DNA of 64,000 bases from [Flexibacter] sp. ATCC 35103 (GTDB taxonomy: Bacteria; Bacteroidota; Bacteroidia; Flavobacteriales; Flavobacteriaceae): positions 411,261 to 475,260 of the forward strand of contig NZ_MTQF01000005.1 of NCBI RefSeq assembly GCF_001975985.1, in the 5' to 3' direction. Below, in pieces: positions 1 through 64,000 of this stretch (position 1 is the first letter of the stretch; every line of letters begins with the position of its first letter). Under the pieces are notes generated by a model. The model made no database searches. It was not told the origin of the DNA and saw nothing but the letters and a program-made list of their open reading frames with translations. The translations under genes and the position numbers were made by a program.

Positions 1-19
1 TCGAGCCTCGTCTTTCGCT
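1..19 (+). tRNA. 3' end of a tRNA, probably tRNA-Gly (partial)
   Basis: The first bases read as a T-loop remainder (TCGAGC), the 3' half of the T-stem (CTCGT), a seven-base acceptor strand (CTTTCGC) and a T discriminator. The piece resembles the 3' end of Bacteroidota tRNA-Gly(GCC) from memory. The anticodon lies outside the window, so the amino acid is inferred. A terminator follows directly. Confidence 0.55.
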
Positions 20-23
20 CTTC

Positions 24-58
24 AAAATCCTCAAACAATTTGTTTGGGGATTTTTTTT
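24..58 (+). terminator. Rho-independent terminator after the tRNA
   Basis: A near-perfect hairpin (AAAATCCTCAAACAA paired with TTGTTTGGGGATTTT) ends in a run of T. It would stop transcription of the tRNA that enters from the left edge. Confidence 0.8.
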
Positions 59-75
59 GTCTTTATATTTTTGAA

Positions 76-132
76 CCATTAAGATATTAAAAAAAATAAG
101 TTCAATCCTTAATAAACTTAATATCTTAATGG
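76..132. repeat. 15-bp inverted repeat downstream of pepE
   Basis: CCATTAAGATATTAA (76-90) is an exact reverse complement of bases 118-132, with a 27-base AT-rich loop. It lies ten bases past the pepE stop codon. There is no T-run after the hairpin on the minus strand, so it is a weak terminator candidate or a 3'-end structure. The core CATTAAGATATT recurs at about 964-975. Confidence 0.6.
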
Positions 133-141
133 TAAGAAAAA

Positions 142-849
142 TTATTTTAGATTGCTTAAATCGCTTTCTGTTTCTAATTCTTTTGGGGCTTCGTTTTGTA
201 AAAATAAACGAGCAGATAGGCTTCCTTTTAGCGTGATTTTTTCTCCTTTTACTTCAAGCCAGCTTCCTTCTCTTAGTCCTAAAACAGGAATAGCATTAAA
301 GGCATGAAATTCCTTAATTCTGGTTTCTCGTGTTTCTCCCATATGTTTAGATTGTGTGTCAGGATCTAAATAATGAGGATTTAAATTAAAAGGAATTAAT
401 CCTAATGTCTGAAAACTTGGCGGGTAAATAATAGGCATATCGTTTGTGGTTTGCATCGATAAACCGCAAATATTGCTGCCGGCGCTGGTTCCTAAATAAG
501 GAGTTCCGTTTTTTACCGTTTCTGCAAGAACTTGCATGATATTGTGTTTGTATAATTGGGTAACCAATAAAAAAGTATTTCCTCCTCCGGTAAATATTCC
601 TTCGGCATTTTTTATGGCATTTTCTGCATTGTCAAATTCATGAATTCCCTTTACAGAAATGTTTATTGATGCAAATGCCTGTGCAACTTTCTTGGTGTAC
701 TCATCGTGCGAAATACCACTTGGTCTTGCAAACGGAATAAATAAAATACTTTTGCAGTTTTTAAAATGCGATTGTAAAGTAGGTAGTAGGTATTCTAAAT
801 AGCTGCCTTCGTGTAATGTAGATGTGCTGGCAATAATAATGCTTTTCAT
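142..849 (-). CDS. pepE: Dipeptidase E (peptidase family S51)
   Basis: This is a cytoplasmic serine peptidase that splits N-terminal aspartyl dipeptides. At 235 residues it matches the usual family length of about 230. The nucleophile elbow GTSAGSN is at 120-126 (Ser122), with His159 in NPHY and Glu194 in LREGS. The spacing equals the Ser120-His157-Glu192 triad described for the Salmonella enzyme. There is no signal peptide. The gene is transcribed away from the paralogue cluster at 1014 and stands alone. The start is the ATG at 849, since the protein begins in the typical beta strand (KSIIIAST). Confidence 0.9.
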   Translation of the reverse strand: MKSIIIASTSTLHEGSYLEYLLPTLQSHFKNCKSILFIPFARPSGISHDEYTKKVAQAFASINISVKGIHEFDNAENAIKNAEGIFTGGGNTFLLVTQLYKHNIMQVLAETVKNGTPYLGTSAGSNICGLSMQTTNDMPIIYPPSFQTLGLIPFNLNPHYLDPDTQSKHMGETRETRIKEFHAFNAIPVLGLREGSWLEVKGEKITLKGSLSARLFLQNEAPKELETESDLSNLK

Positions 850-883
850 AAAAAAATAACTCAGATTGTTTAGGTTAAAGATA

Positions 884-924
884 TTAAAAACTCTTTTTTT
901 GCGATGCGCAAATGAGTTTTAATT
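884..924. promoter_or_regulatory. Compound palindrome in a divergent intergenic region
   Basis: An outer stem (ATTAAAAACTC with GAGTTTTAAT) encloses a perfect inner palindrome, TTTGCG-ATG-CGCAAA (898-912). It lies between pepE (minus) and the 1014 gene (plus), so it could be an operator for either or a cruciform-type structure. No known regulator site is recognised. Confidence 0.4.
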
Positions 925-1013
925 AACATATTTTTACCAAGTCCTTAATACTAAATTTGGAGTGCATTAAGATATTTTTACACTTTTAAGAATAAATCTA
1001 ATTTTTTGCTACT

Positions 1014-1781
1014 TTGACTACTAAAATTTTATGTTTTTTGATTGTTGTTTTGAGTCAAAACGGCTGGTCACAAAATCAGGACAGTTCTATTATAAACGGA
1101 CGAATTGTTTCCGGTGCTTCTGATTTAGAAGGGGTGTATGTTGTAAATGCTCAAACCGAAGTTATGACAACAACAGATGCTTCAGGAGCTTTTTCGATTA
1201 CTGCAAAACCAGGGGAAATGCTTGTTTTTTCGTCGATACAATTCAAGGAAAATAGGGTTTTGCTGACACCTGAAAATTTTTCAGACATTAATTTTACCGT
1301 AAAACTTACTATGGTTATGCATCAATTGCAGGAAGTTGTGGTTAGAAATTATAGCGGAATCAATGCTGTTTCTTTGGGAATTATCCCTGGTGATCAAAAA
1401 ACGTATACAGAGGCCGAGAGAAAATTGCATACAGCTACGGCGTTAAACGCAACGGCAAATGCTGGTACAATGGCTGGAGGTTCAATTTCTGCAGATCCTT
1501 TATTGAATTTTTTCTCAGGTCGTACAGCAATGCTTAAAAAAGAAGTTGCTGTTGAGAAAAAAGAGTTTTTTATGAAGCTTTTAGAGCGTATGTTTACGCT
1601 CGAGCATTTTATTGACCGATTAAAAATTCCGGCAGAATATGTAAAAGGATTTGAATATTATGCAGTCGAAAATGATAAATTCACAGTGATTTTGAATTCT
1701 AAAAATAAAACATCTACAGAGTTTTTATTAGGAGAATTGGCTGTTAAATATAAAGAAATACTAGCAAGTGAGAATAAATAA
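1014..1781 (+). CDS. Carboxypeptidase-regulatory-like domain protein, paralogue 1
   Basis: This is an exported protein of unknown role. A hydrophobic signal segment (about residues 4-19) precedes a beta-sandwich of the CarboxypepD_reg-like type (about 26-110), recognisable from INGRIVSGASDLEGVYVVN and a DASGAFSI turn. The C-terminal half carries the segment GRTAMLKKEV, shared with the next gene. The frame has no ATG near the signal peptide; TTG at 1014 gives a sensible signal sequence, so that start is probable but not certain. Its stop overlaps the start of the next paralogue by 14 bases. This looks like the first gene of a unit that ends with the M1 peptidase. Confidence 0.75.
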   Translation: MTTKILCFLIVVLSQNGWSQNQDSSIINGRIVSGASDLEGVYVVNAQTEVMTTTDASGAFSITAKPGEMLVFSSIQFKENRVLLTPENFSDINFTVKLTMVMHQLQEVVVRNYSGINAVSLGIIPGDQKTYTEAERKLHTATALNATANAGTMAGGSISADPLLNFFSGRTAMLKKEVAVEKKEFFMKLLERMFTLEHFIDRLKIPAEYVKGFEYYAVENDKFTVILNSKNKTSTEFLLGELAVKYKEILASENK

Positions 1782-2496
1782 CATTTTACATATTATATTT
1801 TTTTTATTGATTGTTCAGTTTGGTTTTGGACAAAAAACTCTCTACAAAGAAATTTCAGGACAAATATTTGAAGAATCATCGAATGTTGAAGGAGTAAATA
1901 TTATTAATAATACTACCCAGGTTACCGCCGTTTCTGATGCAGGCGGAATGTTTTCTATTGTTGTAAAAGAAGGAGATGTTTTGGTTTTTTCAGCCGTTAA
2001 TCTGGATCCGGTCAAACGCCGCATTACAGCCGAAGATTTAAATGTGAGTTCTATTGTAGTCAAAATGACCGCTAAAGAGGTGGAATTGAAAGAAGTAATT
2101 GTAAATGAAAATGCGAATGTTACAGCTGAAAATTTAGGAATTATCCCATATGGTCAAAAAAAATATACTCCAGCAGAAAGAAAAGTATATACAGCAACTT
2201 CAACCTCTGTAGATAAGTTACTTAATAAAATTTCCGGACGAACCGCAATGCTTAAAAAAGAGGTGAATGTCGAGAAAAAAGAGATGCTTTTTAGAAAAAT
2301 AGAATACCTTTTTGATGAGAATTATTATACAGAAAGATTGAAAATTCCTGCGGAAGATATCAAAGGATTTCAATTATATTGTGTAGATGATGCCGAATTT
2401 GCTGTATCTTTGGATACTAAGAACAAAACAATGAGTATGTTTTTAATCACAGATTTAGCACGAAAATATTTAACAATTCTCGAAAATGAAAAATAA
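1768..2496 (+). CDS. Carboxypeptidase-regulatory-like domain protein, paralogue 2
   Basis: This 242-residue exported protein is clearly a paralogue of its upstream neighbour. It has the same order: signal peptide (about 5-22), beta-sandwich (about 27-112), a linker with LGIIPYGQKKYTPAERK, then GRTAMLKKEVNVEKKEM and a helical tail. A GTG at 1768, inside the previous gene's last codons, gives the signal peptide. The end overlaps the next gene by 11 bases, so the genes are translationally coupled. The function is unknown; a periplasmic or outer-membrane location is inferred from the signal peptide. Confidence 0.75.
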   Translation: MRINNILHIIFFLLIVQFGFGQKTLYKEISGQIFEESSNVEGVNIINNTTQVTAVSDAGGMFSIVVKEGDVLVFSAVNLDPVKRRITAEDLNVSSIVVKMTAKEVELKEVIVNENANVTAENLGIIPYGQKKYTPAERKVYTATSTSVDKLLNKISGRTAMLKKEVNVEKKEMLFRKIEYLFDENYYTERLKIPAEDIKGFQLYCVDDAEFAVSLDTKNKTMSMFLITDLARKYLTILENEK

Positions 2497-3238
2497 ACTA
2501 GGAATACTCGTTGTATGCTTAATTTGCCAGGTTGTACTTGGGCAAAATTCAAGAAAGCCGTTACATGGTCAGGCAGTTAATAATACTTTAGCAATCGAAA
2601 GCGGTTATGTAATGAATATAAATGCCAATGTGAGGACCTTTATTGGTACAAACGGATTGTTTGATATTATGGCAAGACCTAAAGATACTTTGTTATTTAC
2701 AGGATTAGCATTTCAATCAAAGAAAATTATTTTAACAGAGAAAGATTGCGCAGAAGTTCTTTTTTCAGTGCCTCTTAATTTGGTAAGCAATGAGCTTAAA
2801 GAAGTTTTGGTTCATAAGGATCTTAAAGTGAAATCACTTAGTGGCGGATCGCAAAAAATTGTAGATATGCAGTTTGAAGACGATAAGCAATCTACAGCAA
2901 AAAATACGGTAATGTATTCTGATCAGACCATTAAATACGGAACTGATTTTGTTCGAATTTTTAAAGATGTTAAAAAACTTCTTTCTAAAAATGATGAGGT
3001 AAAAGAAGAGGTTATATCAGATATGGCTTTTATAGAATATTCCAGAGCAAATTTTCAACCCGATTTTTTTACGAAAACATTAGGGCTGAAAGAAGATGAA
3101 ATTGAATTGTTCCTGATGTATTGCTCCAATGACCCGGAATCAAAAAGACATCTTGATCCTGATCAAAAATTTGAATTAATGGATTTCCTGATTACTAAAA
3201 ATAAGGAATTCAAAAAAGTGAATGTTTCTGCAAAATGA
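2486..3238 (+). CDS. Carboxypeptidase-regulatory-like domain protein, paralogue 3 (diverged)
   Basis: A third, more diverged member of the tandem family (250 residues). It keeps the signal peptide (about 4-19, ending in VVLGQ) and the regulatory-like beta-sandwich (about 25-110). It lacks the GRTAMLKKEV segment of the two preceding paralogues, and its C-terminal half is more charged. It starts with ATG inside the end of paralogue 2, and its stop TGA shares bases with the ATG of the DUF6702-type gene (ATGA). The function is unknown. Confidence 0.7.
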   Translation: MKNKLGILVVCLICQVVLGQNSRKPLHGQAVNNTLAIESGYVMNINANVRTFIGTNGLFDIMARPKDTLLFTGLAFQSKKIILTEKDCAEVLFSVPLNLVSNELKEVLVHKDLKVKSLSGGSQKIVDMQFEDDKQSTAKNTVMYSDQTIKYGTDFVRIFKDVKKLLSKNDEVKEEVISDMAFIEYSRANFQPDFFTKTLGLKEDEIELFLMYCSNDPESKRHLDPDQKFELMDFLITKNKEFKKVNVSAK

Positions 3239-3741
3239 AAAATAGAGTAATCTATCCTTTAATTGCGATATTATTTTTATCGCTTTCTTCTTTTTCATTC
3301 CATAAATTTTATATGGGAATTTTTCAGGTCAATTATGCGGCCGAAAAGAAAATGATTCAAATTACTTCCCGAATTTTTATCGATGATTTGAATAACGGGA
3401 TGGAAAAGAAGTATCATCAAAAAACTTTCGTTGGTACCGATAAAGAAACACAAGCTGATATTGATTTATTGAAGAAATATCTGTCTGAGAATTTTACTAT
3501 AAAAATAAATGGTCAGTCTAAACCCATTACTTTTTTATCTAAAGAAGTAGAAGCCGGTGATGTTTTAGTTTGTTATTCCCGAATAAATAATATCGAGAAA
3601 TTTAAAACAATCGAAATCTCAAATACGGTTTTAGTTGATTGGAATGCTGAACAGCAAAACATTACACATATTTCAGCATTTGGTGTTAAAAAGAGTGTTC
3701 TCTTTACAGAATCTTCAAGGAAAGAAGTGTTAAAGTATTAA
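3235..3741 (+). CDS. DUF6702-type exported protein
   Basis: A 168-residue protein with a signal segment (about 5-22) and a compact, all-beta-looking body. The pattern HKFYMGIFQVNYAAEKKMIQI near the start and a later IEISNTVLVD resemble a flavobacterial family I know as DUF6702. No catalytic motif is visible. In related genomes such genes sit next to M1 peptidases, as here, where the peptidase follows after 66 bases. The start overlaps the previous stop by four bases (ATGA). Confidence 0.6.
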   Translation: MKNRVIYPLIAILFLSLSSFSFHKFYMGIFQVNYAAEKKMIQITSRIFIDDLNNGMEKKYHQKTFVGTDKETQADIDLLKKYLSENFTIKINGQSKPITFLSKEVEAGDVLVCYSRINNIEKFKTIEISNTVLVDWNAEQQNITHISAFGVKKSVLFTESSRKEVLKY

Positions 3742-3807
3742 ATATTATATAAGATTGTTATTTTAATTATTATTTTCACAGCCTGACAAAATTACTATTA
3801 AAAATTT

Positions 3808-6045
3808 ATGAAAAAACTTTCATTATTATTGATTTTTCCTGCAATCTTAATCGCTCAGGAGAAAACAGTTGCCCCAAAACAACAAGGGAAGTACGATACA
3901 AACAAATTTAGCCAAATGTATGATTTGCTGGCAACACCTAATATGTTTCGTACAGCATCTGGAGCTCCGGGACCAGCGTATTATCAACAACAGGCAGATT
4001 ATAAAATCGATATTGAATTAGATGATAAAAATTCAAAAATAAATGGTTCTGAAGTTATTACATATTCTAATAATTCACCGGATAGTTTAGAATATTTATG
4101 GATTCAGTTAGACCAAAATCAAGCTAAAGCAAAAACGCAGACATCACTGGCAGAAAGCGAAAAAATCAATCCCGTTTTACCTCTTGATGGTTTCTCAAGT
4201 AAATATCTAAAGAAGGATCTTGAGCGTGGTTTTAATATTGAACAAGTAAAAGACGCAAAAGGAAATTCAATGTCATATACCATCAACGAAACCATGATGC
4301 GTATCAATTTGGTAACTCCGTTAAAACCGGGTGAAAAAATTTCACTGGCTATAAAATGGTGGTATAATGTTAATAATTACAGAAAAGAAGGCGGACGTTC
4401 AGGTTATGAATTGTTCGAGAAAGACGGAAATAAATTATATGTAATCGCTCAGTTTTACCCAAGAATGGCTGTATACAATGATGTCGAAGGCTGGCAGAAT
4501 ATGCAGTTCTGGGGAAGTGGGGAATTTGCATTGCCTTTTGGTAATTTTGATGTAAATATTACCGTTCCTGCAGATCACGTAATTGATGCTACAGGAGAAT
4601 TAACAAACAGAAGCGAAGTTTTTACACCAGAACAGGTAAAACGTTACGAACAAGCTCAAAAATCATTTGATAAGCCTGTTGTAATTGTAACGCAAGCCGA
4701 GGCAGAAGCTGCAGAAAAAGGTTTCTCTGAAAAGAAAAAAACATGGAAATTCAGTGCGAAAAATGTACGTGATTTCGGAATTGCTTCTTCAAGAAAATTC
4801 ATTTATGATGCAATGGCCGTAAAAATTGGCAACAGAGTAGTTATGGCTGAATCTGTTTATCCAAAAGAAGCAAATCCGCTTTGGGGAGAAACATCAACAA
4901 TGGTTGTAGCACATACTTTAAAAAGCTATTCCTCTCATACATTCGATTATCCTTATCCAAAAGCAGTATCAGTTTCTGCAGAAGATCAAGGAATGGAATA
5001 TCCTATGATTTGTTGGAATTTTGGTCGCCCGGACGAAAATGGAGTTACCAGTAAAGAAGTTAAAAACGGAATGATTGGTGTTGTAATTCATGAAGTAGGA
5101 CACACTTTTTTTCCAATGATTGTAAACTCTGATGAGCGTCAATGGACCTGGATGGATGAAGGATTAAACTCGTTTTTAGAATATTTGGCAGAACAGGAAT
5201 TAGATCCAAACTTTCCTTCAAGACGTGGTCCTGCAAAAAATATAGTTCCTTATATGAGCGGAGATCAAAAGTTTTTAGAGCCAATTATGTCAAACTCTGA
5301 AACAATCCACCAATTTGGAAATAATGCTTACGGAAAACCTGCTACAGGACTTAATATTTTGAGAGAAGTAGTAATGGGAAGAGAATTGTTTGATTATGCT
5401 TTTAAAACATACGCAAACAGATGGAAATTTAAACATCCAACACCTGAAGATTTCTTTAGAACGATGGAAGATGCTTCTGCTGTAGATTTAGACTGGTTTT
5501 TTAGAGGATGGTTTTATTCAACTGATTTTGTAGATATTGGTATCAAAGATGTAAAACAATATTATGTTTCTGAAACTCCAACAACAGATATTAAAGATGT
5601 AAAAGTGAAAAAAGGACGTTTTGGTGTTGAGAAAGGGCCATTCGTTTATTTAGTTGCCGGAGATAATGCTGAGGTAAGTTCATCAAACAAAAAAGCCTTA
5701 AAAATAGAAGATATAAAACCTTTGGCTGATTATATAAGAGAGACTTTTACAGCTGAGGAAAAAGCAGAATTAAAAGCGCCTAAATATTTCTATGAAGTAG
5801 AGTTTAATAAGCCAGGCGGAATGATAATGCCAATTCTTGTTGAAATTACCTATGAAGACGGAACAAAAGACAACTATCAATATCCGGCTCAAATCTGGAG
5901 AAAAAGCAATGAATCTGCGAAGAAAGTTTATGCAACTTCAAAAGCGATAAAAAGCATTCAGATAGATCCAAAATTAATGACTGCTGATATTGATGTAACA
6001 AATAATTCATGGCCAAAAGTTGAACAAAAATCAAAATTTGACTAA
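3808..6045 (+). CDS. M1 family zinc metallopeptidase, exported
   Basis: This is an aminopeptidase-type metallopeptidase (745 residues) with a short signal peptide (about 1-16). The zinc site HEVGH is at 428-432, and the third ligand Glu451 follows after exactly 18 residues, giving the M1 HExxH-x18-E arrangement. The substrate loop usually written GxMEN appears as GMEY at 395-398. The N-terminal third is the M1 beta-domain, and the C-terminal part after about 600 is a further beta domain. There is no T9SS sorting domain, so a periplasmic location is inferred. It closes the cluster of exported paralogues and is followed by a terminator. The natural substrate is unknown. Confidence 0.9.
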   Translation: MKKLSLLLIFPAILIAQEKTVAPKQQGKYDTNKFSQMYDLLATPNMFRTASGAPGPAYYQQQADYKIDIELDDKNSKINGSEVITYSNNSPDSLEYLWIQLDQNQAKAKTQTSLAESEKINPVLPLDGFSSKYLKKDLERGFNIEQVKDAKGNSMSYTINETMMRINLVTPLKPGEKISLAIKWWYNVNNYRKEGGRSGYELFEKDGNKLYVIAQFYPRMAVYNDVEGWQNMQFWGSGEFALPFGNFDVNITVPADHVIDATGELTNRSEVFTPEQVKRYEQAQKSFDKPVVIVTQAEAEAAEKGFSEKKKTWKFSAKNVRDFGIASSRKFIYDAMAVKIGNRVVMAESVYPKEANPLWGETSTMVVAHTLKSYSSHTFDYPYPKAVSVSAEDQGMEYPMICWNFGRPDENGVTSKEVKNGMIGVVIHEVGHTFFPMIVNSDERQWTWMDEGLNSFLEYLAEQELDPNFPSRRGPAKNIVPYMSGDQKFLEPIMSNSETIHQFGNNAYGKPATGLNILREVVMGRELFDYAFKTYANRWKFKHPTPEDFFRTMEDASAVDLDWFFRGWFYSTDFVDIGIKDVKQYYVSETPTTDIKDVKVKKGRFGVEKGPFVYLVAGDNAEVSSSNKKALKIEDIKPLADYIRETFTAEEKAELKAPKYFYEVEFNKPGGMIMPILVEITYEDGTKDNYQYPAQIWRKSNESAKKVYATSKAIKSIQIDPKLMTADIDVTNNSWPKVEQKSKFD

Positions 6046-6056
6046 AAACAAACACG

Positions 6057-6084
6057 AAAGACTCTGAAAAGAGTCTTTTTTTTT
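6057..6084 (+). terminator. Terminator after the M1 peptidase
   Basis: The stem AAAGACTC/GAGTCTTT with a six-base loop is followed by a run of T, 12 bases past the stop codon. Confidence 0.9.
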
Positions 6085-6119
6085 AAGTAAATTTTAAAAC
6101 TGTGCACTTCAAAATTTAA

Positions 6120-6127
6120 TATCTTTG
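6120..6127 (+). promoter_or_regulatory. -7 box TATCTTTG of the tatA promoter
   Basis: A perfect match to the Bacteroidota -7 consensus TAnnTTTG lies 22 bases before the ATG at 6150. This predicts a 5' leader of about 20 bases. No clear -33 TTG is seen at the usual distance. Confidence 0.65.
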
Positions 6128-6149
6128 TTGTCACACAAAAATAAAAGAT

Positions 6150-6500
6150 ATGTTTGGTATAGGAGGAGGAGAATTAGTTTTTATACTGTTTATAGTACTA
6201 ATGCTTTTTGGCTCAGATAAAGTGCCTGAAATTGCCCGTACAATGGGAAAAGCTATGGCACAATTAAAAAATGCGACCAATGATATTAAAAGTGAAATTC
6301 AGAAAGGAGCTGAGGCCAATGGTCTTGACACAAGATCCCTGACAGATATCACGGGTAATATCAATGCGCAAATAAATGATGCAAAAGCAAACTTATTAAG
6401 TGATTCAACTAATAATATATTAGGAGATACAGCTACAGAAATAGATAAGGTAAAAGAAGATATTGATTCTATCTCAGGACCTGTAAAACGCCAACTATAA
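6150..6500 (+). CDS. tatA: TatA/TatB-type twin-arginine translocase subunit
   Basis: This is a small membrane protein of the Tat pathway, which exports folded proteins. It has one N-terminal membrane helix (about 6-20), the FG hinge in LMLFGSDKVPEI, and an amphipathic helix (about 24-50), followed by a charged, probably disordered tail. At 116 residues it is longer than a minimal TatA, so it could act as TatA or TatB; tatC is not in the window. The stop TAA shares its last A with the ATG of the PAP2 gene, so the two are coupled. Confidence 0.85.
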   Translation: MFGIGGGELVFILFIVLMLFGSDKVPEIARTMGKAMAQLKNATNDIKSEIQKGAEANGLDTRSLTDITGNINAQINDAKANLLSDSTNNILGDTATEIDKVKEDIDSISGPVKRQL

Positions 6501-7063
6501 TGCTTGAAAAAATACTAGAATTAGATACCAGATTATTGGTATATTTAAACAGTTTAGGATCTGAAACCTACGATAAATTTTGGCTCTTTATTACCAATCA
6601 ATTGTATTGGACTCCATTTTTTTTATTCTTATTTTATCTTATTTATAAAAAAATAGGAGGAAAACAAACCTTGTATTTACTGCTTTTTATTGCGATTCTT
6701 ATTGCTTTTACAGATCAGACAACAAATTTGTTTAAACATACTTTTCAGCGTTTGCGTCCTTGTAATAACCCTGAAATAAATTCTATTATTCGTGTTGTTC
6801 AAGTCAGACAATCTTATAGTTTTTTCTCCGGACATGCAGCTAATACAATGGCAGTAGCAACTTTTTTGTTCCTGATTCTAAAACGCCATTTCAAGTATTT
6901 GGGATTCTTGTTTTTATGGCCGTTAATTTTCGCCTACAGCAGGATTTATCTGGGATTGCATTATCCGGGAGATATCCTTACGGGGTATTTCTTCGGAGCT
7001 CTTTTTGGATCATTATTGTATTTGGTATATCGAAAATTAAAACCCCAATATTTCCCGGGATAA
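6500..7063 (+). CDS. PAP2-family membrane phosphatase
   Basis: This is an integral membrane lipid phosphatase of the PAP2 family (187 residues, five or six helices). All three signature motifs are present: K79-x6-R86-P87, S110-G-H112, and S147-R148 through H154 to D158. The probable substrate is undecaprenyl pyrophosphate or a phospholipid phosphate; the sequence does not decide which. It overlaps tatA by one base (TAATG). A 465-base, repeat-rich spacer follows with no obvious forward terminator. Confidence 0.88.
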   Translation: MLEKILELDTRLLVYLNSLGSETYDKFWLFITNQLYWTPFFLFLFYLIYKKIGGKQTLYLLLFIAILIAFTDQTTNLFKHTFQRLRPCNNPEINSIIRVVQVRQSYSFFSGHAANTMAVATFLFLILKRHFKYLGFLFLWPLIFAYSRIYLGLHYPGDILTGYFFGALFGSLLYLVYRKLKPQYFPG

Positions 7064-7234
7064 TTTTCAGGAGCTATTTCCGCTCCCGAAGCCTCGGGAC
7101 CGGCACAAAAGGATTTACAATTCTATCCGGGCTAGGATTCCAGGTTTCAAAAGAAAATTAAGATCAAATTATATATCAGTTTTTGAATTACTTCCTGCTT
7201 TAGTTTGAGGATTAAAAATTCAACCTAGTAAAAA

Positions 7235-7273
7235 AGGCTTTAGTCAAAACACATAATGTTTTGGCTAAAGCCT
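7235..7273 (-). terminator. 17-bp hairpin, likely minus-strand terminator
   Basis: AGGCTTTAGTCAAAACA (7235-7251) pairs with 7257-7273 with a single mismatched or wobble pair and a five-base loop. On the minus strand the hairpin is followed by a run of T. It could therefore end transcripts from the O-methyltransferase, although it is about 250 bases beyond that stop codon. Confidence 0.6.
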
Positions 7274-7350
7274 CTTAATATTATCTATTTACGTCCAGCT
7301 AAAGCAGGATGCTATTTAAAATTAATGTTTTTTTATTTTTAGACCAGATT

Positions 7351-7451
7351 TGTCATTTCTAACGAAGAGAGAAAGTACAAGAAATTATGTATAGAATGTG
7401 GTTGCTCTTTGTCGATCAACTAGTGCGATTTCTCTCTCATTCGAAATGACA
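7351..7451. repeat. MITE-like dispersed element with terminal inverted repeats
   Basis: The left end TGTCATTTCTAACGAAGAGA and the right end (read from the other strand, TGTCATTTCGAATGAGAGAG) are imperfect inverted repeats of about 23 bases around a 55-base centre. There is no coding capacity. Similar TGTCATTTCGAACGAAG elements are, from memory, common between genes in Flavobacterium. Confidence 0.55.
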
Positions 7452-7528
7452 GAATTGACTCTAAAGCATTTGGGTAAAAACGAAAAAAAAACTTAGAATC
7501 TTAGTGTCTCAGAAACTTAGAACCTTTT

Positions 7529-8170
7529 TTAAAGCACTCTACTAACTGTTAAACCATCGCGAATTGGTAATAAAACCGTTTCTACTCTTGGATCATTTTT
7601 TAAAAGCAGGTTGTATTCTAAAAGCACTTTTGTACTAACATCATTTGGGTGAACAGGTTCCAGTATTTTTCCGCTCCACAGAACATTATCAGATAAAATG
7701 ATTCCGCCTTTATTCATTTTCGGAACAATCATTTCCCAATAATTAAGGTAATTCTCTTTATCGGCATCAATAAATACCAAGTCAAATTTTACATCCAGAT
7801 TTGGGATTATATCCACTGCTTCGCCTAAATGTTGAAAAATTTGTTTTCCCCAAGGCGATGCATCAAAATATTTACGCTGAAAATCGACGAGTTCCTCTTT
7901 GATATCAATAGTATGTAATTGTCCGTTTTCCTGCATTCCTTCGCACAAGCACAAAGCTGCATAACCGGTATAAGTACCAATTTCAAGAATATTAACCGGG
8001 CGAATTAATTTTGATAACATGCTTAAAACGCGTCCCTGAAAATGCCCGCTTAGCATTCTTGGCAAAAGTATTTTCTGGTAGGTTTCTTTGTTGAGTTTTG
8101 CTAATAATTCCGGTTCGTTTTCAGAATGCTGTTCGATATAATCTTCTAAGTCTTGTGATATAAAATGCAT
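7529..8170 (-). CDS. Class I SAM-dependent O-methyltransferase
   Basis: A catechol-O-methyltransferase-like enzyme (213 residues) that transfers a methyl group from S-adenosylmethionine to a hydroxyl of a small molecule. The SAM-binding motif ILEIGTYTGYAAL, the acidic FDLVFIDADKENY metal-binding region and GGIILSDNVLWSG are all present. The substrate is unknown. I place the start at the ATG at 8170 (MHFISQDLEDYIE). The frame stays open to 8275, but that extension crosses the terminator of the upstream lipoprotein gene and is lysine- and phenylalanine-rich noise. Confidence 0.88.
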   Translation of the reverse strand: MHFISQDLEDYIEQHSENEPELLAKLNKETYQKILLPRMLSGHFQGRVLSMLSKLIRPVNILEIGTYTGYAALCLCEGMQENGQLHTIDIKEELVDFQRKYFDASPWGKQIFQHLGEAVDIIPNLDVKFDLVFIDADKENYLNYWEMIVPKMNKGGIILSDNVLWSGKILEPVHPNDVSTKVLLEYNLLLKNDPRVETVLLPIRDGLTVSRVL

Positions 8171-8230
8171 GTTATGTCTTCTAAATTTTAAAAGCAAAAA
8201 TACAAAAAATATCGCTTCGCTTTTTTGCAT

Positions 8231-8260
8231 AAAAAAACCATTCGTTTTACGGAATGGTTT
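8231..8260 (-). terminator. Terminator of the small lipoprotein gene
   Basis: On the minus strand, AAACCATTC pairs with GAATGGTTT around an eight-base loop and is followed by seven T. It lies 20 bases past the stop at 8282. Confidence 0.85.
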
Positions 8261-8281
8261 AAATTTTGAATTCAAACAGAA

Positions 8282-8647
8282 TTATTTTTTCAAAGCTTCA
8301 TTTACTTCTTTGGCTGTTTTTACCGTTCCGTCTTTGGCAGCTTTAGCAGCATTTTCTACTTTTTCAGCACCCTTTTTAGTCGCATCTTTTACATCTTCAG
8401 CGGCTTTTTTAGTTGCGTCTTTTACGTCCTGAGCAGCATTTTGTGAAGCTTCTTTAGCTTTTGCAGCTGCATCTTCGGCTTTTATAACTGCGCTGTCTTT
8501 TACTTCTTCAATATCAGTTGTCAAAGTATCAACTTTGTTTCCAAGAGTTAATTCGTCTTCTCCCGGTTTTGGCTCTTTCTTTTCGCAAGATTGAACAGCG
8601 AATGCTAATAAAGCCATAACAGCTAAGCTTAAAATTTGTTTTTTCAT
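8282..8647 (-). CDS. Small lipoprotein with LEA-like 11-residue repeats
   Basis: A 121-residue predicted lipoprotein. The signal peptide ends in a lipobox with Cys21 (AVQSC). After an acidic linker, residues of about 45-118 form one long amphipathic helix built from near-11-residue units such as KDATKKAAEDV and KDATKKGAEKV, as in late-embryogenesis-abundant and apolipoprotein-like proteins. A role in envelope stress or desiccation is possible but only inferred. The ATG at 8647 is chosen over an upstream TTG that adds two residues. It is a single gene with its own terminator. Confidence 0.7.
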   Translation of the reverse strand: MKKQILSLAVMALLAFAVQSCEKKEPKPGEDELTLGNKVDTLTTDIEEVKDSAVIKAEDAAAKAKEASQNAAQDVKDATKKAAEDVKDATKKGAEKVENAAKAAKDGTVKTAKEVNEALKK

Positions 8648-8743
8648 GATCAATAATTTTTTTTAGGTTGATAAAATTTAAAGGTTATAAAGCTGAAAAA
8701 TAAAGATACACATTTTTAAATGATTGAGCTCTTTGTAAGATTA

Positions 8744-8763
8744 TCTTTCTGTCGAGAGAAAGA
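8744..8763. other. Short hairpin between two minus-strand genes
   Basis: TCTTTCT and AGAAAGA pair around a six-base loop, without a T-run. It lies in the 261-base spacer between the YceI-like gene and the lipoprotein gene. It may be a 3'-end structure, with low certainty. Confidence 0.3.
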
Positions 8764-8908
8764 CAATTCTCGTGCCAAAAAATGTAATTTTAAAATTAGC
8801 TGTAAACTTTTTTCAGACTTAAAGAAGGTCTGTTAATTCTTCTCGTTTCGCAAGACTTGAAAACGGGAAAATTAAATTTTATAAAAAATTACCGGAGCTT
8901 TTTTGAAC

Positions 8909-9460
8909 TTAGTTTTTGTATAAACTAAAATTAATTACGATTTCATCCTTAACCTTTATCAGGCCGGCCATTTTTACGGGAGCTTCCATTTCAAGATCAG
9001 AGAATTTCAGATTAAGGCTTCCTTCAATTTTATTATTAGTAGTGTATAAAATAAAATCTTTATATTTCAGTGTTTTGTCGGTAATAAAAAAAATGAGATT
9101 GCATTTATAGTTTTTGCCGCTTGGCTTAATATCTGTTATAGAAACAGTACTGTTTGGAAATTTTTTAACCTTCACTGTACCTTGTAAATCTTTTGTCATT
9201 ATTTTGTTGCCACAATCAAAATTAGACATTTTAATCTCGGTGGTAAAAGTGTTTTTTTTAACTGAATTTATGAATATTGTATCTTTTATCAAAAAGGTAT
9301 TAGAGCAATTGTACTTGCCTACAGTTGATATTCCGGTAATTTCTATTTTAATTTTATTTATTACCAAGGTTATATCTTCGGCTAAAAAAATGGGTTTAGC
9401 ACTTCCCAAAAAAAAGAAAATTGCTAAACCCATAATTAAGATTGAAAATCTCGTTTTCAT
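8909..9460 (-). CDS. Diverged YceI-like exported protein
   Basis: A 183-residue exported protein, third gene of a minus-strand operon. After a signal segment (about 5-22) the body has YceI-like features: an opening EITGISTVGKYNC where classical members have GTSTLHDW, then MSNFDCGNKIMTKDLQGTVK, as in the middle of YceI proteins. YceI proteins are periplasmic lipocalin-like barrels that bind isoprenoid or other long-chain molecules. The family assignment is moderate because similarity is low. It starts five bases after the barrel gene's stop, so it is co-transcribed. Confidence 0.55.
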   Translation of the reverse strand: MKTRFSILIMGLAIFFFLGSAKPIFLAEDITLVINKIKIEITGISTVGKYNCSNTFLIKDTIFINSVKKNTFTTEIKMSNFDCGNKIMTKDLQGTVKVKKFPNSTVSITDIKPSGKNYKCNLIFFITDKTLKYKDFILYTTNNKIEGSLNLKFSDLEMEAPVKMAGLIKVKDEIVINFSLYKN

Positions 9461-9465
9461 TTTTT

Positions 9466-10845
9466 TTAGAATGAAATTGTTGCTTCAAACATTAGTCCTT
9501 CAAATTTTCCTCCATATAAATCATTAGGCATTAATACGCCGCCTACATTGCCAAATTGTTGGTAGTTTTTGTAGTTTTGTTGTATGTATGAAAGTTTTGC
9601 GAGGATATTTTTAGTCATGAACCAACCTGCAGCAGCTTCAAACCTATTTACCTGAACAGCTTCGGCATCAGAATTTTTTAGTTTACCATCTACTAAGTTG
9701 TATTTAGCGCCTACATATAAGTTTTCATGACTTCCAAAACGATATACTAAATCTCCCACGTATTGATTAATGTTACGTGTATCATCTGTTCCTTTGTAAT
9801 CACCTCCTGAAGCAAATTCTAAAGTACCAAAGAATTCAAAGCCTTTATATTTTACAAAAGGATTGACCATGTAAGAAGTCGCCCAGTTTCCAAATCCCGG
9901 ATTAAATCTACCGGTATCTTTATTACTTTCAGAGTCTAAAATATTTGTACTTGGGTAACCAATTGTTCCTGCGTGTGTCATCACACTATAGAAACGGCTT
10001 CCAGCTCTGTCAGAAGAATATAAGTTTCCACTAGAATTTGCTGTATGATAATAAGATCCGGTTAATCTGATTCTTAAATCGCTGTCAATTTGTTTGTCCC
10101 AACCTAATTTAGCTAATATTGTTGGGCTAATAGTTGTATTTTGATCTGGAGTAATTGCCGTAACAGGTCCCGGAATAACTTCTTGTACATTTTGATTTAA
10201 TTTAGAGTTTGTTACCCCAATCATGCTTACAAAACCGCTTCTGTTATAGTATACTTCGGCTCCCATTTCGGTAGTAAAAGCATCCATAATATTGTTTCCA
10301 ATAAAAGGGTTCGTGATGGTATAAGCGTTGTTACTTCTTCTAAAATGCGCATCACCATAATTGTTCTCCATTTGACCTATCTTGATGGTAGTGTATTTCA
10401 TAACATCTTCAAGAAAACCTTTTTTAATAAAATCTAATTTGTCAATTTGCAAGTACCCACCTTGTACCCAGGTTTCATGATGGTGTCTTGAAGCAAGATA
10501 AATGTCTAAGTTTACGCGTACACCATCTGCTAATTGTGCTCCTATTGTCATATTAGCATTAGGTAAATTAAAGTCATTAGTTAGATTGTTTAATCTGTAA
10601 CCAGCGTTTGCACCGGTTAAATCTCTCTGATCATTGAAGGAGTTGATTGCCTGAAATTGTAGTGCAAATGCACCACCCAGGTCGACACTAATACCTTTAT
10701 AAGCAGTGGTATCTTTTCTAACATCAAATACATTAATGGCTCTTTGATCGCGGGGAACCTGGTTCTGGATGTGTCCAAAGCTAAGTTGTGCATTAGCAGC
10801 AAATGTGCTTGTTAATGCTATAAATAACAGATAGATTTTTTTCAT
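9466..10845 (-). CDS. Outer-membrane beta-barrel protein (porin-like)
   Basis: A 459-residue protein with a clear signal peptide (about 1-19, ending in FAANAQ). Alternating hydrophobic strands rich in Tyr, Phe and Gly follow, and the last residues are MFEATISF, a typical barrel-closing strand with terminal Phe. Features such as IDKLDFIKKGFLEDV and TTIKIGQMENNYGDAHFRR suggest a 16- or 18-strand porin-like barrel. The substrate is unknown. It sits five bases from the YceI gene upstream and five from the YceI-like gene downstream, so it probably transports or exposes something those periplasmic proteins bind. Confidence 0.7.
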   Translation of the reverse strand: MKKIYLLFIALTSTFAANAQLSFGHIQNQVPRDQRAINVFDVRKDTTAYKGISVDLGGAFALQFQAINSFNDQRDLTGANAGYRLNNLTNDFNLPNANMTIGAQLADGVRVNLDIYLASRHHHETWVQGGYLQIDKLDFIKKGFLEDVMKYTTIKIGQMENNYGDAHFRRSNNAYTITNPFIGNNIMDAFTTEMGAEVYYNRSGFVSMIGVTNSKLNQNVQEVIPGPVTAITPDQNTTISPTILAKLGWDKQIDSDLRIRLTGSYYHTANSSGNLYSSDRAGSRFYSVMTHAGTIGYPSTNILDSESNKDTGRFNPGFGNWATSYMVNPFVKYKGFEFFGTLEFASGGDYKGTDDTRNINQYVGDLVYRFGSHENLYVGAKYNLVDGKLKNSDAEAVQVNRFEAAAGWFMTKNILAKLSYIQQNYKNYQQFGNVGGVLMPNDLYGGKFEGLMFEATISF

Positions 10846-10850
10846 GGCGT

Positions 10851-11420
10851 TTATAAATTAAAGTTTAAATTAAATTTCAGGGTTAAATCTTGTCCGGTTT
10901 TAATAGTTCCTAGCATGGCAGTTGGAGATTTCATCCCAAAATCTGTAAAAGTGATTTTGTTTGATCCCTGCACGTTTAGTCCGTCTTTGGTAACCGTTGT
11001 TTTTACAGTAGTTTTAAGTACTTTGCTAACTCCGGCAATAGTATAAGTACCGGTTAATTCCCAAGTGGTTTCATTTACTTTTTCGGCAGATTTAAGAACA
11101 TATTTGATGTTTTTGTTTTTATCAGTTTTTAAGGTTTCATAAGCCACTTTATCCATGCTTTTTTTCTCACTTTTAATACTTTCTGCTAAAAGGTTTATGG
11201 ATAAAGACTCTATAGCAGTTAGTTTAGAATTGGCAATTGTCAGGTTTGCGTTTCCGGTTCCGGAACTTGATTTCATTTCCCAGTCATGTAAGGTAGATGT
11301 GCCTGAAACCGAAAATGTGGATTGACCTTCGAGAGTATAATTTTTTTGCGCAGTTGCAAATGAGGTTATTCCTAAAAAAGTAATAACTAAGGCTAATAAT
11401 TTTATGCTTGTTGCTTTCAT
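10851..11420 (-). CDS. YceI family protein (first gene of operon)
   Basis: A periplasmic lipocalin-like barrel (189 residues) with a signal peptide (about 1-24). The family hallmark GTSTLHDWEMKS is at about residues 41-52, and ITFTDFGMKSPTAMLGT is near the end. YceI proteins bind polyisoprenoids or similar lipids. It is 66-base-for-66-base like the protein at 11675-12265 in layout and clearly a paralogue. It leads the operon with the porin-like barrel and the YceI-like gene. A -7 box at 11495-11502 and a palindromic site at 11525-11538 lie upstream. Confidence 0.88.
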   Translation of the reverse strand: MKATSIKLLALVITFLGITSFATAQKNYTLEGQSTFSVSGTSTLHDWEMKSSSGTGNANLTIANSKLTAIESLSINLLAESIKSEKKSMDKVAYETLKTDKNKNIKYVLKSAEKVNETTWELTGTYTIAGVSKVLKTTVKTTVTKDGLNVQGSNKITFTDFGMKSPTAMLGTIKTGQDLTLKFNLNFNL

Positions 11421-11494
11421 AATTCTATTTATTTGAGATGTTAAGTTCCTGAAGTCAATTTTATTTTTAGTACTAATATGTCTTTAACTTGTAT

Positions 11495-11502
11495 CAAATA
11501 TA
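11495..11502 (-). promoter_or_regulatory. -7 box TATATTTG of the YceI operon
   Basis: A perfect TAnnTTTG box on the minus strand, about 75 bases before the ATG. The following bases (ATTTGATnnAAG) are shared with the other YceI promoter at 12357-12364. Confidence 0.7.
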
Positions 11503-11524
11503 TGGGGATCATTAACGAATTATT

Positions 11525-11538
11525 ATGATAAAAGTCAT
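11525..11538. promoter_or_regulatory. Crp/Fnr-like operator, YceI operon
   Basis: The palindrome ATGATAAAAGTCAT is centred 33 bases upstream of the -7 box centre, about position -40. This is where a class II Crp/Fnr activator binds. The same site at the same spacing precedes the second YceI gene. The regulator itself is inferred. Confidence 0.6.
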
Positions 11539-11604
11539 TGTTAAAATTTTATTAAATTCGTAATTAATAACTATAACGTTTTCATTTCTATTAAAATGGT
11601 CAAC

Positions 11605-11649
11605 AAAAAAAAGCAGCTATTTTGATTTTTGTCAAATAGCTGCTTTTTT
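11605..11649 (-). terminator. Terminator of the second YceI gene
   Basis: A 16-base stem (AAAAAAGCAGCTATTT with its complement) around an 11-base loop, with T-runs on both sides. It lies 26 bases past the stop at 11675. Confidence 0.88.
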
Positions 11650-11674
11650 AAATTTACTGTTTTAATTACAAGGA

Positions 11675-12265
11675 TCAATTTTGTGTTAAAGATCCTCTCA
11701 TGTTTAATTCACTTAAAGTAATATTAAAAATCATAGTTAAGTCTTTTCCTGCTCTAACAACACCAAGAGCTGCTGTTGGAGGTGACATGCCAAAATCTGC
11801 AAAAGTTATTTGGTTAGATCCCCTTAAAGTAAAGTTCCCGTTACTTGCCGTCACATTTACCACAGTTCTGTAATCTTTACTTGTTCCTGCAATGGTATAA
11901 GTTCCAATTAAATTCCAGGTAGTTTCGTTTACTTTATTTGCAGATTTTAAAACGTACTTAATATTTTTGTGTGTTTTTGTATCCAGTGTTTCATAAGCAA
12001 CATCATCCATGCTTGTTTTACTGCTTTTTATGCTTTCTGCTAATAATGTAACAGCTAAGTTGTTTATATCGGTTAGTTTAGAATCTATAACAGTTAAATT
12101 GGCTGTCACATTTCCTTCTGTAGATTTCATTACCCAATCATGCACATTTGACGTTCCGGCAACCTCAAAACTTGATCTTGCCACAGTATAGTTTCTTTGT
12201 GCATTTGTCTGAAATGACAATGTTGTAAAAAGCACTGTCAATAAAATTGATTTAATTGTTTTCAT
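11675..12265 (-). CDS. YceI family protein, monocistronic paralogue
   Basis: A 196-residue periplasmic lipocalin-like protein with a signal peptide (about 1-22). GTSNVHDWVMKSTEG takes the place of GTSTLHDW, and ITFADFGMSPPTAALG is near the end. It is a close paralogue of the YceI protein encoded by the next gene. It has its own terminator and its own promoter, yet that promoter carries the same palindrome and spacing as the other, so the two are probably co-regulated. The ligand is not known; family members bind isoprenoids. Confidence 0.88.
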   Translation of the reverse strand: MKTIKSILLTVLFTTLSFQTNAQRNYTVARSSFEVAGTSNVHDWVMKSTEGNVTANLTVIDSKLTDINNLAVTLLAESIKSSKTSMDDVAYETLDTKTHKNIKYVLKSANKVNETTWNLIGTYTIAGTSKDYRTVVNVTASNGNFTLRGSNQITFADFGMSPPTAALGVVRAGKDLTMIFNITLSELNMRGSLTQN

Positions 12266-12356
12266 TTTGATGGTATTTATTTGTTTTGGAATAAGGAAAA
12301 CTATAATTCAATCAAGCTTTTGTTAGAATTAAAAGGCTTTCTTTATTTTCTTAGAT

Positions 12357-12364
12357 CAAATTTA
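12357..12364 (-). promoter_or_regulatory. -7 box TAAATTTG of the second YceI gene
   Basis: A perfect -7 consensus on the minus strand, about 92 bases before the ATG at 12265. Confidence 0.7.
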
Positions 12365-12386
12365 TTGCGAACACATAAAACAGAGA

Positions 12387-12400
12387 ATGATAAAAATCAT
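12387..12400. promoter_or_regulatory. Crp/Fnr-like operator, second YceI gene
   Basis: ATGATAAAAATCAT is a perfect palindrome centred 33 bases upstream of the -7 box centre, exactly as at 11525-11538. Flanking bases (TTATTAAAT and TAATTATTA further upstream) are also alike in the two promoters. Confidence 0.6.
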
Positions 12401-12550
12401 GGTTTGAAAATTATTAAATACCTATAATTATTAGAATGATTTTTTTCAGGACATATTCTTAAGGAAAATTGTTTGGCAGTAAAATAGAAAACGAGTATTT
12501 ATAGGTGTTAAGCCACAATATATCGAAGAAAGTTTTAAGAAAAAAAGTAG

Positions 12551-12558
12551 TAACTTTG
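12551..12558 (+). promoter_or_regulatory. -7 box TAACTTTG of the rlmN promoter
   Basis: A perfect TAnnTTTG box ends only four bases before the rlmN ATG. The transcript should begin at or within a few bases of the start codon, giving a leaderless or nearly leaderless mRNA. Confidence 0.65.
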
Positions 12559-12562
12559 CACC

Positions 12563-13606
12563 ATGCAAATTGAGAAAAAAGATATACGAGCCCTATCAAA
12601 AGACCAGTTGCGCGATTTTTTTGTTGCTAATAATGACAAAGCTTTTCGTGGAAATCAAGTCTATGAATGGTTATGGAGCAAAGGAGCACATAGCTTTGAT
12701 GATATGACGAATGTTGCCAAAACAACTCGTTCTATGCTCGAAGACAATTTTGTTATCAATCATATTAAGGTTGATACCATGCAGCGCAGTAGTGACGGAA
12801 CAGTAAAAAATGCAGTTCGTTTACATGATGGTTTAGTAGTAGAGTCAGTTTTAATTCCCACAGATACCAGAACAACAGCTTGTGTTTCAAGTCAGGTAGG
12901 TTGTAGTTTAGACTGTAATTTTTGTGCTACATCACGTTTAAAAAGAATGCGAAATCTGGAACCGGGAGAAATCTACGATCAGGTTATTGCAATTGATAAA
13001 GAAAGTCGTTTGTATCACAATCATCCGCTTTCGAACATTGTTTTTATGGGAATGGGAGAACCTTTGATGAATTATAATAACGTCATTAAAGCTATTGATA
13101 TGATTACATCACCCGAAGGTTTGGGAATGTCACCAAAACGCATTATGGTTTCGACTTCAGGAATCCCGAAAATGATTAAAAAAATGGCTGATGATGATGT
13201 AAAATTCAAATTGGCGGTTTCTTTACATTCGGCTATTGATGAAATCCGAGCTCGAATTATGCCTTTTAGTAAAAACTTTCCATTAGCAGATTTAAGAGAA
13301 TCATTAGAATACTGGTACAGGAAAACAAAAAATAAGATTTCATACGAATATGTGGTCTGGAAAGGCATCAATGATGATAAAGCTTCGATTGATGCATTGG
13401 TTAAATTCTGTAAATACGTGCCTTGTAAAGTAAATCTAATTGAGTATAACCCAATTGATGACGGAGAATTCCAGCAAGCTTCAGAAGAATCTATTATGGC
13501 TTATATAAAAGCGCTGGAAAATATTGGAGTAGTAGTTAAAGTACGTCGCAGCCGCGGAAAAGATATTGATGCTGCCTGCGGACAATTGGCCAATAAAGAA
13601 GGATAG
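12563..13606 (+). CDS. rlmN: Dual-specificity RNA methyltransferase RlmN
   Basis: This radical SAM enzyme methylates C2 of A2503 in 23S rRNA and A37 in some tRNAs. At 347 residues it has the family length. The [4Fe-4S] ligands are C114, C118 and C121 in CSLDCNFCATS. The two catalytic cysteines are C107 and C339 (AACGQL), with the same spacing as Cys118/Cys355 in the E. coli enzyme. The GMGEP motif and an HSAI region follow the expected order. It acts in the cytoplasm. It is a single gene with a promoter almost touching the ATG and a strong terminator after a repeat-bearing spacer. Confidence 0.95.
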   Translation: MQIEKKDIRALSKDQLRDFFVANNDKAFRGNQVYEWLWSKGAHSFDDMTNVAKTTRSMLEDNFVINHIKVDTMQRSSDGTVKNAVRLHDGLVVESVLIPTDTRTTACVSSQVGCSLDCNFCATSRLKRMRNLEPGEIYDQVIAIDKESRLYHNHPLSNIVFMGMGEPLMNYNNVIKAIDMITSPEGLGMSPKRIMVSTSGIPKMIKKMADDDVKFKLAVSLHSAIDEIRARIMPFSKNFPLADLRESLEYWYRKTKNKISYEYVVWKGINDDKASIDALVKFCKYVPCKVNLIEYNPIDDGEFQQASEESIMAYIKALENIGVVVKVRRSRGKDIDAACGQLANKEG

Positions 13607-13705
13607 GTAATTAGAAGTATTTGTCTGGCAAGATTTAATCTCTCCGGGATATATTCCGTTAGTAATTAAATATTGGTAGAAAAAAATACTCATACAGAAA
13701 GAGAA

Positions 13706-13725
13706 TATGTCCCGTAGGGACTACA
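13706..13725. repeat. GTCCCGTAGGGAC palindromic repeat
   Basis: GTCCC-GTA-GGGAC within ATATGTCCCGTAGGGACTAC. From memory this is a widespread intergenic repeat in Flavobacterium; no second copy is seen in this window. Confidence 0.45.
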
Positions 13726-13746
13726 TGTTATAGTATCAAATAAACG

Positions 13747-13791
13747 AAAAGCATTAAAAACGAGAGTTGATCTTGTTCTTAATGCTTTTTT
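13747..13791 (+). terminator. Terminator after rlmN
   Basis: A long hairpin: AAAAGCATTAA pairs with TTAATGCTTTT, extended inward by AACGAGA and TCTTGTT, and followed by T residues. Confidence 0.85.
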
Positions 13792-13973
13792 GGGCAAAAA
13801 GGATTCTTATTTTTCAACTTAATTTATAATTAAATTGTTTTCCTGATTTTGCTTTAAGTATTGTATTCAAATTAGTCTTTAAACAGAGAATGTTTTAAAC
13901 GTTATTTCTTAATTATTACATAAATTATTGATATACTAATGTAAAATACACAACGTTTTTTTATTTAAAATAG

Positions 13974-13981
13974 TATATTTG
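13974..13981 (+). promoter_or_regulatory. -7 box TATATTTG of the prenyl synthase gene
   Basis: A perfect -7 consensus ending eight bases before the ATG at 13990, again implying a very short leader. Confidence 0.65.
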
Positions 13982-13989
13982 GGATCGAA

Positions 13990-14967
13990 ATGAATATTAC
14001 TTCTCAAATAAAACAGCCCATCTTTAACGAGATGGAACTTTTTGAAAAAAAGTTCCATGAATCGATGACCTCAAAGGTTGCATTGCTTAACCGTATTACC
14101 TATTATATTGTAAACCGAAAAGGAAAACAAATGCGGCCGATGTTTGTTTTTTTAACGGCTAAAATGGTTTCTGCAGGAACTGTAAACGAAAGAACATACC
14201 GTGGAGCTTCTGTAATTGAGCTAATACATACTGCAACTTTAGTACATGATGATGTGGTCGATGATAGTAATCGCCGCAGAGGATTTTTCTCGATCAATGC
14301 ACTCTGGAAAAATAAAATTGCCGTTTTAGTGGGAGATTATTTATTGTCTAAAGGATTATTGCTTTCTATAGATAATGGTGATTTTGATTTGCTCAGAATC
14401 ATTTCAGTTGCAGTTCGTGAAATGAGTGAAGGCGAATTGCTACAAATCGAAAAAGCAAGAAGGCTTGATATTACCGAAGATGTTTATTATGAAATCATCC
14501 GAAAGAAAACAGCAACACTTATTGCTGCTTGTTGTGCTCTTGGCGCAAAATCTGTAATTGAGGATGATATTCAGGTAGAAAATATGAGAAAGTTTGGAGA
14601 ACTTATCGGAATGGCTTTTCAAATTAAAGACGATTTATTCGATTATAGTGAAGAAGCTATTGGCAAACCAACCGGAATCGATATTAAGGAACAAAAAATG
14701 ACTTTGCCTTTAATTCATGTTTTAAATACTTGTACTCCACAAGAAAAAAAGTGGCTGATAAACTCCATCAAAAACCACAATAAAGACAAAAAGCGTGTCA
14801 AAGAAGTAATTGCCTTTGTCAAAAATAATAATGGTTTGACTTACGCCGAAAATAAAATGGTGCAATTTCAACAGGAAGCACTTTCATTATTGGAAATCTT
14901 CCCTGATTCTGAATTTAAAGCAGCATTAACTTTAATGGTAAACTACGTGATCGAGAGAAAAAAATAA
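13990..14967 (+). CDS. Polyprenyl diphosphate synthase (long-chain trans type)
   Basis: A cytoplasmic all-alpha prenyltransferase that adds isopentenyl units to make a long trans-polyprenyl diphosphate, most likely the menaquinone side chain. At 325 residues the length is typical. The first aspartate-rich motif is DDVVDD (87-92) and the second is DDLFD (214-218). Small residues (Ala82, Thr83) lie four to five positions before the first motif, as in long-chain enzymes. The exact chain length cannot be read from the sequence. The gene has its own promoter and ends 60 bases before lemA. Confidence 0.88.
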   Translation: MNITSQIKQPIFNEMELFEKKFHESMTSKVALLNRITYYIVNRKGKQMRPMFVFLTAKMVSAGTVNERTYRGASVIELIHTATLVHDDVVDDSNRRRGFFSINALWKNKIAVLVGDYLLSKGLLLSIDNGDFDLLRIISVAVREMSEGELLQIEKARRLDITEDVYYEIIRKKTATLIAACCALGAKSVIEDDIQVENMRKFGELIGMAFQIKDDLFDYSEEAIGKPTGIDIKEQKMTLPLIHVLNTCTPQEKKWLINSIKNHNKDKKRVKEVIAFVKNNNGLTYAENKMVQFQQEALSLLEIFPDSEFKAALTLMVNYVIERKK

Positions 14968-15027
14968 TCTCACCATCAATTCTTAATATTTTTATTGTTA
15001 AATTGGACTTTAATTTAATAATGAAAT

Positions 15028-15582
15028 ATGATTATTTTACTTATAATACTTGCCGTAGTTGTAGTTCTGGGTATTTATCTTATAATACTTTATAACAGTT
15101 TTGTATCTAAACGCAATATGCTTGAAGAAGCTTTAAGCGGAATTGATGTTATCCTAAAAAAACGATTTGATTTAATTCCGAATCTCGTAGAAACCGTAAA
15201 AGGATATTTAACTCATGAAAAAGAAACCCTCGCCAATATTGTAAATCTTCGTAATCAGGCTTTAAGTGCACCAGGTGCTGACGAAAAATTACAACTTGAT
15301 AAAAAAATAGGTAATGCAGTAGGAACTATTTTTGCATTGGCAGAAAATTATCCTGATCTAAAAGCGAATACCAATTTTTTAAGTCTGCAGGAAGAATTAA
15401 CCGAAATCGAAACTGAAATCGAACGATCAAAACGATATTATAATGCAACTGTCAGGGATTACAACATAGCTGTAGAATCTTTTCCGGGTAATCTGGTGGC
15501 TAATTCATTTGGTTTTCCAAAGAAAAACTTCCTCGAATTAGAAGATGAAAAACAGAGAGAAACTCCTAAAGTTCAGTTTTAA
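15028..15582 (+). CDS. lemA: LemA family protein
   Basis: A 184-residue membrane-anchored protein with one N-terminal helix (about 2-22) and a long helical-bundle body. The LemA pattern VSKRNMLEEALSGIDVILKKRFDLIPNLVETVKGY is plain. The role of the family is not settled; it is often paired with membrane proteins of the TPM or DUF2207 type, and here it directly precedes a DUF2207 gene. The two genes are a few bases apart and so are probably co-transcribed. Confidence 0.9.
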   Translation: MIILLIILAVVVVLGIYLIILYNSFVSKRNMLEEALSGIDVILKKRFDLIPNLVETVKGYLTHEKETLANIVNLRNQALSAPGADEKLQLDKKIGNAVGTIFALAENYPDLKANTNFLSLQEELTEIETEIERSKRYYNATVRDYNIAVESFPGNLVANSFGFPKKNFLELEDEKQRETPKVQF

Positions 15583-15594
15583 TTGTATTGTAAT

Positions 15595-17511
15595 ATGATG
15601 CTAAGAAAAATATTGTTTGTTCTGTTTTCTGTTTTAGTTTATCAGGCAAACGCTCAGGAAAGAATTTTAAATTTTGATGTCAAAATTCAAATTCAAAAAT
15701 CCGGTATTATTAATGTTGTCGAAAATATTTCTATATATGCAGAAGGTAATGTTTTTAGACATGGGCTTTTAAGGGTTTTGCCCTTAACAAGACAAGATAA
15801 AGATGGTACACAAATAGATGTGAAATACACTATAAGCGCCATAAAAAAAGATGGAGTTACTGAAAAGTATTTTACAAAAGAAGAATCCGGTGACTGGAAG
15901 ATTTATATAGGTGATAAGGATGTTGATTTAGAAAGTGGTATATATGACTATCAAATTAGCTATACGGTTCCGTTTCAGATTGGGTATTTTGATCAATATG
16001 ATGAGTTGTATTGGAATGTAACCGGAAATGGATGGAATCTTCCAATAGATAAAGCAAGTTGCCAGATCTCTCTTCCGTCAGATGATAAATTTAAAAATTT
16101 ATATTGTTATACCGGATTGTCAGGATCTAAGGATTCAAATTGTGTGAATTCCTTAAACGATAAACATAATATTGTGAGTTTTACCGCAGTACAACTTGGA
16201 CCAAAAGAAGGTTTGACAGTTGCGGCATCATTTGCGAAAGGAATAGTAGATCCTCCCACTTTTTTACAGGAATCGAGTTCTTTTTATAAAAAAATAAAAA
16301 CAAATTTGTGGTCTGTTATTTATGGAATAGGAATGGCACTTTTCTTCTTTTTCAGTTGGAAGAAATACGGTAAAGATCCGGTTAAAAAAACATTAATGCC
16401 TGAGTTCACGCCTCCTTTTGATTGGTCTCCTGCAATTACAGGATATGTATATCACAAAAAAGTTACAGACAAAACCTATATGTCGTCTGTTATTAATATT
16501 TCGGTAAAAGGTGTAATTAGAATTTTGTCTGCATTAGAAAATGGTGTTTTTAAAGATAAACATACTTATGAGATAGAAGTTTTAAATAAGCAATCAAAAG
16601 GCTTAAGCACGGAGGAATCAGATATAGTAAGTGGTTTTGTTAAAAAGGAGAAGATAAAAGTAGAAGATTCTAATTATAAGATTTTTGAAAAGGCATATTC
16701 TAAGTGGCTAAAAACAGTAACTAAACAAATAAACTTAGATGAGTTTTATCAAAATAATACTCAAAAAAAATGGATTGGTTTTGCTGTTTTTCTAATTGCC
16801 GGACTTGCTTATGAGTTACTCTCCAATAACAAAGGGTATATTAGTTATCCTTTTTATACAGGATTGATTATTGCGGTTGCAGGATTAACGTATTGGTTTA
16901 CAAAAAAAGAGAAAGGTACAGGATTGCTAATTCTAAGAGCTATTTTGGGCTTTTTTGTTTTTGCTCCGGCAGTGGCAATATTTTTTATCTCGATTGCTTT
17001 TTTAAGCGCCTTACAAATGATTGTCATTGGAGTTGTTTTTATCATGTATATAATTTATGTGAAGACATTAGGAAAGTATACACAAAAAGGTGCTGAAGCA
17101 TTACATCGATTAGAAGGATTTAAGCTTTACATGCAAACGGCAGAGAAAAGTCGAATGAACATGCTCAACCCTCCTGAACTTACTCCGCAATTATTCGAGA
17201 AATTATTTCCGTATGCTATCGCATTGGGAGTCGAGATAGAATGGGGAAAACAATTTGCAGAAATTTTAGAATTGGCCAAGTATGATCCTGCTTGGTATCA
17301 GGGCGATGATACATTTTATAGACAACCGGCAATGTTCCTGTCGACTTTTGGGAATTCTGTAAATACGGCAGGAGTTAATCCAAATCCTCCTGCATCATCA
17401 GGTTCTTCATCAAGCAGTTCCAGCGGAAGTAGCGGAAGTTGGAGCAGCGGGAGCTCTGGTGGCGGAAGCTCCGGCGGTGGCGGTGGAGGCGGTGGAGGCG
17501 GCGGTTGGTAA
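15595..17511 (+). CDS. DUF2207-type membrane protein with glycine-rich tail
   Basis: A 638-residue membrane protein. A signal peptide (about 1-20, ending in QANAQ) is followed by an extracytoplasmic beta-rich domain (about 22-215). A first membrane helix (about 230-250), a cytoplasmic domain (about 265-380) and three or four further helices (about 390-490) come next. The end is a low-complexity tail of about 45 residues of Ser then Gly, finishing in Trp. The order matches DUF2207 proteins, and the Ser/Gly tail is typical of the LemA/TPM neighbourhood. The ATG at 15595 is preferred to the TTG at 15583 because the signal peptide fits. The function is unknown. Confidence 0.8.
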   Translation: MMLRKILFVLFSVLVYQANAQERILNFDVKIQIQKSGIINVVENISIYAEGNVFRHGLLRVLPLTRQDKDGTQIDVKYTISAIKKDGVTEKYFTKEESGDWKIYIGDKDVDLESGIYDYQISYTVPFQIGYFDQYDELYWNVTGNGWNLPIDKASCQISLPSDDKFKNLYCYTGLSGSKDSNCVNSLNDKHNIVSFTAVQLGPKEGLTVAASFAKGIVDPPTFLQESSSFYKKIKTNLWSVIYGIGMALFFFFSWKKYGKDPVKKTLMPEFTPPFDWSPAITGYVYHKKVTDKTYMSSVINISVKGVIRILSALENGVFKDKHTYEIEVLNKQSKGLSTEESDIVSGFVKKEKIKVEDSNYKIFEKAYSKWLKTVTKQINLDEFYQNNTQKKWIGFAVFLIAGLAYELLSNNKGYISYPFYTGLIIAVAGLTYWFTKKEKGTGLLILRAILGFFVFAPAVAIFFISIAFLSALQMIVIGVVFIMYIIYVKTLGKYTQKGAEALHRLEGFKLYMQTAEKSRMNMLNPPELTPQLFEKLFPYAIALGVEIEWGKQFAEILELAKYDPAWYQGDDTFYRQPAMFLSTFGNSVNTAGVNPNPPASSGSSSSSSSGSSGSWSSGSSGGGSSGGGGGGGGGGGW

Positions 17512-17830
17512 AATTTAAATCAACAATTGCTTTTGAAAATATCTTTATTGAGAAACCTTACGATATGTATAATATTGCAAGGTTTTTTTATTTTCTATTA
17601 GGGTCGAATTAGATTAACTTGCCTCAATGAAGAAAATAATTAGAAAATTTGTTAATTAGATAATTGTTTTCAATGTTTTGTAAATCAGTTATTTGTTGTT
17701 GTGTTCTTGGGATTTTTGCCCGAAGCTTGAAGACTTTATTGATTTTTTTTCTTTCACATGCAACCATTTTAAAACGTAAATCGTCTATGCTAATAGAAGA
17801 TCGTTACTAAACCAAAACCGAAGCTTATTA
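17512..17830. other. Intergenic region before the sigma factor gene
   Basis: Apart from the terminator at 17553-17588 I see no gene or clear promoter box here. Confidence 0.5.
17553..17588 (+). terminator. Terminator after the DUF2207 gene
   Basis: AAACCTT pairs with AAGGTTT around a partly paired 19-base loop and is followed by a run of T. Confidence 0.75.
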
Positions 17831-18391
17831 ATGAAAATTATTCATTTACATCAAGAAGAAACCGAAATTATAAAGTTGGCTGTCGAGCATAATCGACAAG
17901 CACAACAGCAAATTTATAGCAGGTTTTCATCGAAAATGTTAAGTGTTTGCCGACAATATATTAAGGACATTCAATTAGCCGAAGATGTAATGATAACAGC
18001 CTTTATGAAAGTGTTTACCAACTTAAATAAGTTTGAACATAAAGGGAGTTTTGAAGGCTGGATACGCAGGATTATGGTTAATGAATGCATATCATATTTA
18101 AGGGTTCAGAAAAAAGTAAAGTTTACTGAAGATGAAATATATGTCGAAGAAAGTTTTAATGCAATTGATAGTCAGTTTTCTACAGATCAGATTCAGTTTT
18201 TAATAGATGCTTTGCCTGACGGATATAAGATGGTTTTTAATTTATATGCCATTGAAGGATATAAACATAATGAAATTGCAAAGATGCTGGGAATTAACGA
18301 AGGAACATCAAAATCGCAATTATCGCACGCAAGAAAGATGCTGCAAACACAAATTAATATATTAAAAAAACAAGATAATGGAACCGAATAA
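17831..18391 (+). CDS. ECF-type RNA polymerase sigma factor
   Basis: A 186-residue sigma-70 family protein with only regions 2 and 4. Region 2 (about 22-92) contains the EDVMITAFMKVFTNL and FEGWIRRIMVNECISYLR segments. Region 4 (about 128-178) carries the helix-turn-helix with YKHNEIAKMLGINEGTSKSQLSHARK. It directs RNA polymerase to a specific regulon. The end overlaps the next gene by 14 bases, which suggests that gene encodes a partner such as an anti-sigma factor. Confidence 0.88.
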   Translation: MKIIHLHQEETEIIKLAVEHNRQAQQQIYSRFSSKMLSVCRQYIKDIQLAEDVMITAFMKVFTNLNKFEHKGSFEGWIRRIMVNECISYLRVQKKVKFTEDEIYVEESFNAIDSQFSTDQIQFLIDALPDGYKMVFNLYAIEGYKHNEIAKMLGINEGTSKSQLSHARKMLQTQINILKKQDNGTE

Positions 18392-19094
18392 TTTTGAAAA
18401 GGATTTCCGTGAAAAACTAAATCAACGCAAAATTGAACCAAGCGACAAAGCCTGGGATCGATTAGATGCGATGTTGAGTGTTGCTGAAAAGAAAAAACCT
18501 AAAAAAGACAGAAAGTGGCTTTACATAGCAGCAAGTATTGTTGGGTTTTTATTGGTTGGAACTTTCTTTTTTAATCGAAACAAAAGTGTTGTTGAAACGC
18601 CAAAAAACAATGTTGCAACACAAGAAGAGAATGTAAATAAAGATACTATTGTTAAACCAACCCTAAACATAATGGATTCTGTTAAAACACAAGTTGCAAT
18701 TTCAGAAAAACCTTCAGTTCATAACTCGGCATTAAAAGAAAAAAATCATAATCCAAAACTAAATAAAACTATTAAAAATGAATCAAATCAAATAGCGGAG
18801 TCTTCAATCATCATCAAAAACAATCCAGAAAAACAATCCATTGCTACTAAAACTTCAATTATTCAAACGTCTAAAAATGAAAACACAGATCAATTATTAG
18901 AATCGGCTGAGAAGACAGTTATTGCTGAAAATACAGTAAAAACAAAATCAAAAGTAAAAATCAATGCTAGTGATTTACTTAACCAGGTCGACGGAGAATT
19001 AGAACTTTCTTTTAGGGAAAAAATGATTACAAAAGTCAATAAAAATTATCAAACAGTAAAAGTGGCTTTGGCGAATCGAAATCAGCAGGAGTAA
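18378..19094 (+). CDS. Single-TM protein, probable anti-sigma factor
   Basis: A 238-residue protein with a cytoplasmic N-terminus of about 47 residues, including KAWDRLDAML. One membrane helix (about 48-65) and a long, Lys/Asn/Thr-rich periplasmic segment follow. No zinc-binding anti-sigma (ZAS) motif is seen. The role is inferred from its 14-base overlap with the sigma factor gene and from its topology, which is common for flavobacterial sigma-factor partners. Confidence 0.6.
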   Translation: MEPNNFEKDFREKLNQRKIEPSDKAWDRLDAMLSVAEKKKPKKDRKWLYIAASIVGFLLVGTFFFNRNKSVVETPKNNVATQEENVNKDTIVKPTLNIMDSVKTQVAISEKPSVHNSALKEKNHNPKLNKTIKNESNQIAESSIIIKNNPEKQSIATKTSIIQTSKNENTDQLLESAEKTVIAENTVKTKSKVKINASDLLNQVDGELELSFREKMITKVNKNYQTVKVALANRNQQE

Positions 19095-19108
19095 GAAAAT
19101 AGAAAATA

Positions 19109-19150
19109 GAAGAAAGAAGAAAGAAGAAAGAAGAAAGAAGAAAGAAGAAA
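19109..19150. repeat. Heptanucleotide tandem repeat (GAAGAAA)x6
   Basis: Six exact copies of GAAGAAA, followed by degenerate A/G repeats to about 19175. It lies 14 bases after the anti-sigma-type gene and about 90 before the barrel gene. A heptamer array is prone to slippage, so its length may vary between strains and change the leader of the barrel gene. Confidence 0.85.
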
Positions 19151-19239
19151 GAGTAAAGAAAATAGAAGAAAGAAAACGGAGTAACACAATCAACAATTAA
19201 TCATTAACAAAATCATCAATCAAATTTAAATCAATCAAC

Positions 19240-20271
19240 ATGAAAAATTTTACCATTTATCTCGTAATCCTAATCTTTTTATTTGTCAGCAAAGTTCTGG
19301 GACAGGAAACCTTTGAATCAAGAGCGAAAAAAATTGCCAATAAGATAGAGAAGATTACTAAAGAAGAAAAATCAGCTTTAAAAGAAGAAGTTGAAGCTGT
19401 AAACGTTCAATTATCTGAAGGAAAAATAACCCAGGAACAAGCAGATAAACGAAAAAGAGAACTGGCAGAAGCAAGAGCAATAATTATCGAAGAAAAAGTG
19501 ACTTTGGCTCAAAATGAACTGAATGATCTGGTGCAGCAAAAAGTTGACGGAAAAATCAAAGAACAAGATTCTACACACACTTATATCTTTAGCTGGAAAA
19601 GAAAAGATGTTGATAAAGACTCTATTCATGGCGAAAAAAGAACCACATCACAATTTGTATTTGCAATGGGGTTAAACAATATGATGGTCGATGGCAAACT
19701 TCAGGATTCTAATTACAGTTTTATTGGTTCGCATTTTTACGAATGGGGATTTACCTATAATTCCAGATTAATGAAAAATGATAATTTATTGCATGCAAAA
19801 TATGGACTTTCATTAATGTACAACAACATTCGTCCTACAGAAAATAGAAATTTTGTGGTAAATGGTAATCAAACCGTTTTACAAACAAATGCTATAAATT
19901 TAGACGAATCTCGTTTTAGAAATGTTTATATAGTGCTGCCTTTGCATTTAGAATTTGATTTTTCTAAACCTCAGGTTAGTAATGGTAAAACCTATTTTAA
20001 AACACATAAAAGTTTCCGTTTCGGGATTGGAGGTTATGCAGGAATAAATGTAAAATCTAAGCAAATTCTAAAATATGAGCAAGACGATTTAGATTATAAA
20101 ACAACAATAAAAGGAGATTATAATGTAAATAATTTTATTTACGGATTAAGTTCTTATATAGGTTACAAAGAATTTAGTTTATATGCCAAGTACGATTTGA
20201 ATCCGCTGTTTCAGGATAATGCAGTGAAAGAAAATAATATTTCGCTGGGATTACGCTTTGACTTGAATTAA
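19240..20271 (+). CDS. PorT-like outer-membrane beta-barrel with N-terminal coiled coil
   Basis: A 343-residue exported protein. After the signal peptide (about 1-21, ending in VLGQ) there is a strongly charged helix (about 25-110) likely to form a coiled coil. A barrel of about eight to ten strands follows (about 130-343) with pairs such as FAMGLNNMMVDG and FRFGIGGYAGINV, ending in LGLRFDLN. It belongs with outer-membrane beta-barrel (PorT-like) proteins. It follows the sigma/partner pair, so it may be a target or a part of the same sensing unit. The function is unknown. Confidence 0.7.
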   Translation: MKNFTIYLVILIFLFVSKVLGQETFESRAKKIANKIEKITKEEKSALKEEVEAVNVQLSEGKITQEQADKRKRELAEARAIIIEEKVTLAQNELNDLVQQKVDGKIKEQDSTHTYIFSWKRKDVDKDSIHGEKRTTSQFVFAMGLNNMMVDGKLQDSNYSFIGSHFYEWGFTYNSRLMKNDNLLHAKYGLSLMYNNIRPTENRNFVVNGNQTVLQTNAINLDESRFRNVYIVLPLHLEFDFSKPQVSNGKTYFKTHKSFRFGIGGYAGINVKSKQILKYEQDDLDYKTTIKGDYNVNNFIYGLSSYIGYKEFSLYAKYDLNPLFQDNAVKENNISLGLRFDLN

Positions 20272-20294
20272 AAACGCGGTTAATTAGTTAGTGG

Positions 20295-20324
20295 AAAAAG
20301 TGCTTCAAAAGAAGCACTTTTTTT
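20295..20324 (+). terminator. Terminator after the barrel gene
   Basis: A perfect ten-base stem AAAGTGCTTC/GAAGCACTTT with an AAAA loop and a run of T. Confidence 0.92.
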
Positions 20325-20397
20325 ATGCAAAATCGCCAGATTTCAATATTGATTTGTGTACTTTTACAGACTCCAAATTTTTAAAATATTTTACGTT

Positions 20398-22461
20398 TTG
20401 ATTTCACAAAATACAATTGATACTGTTTTTGAAACTGCTCGTGTAGAGGAGGTTATTGGTGATTTTGTTAATTTAAAACGCGCCGGGAGTAACTTCAAAG
20501 GCTTAAGTCCGTTCTCAGATGAGCGCTCTCCGTCGTTTATGGTGTCGCCCGCAAAAGGAATCTGGAAAGATTTTAGTACCGGAAAAGGAGGGAATTCTGT
20601 TAAGTTTCTAATGGAACATTCACAGTTTACCTATCCGGAAGCCATTCGATATCTGGCAAGAAAATACAATATTGAGATAGAAGAGACAGAACAAACAGAT
20701 GCTGAAAAAGCAATGACGGATGTTCGCGAAAGTATGTATCTGGTTTCAGAATTTGCAAAAGAATATTTTCATAAAACACTTTTAAATTCAGAAGAAGGAA
20801 AAGCAATTGGACTTTCGTATTTTAAGGAAAGAGGTTTTACTAATGAAACCATCAAAAAATTTAGTTTAGGATATTCACCGGAAACCTGGGATGCACTCAC
20901 TAAAGAAGCCTTGGGCAAAGGATATAAACTTGAATTTCTGGAAAGTACCGGTTTAACCATTGCGAGAGAAGATCGACCTTTTGACCGTTTTAAAGGCCGT
21001 GTAATGTTTCCTATAGAAAGTATGTCCGGACGTGTTTTAGGTTTTGGAGGACGTATTTTAACAAATGATAAAAAAGCGGCGAAGTACCTGAACTCGCCGG
21101 AAAGTGATATTTACCATAAAAGTAAAGTGCTTTATGGTATTTTTCAGGCCAAACAATCTATAGCAAAACAAAACAATTGTTATCTGGTTGAAGGTTATAC
21201 TGATGTTATTCAGTTTAATCAAGCTGGTATCGAGAATGTTGTGGCTTCATCAGGAACGGCTTTAACGCCGGATCAGATTCGTTTAGTAAATAGGCTAACC
21301 AGAAATATAACCGTTCTTTTTGATGGAGATGCTGCAGGATTGCGGGCTTCAGTTCGAGGAATTGATTTAATTCTGGAAGAAGGAATGAATGTTCGTGTTT
21401 GCGCTTTTCCTGATGGAGAAGATCCTGACAGTTTTGCACGAAAAACGTCTCATGACGATCTGGTTGCTTATTTAGAAGAAAATAGCAAAGATTTTATACA
21501 GTTTAAGGCATCGCTCTTGATGAAAGATGCTAAAAATGATCCTATAAAAAAAGCCGATTTAATTCGGGATATGGTGAATAGTATTTCAAAAATACCGGAT
21601 CGTATTCAAAGAGAAATCTATATTCAGGAATGTGCCAGAATCATGGACATTTCAGAGCAGGTACTTACAAGTACTTTGGCACAATTGATTCAAAAAGATA
21701 TTGCTGAAGCTGGTAAAAAACAAAAGCAGGATCAAAAACCTTTTGAAGTTTTTAGAAACCAAAATCCAAAAAATACAGGTTATTCAGGAGGAGATCCGGA
21801 AGATCCAAGAAATGGGCCGCCGGATGATTATCCGGGAGAACCGGGATATCCAGTAGGAGAACCTGCAGAAAAAGTAGATATTCTTTATCGTTTAGAACGA
21901 AAAGTAATTGAGATTTTATTGCTTTATGGAGATAAAACCGAAGAGTTTGAAGATGTACTTTTAAAAAATAATGACGAAGGCGAAGTTGTAATGGTCTCTG
22001 AAAAGAGGCAATATAAAGTATACGAACGTATTTATTTGAGTTTGCAGGAAGATGAGGTTGAACTTTCTAATAATTTGTTCCGTGATATTTTTACGGACTT
22101 AATTGGGTTTTACAACCAAAATGAGAAATTCAGTCTTGAGCAATATTTAATGCGTTTACAGCCTGATTTTGCTCAGGAAGTTACAGATATTTTAATGGAA
22201 GATGAACGCTTGACTCTTCACGATTGGGAAGGGCAGAACATTTTTTCAAAAATGAAACACGAAACGATTGCGCAATACGTTAGTGAAACTATTATGTCTA
22301 TGCGCTGGTTTTTGGTTGATAAAATCATCCAGGAATTAAAAAGCTCTATAAAACCTGATAATTCAGATAATACAGAGCTTTTGTCTATGGTCGTCGATTA
22401 CTCGAAATTAGTTAACTCATTCTCGAAAAAACTAGGAAGAGTAATGTCGAGGTACCATTAA
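20398..22461 (+). CDS. dnaG: DNA primase DnaG lacking zinc ligands
   Basis: This enzyme makes RNA primers for chromosome replication. I place the start at the TTG at 20398 (MISQNTIDTVFETARVEEVI), which gives 687 residues; an upstream GTG adds 14 unlikely residues. The N-terminal domain keeps the fold of the zinc-binding domain, but the four ligands (C-H-C-C) are replaced by S37, S40, D58 and T61 (GLSPFSDERSPSF, then WKDFSTGKGG). The Toprim catalytic core is intact, with EGYTDV and FDGDAAG. A linker rich in Pro and Gly (about 465-500) leads to the helicase-binding C-terminus. It ends in a four-base convergent overlap with the response regulator gene. Confidence 0.92.
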   Translation: MISQNTIDTVFETARVEEVIGDFVNLKRAGSNFKGLSPFSDERSPSFMVSPAKGIWKDFSTGKGGNSVKFLMEHSQFTYPEAIRYLARKYNIEIEETEQTDAEKAMTDVRESMYLVSEFAKEYFHKTLLNSEEGKAIGLSYFKERGFTNETIKKFSLGYSPETWDALTKEALGKGYKLEFLESTGLTIAREDRPFDRFKGRVMFPIESMSGRVLGFGGRILTNDKKAAKYLNSPESDIYHKSKVLYGIFQAKQSIAKQNNCYLVEGYTDVIQFNQAGIENVVASSGTALTPDQIRLVNRLTRNITVLFDGDAAGLRASVRGIDLILEEGMNVRVCAFPDGEDPDSFARKTSHDDLVAYLEENSKDFIQFKASLLMKDAKNDPIKKADLIRDMVNSISKIPDRIQREIYIQECARIMDISEQVLTSTLAQLIQKDIAEAGKKQKQDQKPFEVFRNQNPKNTGYSGGDPEDPRNGPPDDYPGEPGYPVGEPAEKVDILYRLERKVIEILLLYGDKTEEFEDVLLKNNDEGEVVMVSEKRQYKVYERIYLSLQEDEVELSNNLFRDIFTDLIGFYNQNEKFSLEQYLMRLQPDFAQEVTDILMEDERLTLHDWEGQNIFSKMKHETIAQYVSETIMSMRWFLVDKIIQELKSSIKPDNSDNTELLSMVVDYSKLVNSFSKKLGRVMSRYH

Positions 22462-23087
22462 ATAATTTCTAAAGTCTTCGCTTTGTTAACTAAGTCAACT
22501 AAATTAGTAACATTTAATTTAGTCAATAATCTTAATTTGTAAGTACTGATCGTTTTTTCGTTCAGATTTAAGATTTTAGAGATTTCATTGTTCTTTTTAC
22601 CATCGCTTAAGTAACGTAATACTTCAATCTCACGATTTGAAAGTTTTCTGTACAAACGCTCGCTTTTGCTTTGTTTAGCAATAAGTGCCATGTTTTTACG
22701 CACAGTTTCGTTGATGATAATTTTTCCTTCATGTACTTTAATGATAGAAAGACCTAAAGTTTCAAGTTTTTCTGTTTTGTGCACATACCCGGAAACTCCT
22801 GCTTTAATAGCATTTGGAGCATACATTTGTTCAGCGAGGTCACTAAAAATTACAATTTTTGTTTTTGGGAAATTTTTCAGGATCGACTTGACCTCGAAGA
22901 TACTCGAGAGACCTTCCAGCTCTAGATCGAGAATTAGGATATCGATTTCCTTCGTCTGAAGGATATCTCTAACCATTGAAAAATTGCCTACGTTGGCAAC
23001 AATTGAAATTTGATCGTGGTCTTTAAAATAAGACTTAACGCCAAAGTGAGTCACAGGATGATTGTCTGCAAGACATACTTTAATCAT
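22458..23087 (-). CDS. LuxR/NarL-family response regulator (orphan)
   Basis: A 209-residue two-domain regulator. The receiver domain (1-120) has phospho-acceptor Asp54 (LILDLEL), a switch Ser82 and Lys104. The acidic pocket reads D8-N9 rather than two acids, which may alter Mg2+ binding. A LuxR-type helix-turn-helix (about 148-205) with SNREIEVLRYLSDGKKNNEI follows. No histidine kinase is nearby, so it is an orphan. The 3' end overlaps dnaG tail to tail by four bases. Confidence 0.88.
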   Translation of the reverse strand: MIKVCLADNHPVTHFGVKSYFKDHDQISIVANVGNFSMVRDILQTKEIDILILDLELEGLSSIFEVKSILKNFPKTKIVIFSDLAEQMYAPNAIKAGVSGYVHKTEKLETLGLSIIKVHEGKIIINETVRKNMALIAKQSKSERLYRKLSNREIEVLRYLSDGKKNNEISKILNLNEKTISTYKLRLLTKLNVTNLVDLVNKAKTLEII

Positions 23088-23180
23088 AATTTTTACCTTT
23101 TTTAGAATTGTTCATGTTTTTGGAACTGTAAAATTAATAAATAAATTCTGTAATTAATTGCAGACAAATGTTAAAATGTT

Positions 23181-23987
23181 TTATTTTAACGTTTTTGGTA
23201 TTATACAGACCGGAATTGGATCCATTTTGTGCTTATTACTGGTGTTTAAACGATTATAAATTTCAAAGACAGATTTTTCTCTCCCGGTGAAGTCAGCTGG
23301 CGTATTTCCTGACTCCGCGGCCAACATAGCCCATTCAAGCTCGTCATAACTGGCTCCTAATTGGTCTTCATCTGTACGATTATCGCCAAATAATCCATCT
23401 GTAGGAGCAGCTGTTAAAATTGATTCAGGAATTGCTAAAAAATCCCCCAAAGCATAAACATCTGATTTCATTAAGTCAGCAATCGGACTTAAATCTACTC
23501 CTCCGTCTCCATATTTAGTATAAAATCCTACACCAAAATCTTCTACCTTATTTCCTGTCCCTGCTACTAAAAGCCCGTGAATTCCGGCTAAATAATATAA
23601 AGAGGTCATTCTCAGGCGTGCACGAGTGTTGGCTAACGATAAATTAACTTTTGTTGAATCTTTTGATGTGGGCACAGTACTCTTAAAAGCTTCAAAAGTG
23701 TCAGTTAAATCTGTTTCTACATTTGAAACATTAGGAAAACGCTTCTTTAATTGTTCAATATGTTCTCTCCCTCTTGAAACTTGATTTGGAGCCTGATGAA
23801 TTGGCATTTCTACACATAACACCTGTAATCCGGTTTGTGCGCATAGGGTTGAAGTGACTGCAGAGTCGACTCCGCCCGAGATTCCAATTACAAAACCGTT
23901 TACTTTTGCATTGTTAGCATAATTTTTTAACCACTCTACAATGTGATCATTTACTTTTTCTGTTTGAATAGTACTTTTTTTAGCCAT
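23181..23987 (-). CDS. nadE: NH3-dependent NAD+ synthetase
   Basis: This enzyme amidates nicotinic acid adenine dinucleotide to NAD+ with ATP and ammonia. It has 268 residues with no N-terminal glutaminase domain, so it is the ammonia-dependent form. The ATP-pyrophosphatase P-loop is ISGGVDS (36-42). The GTGNKVEDFGVGFYTKYGDGGVD region and PTDGLFGDNRTDEDQLG, typical of the family, are both present. It is divergent from gldB, across a 99-base region with one -7 box for each direction. Confidence 0.92.
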   Translation of the reverse strand: MAKKSTIQTEKVNDHIVEWLKNYANNAKVNGFVIGISGGVDSAVTSTLCAQTGLQVLCVEMPIHQAPNQVSRGREHIEQLKKRFPNVSNVETDLTDTFEAFKSTVPTSKDSTKVNLSLANTRARLRMTSLYYLAGIHGLLVAGTGNKVEDFGVGFYTKYGDGGVDLSPIADLMKSDVYALGDFLAIPESILTAAPTDGLFGDNRTDEDQLGASYDELEWAMLAAESGNTPADFTGREKSVFEIYNRLNTSNKHKMDPIPVCIIPKTLK

Positions 23988-24016
23988 AATAGTTCAAGTT
24001 TTAAGATGCAGGGATG

Positions 24017-24024
24017 TATATTTG
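24017..24024 (+). promoter_or_regulatory. -7 box TATATTTG of the gldBC promoter
   Basis: A perfect -7 consensus 62 bases before the gldB ATG. Confidence 0.6.
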
Positions 24025-24067
24025 CAGAATTATTTTTAAGTATGCATTTACTTAAAATCCAGCAACA

Positions 24068-24075
24068 CAAATCTA
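24068..24075 (-). promoter_or_regulatory. -7 box TAGATTTG of the nadE promoter
   Basis: A minus-strand TAnnTTTG match 80 bases before the nadE ATG. The two divergent transcripts would overlap at their 5' ends. Confidence 0.5.
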
Positions 24076-24086
24076 ATTAAAATAAA

Positions 24087-25046
24087 ATGAAAATTTATCG
24101 CTTTATAGTGGTTCTGTCCTTGTTTTTTTTGTCTTGTGATCAAAAAAACAAAGTAGAAAAAGAAGTCGAAGAAATCCCGGTTGATATAAAAGTAGAACGT
24201 TTTGACAAGGTATTTTTCGAAACCAAACCAGAAGATTTAGCAAAAGTAAAAAGACAATATCCTTTCTTTTTTCCGGTTGGTAATGACGATAATATCTGGT
24301 TGAAAAAAATGCAGGATCCACTCTGGAAAGAAGTGTATACTGAAGTACAAAAAAAATACGCCAATTTTGAGCCGGTACGTCAGGAATTTAATAAATTGTT
24401 TCAGCATGTAAAATATTATTTTCCAAAAACAAAAACACCTAAAGTGATTACGGTTATTGGGGAAATGGATTATAATGCAAAGGCGATTTATGCTGATAGT
24501 CTTGTAATTGTTGCCTTGGAATTATATCTGGGTAAAGAACATAAATTTTATCAGTTTCCAAATTATTTAAAACAGAATTTTGAAGAGAAACAGATAATGC
24601 CTGATGTGGTTTCTAGTTTTGCTTACCGAAATATTCCGGCTTTTCAGGATAAAAATTTGATTTCCCAGATGATTTTCGAAGGGAAACAATTATATGCAAA
24701 AGATTTGCTTTTACCTGAATATACAGATGATGAAAAAATGGGTTATACGCCGGAACAAATAAAATGGTGTCAGGAAAATGAAGCATATATGTGGCGCTTT
24801 TTTATCGAAAATGAAATGCTGTACAGTGACGATCCAAAACTAACAACCCGATTTATAGTACCTGCTCCGTTTTCTAAATTTTACTTAGAAATAGATAACG
24901 ATTCTCCCGGGCGAATTAGTGCATGGCTCGGATGGCAAATGGTGCGGTCTTACATGAAGAACAATGGCAGTGTAACATTGCCTGAATTATTAAAAATAAA
25001 CGCAAAAGAAATTTTTGAAAAATCAAAATATAAACCTAAGAAGTAA
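24087..25046 (+). CDS. gldB: Gliding motility lipoprotein GldB
   Basis: A lipoprotein needed for flavobacterial gliding motility. The signal peptide ends in a lipobox with Cys17 (FFLSC). The 319-residue body matches GldB in length and in segments such as VERFDKVFFE, YYFPKTKTPKV and RISAWLGWQMVRSYM. It lies next to gldC with a one-base overlap (TAATG) and divergent from nadE, an arrangement I recall from Flavobacterium johnsoniae. It acts in the envelope; its precise biochemical role is not known. Confidence 0.92.
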   Translation: MKIYRFIVVLSLFFLSCDQKNKVEKEVEEIPVDIKVERFDKVFFETKPEDLAKVKRQYPFFFPVGNDDNIWLKKMQDPLWKEVYTEVQKKYANFEPVRQEFNKLFQHVKYYFPKTKTPKVITVIGEMDYNAKAIYADSLVIVALELYLGKEHKFYQFPNYLKQNFEEKQIMPDVVSSFAYRNIPAFQDKNLISQMIFEGKQLYAKDLLLPEYTDDEKMGYTPEQIKWCQENEAYMWRFFIENEMLYSDDPKLTTRFIVPAPFSKFYLEIDNDSPGRISAWLGWQMVRSYMKNNGSVTLPELLKINAKEIFEKSKYKPKK

Positions 25047-25381
25047 TGTCAGATACAATAAACTCAGAAATTAGATTCAATATAGAATTAGATGAAAACC
25101 GTGTTCCGGAAAAATTAACCTGGAGTGCGCAAGACGGTGGTGTGCAGGCTGAAGAAGCAAAAGCTATTATGTTGTCTATTTGGGATAGCAAGGCCAAAGA
25201 AACAATGCGTATTGATTTGTGGACAAAAGATATGCCGGTTGATGAAATGAAAATTTTCTTTCACCAGACTTTAGTAGCAATGTCAGATACCTTTAAGCGC
25301 GCAACAGACGACGAAAAAATGTCAGACACAATGAAGGATTTCTGTGATTATTTTGCAGAAAAACTTGAACTTACAAAATAG
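25046..25381 (+). CDS. gldC: Gliding motility protein GldC
   Basis: A 111-residue protein without a signal peptide, found with gldB in gliding Bacteroidota. Typical segments are IELDENRVPEKLTWSAQDGG, IMLSIWDSKAKETMRIDLWTKDMPVDEMK and FHQTLVAMSDTF. It is translationally coupled to gldB and followed by a strong terminator. In F. johnsoniae it improves but is not strictly required for gliding, from memory. Confidence 0.92.
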   Translation: MSDTINSEIRFNIELDENRVPEKLTWSAQDGGVQAEEAKAIMLSIWDSKAKETMRIDLWTKDMPVDEMKIFFHQTLVAMSDTFKRATDDEKMSDTMKDFCDYFAEKLELTK

Positions 25382-25410
25382 AAATTTTAAATTTCAAAAG
25401 ATAAAGTTTA

Positions 25411-25454
25411 AAAAATCCCAAATTCCAATTTAAACTTGGAATTTGGGATTTTTT
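25411..25454 (+). terminator. Bidirectional terminator between gldC and engB
   Basis: A perfect 18-base stem (AAAAATCCCAAATTCCAA and its complement) with a seven-base loop. T-runs on both strands serve the convergent gldC and engB genes. Confidence 0.93.
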
Positions 25455-25481
25455 ATTGGAATTAAATTAGGAATTTGTTTC

Positions 25482-26102
25482 TTAAAACTTATTGCTGTTT
25501 TTAAAAACTTCCTGATTTACTTCGTCGATATAATTTAAAACATCATCTTTTCCTATCGATTCTGTAGCCGAGGTTACAAAATAGTGTGGCATTTCTTCCC
25601 AGTTATTGGCAAACATTTGTTTTTTGTATGCTGCAATATGAGAATCTACTTTAGTCTTACTAATTTTATCTGCTTTAGTGAATATAATGCAAAACGGAAT
25701 CTCACTTTCTCCCATATACGACATAAATTCAATGTCTATATTTTGAGCTTCATGACGAATATCAATCAAAACAAAAGCACAAACTAATTGTTCTCTGGTT
25801 TCAAAATAATCTGTAATGAATTGCTGAAAAACTGATTTTGTTTTTTTGGATACTTTGGCATAACCATAACCAGGTAAATCGACCAGAAACCAATTGTTAT
25901 TAATCTTAAAGTGATTGATTAATTGGGTTTTTCCGGGTCTTCCTGAAGTTTTAGCTAAGTTTTTATGATTGGTAAGCATGTTAATCAACGATGACTTCCC
26001 TACGTTTGAGCGGCCGATAAAAGCATATTCCGGCAAAAAATCCTGTGGACATTTTGCAACTTCAGAATTACTAATAATAAATTCGGCGGTATTAATTTTC
26101 AT
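25482..26102 (-). CDS. engB: Ribosome biogenesis GTPase EngB (YihA/YsxC)
   Basis: A small essential-type GTPase that helps assemble the 50S subunit. It has 206 residues. G1 is GRSNVGKS (30-37), G3 is DLPGYG (75-80) and G4 is TKAD (142-145). Upstream there is a full Shine-Dalgarno-like AAGGAGG (plus strand 26120-26126). It lies 17 bases from the ATG, too far for normal use, and such sequences are rare here. The gene is 42 bases downstream of the hydrolase gene, so the two may form one transcript. Confidence 0.93.
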   Translation of the reverse strand: MKINTAEFIISNSEVAKCPQDFLPEYAFIGRSNVGKSSLINMLTNHKNLAKTSGRPGKTQLINHFKINNNWFLVDLPGYGYAKVSKKTKSVFQQFITDYFETREQLVCAFVLIDIRHEAQNIDIEFMSYMGESEIPFCIIFTKADKISKTKVDSHIAAYKKQMFANNWEEMPHYFVTSATESIGKDDVLNYIDEVNQEVFKNSNKF

Positions 26103-26144
26103 GTTTTTTGTTTTTAAAACCTCCTTAAAGTCGAAAGTTAGATG

Positions 26145-26909
26145 CTATAAATTCTTTTTAACGAGCCATTCTTCAAGAATTTTATTGAATTCTTCAGGAT
26201 GTTCCATCATAGCAGCGTGTCCACATTTGTCTATCCAATACAAAGTTGAATTAGGCAATAATTTATCAAATTCTTCGGCAACATTCGGTGGGGTTACGGC
26301 ATCATTTTTACCCCAGATGATACAGGTTTCTGCTGTCATTTTTGGTAAATCCTTAGCCATATTATGACGAATTGCACTTTTGGCAATCGTTAAGGTTTTG
26401 ATCAGTTTGATACGATCGTTAACCGTTGCGTAAACTTCATCGATAAGTTCCGGAGTTGCTATTGCAGGATCGTAAAATACATCTTCGGCTTTCTTTTTGA
26501 TGTATTCATAATCACCTCTTTTTGGGTAACTATCCCCCATAGCGCTTTCGTAAAGACCAGAGCTTCCGGTAATTACAAGTCCTGCTACTTTTTCAGGATA
26601 TAGTTTTGTATGATAAAGAGCGATATGTCCTCCAAGAGAATTACCTAGCAAAATAACTTTGTCAAAGCCTTTAAAAGTGATAAAGTCCTTAACGTATTTA
26701 GCAAAGCTTTTTACATTGGTTTTTAAAATACTTTGGGTGTATATTGGCAAATCCGGGATAACAACTTTGTATCCTTTCTTTGGGAAATATTCTGCTACAG
26801 CATCAAAGTTACTAAGGCCTCCCATTAAGCCATGTAAAATCACGATAGGAGTTCCTTCTCCAGCTTCATAATAGCTGTATTTGCCTTCTTTTTTGTAGTG
26901 TTTGTCCAT
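26145..26909 (-). CDS. Alpha/beta hydrolase
   Basis: A 254-residue cytoplasmic hydrolase of the alpha/beta fold. The oxyanion motif is ILHGLMGG (about 24-31), the nucleophile elbow is GNSLGG (about 89-94), the acid lies in WGKNDAVTPP and the histidine in CGHAAMMEHPEEF. It looks like an esterase or C-C bond hydrolase, but the substrate cannot be deduced. A -7 box (26937-26944) lies 28 bases upstream, and engB follows. Confidence 0.85.
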   Translation of the reverse strand: MDKHYKKEGKYSYYEAGEGTPIVILHGLMGGLSNFDAVAEYFPKKGYKVVIPDLPIYTQSILKTNVKSFAKYVKDFITFKGFDKVILLGNSLGGHIALYHTKLYPEKVAGLVITGSSGLYESAMGDSYPKRGDYEYIKKKAEDVFYDPAIATPELIDEVYATVNDRIKLIKTLTIAKSAIRHNMAKDLPKMTAETCIIWGKNDAVTPPNVAEEFDKLLPNSTLYWIDKCGHAAMMEHPEEFNKILEEWLVKKNL

Positions 26910-26936
26910 TTAATTTAATGCCAATTTCAATTTGGA

Positions 26937-26944
26937 CAAATATA
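26937..26944 (-). promoter_or_regulatory. -7 box TATATTTG of the hydrolase promoter
   Basis: A perfect minus-strand TAnnTTTG box, giving a leader of roughly 24 bases before the ATG at 26909. Confidence 0.65.
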
Positions 26945-27185
26945 GGGTTTAATAAATAAAAATGAATTTTTGCTGCCGTTTTTTAACTAGATAATTTTTG
27001 TCGAATTTATAAGTAGTTAAAAATCAGGTTTTATGGGTGTTTTTGAGGTGTTTCCTAAATGTTAAGAAAAATGCATTATAACTAATTTTTTAAGAAATAT
27101 AGTGCATAATTTTTTTGATCTCTAACTGTTATCGTTGATCAGCTAATTATTATCTAAAGTATTGATTGTCCATAAATTAAGAAAG

Positions 27186-27242
27186 GTGGTAGGAAAGTGG
27201 TTAAACTTATTAACAAAGTGGTATTTAGTGGTAAAATGTGGT
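27186..27242 (+). promoter_or_regulatory. GTGGT repeat array, probable MraZ operator
   Basis: Five GTGGT repeats start at 27186, 27197, 27218, 27228 and 27238. The last three are exactly 10 bases apart, one DNA turn. MraZ proteins bind arrays of short G-rich direct repeats upstream of mraZ, with a 10-base period in E. coli. The array ends 11 bases before the -7 box, so bound MraZ would block RNA polymerase and repress the whole cluster. Confidence 0.75.
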
Positions 27243-27253
27243 AATATTTTTTA

Positions 27254-27261
27254 TATTTTTG
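27254..27261 (+). promoter_or_regulatory. -7 box TATTTTTG of the dcw promoter
   Basis: A perfect TAnnTTTG match 26 bases before the mraZ start. It lies directly after the repeat array, which covers the expected -33 position. Confidence 0.65.
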
Positions 27262-27287
27262 CTGTATAACATATTAAAGTATTTTTC

Positions 27288-27761
27288 TTGAACACAATTG
27301 TTGGAACATATGAGTGTAAAGTCGATGCTAAAGGGAGGCTAATGATGCCTGCACCCTTAAAAAAGCAACTGGCTTCTTCTCTTCAAAACGGTTTCGTTTT
27401 GAAGCGCTCCGTTTTTCAACCGTGTTTAGAACTATATCCAATGGAAGAGTGGGACTTGATGATGCAAAAAATCAACAAGCTGAACCGTTTTGTAAAAAAG
27501 AACAATGATTTCATCAGAAGATTTACTGCCGGTGTAAAAGTGGTGGAGATTGATGCATTAGGAAGATTATTGGTGCCAAAGGATTTGGTTGCTTTTTCAA
27601 GTATTTCTAAAGATGTGGTTTTTTCATCTGCGGTTAATATTGTGGAGATTTGGGATAAAGATTTATATGAAAAATCAATAAGCGGCGAAGATATGGATTT
27701 TGCAGATTTAGCCGAAGAAGTAATGGGAAATATTAATGACGACGACAATGGAATATCATAA
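27288..27761 (+). CDS. mraZ: Transcriptional regulator MraZ
   Basis: A 157-residue DNA-binding protein with two SpoVT/AbrB-like (swapped-hairpin) domains. They are visible as GTYECKVDAKGRLMMP and, in the second half, VVEIDALGRLLVPKDL. It forms rings that bind the repeats upstream of its own gene and repress the dcw cluster. Translation starts at TTG (27288), which gives the conserved MNTIVGTYECK beginning. It overlaps rsmH by 26 bases. Confidence 0.93.
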   Translation: MNTIVGTYECKVDAKGRLMMPAPLKKQLASSLQNGFVLKRSVFQPCLELYPMEEWDLMMQKINKLNRFVKKNNDFIRRFTAGVKVVEIDALGRLLVPKDLVAFSSISKDVVFSSAVNIVEIWDKDLYEKSISGEDMDFADLAEEVMGNINDDDNGIS

Positions 27762-28644
27762 TCCGGTTTTGCTTCATCCTACAGTTGATGGTTTAAATAT
27801 TAAACCTGATGGCATTTATGTAGATGTTACGTTTGGTGGCGGTGGTCATTCAAAAGAAATTTTGAAACGATTAGGGCCAAACGGAAAATTATTTGCTTTT
27901 GATCAGGATGAGGATGCTCTTGCAAATGCGCTGCCGGATGAACGGTTTACCTTAATTAATGAGAACTTTAGATTCATAAAAAGATTTCTTCGTTTTCATG
28001 GTGTTAAAAGTGTAGACGGAATTTTGGCTGATTTAGGGGTTTCATCACATCAGTTTGATGTTCCGGAAAGAGGTTTCTCGACAAGATTTGATGCCGAACT
28101 GGATATGCGGATGAGTCAAAAAAATGATTTAAATGCTTACCGTGTGGTTAACGAATATGAAGAACAGGATTTACGTCGTGTTTTTTTTGATTATGGGGAG
28201 TTGAAGAATGCGCCGCTTTTAGCAAGAACAATTGTAGAGGCAAGAGAACATCAGCCTATTAAAACTACAGATGATCTGAAAGATGTTTTAGCAAAATATT
28301 TACCTGAAAGAGTTAAAAATAAAATATTGGCTCAGATCTATCAGGCGATTCGTATTGAGGTCAATCAGGAAATGGATGTTTTAAAAGAATTTATAGAGCA
28401 GTCTCTTGAAATTCTTAATCCAGGCGGAAGATTCTCTGTAATCTCGTATCATTCTCTGGAAGACAGACTGGTGAAGAGGTTTATTAAAAACGGCATGTTT
28501 GAAGGAGAACCTGAAAGAGATTTTTACGGAAACTTTTCTGTTCCTTATAAAACAATAGGAAAATTGATTGTTCCGGACGATGCTGAGATTAAAATAAACA
28601 ATCGGGCAAGAAGTGCAAAATTAAGAATTGCTGAGAAGATATAA
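27736..28644 (+). CDS. rsmH: 16S rRNA (cytosine1402-N4)-methyltransferase RsmH
   Basis: This enzyme methylates C1402 of 16S rRNA using S-adenosylmethionine. It is the conserved second gene of dcw clusters (old name mraW). It has 302 residues, with YHNPVLLHPTVDGL at the N-terminus, the SAM loop VDVTFGGGGHS, the DLGVSSHQFD motif and the closing SYHSLEDRLVKRFIK. A second ATG at 27748 (MEYHNPVLL) is an equally good start and would leave a 14-base overlap with mraZ. Confidence 0.94.
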   Translation: MTTTMEYHNPVLLHPTVDGLNIKPDGIYVDVTFGGGGHSKEILKRLGPNGKLFAFDQDEDALANALPDERFTLINENFRFIKRFLRFHGVKSVDGILADLGVSSHQFDVPERGFSTRFDAELDMRMSQKNDLNAYRVVNEYEEQDLRRVFFDYGELKNAPLLARTIVEAREHQPIKTTDDLKDVLAKYLPERVKNKILAQIYQAIRIEVNQEMDVLKEFIEQSLEILNPGGRFSVISYHSLEDRLVKRFIKNGMFEGEPERDFYGNFSVPYKTIGKLIVPDDAEIKINNRARSAKLRIAEKI

Positions 28645-28660
28645 TATAAGGTAGAGAAAA

Positions 28661-29011
28661 ATGAAAAGTGGTGGAGTATTTGGCATATTAAAAGCAAGGT
28701 TTCTTTTAAACGATGACGCAGTGAAAAACTGGAGATTCATTGTTTTTATAATTCTGCTTGCTATTTTGATGATTGCAAATACACAACGATACGAACAAAA
28801 GGTTTTTGAAATAGCAAAACTGAATAATGAAGTAAAAGAATTGCGATCTGAATTTGTAGACCGACGTTCAGAATTAATGAAGTTGAAAATGGAATCAACG
28901 ATATCGGATAAAATGCTTGAAAAACAGATTTTTCCATCAACGGTTCCTCCGGTTAAAATAGAAGTTAAAAAAGAAGAAGAAAAAAATTTCTTTAAAAGAA
29001 TATGGCAGTAG
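28661..29011 (+). CDS. ftsL: FtsL-like division protein
   Basis: A 116-residue bitopic membrane protein with a cytoplasmic N-terminus of about 24 residues. One membrane helix (about 25-40, FIVFIILLAILMIAN) and a leucine-rich periplasmic coiled coil (about 45-85) follow. Size, topology and position between rsmH and ftsI identify it as FtsL, which links FtsQ to the septal synthase FtsW-FtsI. Sequence identity in this family is low, so position is the main argument. It overlaps ftsI by ten bases. Confidence 0.8.
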   Translation: MKSGGVFGILKARFLLNDDAVKNWRFIVFIILLAILMIANTQRYEQKVFEIAKLNNEVKELRSEFVDRRSELMKLKMESTISDKMLEKQIFPSTVPPVKIEVKKEEEKNFFKRIWQ

Positions 29012-31011
29012 ACGATAAAAATATATCCTACAGAATTTACCTCGTAGCAGTTTTCATCTTTTTGATGGCAATTGCTATTGTTGTTAAGTTAACCAATATT
29101 CAATGGGTTGAAGGTGATTACTATAGAAAACTGGCGAAACAACGTACGGTTAGAAATTTTGTGATTCCGGCAAACAAAGGAAATATCTACTCTGCTGACG
29201 GAAGTTTATTGGCAACATCAATCCCTAATTATGAGATTAGATTTGATGCAAAAGCGCCAAAAACAGAGACGTTTGAGAAATATGTAAAAGCATTATCAGA
29301 TTCTTTGGCAACAGTTCTGGACAGACCGGGAGGTTATTATGAAAAAGAGTTAAGGAAAGCAAGAGAGAATAAAAATCGTTATTATTTGATCGCCCGTAAT
29401 TTGAGCTATACTGAATATGTAAAAATAAAAGGTTTTCCATTATTCAATTTGGGTGCATTTAAAGGTGGAATTATAATCGAACAGGAAACGGTTAGAAAAC
29501 ATCCGATAGGAAAAATTGCCGAAAGAACAATTGGTTACGACCGTATTGATCCGGCAACAGGAGTTGAAGTAGGTAAAGGAATCGAGTGGGCTTTTAAAAA
29601 TTACCTGAACGGAAAAGACGGTAAAATTTTAAAACAAAAAATTGCAAAAGGACAATGGAAACCTATTCGCGATGTCAATGAAGTTGATCCTCAGGATGGT
29701 TTTGATGTCATTTCGACAATCGATGTTTTTATTCAGGATATTGCGCATCACGCTTTGTTGAAACAGTTAGAAGAATATGAAGCTGATCACGGTTGTGTAG
29801 TGGTGATGGAGACAGAAACGGGACATGTAAAAGCCATTTCGAATTTAGGAAGAGCAGAAGACGGATCGTATTATGAAACTACAAATTATGCTGTAGCAGA
29901 ATCTCATGAGCCGGGATCTACTTTTAAATTAGTGGATTTAATGGCTATTTTAGATGATAAAGTGGCAGATACAAGTACGGTTTACGATAGTCACAACGGA
30001 CAGGTGAAATATTATGGGCGTTCTGTTACTGATTCGCACAGAGGAGGTTACGGAAAGGTTTCATTGGCACGTGGTTTTGAGCTTTCGTCAAATACCGTAA
30101 TGGTTCAGGCGGTTTATGAAAATTATAAGAGCAATCCGTCTAAGTTTGTGAATCACATTAAGAGTTATGGATTAGATAAACCATTAGGATTACACTTTAA
30201 AGGAGAAGGAAGACCTTATATACCACAACCCGGAGGCAAACACTGGTCAGGAGTTTCACTTCCGTGGATGGCTTTTGGTTACGGAGTTTCGGTTACACCC
30301 ATGCAGACTTTGGCTTTTTATAATTCGGTTGCGAATAATGGAGTAATGGTAAAACCTCAGTTTGTTTCGGAAATTAAAGAATGGAACAAAACCATCAAGA
30401 AGTTTGATGTTGAAGTGATTAATCCAAAAGTATGTTCGCCGGAAACCATTAAAAAATTGAGAGCAGTATTGCTTAATGTGGTTAAAAAAGGAACAGGCTC
30501 AAAGTTGTATTCGAAAGATTTTTCGATGGCTGGTAAAACGGGAACGGCTCAGGTAAATTACGGAGGAAAAGAAGGAAAGTCGGCATTGTATTACGCGTCT
30601 TCTTTTGTGGGGTATTTCCCGGCAGATCATCCTAAATATTCTTGTATTGTAGTGGTTCATAAACCCAATACAGCAAAAAACAATTATTACGGAGCAGATG
30701 TTGCGGGACCGGTTTTTAAACGAATTGCCCAAAAAATATTTACAGACGCACCATCAACAAATAAAATTAAAAAACTGGATTCAAGAATTCCAAAACAAGA
30801 TGACAGTTATAATAAATATACGGCAGAGGCTAATAAAAAATCAAACCAAATTCCTGATTTAAAAGGAATGCCGGGAATGGATGCTATTGCTTTACTGGAA
30901 AATTTAGGTTTGAAAGTAAAAGTAAACGGAGTAGGAAAAGTAAAAAAACAGTCTTTACAGGCTGGGGAAAATATTAGTAAAAACACAACAATAGTATTAG
31001 AATTATCGTGA
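29002..31011 (+). CDS. ftsI: Septal penicillin-binding protein with PASTA domain (FtsI/PBP3-type)
   Basis: This transpeptidase cross-links septal peptidoglycan. It has 669 residues: a membrane anchor (about 11-31), a dimerisation domain, a transpeptidase domain with S306-T-F-K309, S362-S-N364 and K512-T-G514, and one C-terminal PASTA domain (about 605-669). The PASTA domain is usual for Bacteroidota members and absent from the E. coli protein. The last codons overlap murE by four bases. Confidence 0.93.
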   Translation: MAVDDKNISYRIYLVAVFIFLMAIAIVVKLTNIQWVEGDYYRKLAKQRTVRNFVIPANKGNIYSADGSLLATSIPNYEIRFDAKAPKTETFEKYVKALSDSLATVLDRPGGYYEKELRKARENKNRYYLIARNLSYTEYVKIKGFPLFNLGAFKGGIIIEQETVRKHPIGKIAERTIGYDRIDPATGVEVGKGIEWAFKNYLNGKDGKILKQKIAKGQWKPIRDVNEVDPQDGFDVISTIDVFIQDIAHHALLKQLEEYEADHGCVVVMETETGHVKAISNLGRAEDGSYYETTNYAVAESHEPGSTFKLVDLMAILDDKVADTSTVYDSHNGQVKYYGRSVTDSHRGGYGKVSLARGFELSSNTVMVQAVYENYKSNPSKFVNHIKSYGLDKPLGLHFKGEGRPYIPQPGGKHWSGVSLPWMAFGYGVSVTPMQTLAFYNSVANNGVMVKPQFVSEIKEWNKTIKKFDVEVINPKVCSPETIKKLRAVLLNVVKKGTGSKLYSKDFSMAGKTGTAQVNYGGKEGKSALYYASSFVGYFPADHPKYSCIVVVHKPNTAKNNYYGADVAGPVFKRIAQKIFTDAPSTNKIKKLDSRIPKQDDSYNKYTAEANKKSNQIPDLKGMPGMDAIALLENLGLKVKVNGVGKVKKQSLQAGENISKNTTIVLELS

Positions 31012-32471
31012 AAGTACTAAAAGACATATTATATAAAGTAGCTATTGAATCTGTAACAGGTTCGACGGAAATTGATATACATAAAATTGATTTTGATTCA
31101 AGAAAAATTGAAGAAAATGATGTTTTTGTAGCAATTCGCGGATCATTATCTGATGGGCATGATTATATAGAAAAAGCTATTCAGTTAGGGGCAGTTGCAA
31201 TTATTTGTGATGCATTGCCGGAGAATATCGAAAAAGGAATTACTTATATTAAAGTAAAAGATACCAATACAGCTTTGGCTTTTATGGCAGCTAATTATTT
31301 TGGAAATCCTTCTGAAAAATTAAAATTAGTTGGCGTTACGGGTACAAACGGAAAAACGACAATTGCTTCATTATTGTTTCAGTTGTTTCAAAAAGCAGGG
31401 TTTAAAGTTGGTTTACTATCAACGGTAAAAATAATGGTTGATGAAACGGAATATAAAGCAACACATACAACACCGGATTCTATCACAATCAATTATTATT
31501 TAAATGAAATGATTGAGTCTGGGGTAACGCATTGTTTTATGGAAGTGAGTTCACACGGAATTCACCAAAAACGTACAGAAGCTTTGCATTTTGAAGGTGG
31601 GGTTTTTACGAATCTGTCACACGATCATTTAGATTATCATCCAACGTTTGCAGAATACAGAGATGTAAAAAAATCATTTTTTGATTCGTTGCCAAAAACT
31701 GCTTTTGCATTATCAAACATCGATGATAAAAACGGAACTGTGATGTTGCAAAATACAGTTGCCAGAAAATTTACTTATGCCTTAAAGTCTTATGCTGACT
31801 TTAAAGCGACAATATTAGAAAGTCAGTTATCTGGATTGCTGCTTAAAGTAAATGACAATGAAGTTTGGGTAAAACTTATTGGGACTTTTAATGCTTATAA
31901 CGTTTTGGCAATTTACGGAACGGCAATAGAACTTGGAATGGATAGCCTGGAAGCGCTGCGTTTATTGTCTGATTTAGAGAGTGTTTCTGGTCGTTTTCAA
32001 TATATTATTTCGGCAGGAAATATTACTGCGATTGTAGATTATGCACATACACCGGATGCTTTAGACAATGTTTTAAAAACGATAACAGATATCCGTACCA
32101 AAAACGAACAATTGATTACAGTTGTGGGGTGCGGAGGAAACAGAGATAAAACAAAGAGACCAATTATGGCTAAAATTGCTACAGATCTTAGTGATAAAGC
32201 AATTTTAACATCTGATAATCCAAGAAATGAAGATCCTGAAGTGATTCTTGATGAAATGGAAAAAGGAGTTGAAGCTCATAATTATAAAAAGATATTGAGA
32301 ATTACAGATAGAAAACAAGCTATAAAAACAGCTTGTCAATTGGCTCAGCCAAATGATATTATTCTAATTGCCGGTAAAGGCCACGAAACATATCAGGAAA
32401 TAAATGGTGTTCGAAACCATTTTGATGATATGGAAACAGTAAGAGAAATTTTAGATCAATTAGGAAAGTAA
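31008..32471 (+). CDS. murE: UDP-MurNAc-tripeptide synthetase MurE (meso-DAP type)
   Basis: This ligase adds the third residue to UDP-MurNAc-L-Ala-D-Glu. It has 487 residues. The ATP loop is GTNGKTT (112-118), and the carbamylated-lysine region HTTPDS and a conserved SSHG are present. The DNPR motif at 403-406 indicates meso-diaminopimelate as substrate rather than lysine. A 99-base gap separates it from mraY. The start is GTG at 31008, overlapping the ftsI stop. Confidence 0.94.
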   Translation: MKVLKDILYKVAIESVTGSTEIDIHKIDFDSRKIEENDVFVAIRGSLSDGHDYIEKAIQLGAVAIICDALPENIEKGITYIKVKDTNTALAFMAANYFGNPSEKLKLVGVTGTNGKTTIASLLFQLFQKAGFKVGLLSTVKIMVDETEYKATHTTPDSITINYYLNEMIESGVTHCFMEVSSHGIHQKRTEALHFEGGVFTNLSHDHLDYHPTFAEYRDVKKSFFDSLPKTAFALSNIDDKNGTVMLQNTVARKFTYALKSYADFKATILESQLSGLLLKVNDNEVWVKLIGTFNAYNVLAIYGTAIELGMDSLEALRLLSDLESVSGRFQYIISAGNITAIVDYAHTPDALDNVLKTITDIRTKNEQLITVVGCGGNRDKTKRPIMAKIATDLSDKAILTSDNPRNEDPEVILDEMEKGVEAHNYKKILRITDRKQAIKTACQLAQPNDIILIAGKGHETYQEINGVRNHFDDMETVREILDQLGK

Positions 32472-32570
32472 AGTTTAAACGGTTAATTGGTTGTTCGTTT
32501 CATCGAATAATTATTAAATCAAAAACTAACGAATCAACATAATAACAATTAAACAAATAAACCAAGATAT

Positions 32571-33803
32571 ATGCTATACTATTTATTTGAATATTTAGAC
32601 AAAACATTAGATATACCAGGAACTGGAGTTTTTCAGTATATCACTTTCAGATCGGCTTTGGCATTGATGCTTTCATTGCTTTTGTCAACCATTTACGGAA
32701 AAAGAATTATAAACTTTTTGCGTAAACAACAAGTTGGCGAAACCGTTCGTGAGTTAGGTCTGGCTGGTCAAAATGAAAAAGCAGGTACACCAACAATGGG
32801 AGGACTGATTATCATTTTTGCAACGCTTGTGCCTGTTTTGTTATTTGCTCGTTTGCATAATATTTATATCGTATTGCTTATCGTAACTACGTTATGGATG
32901 GGAACAATTGGTTTTGTAGACGATTATATTAAAATATTCAAAAAAGACAAACAGGGACTTAAAGGTATTTTTAAAGTTATAGGACAAGTTGGTTTAGGTA
33001 TCATCGTTGGGGCTGTTCTTTATTTTAATCCTGCAGTAACAGTAAGAACCGATACAGGGAGAACAGATGTTTTTAGAACCACAACAAATACAACTGTAGT
33101 TTTACCTGCACCAGTTGAGGAAAAATCTACGGCAACAACAATTCCGTTTGTAAAAAATAATGAATTTGATTATGCTGAGTTATTAGCGTGGACAGGTGAA
33201 GGATACGAAAAATGGGCTTGGTTGATTTTTATTCCGGTTGTTATTTTTATCATTACTGCGGTTTCAAATGGTGCTAACTTGACAGATGGAATTGATGGTC
33301 TCGCTGCAGGAACATCGGCAGTATCCGTGCTCGCGCTCGGGATATTTACGTTTGTTTCCGGAAATATCATATTCTCCAATTATCTAAATATTATGTACAT
33401 CCCCAGTTCCGGAGAGATGACTGTTTTTATATCGGCATTTGTAGGGGCATTAATTGGATTTCTTTGGTATAACTCTTATCCCGCTTCGGTATTTATGGGA
33501 GATACAGGAAGTTTAACTATTGGTGGAATCATTGCGGTTTTGGCAATCGCAGTCCGTAAAGAATTATTGATTCCGCTATTGTGTGGAATCTTCCTGGTAG
33601 AAAATTTCTCAGTGGTTTTGCAAGTGAGTTATTTTAAATTCACGAAGAAACGTTTTGGTGAAGGCCGAAGGATTTTTCTGATGTCGCCATTACACCATCA
33701 TTATCAAAAGAAAGGATATCATGAGAGTAAAATTGTAACCAGATTCTGGATCGTTGCGATCATGTTAGCCATATTATCAATCGTTACTTTAAAACTTAGA
33801 TAG
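32571..33803 (+). CDS. mraY: Phospho-MurNAc-pentapeptide translocase MraY (with loop insertion)
   Basis: A membrane enzyme that makes lipid I from UDP-MurNAc-pentapeptide and undecaprenyl phosphate. It has about ten helices. The catalytic Asp pair is D117-D118 (FVDDY); [12 protein letters not shown] and the HHH loop ([11 protein letters not shown]) are also present. At 410 residues it is about 50 longer than the E. coli enzyme. The excess is an insertion at about residues 155-215 (Thr/Val-rich, then charged) between two helices, probably periplasmic. Its stop is directly followed by murD. Confidence 0.94.
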
Positions 33804-35135
33804 ATGAGATTGGTAGTTTTAGGAGGAGGAGAAAGCGGAGTAGGAACCGCTATTCTGGGGAAGAAAAAAGGATATGAAGTTTTTGTATCTGATTTTGGAA
33901 AAATAAAAGAAAGCTATAAAGAAGTTCTTATAATTAATGGAATTGCCTGGGAAGAAGAAAAACATACGGAAGACCTGATTTTGAATGCTGATGTAGTAAT
34001 GAAAAGTCCGGGAATTCCAGAGAAATCTCCCATAGTACAAAAGCTTATTGCTGCAGGAATTAAAGTGATTTCTGAAATTGAATTTGCTAAACCTTTTACT
34101 GAAGCATTAACAATTGGAATTACGGGGAGCAATGGTAAGACAACGACAACGATGCTTACGCATCATTTGTTGAAATCAGCAGGATTAAATGTTGGTTTAG
34201 GAGGAAACATCGGAAAAAGTTTTGCCTGGCAGGTTGCCGAAAATAAATACGATGCCTATGTTCTTGAATTAAGTAGTTTTCAGCTCGACGGAATTATAGA
34301 TTACAGGCCGGATATTGCCATTATTACGAATATTAGTCCGGATCATTTAGACCGATATGAGTATAAATATCAAAAGTATATTGACTCGAAGTTTCGAATA
34401 ACAATGAATCAAACGGAGAGCGATTATCTTATTTACGATGCAGATGATGAAGCGATTTCAGAATGGTTAAAAAATAACACAACAAAAGCAAAATTAATTC
34501 CTTTTTCATTGTCACAAACATTCGATGAAGGGGCTTCTATAAATAACAACAAAATGGAAATAAAGATCAACCAAGAAGAGTTTACAATGGAAACAGAATA
34601 CATTGCGTTAGAAGGAAAACATAACATGAAAAACGCAATGGCAGCAAGCTCTGTAGCAAAATTGATGCAAATTAGAAATGCAACAATACGCGAAAGTTTA
34701 TCGAATTTTCAAGGTGTAGAACACCGTTTAGAAAAAGTATTAAAAATTCAGAATGTTCAATATATCAACGATTCTAAAGCAACAAATGTAAACGCAACTT
34801 TCTTTGCTTTAGACAGCATGAATGTTCCAACGGTTTGGATTGTTGGTGGTGTTGATAAAGGAAATGATTACAACGAATTGATGTCGTTGGTTCGTGAAAA
34901 AGTAAAAGCTATTATTTGTCTTGGAGTTGATAATCATAAAATTATCAATGCTTTTGGAAATGTAGTTGACATTATGGTAGAAGTAAATAATATGAACGAT
35001 GCTGTAAAAACGGCACAACGTTTAACAGAGAAAGGCGATGCTGTTTTATTGTCTCCAGCTTGTGCAAGTTTCGATTTATTCGAAAACTACGAAGACAGAG
35101 GAAAACAATTTAAGCAAGCAGTTCACAACTTGTAA
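33804..35135 (+). CDS. murD: UDP-MurNAc-L-alanine:D-glutamate ligase MurD
   Basis: A cytoplasmic Mur ligase (443 residues) that adds D-glutamate. It has a Rossmann-like N-terminal UDP-binding domain (VVLGGGESGVG), the ATP loop GSNGKTT (108-114), NISPDHLDRY, and a C-terminal domain with YINDSKATN and WIVGGVDKG. It starts immediately after mraY and is separated from ftsW by a short repeated sequence. Confidence 0.94.
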   Translation: MRLVVLGGGESGVGTAILGKKKGYEVFVSDFGKIKESYKEVLIINGIAWEEEKHTEDLILNADVVMKSPGIPEKSPIVQKLIAAGIKVISEIEFAKPFTEALTIGITGSNGKTTTTMLTHHLLKSAGLNVGLGGNIGKSFAWQVAENKYDAYVLELSSFQLDGIIDYRPDIAIITNISPDHLDRYEYKYQKYIDSKFRITMNQTESDYLIYDADDEAISEWLKNNTTKAKLIPFSLSQTFDEGASINNNKMEIKINQEEFTMETEYIALEGKHNMKNAMAASSVAKLMQIRNATIRESLSNFQGVEHRLEKVLKIQNVQYINDSKATNVNATFFALDSMNVPTVWIVGGVDKGNDYNELMSLVREKVKAIICLGVDNHKIINAFGNVVDIMVEVNNMNDAVKTAQRLTEKGDAVLLSPACASFDLFENYEDRGKQFKQAVHNL

Positions 35136-35141
35136 AAAAAA

Positions 35142-35205
35142 GTTTCAAGTTTCAGGTTTCATGTTATGTGAAAACCTGAAACCTGAAACAAGAAAAACCT
35201 GAAAC
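35142..35205. repeat. Inverted and direct repeats between murD and ftsW
   Basis: GTTTCAAGTTTCAGGTTT (35142-35159) pairs with 35172-35189 at 17 of 18 positions around a 12-base loop. The unit AAACCTGAAAC then recurs at 35195-35205. There is no T-run, so it is not a simple terminator. It could be an mRNA processing or stability element within the dcw transcript. Confidence 0.7.
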
Positions 35206-35212
35206 TAAAAAC

Positions 35213-36523
35213 ATGAAGGAATTAGTAAACAAATTAAAAGGAGACAGGGTAATATGGTCATTCGTGGCTTTATTGGCGTTGTTTTCGTTTATGCCTGTTT
35301 TTAGTGCGAGTAGTAATTTGGCTTATATAGGTCACGGAACCGGAAATACACTGGGATATTTGGTAAAACACCTGGCTCACGTTTGTATTGGTTTCCTGAT
35401 TATTTATTGGGTGCACAAAGTACCATATCATTATTTCAGAGCGATTTCAAAAATAGCTTTGCCTGTTGTGTGGTTTTTATTGCTTTATACATTATTAAAA
35501 GGAACTGTAATTGCGGGAGCAAATGCAAGCCGTTGGATTCAGGTGCCGTTTATTGGTATTACGTTTCAAACTTCGACTTTGGCTGCCAGTATATTATTTA
35601 TATATGTTGCACGTTATTTGTCAAAAACAAGAGAAGAAAATGAACCTTTTCAAACCTCGTTAATACAGCTTTGGCTGCCTGTTTTTATAACATTGGTGCT
35701 TATTTTACCAGCTAACTTTTCGACTACGGCGTTGATCTTTTCTATGGTAATTATGTTAACGTTTATTGGCAGATATCCGCTAAAATATATTGGTTTTATA
35801 ATTGGTTCAGGAATCGGAATGCTGTTGTTTTTCCTTTTAGTGGCAAAAGCTTTTCCGGATTCAAGATTCTTTAGCAGGGTATCTACATGGGAAAGCCGTA
35901 TTTCGAACTTTACCACAGACAAGCCTGACGAAGATGATTATCAAATCGAAAAAGCAAAAATTGCAATTGCGTCAGGAAAATTAGGAGGATTAGGACCTGG
36001 AAAAAGTGTTCAGAAAAACTTTTTGCCACAATCATCTTCAGATTTTATTTATGCCATTATTGTCGAAGAATATGGTTTAGTTGGAGGAGTTTCTATATTG
36101 ATTTTATATCTGTTGCTGTTGTTTAGATTTGTAATTGCATCACATAAAGCCAATACTTTATTTGGAAAGTTAGTCGTCGTTGGGCTTGGTTTTCCTATGA
36201 TATTTCAGGCAATGATTAATATGGCGGTTGCAGTAGAATTATTACCGGTAACGGGGCAAACACTTCCGTTGATAAGTAGTGGAGGTAGTTCGATCTGGAT
36301 GACGTGTTTCTCTCTTGGAATTATCATTAGCGTGACGAAAAAAGAAGAAGAAATTGCCGAAGAACAAGAAGAAAAAGAGAGACGAAAAGAAGCGCTTCAA
36401 CGATTAATCGATAAAGAATTAGGAGAAGAAGATTTAGTTTCTGAAGAAGTATACGAGGAAGAAGGAATGTATTCTATTGAGGATAATTCCAGAAATCCAA
36501 TGAATGCAGTTTTAAATAAATAA
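35213..36523 (+). CDS. ftsW: Septal peptidoglycan polymerase FtsW
   Basis: A SEDS-family glycosyltransferase (436 residues, about ten helices) that polymerises lipid II at the septum with FtsI. Family segments include GANASRWIQVPFIGITFQTS, the long extracellular loop with KIAIASGKLGGLGPGKSVQKNFLPQSSSDFIYAIIVEEYG, and PLISSGGSS near the end. After the last helix there is a charged cytoplasmic tail of about 65 residues rich in Glu and Lys. Confidence 0.93.
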   Translation: MKELVNKLKGDRVIWSFVALLALFSFMPVFSASSNLAYIGHGTGNTLGYLVKHLAHVCIGFLIIYWVHKVPYHYFRAISKIALPVVWFLLLYTLLKGTVIAGANASRWIQVPFIGITFQTSTLAASILFIYVARYLSKTREENEPFQTSLIQLWLPVFITLVLILPANFSTTALIFSMVIMLTFIGRYPLKYIGFIIGSGIGMLLFFLLVAKAFPDSRFFSRVSTWESRISNFTTDKPDEDDYQIEKAKIAIASGKLGGLGPGKSVQKNFLPQSSSDFIYAIIVEEYGLVGGVSILILYLLLLFRFVIASHKANTLFGKLVVVGLGFPMIFQAMINMAVAVELLPVTGQTLPLISSGGSSIWMTCFSLGIIISVTKKEEEIAEEQEEKERRKEALQRLIDKELGEEDLVSEEVYEEEGMYSIEDNSRNPMNAVLNK

Positions 36524-36562
36524 GATTAAAGAATAATTTTTACAGCGAGTAACTTTTAAAAT

Positions 36563-37648
36563 ATGACAAATTATAAATTCATATTAAGTGGTGGCGGAAC
36601 AGGAGGACATATCTATCCTGCAATTGCTATTGCTAATGAATTAAAAACCCAATTTCCTGATGCCGAGTTTCTTTTTGTAGGAGCACAGGACAAAATGGAA
36701 ATGCAGAAAGTGCCTCAGGCAGGTTATGAGATAAAAGGACTCTGGATTGCCGGTTTACAAAGAAAATTGACGTTGCAAAATTTGATGTTTCCGTTAAAAT
36801 TGGCAACAAGTTTGCTGGAGTCAAGACGAATCATCAGGCAGTTCAAACCAAATGTGGTAATAGGAACGGGAGGTTTTGCCAGCGGACCTTTGTTACAAGC
36901 CGCCGGTGGAGCAGGAATTCCGACCGTGATTCAGGAGCAAAATTCGTTTCCGGGAATTACCAATAAATTATTGAGCAAGAAAGCCAATGCAATTTGTGTG
37001 GCATATGAAAATTTAGAGCGTTTTTTTCCAAAAAATAAAATCATTCTAACCGGAAATCCTGTTCGTCAGGACTTAATAGATATTGAAAGTAAACGTGATG
37101 AAGCAATTACTTTTTATGGTTTAGATCCTAATAAAAAAACACTTTTGGTTTTAGGCGGAAGTTTAGGTGCCAGAAGAGTGAATCAGTTAATCGAGAAAGA
37201 ATTACATAATATGCTTTCACAGGATGTTCAGGTAATCTGGCAATGTGGGAAATTATATTTTGAAGATTATAAAAAACACAATCAGCAACATGTAAGAGTG
37301 GTTGATTTTATTGAAAGAATGGATTTTGTATATGCTGCGGCAGATGTGATTATTTCACGTGCAGGAGCATCATCAGTATCAGAATTATGCATTGTTGGGA
37401 AACCGGTAATTTTTATTCCGTCACCAAATGTAGCCGAAGATCATCAAACAAAAAATGCTCAGGCAATTGTTGATGCTAAAGGAGCAATTTTGCTGAAAGA
37501 ATCAGAATTAGACAGTCAGTTTAGTATTGTTTTTGAAGCTTTACTGAAAGATCACGGCAAGCAGAAACAGTTAAGTGATAATATCAAAAAACTGGCGATG
37601 CCAAATGCTACAAAAGTTATTGTGGATCAAATTAAAAAGTTGTTATAA
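36563..37648 (+). CDS. murG: UDP-GlcNAc:lipid I transferase MurG
   Basis: A peripheral membrane glycosyltransferase (361 residues) that adds GlcNAc to lipid I, making lipid II. The N-terminal motif [12 protein letters not shown] (9-20), [23 protein letters not shown] and [24 protein letters not shown] are diagnostic. It has the usual length. It is followed by a 153-base gap before murC that contains only a weak hairpin (37692-37710). Confidence 0.94.
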
Positions 37649-37801
37649 TATAACTTTTTTTGAAAATTATAGAACAAAATTAAAAATTTAGAACGCTATT
37701 TTTAAGCGTTTTGAGTTATTAAAGTGATAAAATTACAAAGGCTTAAGTACTAGTTTTTTATGAAATAAAACAACTTGTAAATAGCTCAAAATTAAAGAGA
37801 A

Positions 37802-39151
37802 ATGAATTTAAATCAGATACAGAACGTTTATTTTATTGGCATTGGAGGCATCGGAATGAGTGCTCTGGCCCGCTATTTTAAAAATATCGGGAAACAGGTT
37901 TCAGGTTACGATAAAACGCCATCAATGTTAACGGCTGAATTGATCGAAAGCGGTATTGATATTCATTTTGAAGATAATATTAATTTAATTCCTTCTGATT
38001 ATTATTCTGAAAACACATTGGTAATTATAACTCCTGCAGTGCCTAAAACACATTCAGAGTGGAATTACTTTTTAGAAAGAGAATATCAGGTTAAAAAACG
38101 TGCAGAAGTTTTAGGGATTATCACAAAAGACACCTTTTGTTTTGCTGTTGCTGGTACGCACGGAAAAACAACAACATCAAGTATTTTAGGACATATTCTA
38201 TTTGAAAGCGGGGCTGACGTAACTGCTTTTGTGGGTGGAATTGTAGAGAATTATAATTCGAATTTAATTGGAAGCGGAAAGACAGTAACTGTTGTGGAAG
38301 CGGATGAATTTGATCGTTCATTTTTACATTTACATCCTAATATTGCCTGTATAACTTCAATGGATGCGGATCATCTCGATATTTACGGTACAAGTGATGC
38401 AATTGAAGCTTCGTTTGTTGAATTTGCTAATAAAGTTGAAGATAAAAACAACCTGTTTATAACAAAAGAATTGCCTCTTGAAGGAGTGCAATGTGCTATA
38501 AATGAAGACGCTGTGTATAAAGCTTTCAATGTTCGTATAGAAAACGGAAGTTATGTTTTTGATGTTCAGACACCATCAGAAATTATGAAAGACCTGCATT
38601 TTGGATTGCCGGGGAAACACAATTTAATGAATGGATTAATGGCTATTGCGATGGCAAAAACTTCTGGTACGCCAACTGATTTGATTGCGAAAGCTATTGC
38701 ATCATTCAACGGAATCAGAAGACGTTTCTCATATCAGATTAAATCAGATAAATTAGTTTATATAGATGATTATGCACATCATCCAACAGAAATAAATGCG
38801 GTACATCAGGCGGTTACTGAATTGTATCCGGGGCGTAAAGTTTTGGCCATTTTTCAGCCACATTTATTTAGCAGAACCAGAGATTTTGCTGACGGATTTG
38901 CCGAAAGTTTATCTCAGTTCGATGAAGTGTTTTTAATGGATATTTATCCGGCACGCGAATTACCGATGGAAGGGATTACATCAGATTGGTTGTTGGGAAA
39001 AATGACAAATTCGAACAAAAAAATTGTTGCAAAAAATGATTTATTAGCGGAGATCAAAGCCAGTGATGCGCCAATAATTGTAACAATAGGAGCTGGTGAT
39101 ATTGGAGAAATGGTTCCGTCAATCAAAAAAATGCTAAATGAAAATATTTAA
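37802..39151 (+). CDS. murC: UDP-MurNAc:L-alanine ligase MurC
   Basis: The first Mur ligase of the pathway, adding L-alanine (449 residues). It has the N-terminal GIGGIGMSALA nucleotide-binding loop, the ATP loop GTHGKTT (118-124), EADEFDRSFL and DDYAHHPTEI. The ATG at 37802 is the only sensible start. Its last 14 bases overlap ftsQ, showing that the division genes continue in the same transcript. Confidence 0.94.
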   Translation: MNLNQIQNVYFIGIGGIGMSALARYFKNIGKQVSGYDKTPSMLTAELIESGIDIHFEDNINLIPSDYYSENTLVIITPAVPKTHSEWNYFLEREYQVKKRAEVLGIITKDTFCFAVAGTHGKTTTSSILGHILFESGADVTAFVGGIVENYNSNLIGSGKTVTVVEADEFDRSFLHLHPNIACITSMDADHLDIYGTSDAIEASFVEFANKVEDKNNLFITKELPLEGVQCAINEDAVYKAFNVRIENGSYVFDVQTPSEIMKDLHFGLPGKHNLMNGLMAIAMAKTSGTPTDLIAKAIASFNGIRRRFSYQIKSDKLVYIDDYAHHPTEINAVHQAVTELYPGRKVLAIFQPHLFSRTRDFADGFAESLSQFDEVFLMDIYPARELPMEGITSDWLLGKMTNSNKKIVAKNDLLAEIKASDAPIIVTIGAGDIGEMVPSIKKMLNENI

Positions 39152-39860
39152 TTGGACAAATATTAGATTAATTCTCATTTTAGGACTTGTTCTTTTTTTA
39201 TATTCTTTTGCCCAACATCGAAATGGTGATCGAAAATTAAAGAAATCGATGGTTGTTTTTGTAGGAGAAAATACGCTTTTTGTAAAGCCGGAAACGGTTA
39301 ATAAATTGTTGATAGAAAATAAAAGAGACGCTTCCAGTATCCGAAAAGATGAATTAGATTTGAATAAGATTGAGAAAACCCTTGATACGCAAGACATGAT
39401 TGAAAAATCAGATGTTTTTGTAAGTATTGATGGTGTTCTAAAAGCGGTAGTAAAACAGAAGACACCAATAGCGAGAGTTTATGATGGTGTTACCTCTTTT
39501 TATATTGACTATGAGGGAAATAAAATGCCTTTATCAGACAATCATACCGCTCGGGTTCCTCTTGTTTCCGGGGCAATTAATGAAAAAAATAACGAAGATT
39601 TAGCTACTTTATTTCGCACAATTTATGACGATGCGTTTTTGAAAAAAAACATCATTGCAATACAAATTATGCCTAATGGTAGCTTAAAAATGTTTAATAG
39701 AAATTATAATTACTTCATCGATTTTGGCAGAACGATGAATGTTGATAAGAAATTTAATAACTATAAAGCCTTTTTTCAAAAAGCGGTTTTAGATAGTTCG
39801 TTATATAAATATAGTAAGATTGACCTTAGGTTTACGGAACAAGTAGTTTGCACAAAATAA
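39138..39860 (+). CDS. ftsQ: Cell division protein FtsQ
   Basis: A 240-residue bitopic protein with one membrane helix (about 9-26) and a periplasmic part that begins with a POTRA-like domain (about 35-105), followed by the FtsQ beta domain. It bridges early and late division proteins. Sequence similarity is modest, but the topology and the position between murC and ftsA support the call. Six bases separate it from ftsA. Confidence 0.85.
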   Translation: MKIFNWTNIRLILILGLVLFLYSFAQHRNGDRKLKKSMVVFVGENTLFVKPETVNKLLIENKRDASSIRKDELDLNKIEKTLDTQDMIEKSDVFVSIDGVLKAVVKQKTPIARVYDGVTSFYIDYEGNKMPLSDNHTARVPLVSGAINEKNNEDLATLFRTIYDDAFLKKNIIAIQIMPNGSLKMFNRNYNYFIDFGRTMNVDKKFNNYKAFFQKAVLDSSLYKYSKIDLRFTEQVVCTK

Positions 39861-39866
39861 TAGAAA

Positions 39867-41279
39867 ATGGAAAAAGATAACATTGCAGTAGGTCTAGATA
39901 TTGGAACGACAAAGATAGTTGCCATGATCGGCAAGAAGAATGAGTATGGAAAGTTGGAAATTTTGGGTATTGGAAAATCCAAAAGTTTAGGAGTTGCGAG
40001 AGGTGTTGTAAACAACATCACGCAAACTATCCAGTCCATTCAGCAAGCAATACTTGAGGCGGAAAACAATTCAGGGTATAAAATAAAAGATGTTGTTGTG
40101 GGTATCGCAGGACAACATATCAGAAGTATTCAGCACACAGATTACATCAGCCGTAATAATCCGGAAGAAGTAATTGGCGAAAAAGATATTCAGCTTTTGA
40201 TTGACCAGGTCAATAAACTGGCCATGTTACCGGGAGAAGAAATTATTCATGTTTTACCACAGGAATTTAAAATCGATGGGCAATCTGAAATAAAAGAACC
40301 TATCGGGATGTACGGCGGAAGACTGGAATCTAGTTTTCACGTAGTCGTTGGTCAGGCATCATCGATCAGAAATGTTGGAAGATGTATTCAGAGTTCAGGA
40401 ATCGAATTATCAGGATTAACATTAGAACCATTAGCTTCGGCAGATGCAGTTTTAAGTCAGGAAGAAAAAGAAGCTGGAGTAGCTTTGATTGATATTGGTG
40501 GCGGAACAACAGATTTAGCCATTTTTAAAGATGGTATTATTCGTCATACTGCAGTGATCCCTTTTGGAGGAAATGTAATTACAGACGATATTAAAGAAGG
40601 TTGTTCGATTATCGAAAAACAAGCAGAGCTTTTAAAAATAAAATTCGGATCAGCCTGGCCGGGAGAAAATAAAGACAACGAGATTGTTTCTATTCCCGGA
40701 TTAAGAGGAAGAGAACCAAAAGAGATTTCGCTTAAAAATTTATCTAAAATTATCCATGCACGTGTGGTGGAAATCGTAGAACAGGTTTTTGCAGAAATTA
40801 AAGCATATGGGCACGAAGATCCGCGCAAAAAATTAATCGCAGGAATTGTGCTTACCGGTGGTGGTGCTCAACTAAAACATATTAAACAATTAGTAGAGTA
40901 TATTACAGGTATGGATACCAGAATTGGATATCCAAATGAGCATTTAGCTGGAAATTCAAGCGAAGAAATTTCTAGTCCGTTATTTGCAACAGCAGTTGGT
41001 TTAGTAATGAACAGTATCGAAAACAGTACCCAAAGTGCTGTTAGAATGGAGATTGTAAATGAGCAGCCAAAAGTAGTGTACAGAAATGTTCCTCAGCAGG
41101 TACAACAACCTGTACAGCAACGATACGAAGTAGAAGAAAACTACGTTGAAAGAGTAGAAACTATTGAAGAAGTCAGGAATACTGCAACTAAGGAAGAATC
41201 TACTGAAACTAAAATTAGAAGATCATTTTTTGATAGATATGTCGATAAAATCAAAGATTTTTTAGACAACGCAGAATAG
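39867..41279 (+). CDS. ftsA: Cell division protein FtsA
   Basis: An actin-like ATPase (470 residues) that anchors the Z ring to the membrane. It has VGLDIGTTKIVAMIG (about 8-22), the IDIGGGTTDLAIF phosphate loop and GIVLTGGGAQLKHI. The C-terminus after about 400 is a Gln- and Glu-rich linker ending in an amphipathic helix (SFFDRYVDKIKDFLDNAE), the probable membrane-targeting sequence. ftsZ follows after 83 bases. Confidence 0.94.
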   Translation: MEKDNIAVGLDIGTTKIVAMIGKKNEYGKLEILGIGKSKSLGVARGVVNNITQTIQSIQQAILEAENNSGYKIKDVVVGIAGQHIRSIQHTDYISRNNPEEVIGEKDIQLLIDQVNKLAMLPGEEIIHVLPQEFKIDGQSEIKEPIGMYGGRLESSFHVVVGQASSIRNVGRCIQSSGIELSGLTLEPLASADAVLSQEEKEAGVALIDIGGGTTDLAIFKDGIIRHTAVIPFGGNVITDDIKEGCSIIEKQAELLKIKFGSAWPGENKDNEIVSIPGLRGREPKEISLKNLSKIIHARVVEIVEQVFAEIKAYGHEDPRKKLIAGIVLTGGGAQLKHIKQLVEYITGMDTRIGYPNEHLAGNSSEEISSPLFATAVGLVMNSIENSTQSAVRMEIVNEQPKVVYRNVPQQVQQPVQQRYEVEENYVERVETIEEVRNTATKEESTETKIRRSFFDRYVDKIKDFLDNAE

Positions 41280-41362
41280 AGTAATAAGAGAAAAGGAATT
41301 ACTTTTTGCCCCAAGTCAAGAAGTAAAAAATGTATTAAATAAGAATTTCAAAAACCAAAAAG

Positions 41363-43420
41363 ATGATGAGCAACTCAGAATTTGGAAGTATTTCATTTGA
41401 TTTACCAAAAAACCAATCAAATGTTATCAAAGTAATAGGTGTAGGTGGAGGTGGTAGTAACGCTATCAACCATATGTTTAAACAAGGTATTAAAGGCGTT
41501 GATTTCATCGTTTGTAATACTGATTCACAAGCACTACAGAATAGTTCAGTGCCGAACAAAATTCAGTTAGGTATGAACTTAACAGAGGGTCTTGGAGCAG
41601 GAGCAAATCCTGATGTAGGGCAACAATCTGCTATAGAAAGTATCGCTGATATCGAAAAAATGTTAGACCGTGGTACTAAGATGGTATTTATTACCGCTGG
41701 TATGGGTGGTGGTACAGGTACTGGTGCAGCTCCGGTAATTGCACAATTGGCCAAAGAAAGAGAAATCTTAACTGTTGGTATCGTTACTATTCCTTTTCAG
41801 TTTGAAGGAAAAGTGCGTCAGGAGCAAGCGCTTTTAGGAATCGAGAAATTGCGTAAGCAAGTTGATTCGCTAATTGTAATCAATAATAATAAGTTAAGAG
41901 AAGTATACGGAAATCTTGGTTTTAAAGCAGGATTCTCGAAAGCTGATGAAGTTTTGGCAACAGCCTCCAGAGGTATTGCTGAAGTAATTACGCATCACTA
42001 TACTCAAAATATCGATTTACGTGATGCTAAAACTGTTTTATCAAACAGCGGAACAGCTATCATGGGATCTTCTGTTGCTGAGGGTGAGAACAGAGCGAAA
42101 GATGCTATTGTTTCGGCATTGGATTCTCCGTTGTTAAACGACAACAAAATTACAGGAGCCAAAAACGTATTGTTGCTTATCGTTTCTGGATCAAACGAAA
42201 TTACTTTGGATGAGATTGGAGAAATCAATGATCATATCCAGGTAGAAGCAGGTCATAATGCTAATATTATCATGGGAGTTGGTGAAGACGAAACTCTTGG
42301 TGATGCTATTGCTGTAACTATTATTGCAACTGGTTTTGATGTTGAACAACAAAACGAAATTGTAAATACTGAACCTAAAAAAATCATTCATACGCTGGAA
42401 GATGAGCAAAGAAGTGTTCATAATCTATCGAATAAAACAGTTACTTCTTTTGATGTAAATGCTGAAACACCTACTTCAAAATCAGAAGAGAAAATTGTTT
42501 TTGAATTAATGGATGATGATGAAGATGCGATAACTCCGTTTACAGCTACGCATATTGCTCCAGTTGAAGTTGCTCCAATTGAAGCTGCACCAGTTGCCGT
42601 TACTCCATCAACAAATGTTGTAAGTAATCCGTCAATGAATAAGGAAGAATTAGTAGTTATGTCTGAGTTTATTAAAAACCTTGATGTAACTTTCGAAATT
42701 GTTTCTCCTATTACAGATATTGATTTTACTATTACGGCTCCGGAAATGCAAACTTTCCAGGAAATAAAACCAATTCAGCAAGTTCAACAAAGAACTTTTG
42801 AAAGAGAAGAACAAACGACTTTCTCATTTGATTTACCTCTTTTCAGATCAGAACCGGAAGTAAAGAAAGAGCCGGTTGCTGAACAGGAAAATAAAATTTT
42901 GTTCGAATTATCGAATGAAACCCGTAATATTAAGGTAAATGATCCAGTACAATTTGTACCGGTTACAGAAATTTCAGATAAAGGAATTATCAAATATTCT
43001 CTTGAAGAGTATATGGAGGTTGAGAACGAATTAGTAACATCAAAACCTGTGGATAAGGTGGTAGAAGAAGTAATTCCTGCGGAATTAAATATCACCATGA
43101 AGCAAAAAGTTGATTTTGCAAGTGAAGCTCATTTTACAACAACTTCAGAGGTTTCTCCGATGGAATTAACGATCGAGGAAACTTTACGCTTAAGAGCTGA
43201 AGAAAGAAGAAAGAAACTAAAAGAATTTAATTATAAATTCCATAATAATGTTTCCAGAATTGATGAACTTGAAAAAGAGCCTGCTTATAAAAGATTAGGT
43301 ATCGACTTATCAAACTCACAATCAAATAATAACAATTCGAGAATATCAGTTGGAACTGATAGTAATAACGATTTGCAGTTGCGTTCAAACAATTCATTTT
43401 TGCACGACAACGTAGATTAA
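41363..43420 (+). CDS. ftsZ: Cell division protein FtsZ with long C-terminal linker
   Basis: The tubulin-like GTPase that forms the Z ring. It has 685 residues, far more than the roughly 380 of E. coli. The GTPase core ends near 325, with GVGGGGSNA and the signature GMGGGTGTGAAP at 113-124. A Glu/Pro/Thr-rich linker of about 290 residues follows. A conserved-looking terminal peptide, EPAYKRLGIDL (639-649), probably binds FtsA. Unusually, 36 more Asn/Ser-rich residues come after that peptide. A second ATG one codon later is equivalent. It is the last gene of the cluster. Confidence 0.94.
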   Translation: MMSNSEFGSISFDLPKNQSNVIKVIGVGGGGSNAINHMFKQGIKGVDFIVCNTDSQALQNSSVPNKIQLGMNLTEGLGAGANPDVGQQSAIESIADIEKMLDRGTKMVFITAGMGGGTGTGAAPVIAQLAKEREILTVGIVTIPFQFEGKVRQEQALLGIEKLRKQVDSLIVINNNKLREVYGNLGFKAGFSKADEVLATASRGIAEVITHHYTQNIDLRDAKTVLSNSGTAIMGSSVAEGENRAKDAIVSALDSPLLNDNKITGAKNVLLLIVSGSNEITLDEIGEINDHIQVEAGHNANIIMGVGEDETLGDAIAVTIIATGFDVEQQNEIVNTEPKKIIHTLEDEQRSVHNLSNKTVTSFDVNAETPTSKSEEKIVFELMDDDEDAITPFTATHIAPVEVAPIEAAPVAVTPSTNVVSNPSMNKEELVVMSEFIKNLDVTFEIVSPITDIDFTITAPEMQTFQEIKPIQQVQQRTFEREEQTTFSFDLPLFRSEPEVKKEPVAEQENKILFELSNETRNIKVNDPVQFVPVTEISDKGIIKYSLEEYMEVENELVTSKPVDKVVEEVIPAELNITMKQKVDFASEAHFTTTSEVSPMELTIEETLRLRAEERRKKLKEFNYKFHNNVSRIDELEKEPAYKRLGIDLSNSQSNNNNSRISVGTDSNNDLQLRSNNSFLHDNVD

Positions 43421-43445
43421 TTTTTACCATCCCAATAAATAAAGA

Positions 43446-43485
43446 TAGCCCGAAAATTGGATTTAATTTTCGGGTTATTTTTTTT
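43446..43485 (+). terminator. Terminator of the dcw cluster
   Basis: CCCGAAAATT (43449-43458) pairs with AATTTTCGGG (43465-43474) and is followed by a run of T, 26 bases past the ftsZ stop. Confidence 0.9.
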
Positions 43486-43546
43486 ATCTTCGCACAGAAT
43501 TTAAAATTTGACTTTTAAAAGAATGTATTTAAGAAATATTGTCATC

Positions 43547-43596
43547 CTGAGCGAAGTCGAAGGCTAATTACCCAAAAAAGCTTCGACTTCGCTCAG
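43547..43596. repeat. CTGAGCGAAGTCGAAG inverted-repeat element
   Basis: CTGAGCGAAGTCGAAG (43547-43562) is exactly complementary to 43581-43596 with an 18-base loop, and is preceded by GTCATC. From memory, GTCATCCTGAGCGAAGTCGAAGG is a very widespread bacterial intergenic repeat. It is clearly GC-richer than its surroundings. Confidence 0.65.
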
Positions 43597-43687
43597 CCTG
43601 ATAAACAAATTAATTATAAAAGTCGACAACAAACTTTCAAACATTATATCAATTATAGGTTTTACCTATTTAAATAAAAAAATTAAG

Positions 43688-44137
43688 ATGAGTTTACAAA
43701 CATTAATCATGGACGAGATTAAAACCGCCATGAGAGCAAAAGATACAGTAGCATTAGAAGCATTAAGAGCCATTAAATCTGAAATGTTATTAGCTGCAAC
43801 TGCATCAGGTTCTAAAGAAGAATTAACAGAAGACGATGAAGTTAAATTACTTCAAAGACTAGTTAAAACCCGTAAAGAAAGTGCTCGTATTTTTACAGAG
43901 CAAAACCGTCCTGATTTAGCAGAGCCAGAATTAGCTCAGGTTGCTGTAATCGAGAAATTTTTACCTGCACAATTAAGTGAAGAAGAAGTAGAAGCTGTAA
44001 TTGCAAAAATTATCGCTGAAACAGGAGCTTCAGGAATTGCGTCTATGGGGAAAGTTATGGGATTAGCTTCTGCACAATTAGGCGGAACTGCTGAAGGAAA
44101 AACTATTTCTGCAATTGTAAAAAAATTATTAGTATAA
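43688..44137 (+). CDS. GatB/YqeY domain protein
   Basis: A 149-residue cytoplasmic protein made of the helical YqeY domain. This domain is also found at the C-terminus of the GatB amidotransferase subunit, where it contacts tRNA. Typical segments are MRAKDTVALEALRAIKSE, VKTRKESARIFTEQNRPDLA, and FLPAQLSEEEVEAVI. The function as a stand-alone protein is not known; tRNA binding is inferred. It lies just before tRNA-Arg. Confidence 0.9.
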   Translation: MSLQTLIMDEIKTAMRAKDTVALEALRAIKSEMLLAATASGSKEELTEDDEVKLLQRLVKTRKESARIFTEQNRPDLAEPELAQVAVIEKFLPAQLSEEEVEAVIAKIIAETGASGIASMGKVMGLASAQLGGTAEGKTISAIVKKLLV

Positions 44138-44145
44138 AAATTTTT

Positions 44146-44179
44146 GATTTTAATCCCGATAGCTATCGGGACTAAAATC
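44146..44179. repeat. Long palindrome around CCCGATAGCTATCGGG
   Basis: A 34-base palindrome with one mismatched pair and no loop (GATTTTA-A-TCCCGATAG with CTATCGGGA-C-TAAAATC). It lies between yqeY and tRNA-Arg and could act as a terminator in either direction. From memory, the core is frequent between genes in Flavobacterium. Confidence 0.6.
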
Positions 44180-44186
44180 TATATAT

Positions 44187-44260
44187 GACCGCGTAGTTCA
44201 ACTGGATAGAATATCAGATTTCGGCTCTGAGGGTTGGGGGTTCGAACCCCTCCGCGGTCA
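44187..44260 (+). tRNA. tRNA-Arg (anticodon TCG)
   Basis: A full cloverleaf is present. The acceptor GACCGCG pairs perfectly with CGCGGTC. The anticodon stem TCAGA/TCTGA holds the loop TTTCGGC with anticodon TCG, which reads CGA. The T-arm is GGGGG-TTCGAAC-CCCTC and the discriminator is A. CCA is not encoded. Confidence 0.95.
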
Positions 44261-44261
44261 C

Positions 44262-44308
44262 AAAAAAAGCAGGCAAAATACATGACATGTATTTTGCCTG
44301 CTTTTTTT
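44262..44308 (+). terminator. Terminator after tRNA-Arg
   Basis: A perfect stem of 21 bases (AAAAAAAGCAGGCAAAATAC... with its complement) around TGACA, ending in T residues. It begins one base after the tRNA. Confidence 0.93.
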
Positions 44309-45069
44309 ATTTCAGTTTATGATTATCTCCTGTTTTTATAAATTTTAGATTATCAATATTAAATTCATAATTGTATCCCATTCAATTTCTACCTCAACTA
44401 TGAAATTGTATTTAATAGAACATTTTTTGATATTAAGTTGAAATGTTTTTCGGTGAGTTAGTTTTCTTCTTTGTTATTTACAAAATTTTCTTCAATATTT
44501 TTTTGTAAGAAATACCCCAATATGTCCAACTTAAAACTTTTGGAGGTAAAAATAAGCCGTAATAACGTCAATATTTGAATAAGTAAATAGCGCTAACCGC
44601 TATGCCTGGTTGGGTTTGTAAAATTTAAGCGCAATAATTTTGCAATCAACGTATTATACTTATTGTCTCACTTTTTATTATAAAAAAACAATTAACAATA
44701 AACTCATTTGAAAATTTAAGATCTGTTTTATCAATATGGATTTTTTGTTCTCAATAAGGAAGTTAGTTTAAATGTAATTCTTGTTAAATAAACTCTCTTA
44801 AAAGGGTTGATTTTTAATCAATCAGTCTTCAAACACATTAGTACATCTTAAGTTAGGAAAATCAGAATAAGCTATAAAAAAGCTTGCTTATTCAAGTTCG
44901 TTTTTTTCTAAAATTTAAAATTTAACTGATATGGAATGTTTGTGGACGCTTTGAAATGAAAGTGTGATATAGGGTAAAGAAATGAGATCATAAGTTTAAA
45001 AAACAAGTGGTTAGTGAAAAATTAGAAAACGAATTAAAAATTAAAAAAATGAGTTGAAAAACAAACCGG
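44309..45069. other. Long intergenic region before the adhesin gene
   Basis: About 760 AT-rich bases. I see a possible gene remnant on the minus strand (44478-44624) and a short hairpin (GAATAAGC/GCTTATTC, 44865-44893). I see no clear -7 box. The adhesin promoter presumably lies in the last 200 bases. Confidence 0.5.
44478..44624 (-). pseudogene. Possible relic of a protein gene
   Basis: A minus-strand frame reads ILQTQPGIAVSAIYLFKY, one TGA stop, then RYYGLFLPPKVLSWTYWGIS followed by YKKILKKIL and a stop. The composition (aromatic-rich, PP, WTYWG) looks protein-like rather than random. No start codon or longer frame exists. The family is not recognised. Confidence 0.3.
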
Positions 45070-48000
45070 ATGGAGAAAAAAATCAAGAAAAAATTGAGAA
45101 AAAATGAAAACAAAATGAATAGAATAAAAATGAAAATGAACAAAAATTTACTTATTGTATTGACCTTTCTTTTATTTAATATAGGATATGGGCAACAACT
45201 AAAGACCTGGACAGGACAAACAAGTACTGCGTGGGACGAAGAGACAAATTGGAGCCCTATTGGTAAACCAACATCCAGCGAAAATGTATTAGTAACTAAT
45301 GTAACTAATCAACCTGTAATATCTACAACTGGAGCTTCGTGTGCTACTCTTGAGTTATTAAATTCAAGTCCGGGAAGTAATGTTGTCCTGACCGTAAAGT
45401 CCGGGAATTTTTCTCCTGCTTCTGTAATTATGAATAGCAATGGCGGAGATACCAGCGATTGTAGTTTAATTATTGAAACAGGAAGAGTAAGTGTATCCGG
45501 GAATATTACCATGAATGGAAATGCGCTTCAAAATGATGTAACTTTTTCAGGAGAAGGGAATTTATTAATTGGAGGACTAATGACTGGCGGAATATTAAAT
45601 TCTGTTGGTAAAGGAACTGTAAGTTATAATGGTACAGGAACACGTGCTGTTGGAGCTTATAATTATAATAATCTAACCCTTTCTGGTAGCGGTATCAGAA
45701 CAATTAATACTTTACAGGTAATTGTAAACGGAACCTTAACTTTGGCAGGTTCAGCAAAAGCTTCTGCTGCTCCAACTTATGGAGTTAATGCTGCCTTGCA
45801 ATATGATAGTGCATCATCCTTAACAGTTGGACCAGAATGGGTGAGCCCGTTTATTGCAAGAGGAGGAGTTGGAATTTCTACAGCTAATGGTGAGAGTACA
45901 GTTACTATAAGTGGCGCAGAAAAAAAGTTTAATGATGGAGTGCCACTTATAATAGATGAAGAAGCCTCATTATTAAGTGACAGCGATATATATTTTGGAG
46001 GTGATTTTATCAACAATAGAGGATCATTAACAACAGATGGATATGTTTATTTAGCAGGTAATATTAATCAGAGTATTGATAGTTTTATATCTGCGAAAGG
46101 AGTTGTTATGAACAAAAATGCGGGTACGGCTACTTTTACAGGAAATATAAATACAAAAGAACTTAAAATTGATGGCGCCGGCACACTTAATCTTGGATCA
46201 GGCTGGACACATACATTTACAGATTGGATCAGAACTCAGGGAACATTAAATGAAGGGACAAGTCTTTTTAAAATTTCAGGAAATGTTATTGGAACCGGGG
46301 GGATATTTATTGCAGGTACCGGTACCGTAGAGTTTAATGGACAAGCCCAAAATTTAGGAACAGGATTAATAACCTATAATAATCTCGTATTATCAGGAAC
46401 AGGAATTAAAACCTTTGGAGCAAAAACGGTAATAAACGACACTTTTTCTATTCTTGATGGAGTCGTTGCTGATCTTACGACTAATTTAATGCATACTGCA
46501 AAAAGTATAAAACTTGGAACTACAGCCGGATCTGGCGGGTCATGGGGAAGTTCAGTTTCAAATGCAGTTAATAAAAACAACATTTTCTTTGCTTCAAATA
46601 ATGGTATTGTAAATGTTGGACCAACAATAGTAATAGGTACTGAAAACTTAGCGGCATTCAGCACTACTTATGGTACTCCATCAGCAACAAAAAGCTTTAC
46701 TATATCAGGAACTGATATGCTGGCAGGAATTTTAGTTACGGCGCCTGTAGGATTTGAAGTAAGTACAGATGGAGTTACTTTTACAAATACAATAAGTATT
46801 GGAAATACAGGAGCCATTGCTTCTTCAAACGTTTTTGTCAGATTAAAAGCAACAGCTCCTGCAGGAGGATATTTAGGAAATATAGTTCTAACAAGTACTG
46901 GTACAGCTAATGTAAATATATCAATAGCGGAAAGTACTGTAGATAAAGCATTATTGACTATCACAGCAGATAATATATTTAAAATGTACGGAGATGTCAA
47001 TCCACCTTTGACTTTTACATATAGCGGATTTAAAAATGGAGAGACAGAATCAGATTTAAAAACCTTGCCTATTGTGAGTACAACTGCAGTTACAATGAGT
47101 CCGGTAGGTTATTATGATATCGACTTTAGTATTGCAGAAAGCGATAATTATAAAATTGAGTATGTTTTAGGTCTTTTCGAAGTAAGAGCTTATACTAATT
47201 CAGGTTTGATTGATTTGGCTATTAGTGAAGGTCATTTAAGTCCGGTTTTTTCAGAAACAGAACTAAATTATGCAACAACGGTAACTAATGATATTACTAG
47301 TGTGAAATTAACACCGGTTAGTGAAAATCTTTATGAAAAAGTAAAAATTAATGGAGTAGAAGTACCAAGCGGCACTCCTTCTGAAGACATTCCTTTACAA
47401 GTTGGCGAAAATACAATTACTACAATAGTAACTGCTCAGGATGGAACAATTAGTACTTATACGGTAGTTGTTACAAGAGAACCTTCTTCTAACGCAGGTT
47501 TGGCAGATTTAGTTCTTAGTGAAGGAGATTTAAGCCCAGCTTTTACAGAAGGAAATAAAGATTATACAGCTACGGTACCTAATGATGTTGCGAGTATCAC
47601 CATTAAGCCAGTTGATGCTGACGCTACAGCAACAATAACAGTAAATGGAGTAGAAGTACCAAGCGGCACTCCTTCTGGAGAAATCCCTTTAGAGATTGGC
47701 GAAAATACGATTACTACAATAGTAACCGCTCAGGATGGAACGATTAATACTTATACAGTAATCGTTACAAGAGAACCTTCTTCTAACGCAGGTTTGGCAG
47801 ATTTAGTTCTTAATGAAGGAACTTTAAGCCCAGCTTTTACAGAAGGAAATAAAGATTATACAGCTACGGTACCTAATGATGTTGCGAGTATCACCATTAA
47901 GCCAGTTGATGCTGATGCTACAGCAACAATAACAGTAAATGGAGTAGAAGTACCAAGCGGAACTCCTTCTGGAGAAATCCCTCTACAAGTTGGCGAAAAT

Positions 48001-48948
48001 ACAATTACTACAATAGTTACCGCTCAGGATGGAACGATTAATACTTATACAGTAGTTGTTACAAGAGAACCTTCTTCTAATGCAGGTTTGGCAGATTTAG
48101 TTCTTAGTGAAGGAACTTTAAGCCCAGCTTTTACAGAAGGAAATAAAGATTACACAGCTACAGTATCTAATGATGTTACCGCTATTACCCTTACACCAGT
48201 TGATGCTGACGCTACGGCAACCATAACAGTAAATGGAGTAGTAGTACCAAGCGGAACTGCTTCTGGAGAAATCCTTTTAGAAATTGGCGAAAATATAATT
48301 ACTACAGTAGTAACTGCTCAGGATGGAACAATTAGTACTTATACAGTAGTTGTTACAAGAGAAGAAGCTCCGGCTCCTGATAATGCAGGTTTATCTGATA
48401 TTGTCATTAATGACGGTTCTTTAAGCCCGGCATTTAATACAGATACAAACGATTATAGAGTAGAAGTACCTAATGAGATTAATTCAATTGTAATCAATCC
48501 TATAACTATAGATCCAACTGCAACAGTTGAAATGATCGTTAACGGAATAACAATTAATGATAATACGGCTCCAATAGATTTAAATGTAGGCGAAAATGTT
48601 ATCACAGTAATTGTTACAGCTGAGGATGGTACACAAGAAACTTACACTATTATCGTAAATAGGGCAGATGCTGTACCACAAACAATTATACCTACAAATA
48701 TTATTACTCCTAACGGAGATGGTAAGAATGATTTTTGGATAATTTCCGGTATTGATTCATATCCAAACAATTCAGTTAAAGTTTTTGACCGAGCAGCCAG
48801 AATAGTGTATTCTAAAAATAATTATAACAATGATTGGGATGGTTCTTATAATGGAGCGCCGCTTACTCAGGATACTTATTATTATCTAATTGATCTTGGA
48901 AATGGTCAATCTAAAATTAAAGGATTCATTACAATTATTAGAGACTAA
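45070..48948 (+). CDS. Giant surface protein with cadherin-like repeats and T9SS type B C-terminal domain
   Basis: A 1292-residue cell-surface protein. The signal peptide ends near IGYGQ (about residue 41). The long basic extension before it suggests the real start may be the ATG at 45115 or one of the later in-frame ATGs. A region with beta-helix-like strands (about 45-520) is followed by a MBG-like domain (about 635-710). Five cadherin-like beta-sandwich repeats of about 98 residues then run from 709 to 1199. The end (about 1203-1292, from NIITPNGDGKNDFWIISGID) is the gliding-motility-associated C-terminal domain used for type IX secretion. It is probably an SprB-like adhesin working with the PorP/SprF-like protein encoded next. 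Confidence 0.85.
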   Translation: MEKKIKKKLRKNENKMNRIKMKMNKNLLIVLTFLLFNIGYGQQLKTWTGQTSTAWDEETNWSPIGKPTSSENVLVTNVTNQPVISTTGASCATLELLNSSPGSNVVLTVKSGNFSPASVIMNSNGGDTSDCSLIIETGRVSVSGNITMNGNALQNDVTFSGEGNLLIGGLMTGGILNSVGKGTVSYNGTGTRAVGAYNYNNLTLSGSGIRTINTLQVIVNGTLTLAGSAKASAAPTYGVNAALQYDSASSLTVGPEWVSPFIARGGVGISTANGESTVTISGAEKKFNDGVPLIIDEEASLLSDSDIYFGGDFINNRGSLTTDGYVYLAGNINQSIDSFISAKGVVMNKNAGTATFTGNINTKELKIDGAGTLNLGSGWTHTFTDWIRTQGTLNEGTSLFKISGNVIGTGGIFIAGTGTVEFNGQAQNLGTGLITYNNLVLSGTGIKTFGAKTVINDTFSILDGVVADLTTNLMHTAKSIKLGTTAGSGGSWGSSVSNAVNKNNIFFASNNGIVNVGPTIVIGTENLAAFSTTYGTPSATKSFTISGTDMLAGILVTAPVGFEVSTDGVTFTNTISIGNTGAIASSNVFVRLKATAPAGGYLGNIVLTSTGTANVNISIAESTVDKALLTITADNIFKMYGDVNPPLTFTYSGFKNGETESDLKTLPIVSTTAVTMSPVGYYDIDFSIAESDNYKIEYVLGLFEVRAYTNSGLIDLAISEGHLSPVFSETELNYATTVTNDITSVKLTPVSENLYEKVKINGVEVPSGTPSEDIPLQVGENTITTIVTAQDGTISTYTVVVTREPSSNAGLADLVLSEGDLSPAFTEGNKDYTATVPNDVASITIKPVDADATATITVNGVEVPSGTPSGEIPLEIGENTITTIVTAQDGTINTYTVIVTREPSSNAGLADLVLNEGTLSPAFTEGNKDYTATVPNDVASITIKPVDADATATITVNGVEVPSGTPSGEIPLQVGENTITTIVTAQDGTINTYTVVVTREPSSNAGLADLVLSEGTLSPAFTEGNKDYTATVSNDVTAITLTPVDADATATITVNGVVVPSGTASGEILLEIGENIITTVVTAQDGTISTYTVVVTREEAPAPDNAGLSDIVINDGSLSPAFNTDTNDYRVEVPNEINSIVINPITIDPTATVEMIVNGITINDNTAPIDLNVGENVITVIVTAEDGTQETYTIIVNRADAVPQTIIPTNIITPNGDGKNDFWIISGIDSYPNNSVKVFDRAARIVYSKNNYNNDWDGSYNGAPLTQDTYYYLIDLGNGQSKIKGFITIIRD
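47196..48665 (+). repeat. Five tandem ~294-bp repeats inside the adhesin gene
   Basis: Units begin near 47196 and at 47481, 47775 and 48069, with the last near 48370. Three consecutive starts are exactly 294 bases apart. Units 2 to 4 are almost identical in DNA, while the first and last have diverged. This pattern shows recent internal duplication and makes copy-number variation likely. Confidence 0.9.
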
Positions 48949-49019
48949 TAATTAGGCCAAACAAGAAACAGGGATAATTAAAGAATAATAAAAAATGGTT
49001 AGAGAATAGCCAAACAGAC

Positions 49020-49928
49020 ATGAATGTAATGAAAATTAAATCAATGAGAGCAATCTATATACAGGTAATTATGTTCCTGATTATATTAGGAACGAATACC
49101 GCAAATGCGCAGTTAACGGAGTATGAGTCAATGTATTTTCAAAATCAGTATTTAAACAACCCGGCAATGGCCGGAAGAGATGAAGGAATAAAATTGAACA
49201 TAGGGTACCAAAGACAATGGGATCAGGTTCCTGGAAATCCGGTATTAATGAATGCTACTATCGAATATAATTCTGGAAACAGGGCCGGACTAGGATTAAA
49301 TGTTAGCAGTGATAAAGCTGGTTTAATCAATAGAACAAGAATATTGGCAACCTACGCTTATCATTTACCAATAGGACTTGAAGAAAAGCTGAATTTTGGT
49401 TTGTCTGCGGGTGCAAAATTTGCTTCTATTGACTACAATAAGATTATTGGAAGTGCAGATGATGTTACCGTACAAAATTTTGATAAAGGTGCCGCTTTTG
49501 ATGGCGACTTAGGGATAGCCTATACAAGCCGTTTGTTGACTATTCAGGCATCATTGCCCAACCTTAATACTTTTTTCTATAACACTGATGATGGAGTAAA
49601 AAAATATGCAGATCGCTCTACTTTTTATTCAGCAGTAAGTTATAAGATATTATTATCAAATCTGGATGAAAATTTAAATATTGAGCCCATTATTGCTTAC
49701 AGAGGCATTAAGGGATATAAAGATATTTTTGATGCCGGAGCGAGATTTAACTTACCGGATTATAAGATGAATTTATCAGCATTTTACCATACCAATAGAA
49801 TTGTTTCTACAGCATTTGGAATTGAAATAGATAAACTGGGTATTTTCCTTGCTTATTCTAAATATTTTGGAGCATTGGGAGCATATGCAAATAACACTTT
49901 TGAATGCGGACTTAATTATAAGATGTAA
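49020..49928 (+). CDS. PorP/SprF-family outer-membrane protein
   Basis: A 302-residue beta-barrel of the PorP/SprF family, exported with a signal peptide ending near TANAQ (residue 30). Typical features are MYFQNQYLNNPAMAGR, IGYQRQWDQVPGNPV and a barrel that ends FECGLNYKM. Family members help secrete or hold gliding-type surface proteins through the type IX system. It lies 71 bases after the adhesin gene in the same orientation and before a terminator, so the two form an SprB/SprF-like pair. Confidence 0.88.
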   Translation: MNVMKIKSMRAIYIQVIMFLIILGTNTANAQLTEYESMYFQNQYLNNPAMAGRDEGIKLNIGYQRQWDQVPGNPVLMNATIEYNSGNRAGLGLNVSSDKAGLINRTRILATYAYHLPIGLEEKLNFGLSAGAKFASIDYNKIIGSADDVTVQNFDKGAAFDGDLGIAYTSRLLTIQASLPNLNTFFYNTDDGVKKYADRSTFYSAVSYKILLSNLDENLNIEPIIAYRGIKGYKDIFDAGARFNLPDYKMNLSAFYHTNRIVSTAFGIEIDKLGIFLAYSKYFGALGAYANNTFECGLNYKM

Positions 49929-50488
49929 AGAAAAAGTTTGTTAGAGTTAAAACTGAAAGCGAAGGAATATATTTCCTTCGCTTTTTTTTATGGCTTTTTT
50001 TGATTTTTAATTGCAATAGCAAGTTCAATAGATATCGAATAATACTTTTTATACTGTTTATAGTAATATATAAATTAAAATTTTTGACAAACTTTTGACT
50101 GCAACTTTTATATATAGTCGATAAGAACATTCTAATGCTTAGAAAAAGAATAAATATTTAGTATCCGAATTTTTTAAAGATCATAATAATCTTCTTACAA
50201 ATGATAATTGCATATTATTCATGTTTATTATGTTAATTATCTGGCAAAAACAATAATATACCTGTTGTACTACATCATAATATGCATATTAATATAATTA
50301 TTTTAAGAATTTATTTGTTAATTTCGACTTCTTGTTATTTGTAATCATTTGTATTTCAATTAGTTATGTTGTTTTTTTTGAAATTTATTGCACAATGACA
50401 CTTCAAATCCTTTCTGTTTTCTCTACGCCATCTTCTCCCATATCAAAGAAATTCACTGATTTTTTCATTTTTTTTTAAACTTATTATT
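49929..50488. other. Intergenic region between surface-protein loci
   Basis: After the terminator at 49956-49989 there are about 500 AT-rich bases with no gene and no perfect -7 box. The promoter of the 1881-residue protein gene must lie here. Confidence 0.5.
49956..49989 (+). terminator. Terminator after the PorP/SprF-like gene
   Basis: A perfect 12-base stem AAAGCGAAGGAA/TTCCTTCGCTTT with a five-base loop and a run of T. Confidence 0.93.
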
Positions 50489-53400
50489 ATGAAGCTAAAA
50501 TTATCTTTGTTACTCGTTTTAATTATTACGTATTCGTGGTCGCAATCCGGATCGACGAAAACATTTACCGGAAACGGTGTCTTTCTTGTCCCCGCAGGAG
50601 TGAGCAGTGTCAATGTTCAGGCTTGGGGTGGCGGAGGATCTGGCGGCGGAGCCAGTGCCGCACCATTACTTTTAGGGCGGGGAGCTGCCGGTGGAGGCGG
50701 AGGCGCTTATGCCAGTAATACGATATTAGTAACTCCCGGAACCACACTTAATGTAGTGGTTGCAAGTCAAACTGCTGGTACAAGTGGAGCTGGTATAACA
50801 GGAGGAAATTCTACGATTACGGGTTTTGAATCCTCGATTTTGGCAGCCGGAGGATCTGGAGGAGAAGCAAATAATGCTGGGGGTTCGCCAATAGGAGGAT
50901 CCGGAGGTACAATTGCAGCTTCGGCAGGATCTACTAAATTTGCCGGTGCAAACGGAGGAAGTGGTAATTCATGGAATCTTTTAGGTTTATTACTTTCTTC
51001 TGGTGCTGGCGGCGGCGGCGGAGGTTCTGGCGGAGCAGGTGGTACACCAGTTTCAGGTTTAATTTTAAGTAATGCACCCGGAAATGCAGGCTCACCTCCG
51101 GGAGGTGCCGGTAGTGGAGCTATAAATTCAGCATTAGGCGCATCACAAATAGGAGGAGCCGGTGCAGCCGGGAGAATCATTATTTCTTATAGCTGTACTA
51201 ATTTTAGTTTAACAAGTACAGCAGCTACAAGTGTTTGTGGATCTACCGGTACAACATCTACCGTAACTCTAACAGGAAGCGCTGCGTCATTACCTGTTGG
51301 TAATTATGAAGTAACTTATAACAGAAGTAATCCTAGTGCTACAGCTTTAACTGCAAATTTAACGGTTAGTACAGCAGGAACGGGAACTTTTACAGCAGGA
51401 GGATTAAGTACAGGAGGTTCTAGTACGATAACAATTACTAAACTTAGTTCAGAGTCTTGTTCTTCTGCTATTACTGCAAATAATTCAGCTACAGTAACGG
51501 TATCACCTGCAACTATTGCAGGAACCGTAAATGGCGGAATAACAGTTTGTTCAGGAAGTACAAGTGGATTTTTAACGCTTTCAGGCAATACAGGATCTGT
51601 TGTGAAATGGCAATCATCAGTAAGTCCGTTTTCTACATGGTCGGATATTGCTAATACAACAACAACGTATACTTCAGGAGCTTTAACACAAACGACTCAA
51701 TTTAGAGCTGTTGTTCAAAGTGGAGTTTGTGCAGCGATAAATTCTACCGCAACAACTGTAACAGTATCACCTGCAACTATTGCAGGAACCGTAAATGGCG
51801 GAATAACAGTTTGTTCAGGAAGTACAAGTGGATTTTTAACGCTTTCAGGCAATACAGGATCTGTTGTGAAATGGCAATCATCAGTAAGTCCGTTTTCTAT
51901 ATGGTCTGATATTGCAAATACTACGACAACTTATACTTCAGGAGCTTTAACAGAAACGACTCAATTTAGAGCTGTTGTTAAAAGTGGTGCTTGTGCAGCG
52001 GCAAATTCTGCTGCAACAACCGTAATCGTATCACCCGCAACTGTTGCAGGAGCCGTAAATGGTGGAATAACAGTTTGTTCAGGAAGCACAAGTGGATTCT
52101 TAACGCTTTCAGGCAATACAGGATCTGTTGTGAAATGGCAATCATCAGTAAGTCCTTTTTCTACGTGGTCGGATATTGCTAATACTACAACAACTTATAC
52201 TTCAGGAGCTTTAACAGAAACGACTCAATTTAGAGCTGTTGTTAAAAGTGGTGCTTGTGATGCGGTAAATTCTGCTGCAACAACTGTAACGGTTTCACCG
52301 GCAACCGCTGGAGGAACAGTTAGCGGGGGAACAACTATTAATTCAGGAGATACAAGTGGTTTGTTAACTTTATCAGGTCATACAGGATCAGTTTTTAACT
52401 GGCAATCATCAGTAAGTCCGTTTTCTATATGGTCTGATATTGCCAATACTACGACAACTTATACTTCAGGAACATTAACAGAAACTACACAGTTTAGAGC
52501 TGTTGTTAGTGGTCCTTGTGGAACTGCAAATTCTGCAGCAACAACTGTTACAGTAAATCCTAAACCTACTATAGCATTAGCTTCTAATACACCAGATATT
52601 TGTTCAGATGTCGATGGAATTGGGCAAAGTACTACATTAAGCTATAGTGCAACAACTGGAAACCCTATAACCTATAGTATTGTTTGGAATACATCTCCTT
52701 CAAATAGTTTTGCAGTAGTTACTGATGCTGCATTACCGGCTAGTCCAATCACGATTCTTGTACCTGGAGGAACAATTGGTGGAACTTATACAGGAACTTT
52801 GACCGTAAAAAACGCAAACGGTACTGTAAGTTTAGCTTCTGTTTTTACTTTAAAGGTAAAACAAAGTGATTCAATTATCTCTAATGATATAATTGACCCA
52901 ATTAGTACTAGTACTAGTATGCAATATGCAACGTTAGCATATTCTGGAATTATAGGCAATCCAACAGGATATTCTCTTATTTGGGATCAATCTGCAATGC
53001 AATCTCAAATTTTTGATTCATATACCTTTTCACCAAGTGGAGGTGTTATCAATAATATTAAGGTACTGGCTAATGTTCCTGCAGGAACTTACACAGGTAC
53101 AATGAATTTTTATAACAATGATGGTTGTTACGGAGCTCATCATGTATCTATAGTCATTAATAATCCAGGACCAACTATAGCATTAGCTTCGGCTGCAGAA
53201 ACTCGTTGTTCTACTAATGATGGCAGTCCGTCATCGACAACATTAGAGTATACGGGAACAACAGAAAACCCAACAACTTACAGTATAGTTTGGGATTCTT
53301 CTCCTGAAAATGCTTTTGTAGCTGTTACTGATGCTGCCTTGCCTGCCAGTCCAATTACAATTGCAATTCCTGCAGGAGTAATTCCTGGAACTTATACAGG

Positions 53401-56134
53401 GACTTTGACTGTCAAAAATGCAAATGGTGCTGTTAGCAGTCCGGGTTCAGGCTTTACGGTAACTATAAATGAAACTCCTTTAATTACTACAACAGGAGCA
53501 ATTGATGCAGTTTGTTCAAGTACCAGTTCGCAAAATACAACATTGGCATATTCCGGAGTTTCTGGTAATCCTATAAGTTATTTTATTGATTGGAATGGTC
53601 CGGCAAATGCAGCTTCATTGGCAGATCAGCCAAGTACTCCGTTTGCTTTTGAATCATGGGGCGGAACTATAAATACAATTCAGATATCTCCAAATGTTCC
53701 GGCAGGAACTTACACAGGTATATTGTATATTTTTAATGGAGTCTGCAATCAGTCTCAATTTGTGAGCTTAATAATTAATTCATCACCAAGTATAACTATA
53801 GCATCTGCTACGTCACCAAATATTTGTTCGGATGGCGAACCGGGAGGTACATCATTATCATATAGTGCAACAACTGAAAATCCGGTAACTTATAGTATTG
53901 CTTGGAATTCATCTCCAGTAAATAGTTTTGTAACTGTTACTGATGAAGCATTAGAAGAGAATAGCATTCACATTGAAGTTCCTGCAGGGACTCCCGGAGG
54001 TATCTATACTGGTACATTAACGGTGAAAAATGCAAATGGCTGTGTGAGCACGGGTTATGTTTTTAATTTAAACATAGATAATTTCCCTACAATTACTACA
54101 GATGGAATAATTGCATCAGTTACTACCAGTAGTAGTGCACAAAATACCACATTAGAATATTCTGCTGCTACGGATAATCCAACAAAATATTATATTAATT
54201 GGAATTCTGAGTTAATTGCAGATCAAGGTAATACTCCATTTATTTTTGTGTCGGGTGGAGGCATTATAAATAATATTGAAATACCTGCAAATGTACCGCC
54301 AGGAACTTATTCGGGTTCATTGGTTTATGGAAATGGGGCATGTCCGGGGTATCAACCAGTATCCATAACAATAAATTCAGAAGAATTACCAAGTATAACT
54401 TTAACATCTTCTGCAATAAAATATTGCCTGGATAACTATAACAACGCACATTATAAAGCAGTACCATATAGTGCGACAACAGGAAATCCTGTAACTTATA
54501 GTATAGTTTGGGATTCATCACCAACTAATAGTTTTACAGCAGTTACAGATGCGGCATTACCAGCTAATTCAATTCAGGTTCTTATTCCGCTTGGGACAGC
54601 TTCTGATACTTATACAGGAACATTGACTGTAAAAAATGCAAATGGCGATATAAGTAGTCCTTCAATTTTTACCATAAAAGTAGGCAGGTACTTTACTATT
54701 AGCACATCAGGAACAATTGCTTCAGTTGCAACAAGCACAAATTCGCAAAATGCTACATTATCCTATTCTGCGGTCGAAGGTAATATCTCAAATTATAATA
54801 TTGATTGGGACGCTACAGCAAATGCGGCTTTATTGACAGATCAAGGTGATACTCCATTTACTTCAGTATCAAGTGGCGGTACTATAAATACAATTGAGAT
54901 ACCGGCAAATGTACCTGCAGGAACTTATAATGGTACAATGTATCTTTTTGATGGTACTTGTGGTGTAGTTCAATCCGTATCTATAGTGATTAATGGTTTA
55001 TTGCCAACTATAGCATTGACATCTTCAACAGATATATGTTTGAATAATACTACTGAAGAACAGTATGCAAAATTAGATTATAAAGGAACTACAGGAAATC
55101 CAACAACTTATAGTATAGTTTGGAATTCATCTCCCGGAAACAATTTGATAGTTGTTACTGATGCAATATTACCAGCTAGTCCAATCAGTATTGCGGTTCC
55201 TAACGATACATTGAGAGGAACTTATACAGGAACGCTGATTGTTAAAGACGCAAATGGTGTAAATAGTTTAGGAAAAACTTTTAATTTAAATGTAGGAGTA
55301 GCTCCTTCAATTACGATTTTTGCACCAATTAGATCAGTTTGTTCAAGCACGAGTTTTCAAAATGCAACATTAGAATACTCAGAAATTACAGGTAATCCTA
55401 CAAGTTATTATATTGATTGGGATGAAACTGCAAATGCAGCTTTATTACAAGATCAATCTATTACATCTTATGAATTTGAAGGAATAGGTGGGCTTATAGA
55501 ATCTATTGGGATATCAGCTAATGTTCCAGGAGGATCTTATTCAGGCACAATGTATCTTGTAGAAGGAGCTTGCACAGGATCTGTGCCAGTATCTATAGAA
55601 ATTAATTCAACCCCGGCAGCACCAATTATTGGAGAAATTACACCAGTAACTGATGAAAGCAGGTCAACTGTTAGTGTAAGCGGATTACCTCGTCGTACGG
55701 AGTGGACAATATTAATTAGTCCGAGTTTACAAACCAGAACCGGATTCGGAGATTCTGTACTCATTTATGATATTCCGGTAGGGACATCTACTCTTACAGT
55801 AAGTAATTTTGAATCAACTTGTGCTTCAGAGCCTTCAGCAAGTTTTGTAATTGTAGATGAAAGGTCATCTTCAAGAGGAGTTGAAGCAGCAGAAGTTTCA
55901 GAAGATTATACTACTTCAGTAACTGCTTTTAATCAGGTGATTAATATCGAAACCATTAATCATACTATCAGTGAGGTATTTATTTATGATGTATCCGGTA
56001 ATTTGCTTTACAAGAAAGATAAAATATCAGATTCTAAATTAATTATTAACAGTCTAAGATCCAGTAATCAGGTTTTAGTAGTCAAAGTAGTTTTAAATAA
56101 TAATCGTGTCGCAACTAAAAAGGTGATTTATTAA
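50489..56134 (+). CDS. Giant secreted repeat protein with T9SS sorting domain
   Basis: An 1881-residue protein with a signal peptide (1-19, ending in SWSQ). Four regions follow: a glycine-rich domain (about 20-235, with AWGGGGSGGG); a linker beta domain (about 236-338); four tandem 88-residue Ig-like repeats (about 340-691) marked by TVCSGSTSGFLTLSGNTGSV; and five pairs of alternating modules A and B (about 691-1707). A modules contain YSIVWNSSP and GTYTGTLTVKNANG; B modules contain IPANVPAGTYTGTMY. The last 80 or so residues (VFIYDVSGNLLYKKDKI through VATKKVIY) form a type IX sorting domain, probably the type C variant seen in Flavobacterium. An adhesin or matrix role is inferred. Confidence 0.82.
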   Translation: MKLKLSLLLVLIITYSWSQSGSTKTFTGNGVFLVPAGVSSVNVQAWGGGGSGGGASAAPLLLGRGAAGGGGGAYASNTILVTPGTTLNVVVASQTAGTSGAGITGGNSTITGFESSILAAGGSGGEANNAGGSPIGGSGGTIAASAGSTKFAGANGGSGNSWNLLGLLLSSGAGGGGGGSGGAGGTPVSGLILSNAPGNAGSPPGGAGSGAINSALGASQIGGAGAAGRIIISYSCTNFSLTSTAATSVCGSTGTTSTVTLTGSAASLPVGNYEVTYNRSNPSATALTANLTVSTAGTGTFTAGGLSTGGSSTITITKLSSESCSSAITANNSATVTVSPATIAGTVNGGITVCSGSTSGFLTLSGNTGSVVKWQSSVSPFSTWSDIANTTTTYTSGALTQTTQFRAVVQSGVCAAINSTATTVTVSPATIAGTVNGGITVCSGSTSGFLTLSGNTGSVVKWQSSVSPFSIWSDIANTTTTYTSGALTETTQFRAVVKSGACAAANSAATTVIVSPATVAGAVNGGITVCSGSTSGFLTLSGNTGSVVKWQSSVSPFSTWSDIANTTTTYTSGALTETTQFRAVVKSGACDAVNSAATTVTVSPATAGGTVSGGTTINSGDTSGLLTLSGHTGSVFNWQSSVSPFSIWSDIANTTTTYTSGTLTETTQFRAVVSGPCGTANSAATTVTVNPKPTIALASNTPDICSDVDGIGQSTTLSYSATTGNPITYSIVWNTSPSNSFAVVTDAALPASPITILVPGGTIGGTYTGTLTVKNANGTVSLASVFTLKVKQSDSIISNDIIDPISTSTSMQYATLAYSGIIGNPTGYSLIWDQSAMQSQIFDSYTFSPSGGVINNIKVLANVPAGTYTGTMNFYNNDGCYGAHHVSIVINNPGPTIALASAAETRCSTNDGSPSSTTLEYTGTTENPTTYSIVWDSSPENAFVAVTDAALPASPITIAIPAGVIPGTYTGTLTVKNANGAVSSPGSGFTVTINETPLITTTGAIDAVCSSTSSQNTTLAYSGVSGNPISYFIDWNGPANAASLADQPSTPFAFESWGGTINTIQISPNVPAGTYTGILYIFNGVCNQSQFVSLIINSSPSITIASATSPNICSDGEPGGTSLSYSATTENPVTYSIAWNSSPVNSFVTVTDEALEENSIHIEVPAGTPGGIYTGTLTVKNANGCVSTGYVFNLNIDNFPTITTDGIIASVTTSSSAQNTTLEYSAATDNPTKYYINWNSELIADQGNTPFIFVSGGGIINNIEIPANVPPGTYSGSLVYGNGACPGYQPVSITINSEELPSITLTSSAIKYCLDNYNNAHYKAVPYSATTGNPVTYSIVWDSSPTNSFTAVTDAALPANSIQVLIPLGTASDTYTGTLTVKNANGDISSPSIFTIKVGRYFTISTSGTIASVATSTNSQNATLSYSAVEGNISNYNIDWDATANAALLTDQGDTPFTSVSSGGTINTIEIPANVPAGTYNGTMYLFDGTCGVVQSVSIVINGLLPTIALTSSTDICLNNTTEEQYAKLDYKGTTGNPTTYSIVWNSSPGNNLIVVTDAILPASPISIAVPNDTLRGTYTGTLIVKDANGVNSLGKTFNLNVGVAPSITIFAPIRSVCSSTSFQNATLEYSEITGNPTSYYIDWDETANAALLQDQSITSYEFEGIGGLIESIGISANVPGGSYSGTMYLVEGACTGSVPVSIEINSTPAAPIIGEITPVTDESRSTVSVSGLPRRTEWTILISPSLQTRTGFGDSVLIYDIPVGTSTLTVSNFESTCASEPSASFVIVDERSSSRGVEAAEVSEDYTTSVTAFNQVINIETINHTISEVFIYDVSGNLLYKKDKISDSKLIINSLRSSNQVLVVKVVLNNNRVATKKVIY
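51506..52561 (+). repeat. Four tandem 264-bp repeats
   Basis: Corresponding bases recur at 51511, 51775, 52039 and 52303, exactly 264 bases apart. Units 1 to 3 are nearly identical in DNA; unit 4 has diverged in its first half. Confidence 0.92.
52559..55610 (+). repeat. Five A-B module pairs of about 600-615 bp
   Basis: The Pro codon that opens each A module is at 52565, 53171, 53786, 54389 and 55004, giving spacings of 606, 615, 603 and 615 bases. The pairs have diverged in DNA but keep the same protein pattern, so this duplication is older than the 264-bp array. Confidence 0.85.
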
Positions 56135-56154
56135 AAATTATAATACCAAAATTT

Positions 56155-56187
56155 AAAACCACTTGTCGAAAAGCAAGTGGTTTTTTG
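56155..56187 (+). terminator. Terminator after the giant repeat protein
   Basis: AAAACCACTTG pairs perfectly with CAAGTGGTTTT around an eight-base loop, with T-runs on both strands. It also serves the convergent AAA ATPase gene. Confidence 0.92.
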
Positions 56188-56201
56188 TTTAAAATACTGC
56201 C

Positions 56202-56915
56202 TTATAATAACTTTTGGAGTTCCAATTCGGCAATAATTTGTTTCTTCATAATTGTATTAACATAGTCTTTAGCTTCTGCATATGAGATATTGTACTTACG
56301 TGAAATATTTTGTAAATGAGAAGGAAATCCAACCAGTAATCTATCATAATAAAGATCCAATTCACTTTCGTTGGGCATTTCGAATTGCAGTCGTATTTGA
56401 AATCTTCTCAATAAAGCTGTGTCAATCGTATGATAATGATTTGTAGCACAAATAAGCAGGCTGTTTGTTGGCAAATAATCAATCAACTGAATAATGGTAT
56501 TAACCAAGCGTCTCATTTCGCCCACATCTTTATCCTCACTGTCACGGCTTTTTCCAATTTGGTCAAATTCATCCAGAAATAATACGGCATTTTCCCTAAT
56601 AGCTTTGTCGAATATGGCTTTTACATTTTTTGAGGTTTCACCAATTCGGGCATTAATTAAAGTGCTTAAGTTTATGATTACGATATTTTTATTCAATGCA
56701 GTTGCAATAGCTTTTGCCGTTGTTGTTTTACCACATCCTGAATGACCGTGAAGTAATATTTTATGATCTACTTTAAGATTGTATTTTTTTAATTCTTCAA
56801 GATATTGATGCTCTTTTATAGTCTGCGTCAAAGCTGCCTTATTTTCTTCACTAAAAAGTAAATCATCTAAAACTATTTTTTCAGTATCGTTTACGGTAAG
56901 TTCGTATAGATTCAT
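56202..56915 (-). CDS. Stand-alone AAA ATPase
   Basis: A 237-residue cytoplasmic ATPase with a single AAA module. Walker A is GHSGCGKTT (57-65), Walker B is VLFLDEFD (111-118), sensor 1 is Asn159 in CATN, and arginine fingers are at 170-171 (LLRRF). There is only a 50-residue N-terminal part and no protease, helicase or membrane segment. It resembles the core of SpoVK- or FtsH-type AAA proteins. The partner and substrate are unknown. It is a single gene, convergent with the repeat-protein gene. Confidence 0.8.
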   Translation of the reverse strand: MNLYELTVNDTEKIVLDDLLFSEENKAALTQTIKEHQYLEELKKYNLKVDHKILLHGHSGCGKTTTAKAIATALNKNIVIINLSTLINARIGETSKNVKAIFDKAIRENAVLFLDEFDQIGKSRDSEDKDVGEMRRLVNTIIQLIDYLPTNSLLICATNHYHTIDTALLRRFQIRLQFEMPNESELDLYYDRLLVGFPSHLQNISRKYNISYAEAKDYVNTIMKKQIIAELELQKLL

Positions 56916-57182
56916 TTCAATTTTTATTTAATGCAAAATTATAACATATCAAGACTAAACCTGCAATCCAGTCTTTGGTATTTACAATAGTCCAGTTTTT
57001 AATTTAAAATTATAAACAGACCAGTAATTTATAATAAATCAAAAAACTGGATTATAAGCTTTCTGTTGAACCTAAGTAACTTCGTTCTAATAATACATCA
57101 ATGTATTGATATAATTATTGGTAAAAAAACTTCTTTAAAGTAATTGTACCAGACAAGTAATAATAATCTAAAATATTAATTT

Positions 57183-57446
57183 ATGAAAATAGCGGTATGG
57201 GATACTTATGTAACCCGAAAAGACGGAGAAATTATGCATTTTGATATTCTCGTAGAAGAGCATACGAATGATGCGGATCAGGTTTTTGAGTTTGGTAAAA
57301 TTTATTTAAAAACCGTATCACAAGAAGGTCAGCCCTTAACCTCAAAAGAATGTAAATTTTGTCACATAGATAAAGCTCCTTTAGAAGTAGAAAATCAAAT
57401 TAAGGAAAATGGTTTTTCTATTATCGAAATGGAAAATTGTAATTAA
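57183..57446 (+). CDS. DUF2024 family protein
   Basis: An 87-residue cytoplasmic protein. The start MKIAVWDTYVTRKDGEIMHFDILV and the later SKECKFCHIDKA are characteristic of DUF2024, a small family without an assigned function. Two cysteines in CKFC could bind metal. It is a single gene between the AAA ATPase and the MocR regulator. Confidence 0.8.
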   Translation: MKIAVWDTYVTRKDGEIMHFDILVEEHTNDADQVFEFGKIYLKTVSQEGQPLTSKECKFCHIDKAPLEVENQIKENGFSIIEMENCN

Positions 57447-57507
57447 TGATTGTATTATAATCTGAAATTTTACAGGCTGAGAACTAAAGTGTTTTCAGCC
57501 TTATTTT

Positions 57508-58920
57508 TTATAGATATTCAGAAAGTGCTATAATTCCTTCCTCCATTTGTTTTTCTGTAAGTGAAGCATATCCTAATCTAAATCCGGATGCCGAATCTGT
57601 AAAACTAAAATTTTCAGGATTCATGATTTTAATGCCTTTAAGGGATAATTGCTCACAAACGAATGAAATGTCAATTTTAGAATTTGGTACAATCCAAAAA
57701 GCCAGTCCGCCTTCAGGTTTAGAAAAAGTGATTTTGCCTTTGAGATATTGATTGCAGAGACCTTCAAAATAATCTCTTTTTGATTTATAAATAAGATTGG
57801 TTTTTTTAAGATGTCTTTTTATAATTCCTTCATTAATGAGATGAAGCACCGCTTCTTCCATAATATTATCGCCTTGTACGTCGATTATTTTTCTGTGTTC
57901 GCCTACTTTCATAATGTTTTCAGGACTAGTCACCAAATAACCAATACGCAATGCCGGAGCTACAATCTTGCTTAGAGTTCCTATGTAAACAAAGTTTTTT
58001 GCATTTTCATAACTCGAAATAGGTAATACAGGACGTTGCCCAAAATGGAATTCATGATCATAATCATCCTCAATTATCGTAAAACCGTATCGATTGGATA
58101 ATTCAATGAGCTTTAATCTTTTTTTCAGACTCATTGTTACCGTAGTCGGAAATTGATGATGTGGCGTAACATATATTGCTTTTATAGCGCTATATGTTCT
58201 AAGATATTCCTCGACTTCATCTAAATTCAGGCCATCGCCCGCAATACTTACCGGGAGTAAAGTAGCGCCTGCATTTTCAAACGCCTTCCATGCCGGTTTG
58301 TAACCCGGATTCTCGATCATAGCACAATCCCCTTTTGTGAGTAAACAATGCGAAGCGAGATACATTGCCATTTGGCTGCCACGCGTAATGCAGACTTGTT
58401 CCTGAGAAACATTCATTCCTCGTTTAAAATTCAGCATTTGTGCGATTGCTTTTCTAAATTCGGCAGCGCCAAACTCATTACTGTAACCCATTATCTGCCA
58501 GCGTGATTTTCTGTTGAATATTTCCCTGTACGCACGGGCAAGATCAGTCATAGGAGCAAGTCGGCTATCAGGTAGTCCGTCATCAAAAACCAGATGAGGT
58601 TTTATTTCATTATCAGCAACAGCTATAGGTTCTTTAGTCTTTTTATCCAGAAAAATTTCAGGCAGCACATCAGCAACAAATGTTCCTTTTCTGTCTATTG
58701 TTACCAGCCAGCCTTCGGTAATTAAAACGTCAAGTGCTTCAATCACAGTATTGCGATTAACCTCGAGTAAACCTGCTAGTTGTCTGCTTCCGGGCAAAGT
58801 ATTGCCACTGGATAATTTACCGGATTTTATAGCATAAATAATCGCGTCAGCAATTTGAAGATAAAGTGCCGTATTGGATTTTTTGTCTAACTGAATTTCT
58901 AATTGCCAAGGTCGTAACAT
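57508..58920 (-). CDS. MocR-type (GntR/aminotransferase) transcriptional regulator
   Basis: A 470-residue regulator fusing a GntR winged helix (about 15-85, with SGNTLPGSRQLAGLLEVNRNTV) to a class I aminotransferase-like domain (about 115-470) that binds pyridoxal phosphate. The PLP lysine lies in GTLSKIVAPALRIGY. Conserved IEDDYDHEF is present. MocR proteins usually control divergent neighbours, here the cupin and aldolase genes. Near-inverted sites TCTGG(A)CTA flank its start and leader. Its -7 box and that of the cupin gene lie back to back. Confidence 0.88.
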   Translation of the reverse strand: MLRPWQLEIQLDKKSNTALYLQIADAIIYAIKSGKLSSGNTLPGSRQLAGLLEVNRNTVIEALDVLITEGWLVTIDRKGTFVADVLPEIFLDKKTKEPIAVADNEIKPHLVFDDGLPDSRLAPMTDLARAYREIFNRKSRWQIMGYSNEFGAAEFRKAIAQMLNFKRGMNVSQEQVCITRGSQMAMYLASHCLLTKGDCAMIENPGYKPAWKAFENAGATLLPVSIAGDGLNLDEVEEYLRTYSAIKAIYVTPHHQFPTTVTMSLKKRLKLIELSNRYGFTIIEDDYDHEFHFGQRPVLPISSYENAKNFVYIGTLSKIVAPALRIGYLVTSPENIMKVGEHRKIIDVQGDNIMEEAVLHLINEGIIKRHLKKTNLIYKSKRDYFEGLCNQYLKGKITFSKPEGGLAFWIVPNSKIDISFVCEQLSLKGIKIMNPENFSFTDSASGFRLGYASLTEKQMEEGIIALSEYL

Positions 58921-59017
58921 CTGGACTATCTGTTTATGTTAAAACTGTGTCATGTAGCCAGACCAAAGTTAGGATATTTTTGTGAAGCAATAATGCAGGA
59001 ACTTAAATTAAATAAAA
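58921..59017. promoter_or_regulatory. Divergent MocR/cupin control region
   Basis: It contains minus-strand -7 box TAACTTTG (58964-58971) for the regulator and plus-strand -7 box TATTTTTG (58975-58982) for the cupin gene. An inverted pair, CTGGACTA (58921-58928) and TAGCCAG (58955-58961), lies between the regulator's promoter and its ATG. The pair fits an autoregulatory MocR operator. Confidence 0.55.
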
Positions 59018-59479
59018 ATGGAAACATCAGAAAAAAAATTCTCATCAAAAGATTTTCATCAAACTTTTGCACGTCCAAGCTTTGTAATGCCTGAAAAATT
59101 AATTCATAGAAATGTAGAAAATGCAGGCGAACACAATCAATTTTCAACAGAAAGAAAACATCCGGTTTTCTTTGTTGATTTACCAAGTAAAAATGTCAGT
59201 ATGACTATTGGAGGTTTATTACCAGGACAATTAACGAACAGGCACAGACATACTTATGAAACTTTGCTGTATGTAATTGAAGGTGCAGGATATACAGAAA
59301 TTGAGGATCAAAAAGTAGAATGGAAGGCAGGAGATGCAGTTTATATTCCGGCATGGACCTGGCACAGACATCAAAATGTAAGCGATTTAGAAAATGCGAA
59401 ATACATTGCTGCAGAAAATGCACCTCAATTGCAAAATTTAGGAGTTGCATTAAGAGAAGAAGAAGGAAGGGATTTATAA
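59018..59479 (+). CDS. Cupin domain protein
   Basis: A 153-residue single-domain cupin (about 60-130). Metal ligands can be assigned to the HRHTYET motif (two His and Glu) and to the His of WTWHRHQN. Cupins of this kind are dioxygenases, isomerases or small-molecule-binding proteins. The gene is 17 bases before the aldolase gene and divergent from the MocR gene, so its ligand is probably linked to the aldolase substrate. The ATG at 59018 follows a -7 box by 35 bases. Confidence 0.82.
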   Translation: METSEKKFSSKDFHQTFARPSFVMPEKLIHRNVENAGEHNQFSTERKHPVFFVDLPSKNVSMTIGGLLPGQLTNRHRHTYETLLYVIEGAGYTEIEDQKVEWKAGDAVYIPAWTWHRHQNVSDLENAKYIAAENAPQLQNLGVALREEEGRDL

Positions 59480-59496
59480 AAATAAAAAAGACAGAA

Positions 59497-60378
59497 ATGA
59501 AAAACACCCTATTCAAAGGTATAATTGCATACCCTATAACACCTTTTCAGGAAAACGAGAAAGTTGATATCTTGCTTTATAAAAAATTACTGGAAAGATT
59601 AATTGCGTCAGGATCACACGCTGTCGCACCTTTGGGCAGTACTGGTGTAATGCCTTATTTGAACGATGACGAAAAAGAAGCCATCACAGAAGCTACTATA
59701 GAACAGGTAAACAACAGAGTTCCCATTTTAGTTGGAGTCTCAAACCTAACGACAGAAAAGACGATTTATCATGCAAAGTTTGCTGAAAAAGCAGGTGCAA
59801 CTGCCGTAATGATTATCCCTATGAGTTACTGGAAACTTAGTGATGACGAAATTGTAAAACATTATGATGCTGTTGCCAAACAAATTTCTATTCCAATCAT
59901 GGCGTATAACAATCCCGCTACGGCAGGAGTAGATATGTCGCCAAAATTATTAAAGAGAATTCTTGAAATTCCCAATGTTACCATGATTAAGGAAAGTACA
60001 GGGGATGTACAAAGAATGCATTATCTAAAAAAAGAGTTAGGAGATTCGGTAGCATTTTATAACGGATCAAACCCATTGGCACTTTCTGCATTTGCGGCAG
60101 GAGCTACCGGTTGGTGCACTGCAGCGCCCAATTTGATTCCGGAACTCAATATTGCGTTGTATAATGCCATACAAAATAATGATCTGCACGAAGCGCAAAA
60201 GTTGTTTTATAAACAAATCGATTTATTGCGTTTTATTGTAGAAAAAGGATTGCCAAGAGCTATTAAATCCGGATTAAATATTCAGAACATCGAAAGTGGC
60301 TATTTAAGAAAACCATTGCAGCCTCTGGCAGAACATGAAACAATTGAGCTGGATCGAATCCTGAAATTAATACAATAA
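59497..60378 (+). CDS. DapA-family (dihydrodipicolinate synthase-like) aldolase
   Basis: A 293-residue TIM-barrel enzyme of the class I pyruvate-dependent lyase family. The Schiff-base Lys is in MIKEST and the catalytic Tyr in PIMAYNNPA. The substrate loop, GTTGE in true DapA, reads GSTGVM here. With the separate regulator, this argues for another substrate than aspartate semialdehyde, such as a sugar acid or hydroxyproline-type compound. I start at the ATG at 59497; the frame upstream overlaps the cupin gene and is not coding. A strong terminator follows. Confidence 0.85.
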   Translation: MKNTLFKGIIAYPITPFQENEKVDILLYKKLLERLIASGSHAVAPLGSTGVMPYLNDDEKEAITEATIEQVNNRVPILVGVSNLTTEKTIYHAKFAEKAGATAVMIIPMSYWKLSDDEIVKHYDAVAKQISIPIMAYNNPATAGVDMSPKLLKRILEIPNVTMIKESTGDVQRMHYLKKELGDSVAFYNGSNPLALSAFAAGATGWCTAAPNLIPELNIALYNAIQNNDLHEAQKLFYKQIDLLRFIVEKGLPRAIKSGLNIQNIESGYLRKPLQPLAEHETIELDRILKLIQ

Positions 60379-60390
60379 TTCAAATTAAAT

Positions 60391-60430
60391 AAAAATCAAA
60401 GGCATAGTTTACTATGCCTTTGATTTTTAT
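60391..60430 (+). terminator. Terminator after the aldolase gene
   Basis: A perfect 17-base stem (AAAAATCAAAGGCATAG) with a TTTA loop and T-runs on both strands, shared with the convergent membrane-protein gene. Confidence 0.93.
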
Positions 60431-60464
60431 ACTAATCATTAGATTTTCGACTTTTTTATTCACG

Positions 60465-61214
60465 TCATTCCTCAAAGATTTTTTCAGTATTAACCGGATT
60501 ATTTTCCTGATAAAGTTTCTGGCCTATTACACCTTTGTCTCCCAATGCGCGTCCTTTTATTAACCAGGCAATTCCAAATGCAAAAAGCGCAAGTGCCTCA
60601 AGTACTAAAGTTGAATACCTAAACAATTTTAAAGACTCAGAAATAGGTACCAGAATAACAAATGCAATAATAGCATAACCGCAGGTTCTGTAAATATTAT
60701 TTTCATTTAAAATACTCTTGGGAGCTCTCGTTTCGTTTTCCTGCCCAATTGTAAAGACATTAATCGCTAATAAAGCGAATATCAAAAATAAAATGGCGGC
60801 AAAACTATAATGAAGCCAACCCAGCCACTTTTCAGGAATAGGAATCAGTGTGTAAATTTTATCTTTAAAATCATCAGGATTTGTTGGAAATAAAGCTACT
60901 CCCAAAGCCATGATTCCGGAAATGTTGGTCAGTAAATAATCATTTTTCCAAAGTGAAGCGTTTTTGTTTCCTTTGTAACAAATAAGAAATAACCCAACGG
61001 CACATAAAGTTCCGGTAAATATTTCTCTTAAGTTCGTATAATAATAATCACTTATAGAAGGCTGAACATTAGTTTGAAAAAAAGGAATAAAAGAAAGTCC
61101 CACTAATAAAATTGGAAGACTAATGCCTAAATAACCAATAGCACGCCTGATTCTTCTGTAAGTAAAAATATCGTAGCTTTCAATTTTAATCCCGTTGTTT
61201 ATTTCTATTTTCAT
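60465..61214 (-). CDS. Multi-pass membrane protein of unknown function
   Basis: A 249-residue protein with about six membrane helices (near 26-45, 68-83, 97-112, 135-152, 180-195 and 200-218) and a hydrophilic C-terminus. Conserved-looking segments are SISDYYYTNLREIFTGTLCAVG and LHYSFAAILFLIFALLAINVF. I do not recognise the family with confidence; a DUF998-like relation is possible. It is followed on the same strand by the methyltransferase and Mpo1-like genes upstream, 37 bases away, and may be the last gene of that unit. Confidence 0.65.
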   Translation of the reverse strand: MKIEINNGIKIESYDIFTYRRIRRAIGYLGISLPILLVGLSFIPFFQTNVQPSISDYYYTNLREIFTGTLCAVGLFLICYKGNKNASLWKNDYLLTNISGIMALGVALFPTNPDDFKDKIYTLIPIPEKWLGWLHYSFAAILFLIFALLAINVFTIGQENETRAPKSILNENNIYRTCGYAIIAFVILVPISESLKLFRYSTLVLEALALFAFGIAWLIKGRALGDKGVIGQKLYQENNPVNTEKIFEE

Positions 61215-61251
61215 GTTGTAAAAAATAATTACAGTAAATAAAATTTAAATA

Positions 61252-62124
61252 CTATTGTTTTATTCCAATAGCAGTTCTGTAAAATTCGTAACCGTTTTCA
61301 GCTCTTTTTGGTAAATACCTCTCGCGATATTCATTTGCACCTAAATCTTCTATTAGTTGAATATCAAACTGATGTAAATAATCAGATAATTTGCTTGGTA
61401 AGAAACCAAAAGTCCATTGCTCTTCAAGCTTGTTAAGATCCTGTAATAATTTTTCGCCTCCTAAAAATAATTTAGGATTTTCGAGTATTTCCTGATGTAC
61501 ATAAGTGAAAATAACATGCGAATTTTTAGCAAATTTAGAGATAAAAGCAAAAGTATTTGTGATAGCTTCTTCGGTTAGATAGTTTGTAACACCTTCCCAA
61601 ATGACAGCAGTGGGCTTGCTAAAGTCGATATTGTGTTGTGCCGCTAATTGATCAAGATCCTGTTTATTGAAATCTATTTGAAGAAAATCAATACGTTCAG
61701 GAATACTCCCAAGTCGGTTTTTATAGATTTGACGTTTAAAATTTGACGTATTAGGATGATCAATTTCTATAACCGAAACATCTTTCAGGAAATCAAGGCG
61801 AAGTCCTCTGGTATCAAATCCTGCACCTAAAATAATGACCTGTTTTACACCATTTAAAATAGCCTTATGAAGCAATTCGTCAATATATTTTGTTCGGGCA
61901 ATTCCTGAAGAAAAAGCCCCGGGTACTTTTTTTTGAATCGTATTCTCAATGTATTTTCTAATGACAGGATATTTAGACAATCGGGTAGCAAATCTTAATT
62001 TTCTATCCAGAAAATGTATCGCATAAGGATCTGAAAATAAGCGTTCATTGTTATTTAATCTTGTTTCTAAAGCACGGAACAATGCCATATATTGAGCCGT
62101 TCTACTGGTTTTATCTGCTTTCAT
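61252..62124 (-). CDS. LCMT/TIGR00027-type SAM-dependent methyltransferase
   Basis: A 290-residue class I methyltransferase of the leucine carboxyl methyltransferase-like family. It shows the N-terminal SRTAQYMALFRALE, a SAM loop with VIILGAGFDTRGLRL, the acidic IEIDHPNTSNFKR, and WEGVTNYLTEEAI. The family methylates carboxyl groups or small polyketide-type substrates; the target here is unknown. It lies 14 bases after the Mpo1-like gene in the same orientation. Confidence 0.85.
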   Translation of the reverse strand: MKADKTSRTAQYMALFRALETRLNNNERLFSDPYAIHFLDRKLRFATRLSKYPVIRKYIENTIQKKVPGAFSSGIARTKYIDELLHKAILNGVKQVIILGAGFDTRGLRLDFLKDVSVIEIDHPNTSNFKRQIYKNRLGSIPERIDFLQIDFNKQDLDQLAAQHNIDFSKPTAVIWEGVTNYLTEEAITNTFAFISKFAKNSHVIFTYVHQEILENPKLFLGGEKLLQDLNKLEEQWTFGFLPSKLSDYLHQFDIQLIEDLGANEYRERYLPKRAENGYEFYRTAIGIKQ

Positions 62125-62138
62125 AACCTTATTAGATA

Positions 62139-62609
62139 TTATAGATTTTTCTTGGAAAATAAATTGTCAACAACCCATGCAGGACCAATCATCAGAAATT
62201 GGAGATCTTTTAAGAAAGAAGGCTTTTTGCCTTCGATATTATGTCCGTAGAATTGCCCGATCCAGGCAATAACAAAAACACCAATAGAAAATATCCATAA
62301 AGGCACAAATTGACTTATATAATAATTTACGACCAGGCAAATCGCAGAAAAAACAGCAATTTTAATCGCCATGACTACAGATAAACGAATATAAAAAACA
62401 AGTACAAAAAGAAGGACCACAACAGCCCAATTTTCGATAACTGGTGTATTTAGTTTTAACGTATTTGCAATAATACCGCTTGGGATACTCATTAATAAAC
62501 CAACTATCGAAAAGTAAATCGCGGGAACACACACATAATGTATGGCTTTGTTTTTTGGGTTTTGATGACTTACTGCGTATTCTTCAAACCATTGTTCTAA
62601 TGTTCTCAT
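62139..62609 (-). CDS. DUF962 / Mpo1-like membrane protein
   Basis: A 156-residue membrane protein of the DUF962 family, which includes yeast Mpo1, an Fe(II) dioxygenase acting on 2-hydroxy fatty acids. It has WFEEYAVSHQNPKNKAIHYVCVP at the start (His in SHQNP and IHYV) and the closing IGQFYGHNIEGKKPSFLKDLQFLMIGPAW. Four or five helices are predicted. The ATG at 62609 is chosen. The open frame continues to 62738 but runs through the upstream gene's terminator. The lipid substrate is inferred from the family only. Confidence 0.85.
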   Translation of the reverse strand: MRTLEQWFEEYAVSHQNPKNKAIHYVCVPAIYFSIVGLLMSIPSGIIANTLKLNTPVIENWAVVVLLFVLVFYIRLSVVMAIKIAVFSAICLVVNYYISQFVPLWIFSIGVFVIAWIGQFYGHNIEGKKPSFLKDLQFLMIGPAWVVDNLFSKKNL

Positions 62610-62708
62610 TGTTTTGGATTTAGGTATACGTAAATCTAATAAAATTTCTTTTATTTTAATCAGAGACAGAATTTTTATTCCCGTTTTAGATTTAAAAACA
62701 TCAAAAAG

Positions 62709-62744
62709 AAATGCGCAAAATAAGGAACATTTGCGCATTTTTTT
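62709..62744 (-). terminator. Terminator after the gasdermin-like gene
   Basis: AAATGCGCAAA pairs with TTTGCGCATTT around a ten-base loop. On the minus strand it follows the stop at 62777 by about 33 bases; T-rich sequence is present on both sides. Confidence 0.8.
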
Positions 62745-62776
62745 ATCAGGTTCTATTTATGGATGAGGTTCCGGGA

Positions 62777-63478
62777 TCAGAATAAATTATGAGTATCTGT
62801 TACCAGAATAAGCTTCTGAAAACGGCTTCGGTCATAATCTATCCTGCTTGCTTTAACGGCGACCGGAAAATGAATTTCAGCGTTTGAAGTCATATGCAAT
62901 TTGTTTTGATTGCTAATTGCAAAATCTAGTTTTCCACTCGCGATTTCGTTTAAACTTGCCACTAAATTATCATCTAATGTAAAATCAGTTTCGATGTCTA
63001 CGATTAGATTTTTAGCAAATACAGTTCCTGTTATAACCAGAATATAATTGCGGTTTGCATTTTTTAATAACGACGGATTTGGGTGCAGAAAATCTGCAGA
63101 GAAAAAGTAATCTTCGATATTGCCAATAGTATATTCCTTGGTAACCGAATTGTCATAACTGATGGTTACGGTTTTTCCTGATTTAATTTTTGTAGAGATT
63201 TCAAACGCCCCAAGTCCAAGTGTTTTCAGGATCTCCTGCAAAAGCGTAATACCAATATTAAAACCATAATCATCTTTTTGATTAGAATTTACGCTTAAAG
63301 CCGGATTCTCAATTTCCGTTAGCACCACATTGCTCTTAAAGGCGTGTTCGATACTGGCATAGTAAAGCTGCGCTTCGTCAAACGGTTTTTTAAGCCATAG
63401 TTGTAATGGTTTATGATTTCTAACAGGGCCTTCGATAATATCATAACCTTGTTCGCTTAAAAATTTTGTAAGTTTCAT
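62777..63478 (-). CDS. Gasdermin-like protein (putative bGSDM)
   Basis: A 233-residue protein without signal peptide or catalytic motif. Its pattern recalls bacterial gasdermins, the pore-forming proteins of anti-phage cell death. The order is LSEQGYDIIEGPVRNHKPLQL at the start, GFNIGITLLQEILKTLGLG near 85-105, SGKTVTISYDNSV, then NYILVITGTVFAKNLIVDI and a closing VKASRIDYDRSRF with a 14-residue tail. No cysteine is present, so the lipidated N-terminal Cys of studied bGSDMs is missing. No protease gene is visible beside it. The ATG at 63478 is preferred to a TTG at 63547. This assignment rests on pattern memory and needs a search. Confidence 0.45.
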   Translation of the reverse strand: MKLTKFLSEQGYDIIEGPVRNHKPLQLWLKKPFDEAQLYYASIEHAFKSNVVLTEIENPALSVNSNQKDDYGFNIGITLLQEILKTLGLGAFEISTKIKSGKTVTISYDNSVTKEYTIGNIEDYFFSADFLHPNPSLLKNANRNYILVITGTVFAKNLIVDIETDFTLDDNLVASLNEIASGKLDFAISNQNKLHMTSNAEIHFPVAVKASRIDYDRSRFQKLILVTDTHNLF

Positions 63479-63874
63479 TTTGTTGTCTTTTAGATTAACA
63501 TCTTCGTTTGGGGTACTCTGGTATGCTTCTTTTACAATGAAATACAAATTATTTTTCTTAATTTGATTTAAATATTTGTGCTGTTTTTTTTACAAAATTA
63601 AGAATATACAGCGAAGTAGCGCTATTTTTTATATTAAGATTTATGTAATAAAAATCTTTATTAAACTTTTAAAGGATTATGATTTTAATGTGTCAAAAAT
63701 TTTAGAAAAACGAAAGCCCTAAATCTGTTTTGTTGAATTCAAAGTATTAGATTTAAAACTATGGCATGTAGAATATATCCTATTTTGTTGTTTTTAAAAC
63801 TTTTTATGGCAAACTGTTATTACCATAATATTTAATTTTATTCAGATTTAAAAACAACCACTAAATATTAGATT
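63479..63874. other. Divergent intergenic region
   Basis: About 400 AT-rich bases between the gasdermin-like gene and the partial gene at the window end. A minus-strand -7 box, TAATTTTG, lies at 63593-63600, about 115 bases before the gasdermin-like ATG. No other structure is recognised. Confidence 0.45.
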
Positions 63875-64000
63875 ATGGACTTTAAAAAATTTAAAAACCC
63901 GCAGCCTATTGTACTCCATATCACCTTAGAAAACGATGAAAAAGAGGCAAAAATACCGGTAAGAAATTATAAGCGTTATGATTATTACAATACTAAAAAC
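63875..64000 (+). CDS. Start of an unidentified gene (cut by the window end)
   Basis: An open frame from an ATG gives at least 42 residues, beginning MDFKKFKNPQPIVLHITLEN and continuing with EKEAKIPVRNYKRYDYYNTKN. It is hydrophilic, with no signal peptide. The family cannot be told from this piece. It is divergent from the gasdermin-like gene, so its identity matters: a protease here would support the gasdermin call. Confidence 0.5.
   Translation, partial: MDFKKFKNPQPIVLHITLENDEKEAKIPVRNYKRYDYYNTKN

Follow-up and report, generated by a model that had tools for sequence, protein, structure and literature searches.

Bacterial gasdermins are kept inactive by a short C-terminal peptide, and this tail is freed by a linked protease, according to the parts of the reviews cited here; in the Bradyrhizobium gasdermin a phenylalanine of the tail contacts the palmitate (PMC9612521, PMC10989679, PMC12547243). 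Palmitoylation of an N-terminal cysteine is described for most bacterial gasdermins, as a feature of the majority that is not universal, in the cited part of the source (PMC9612521). Activation without cleavage, through a disulphide or through the pairing of two alleles, is reported in the cited portions of the literature for the Trichoplax gasdermin and for Neurospora RCD-1 (PMC12547243, PMC13305819).

Gasdermins are proteins that kill cells by perforating membranes. The gene described here belongs to a branch of gasdermins without the lipid-anchoring cysteine or a neighbouring protease, and represents a variant of a known family. The likeness of its product to the solved proteins of Vitiosangium (7n51), Runella (7n52) and Bradyrhizobium (7n50) is that of a fold extending over the whole length at an identity of at most about 20%, with the large C-terminal domain absent in both. 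Proteins of this type mostly have, in the literature as far as cited, a palmitoylated N-terminal cysteine and a linked protease, whereas neither feature is shared in the clade studied here. No publication on this clade was found in a literature search, the two founding papers on bacterial gasdermins being outside the reach of that search. The conservation of a branch without both features suggests that neither acylation nor a linked protease is essential for keeping the gene under selection, and surveys of gasdermin-protease pairs would miss this cysteine-poor clade. It offers a one-gene system for studying how a gasdermin that has no lipid anchor is restrained and then set free.

Gene, Product and Family Assignment

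The features referred to below are located as follows in the window, that is, the whole stretch of 64,000 nucleotides that was analysed.

62777..63478 (-), gene of the bacterial gasdermin, whose 233 aa include no cysteine (open reading frame, profiles, model, Foldseek and VIA-align)
62780..62830 (-), C-terminal tail RSRFQKLILVTDTHNLF, codons 217-233, following the last core strand, a putative latch (placed by the model and the alignment with 7n51)
62142..62603 (-), downstream flanking gene c2, Mpo1-like/DUF962 (Pfam), which together with the DUF3754 gene marks the occupied or empty site
63875..64000 (+), beginning of a divergent gene of 75 codons that runs to 64102, outside the window, and whose product has a C-terminal hydrophobic stretch

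The gasdermin reading frame starts with ATG at position 63478 on the minus strand, the strand being absent from the first-pass annotation, and comprises 233 codons, with the stop at 62777-62779. The segments quoted in the first-pass annotation, GYDIIEGPVRNHKPLQL, GFNIGITLLQEILKTLGLG, SGKTVTISYDN, NYILVITGTVFAKNL and VKASRIDYD, are all read in the translated frame in the order given there, and the last of them is followed by a tail of 17 residues. No signal peptide was recognised by eye in the 233-aa protein, and none of its 233 residues is cysteine, as that annotation had remarked. Each of the 23 over-cut-off matches in the genus (see below) retains this Met start, has 233 residues and aligns over 1-233, one of them having been trimmed by 7 residues to the common start. 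The gene has a single match in the host genome (99.87% complete), and the nearest named relative is Flavobacterium aquidurense RC62, with a protein identity of 99%.

Membership in the bacterial gasdermin family, which had been proposed from the letters of the DNA, is secure on the basis of profiles, PDB searches, Foldseek and VIA-align, all of which agree. The protein scored 124.3 bits (E 5.4e-36), well outside chance, against NCBIfam prok_gasdermin NF051890, whose curated cut-off is 100, and E 1.6e-25 against the PADLOC bGSDM profile, while a Pfam search gave no family. All 40 aligned members hit prok_gasdermin at E<=0.001. A PDB search with the single sequence returned 8sl0 and 7n51 at E 0.004-0.006, and a search with the profile of the 40-sequence alignment returned the same Vitiosangium gasdermin entries at E 2e-8 to 3e-8. 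Ubiquitin matches in the single-sequence search cover 35 residues and vanish with the alignment profile, which itself shows two further rows attributable to chance (E 0.5-0.6).

The AlphaFold2 model obtained from the 40-sequence alignment had a pLDDT of 86.9 and a pTM of 0.84, and was weakest at its end (pLDDT 76 for residues 221-230 and 66 for 231-233). Comparison of the predicted structure by Foldseek, the check that had been suggested for the assignment, placed solved bacterial gasdermins in the top six rows, in the order 7n51 (E 2e-14), 7n52 and 7n50, followed by oligomer or pore forms, the Trichoplax gasdermin and mammalian gasdermins; the predicted fold is that of a gasdermin over the full length. 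VIA-align superimposed 227 residues on 7n51 (model 1..233 on 6..263) with Z 19.1 and an rmsd of 3.0, and gave Z 16.4 for 7n52, 14.6 for 7n50, 12.7 for the oligomer 8sl0 and 12.4 for the pore model 9a84. From the Z values of 7n51 as against those of 8sl0 and 9a84, the model is closer to the full-length than to the pore form, a preference that may simply be AlphaFold's own. Cholesterol-dependent cytolysins reached a VIA-align Z of about 6-7 and were not adopted, the gasdermin rows being far higher. The Trichoplax gasdermin (8jyv) and Neurospora RCD-1 (8jyy) share the gasdermin fold at Z 10.7 and 8.0, but are eukaryotic and only 8-10% identical to the 233-aa protein.

A Cysteine-Poor Clade

Among 398 genomes of the genus Flavobacterium, 26 matched the gasdermin profile, 23 of them over the cut-off, and one of the three weak matches (L028) is a histidine kinase. 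No over-cut-off match was found in 14 control genomes. All 23 over-cut-off proteins lack cysteine. A pattern-based, non-exhaustive scan of genome contigs yielded 39 loci, from Flavobacterium, Psychroflexus, Aquimarina and other Flavobacteriaceae and, by the labels of the records, from six further families (Hymenobacteraceae, Flammeovirgaceae, Mangrovivirgaceae, Prolixibacteraceae, Marinifilaceae and Chitinophagaceae). A further two distinct members, L105 and L106, came from sampling at the level of phylum, family and class; the protein of L104 is identical to that of L075.

The absence of cysteine that had been noted as an oddity of one protein thus extends to the whole clade: 39 of the 41 distinct relatives are cysteine-free, and an N-terminal cysteine occurs in none. 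The two others, L088 and L105, have a single cysteine apiece, near positions 128 and 154, so that the 9588 residues of the 41 relatives contain 2 cysteines in all, the local background being 0.75%. Since 31 of 178 unrelated reading frames of similar length also lack cysteine, the lack is weak evidence when taken alone, and what counts is its persistence throughout the clade.

A tree of 46 rows, rooted at the midpoint for display purposes, separates 43 members from three cysteine-bearing gasdermins along a long branch with support 100/99. Two of these three, L102 and L103, come from the same bacterial family as the present genome. They fall in the same NCBIfam family over its cut-off and can be aligned through the last strand '..ID..TGK', but differ from the 233-aa protein in their identity (16% and 12%), an N-terminal cysteine in an 'RIC' context, an adjacent Peptidase_C14 caspase and other tail lengths.

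Flanking Genes, Selection and Mobility

In this genome the gasdermin gene has as neighbours DUF3754, the 75-codon frame, the Mpo1-like gene, an LCM methyltransferase and a DUF998-like gene (below cut-off). The divergent gene at 63875, given in the first-pass annotation as cut off, is real and does run past the end of the window, but its full length is just 75 codons (63875-64102, corresponding to L002:436-663). It had no Pfam match, and was rejected as a partner because it is present in 4 of 43 genomes searched, all of them carriers, which makes it at most a local accessory.

In 15 of the 23 genus carriers the gasdermin lies between the DUF3754 and Mpo1-like genes, sometimes with one extra gene between; in one it is just upstream of the DUF3754 gene, and in seven it is elsewhere. 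The DUF3754 gene was found in 38 of 150 genomes, six of them carriers, and 20 of the 32 non-carriers were compared, with the closest DUF3754 copies taken first, not strictly in order. In these the DUF3754 and Mpo1-like genes are 66-2684 nt apart (66-202 nt in 10 of 20), and none of the 20 has a gasdermin between them. Presence or absence at the site therefore concerns the gasdermin as a single gene. Close packing with another gene is rare: when neighbours of at least 95 aa are counted, 1 of 40 loci has a same-strand gene within 50 nt on the upstream side, and 2 of 41 have one on the downstream side.

Pairwise dN/dS in 25 close pairs had a median of 0.057, as compared with 0.020-0.065 for the DUF3754 gene (12 pairs) and 0.038-0.095 for the Mpo1-like gene (three comparable pairs). 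Purifying selection acts on the gasdermin gene much as on its neighbours, and its dN/dS is not raised as an arms race might predict. No gasdermin match was found in plasmid (72,556) and phage (50,697) records, nor in a pattern-based scan among those viral contigs to which its patterns applied. The patchy occurrence is consistent with transfer and loss between chromosomes.

Strong purifying selection at the level of the flanking genes, the stable chromosomal site in 15 of 23 genus carriers and the lack of matches in plasmid and phage records and in the pattern-scanned viral contigs would also be expected of a domesticated, non-lytic protein whose fold now serves the membrane constitutively, or a housekeeping purpose, and no longer cell death. 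We regard this as improbable, since occurrence in 23 of 398 genomes and scatter over several families are more in keeping with a gene that is dispensable and at times transferred.

A PADLOC search with 10 proteins from the vicinity gave an IetA-like ATPase at about 6 kb, a dGTPase at about 12 kb and a small HTH protein whose matches were weak, and the location of the gasdermin is no clear defence island. The IetA-matching AAA ATPase (8e-58) is at 56202-56915 (-) of the window. The dGTPase-family protein (5e-93), possibly a defence gene, is at L002:11708-12958 (-), about 12 kb beyond the gasdermin.

Proteases Near the Gasdermins and Elsewhere in the Genomes

The genes beyond position 64000, which the first-pass annotation had advised reading for a protease, were analysed, and Pfam on the neighbours revealed no protease beside the gasdermin in this genome. 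Throughout the clade, a pattern scan of the loci and Pfam on neighbours gave no recurrent protease type beside the cysteine-poor gasdermins. The missing protease of the first-pass annotation is therefore a property of the clade, with one possible exception. This is L091 of Aquimarina aggregata, the sole member seen with a confirmed caspase nearby, in which a C14 caspase, four genes upstream, is part of an operon-like row that also encodes a histidine kinase and a response regulator. Pfam on 36 neighbour proteins from 21 loci identified three peptidases, C14 and M49 at L091 and M14 at L106. The motif scan used a few patterns, skipped reading frames under 120 aa, is less sensitive than profiles and covered some loci that end early at contig ends; apart from its hits at L091 and at the cysteine-bearing L102 and L103, it showed HExxH four or more genes away at L057, L060, L064 and L105. 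Caspase-like patterns at L076 and L090 and ClpP-like patterns at L054, L055 and L091 were taken as chance. Among the cysteine-bearing gasdermins, L102 and L103 have a Peptidase_C14 protein directly upstream, and no protease was found among the few neighbours of L164 inspected.

The row at L091:3747-8669 consists of the C14 caspase, a 257-aa protein, the histidine kinase, a LuxR-type regulator and the cysteine-less gasdermin; the 257-aa protein has a sub-cut-off match to a MACPF beta-prism. A second family, c13, has a conserved Cys and His and appears papain-like by eye, with no Pfam match for the two members tried. In Flammeovirga (L079:9089-9655) its gene lies directly downstream of that of the gasdermin, while in five loci of Flavobacterium (L058, L061, L062, L064 and L065) it is found upstream of the DUF3754 gene.

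These cases could be taken to mean that the protein is an ordinary protease-linked gasdermin whose protease, of an unrecognised peptidase family, was missed among the neighbours: motif and Pfam scans are blind to unknown peptidase families, the Aquimarina caspase stands in an operon-like row, and c13 accompanies the gasdermin both in Flammeovirga and in Flavobacterium. We consider this very improbable. The c13 protein occurs in just 6 loci and in Flavobacterium begins with a signal-like sequence (by eye), the 3 peptidases among the 36 scanned neighbours belong to three different families, and the flanking genes stand without a gasdermin in all 20 non-carriers.

Two families were also examined as unlinked partners in 43 genomes. 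Peptidase_C14 (PF00656) is present in 6 of 23 carriers and 2 of 20 non-carriers and absent from this genome, and CHAT is present in 15 of 23 carriers, this genome included, as against 17 of 20 non-carriers, which shows no link. Neither accounts for the distribution of the gasdermin.

C-Terminal Tail and Proposed Mode of Action

The tail aligns by VIA-align with the end of 7n51, its placement being the least certain part of the model. It shows no insertion or deletion across 40 aligned sequences, with D228 conserved in 39 and F233 in all 40; a terminal Phe is found in 41 of 41 relatives, as compared with 26 of 435 background reading frames. The entropy of the tail was 1.48 and that of the core 1.27, with 60 of 217 same-length windows equally or more variable, so that the constraint on the tail is similar to that on the rest of the protein, at a fixed length. 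Pooled dN/dS was 0.114 for the tail and 0.083 for the core. In the cysteine-bearing L102, L103 and L164 the tails differ in length. We propose that the tail is an inhibitory latch of a predicted pore-forming core.

A palmitoyl anchor is impossible here because the N-terminal cysteine is absent. Taken together, the missing lipid, the absence of a linked protease among the neighbours and the fixed tail length with its Phe make a latch formed by the tail and an unlinked trigger, acting through a protease in trans or without cleavage, the simplest reading; the trigger is placed elsewhere because there is no recurrent neighbour protease, 20 of 20 non-carriers have the flanking genes without the gasdermin and a close upstream neighbour was seen at 1 of 40 loci. 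We therefore put forward, tentatively and at a little short of an even chance, a stand-alone cytosolic pore-former that is latched by its own C-terminal tail, pore activity and autoinhibition both being predicted. Until triggered, the protein would stay cytosolic in the autoinhibited conformation of gasdermins, with the tail holding the core, and the invariant Phe233 may fill the hydrophobic pocket that is occupied by palmitate in acylated bacterial gasdermins. The trigger would free the tail, most likely by cleavage with a protease encoded elsewhere in the genome, and the freed core would oligomerise into a large membrane pore by which the cell is killed or permeabilised. Against this proposal stand the lack of a candidate protease among C14 and CHAT, a tail no more conserved than the rest, the low confidence of the model at its end, a location in no clear defence island and a dN/dS similar to that of the neighbours.

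The same observations on the tail, namely its fixed length and invariant last residue, together with the single-gene presence or absence and the lack of a shared linked protease, would also fit activation without cleavage, in which a ligand, a membrane change, a partner or a modification displaces the tail and the full-length protein forms the pore. By analogy, the eukaryotic precedents of the Trichoplax gasdermin and Neurospora RCD-1, as presented in the cited parts of the sources (PMC12547243, PMC13305819), and the fold similarity to 8jyv (Z 10.7) lend it some weight. Disulphide release, one of the ancient eukaryotic routes in those sources, is impossible in a protein without cysteines, and the bacterial gasdermins in the cited portions of the reviews are protease-activated, so that we hold activation without cleavage to be unlikely, if worth keeping in mind. 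Its extension to the clade across Bacteroidota, according to which both lipidation and proteolytic control were dropped, displacement of the tail frees the full-length protein and Phe replaces palmitate, is somewhat more doubtful still. If true, the protein would be a one-gene death effector, set off directly by membrane or phage damage.

Other Gasdermin-Like Proteins and Genes

Ten matches to the gasdermin profile were below the cut-off (20.7-34.1 bits). Five of them have a signal-like start, four with a lipobox-like cysteine (by eye): L165:7627-8445 (+), L051:7965-8762 (-), L107:7824-8573 (+), L108:7915-8649 (-) and L109:7800-8717 (+). L165 is flanked by two caspase-domain proteins (PF00656, 1e-32 and 2.5e-9), both with signal-like starts, and L107 and L051 have neighbours bearing HExxH. 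A profile comparison of this group with the cysteine-poor clade gave 89% probability over 119 columns. These proteins are possibly exported lipoprotein gasdermins in Bacteroidota. The weak match L166:7811-8440 (33.3 bits) is a protein of 209 aa without cysteine; the product of a gene two positions away has sub-cut-off matches of the peptidoglycan-binding and M15 types.

Elsewhere in the window, positions 29002-43420 (+) carry what we take, by eye, to be a division and cell-wall row with ftsI, murE, mraY, murD, ftsW, murG, murC, ftsQ, ftsA and ftsZ.
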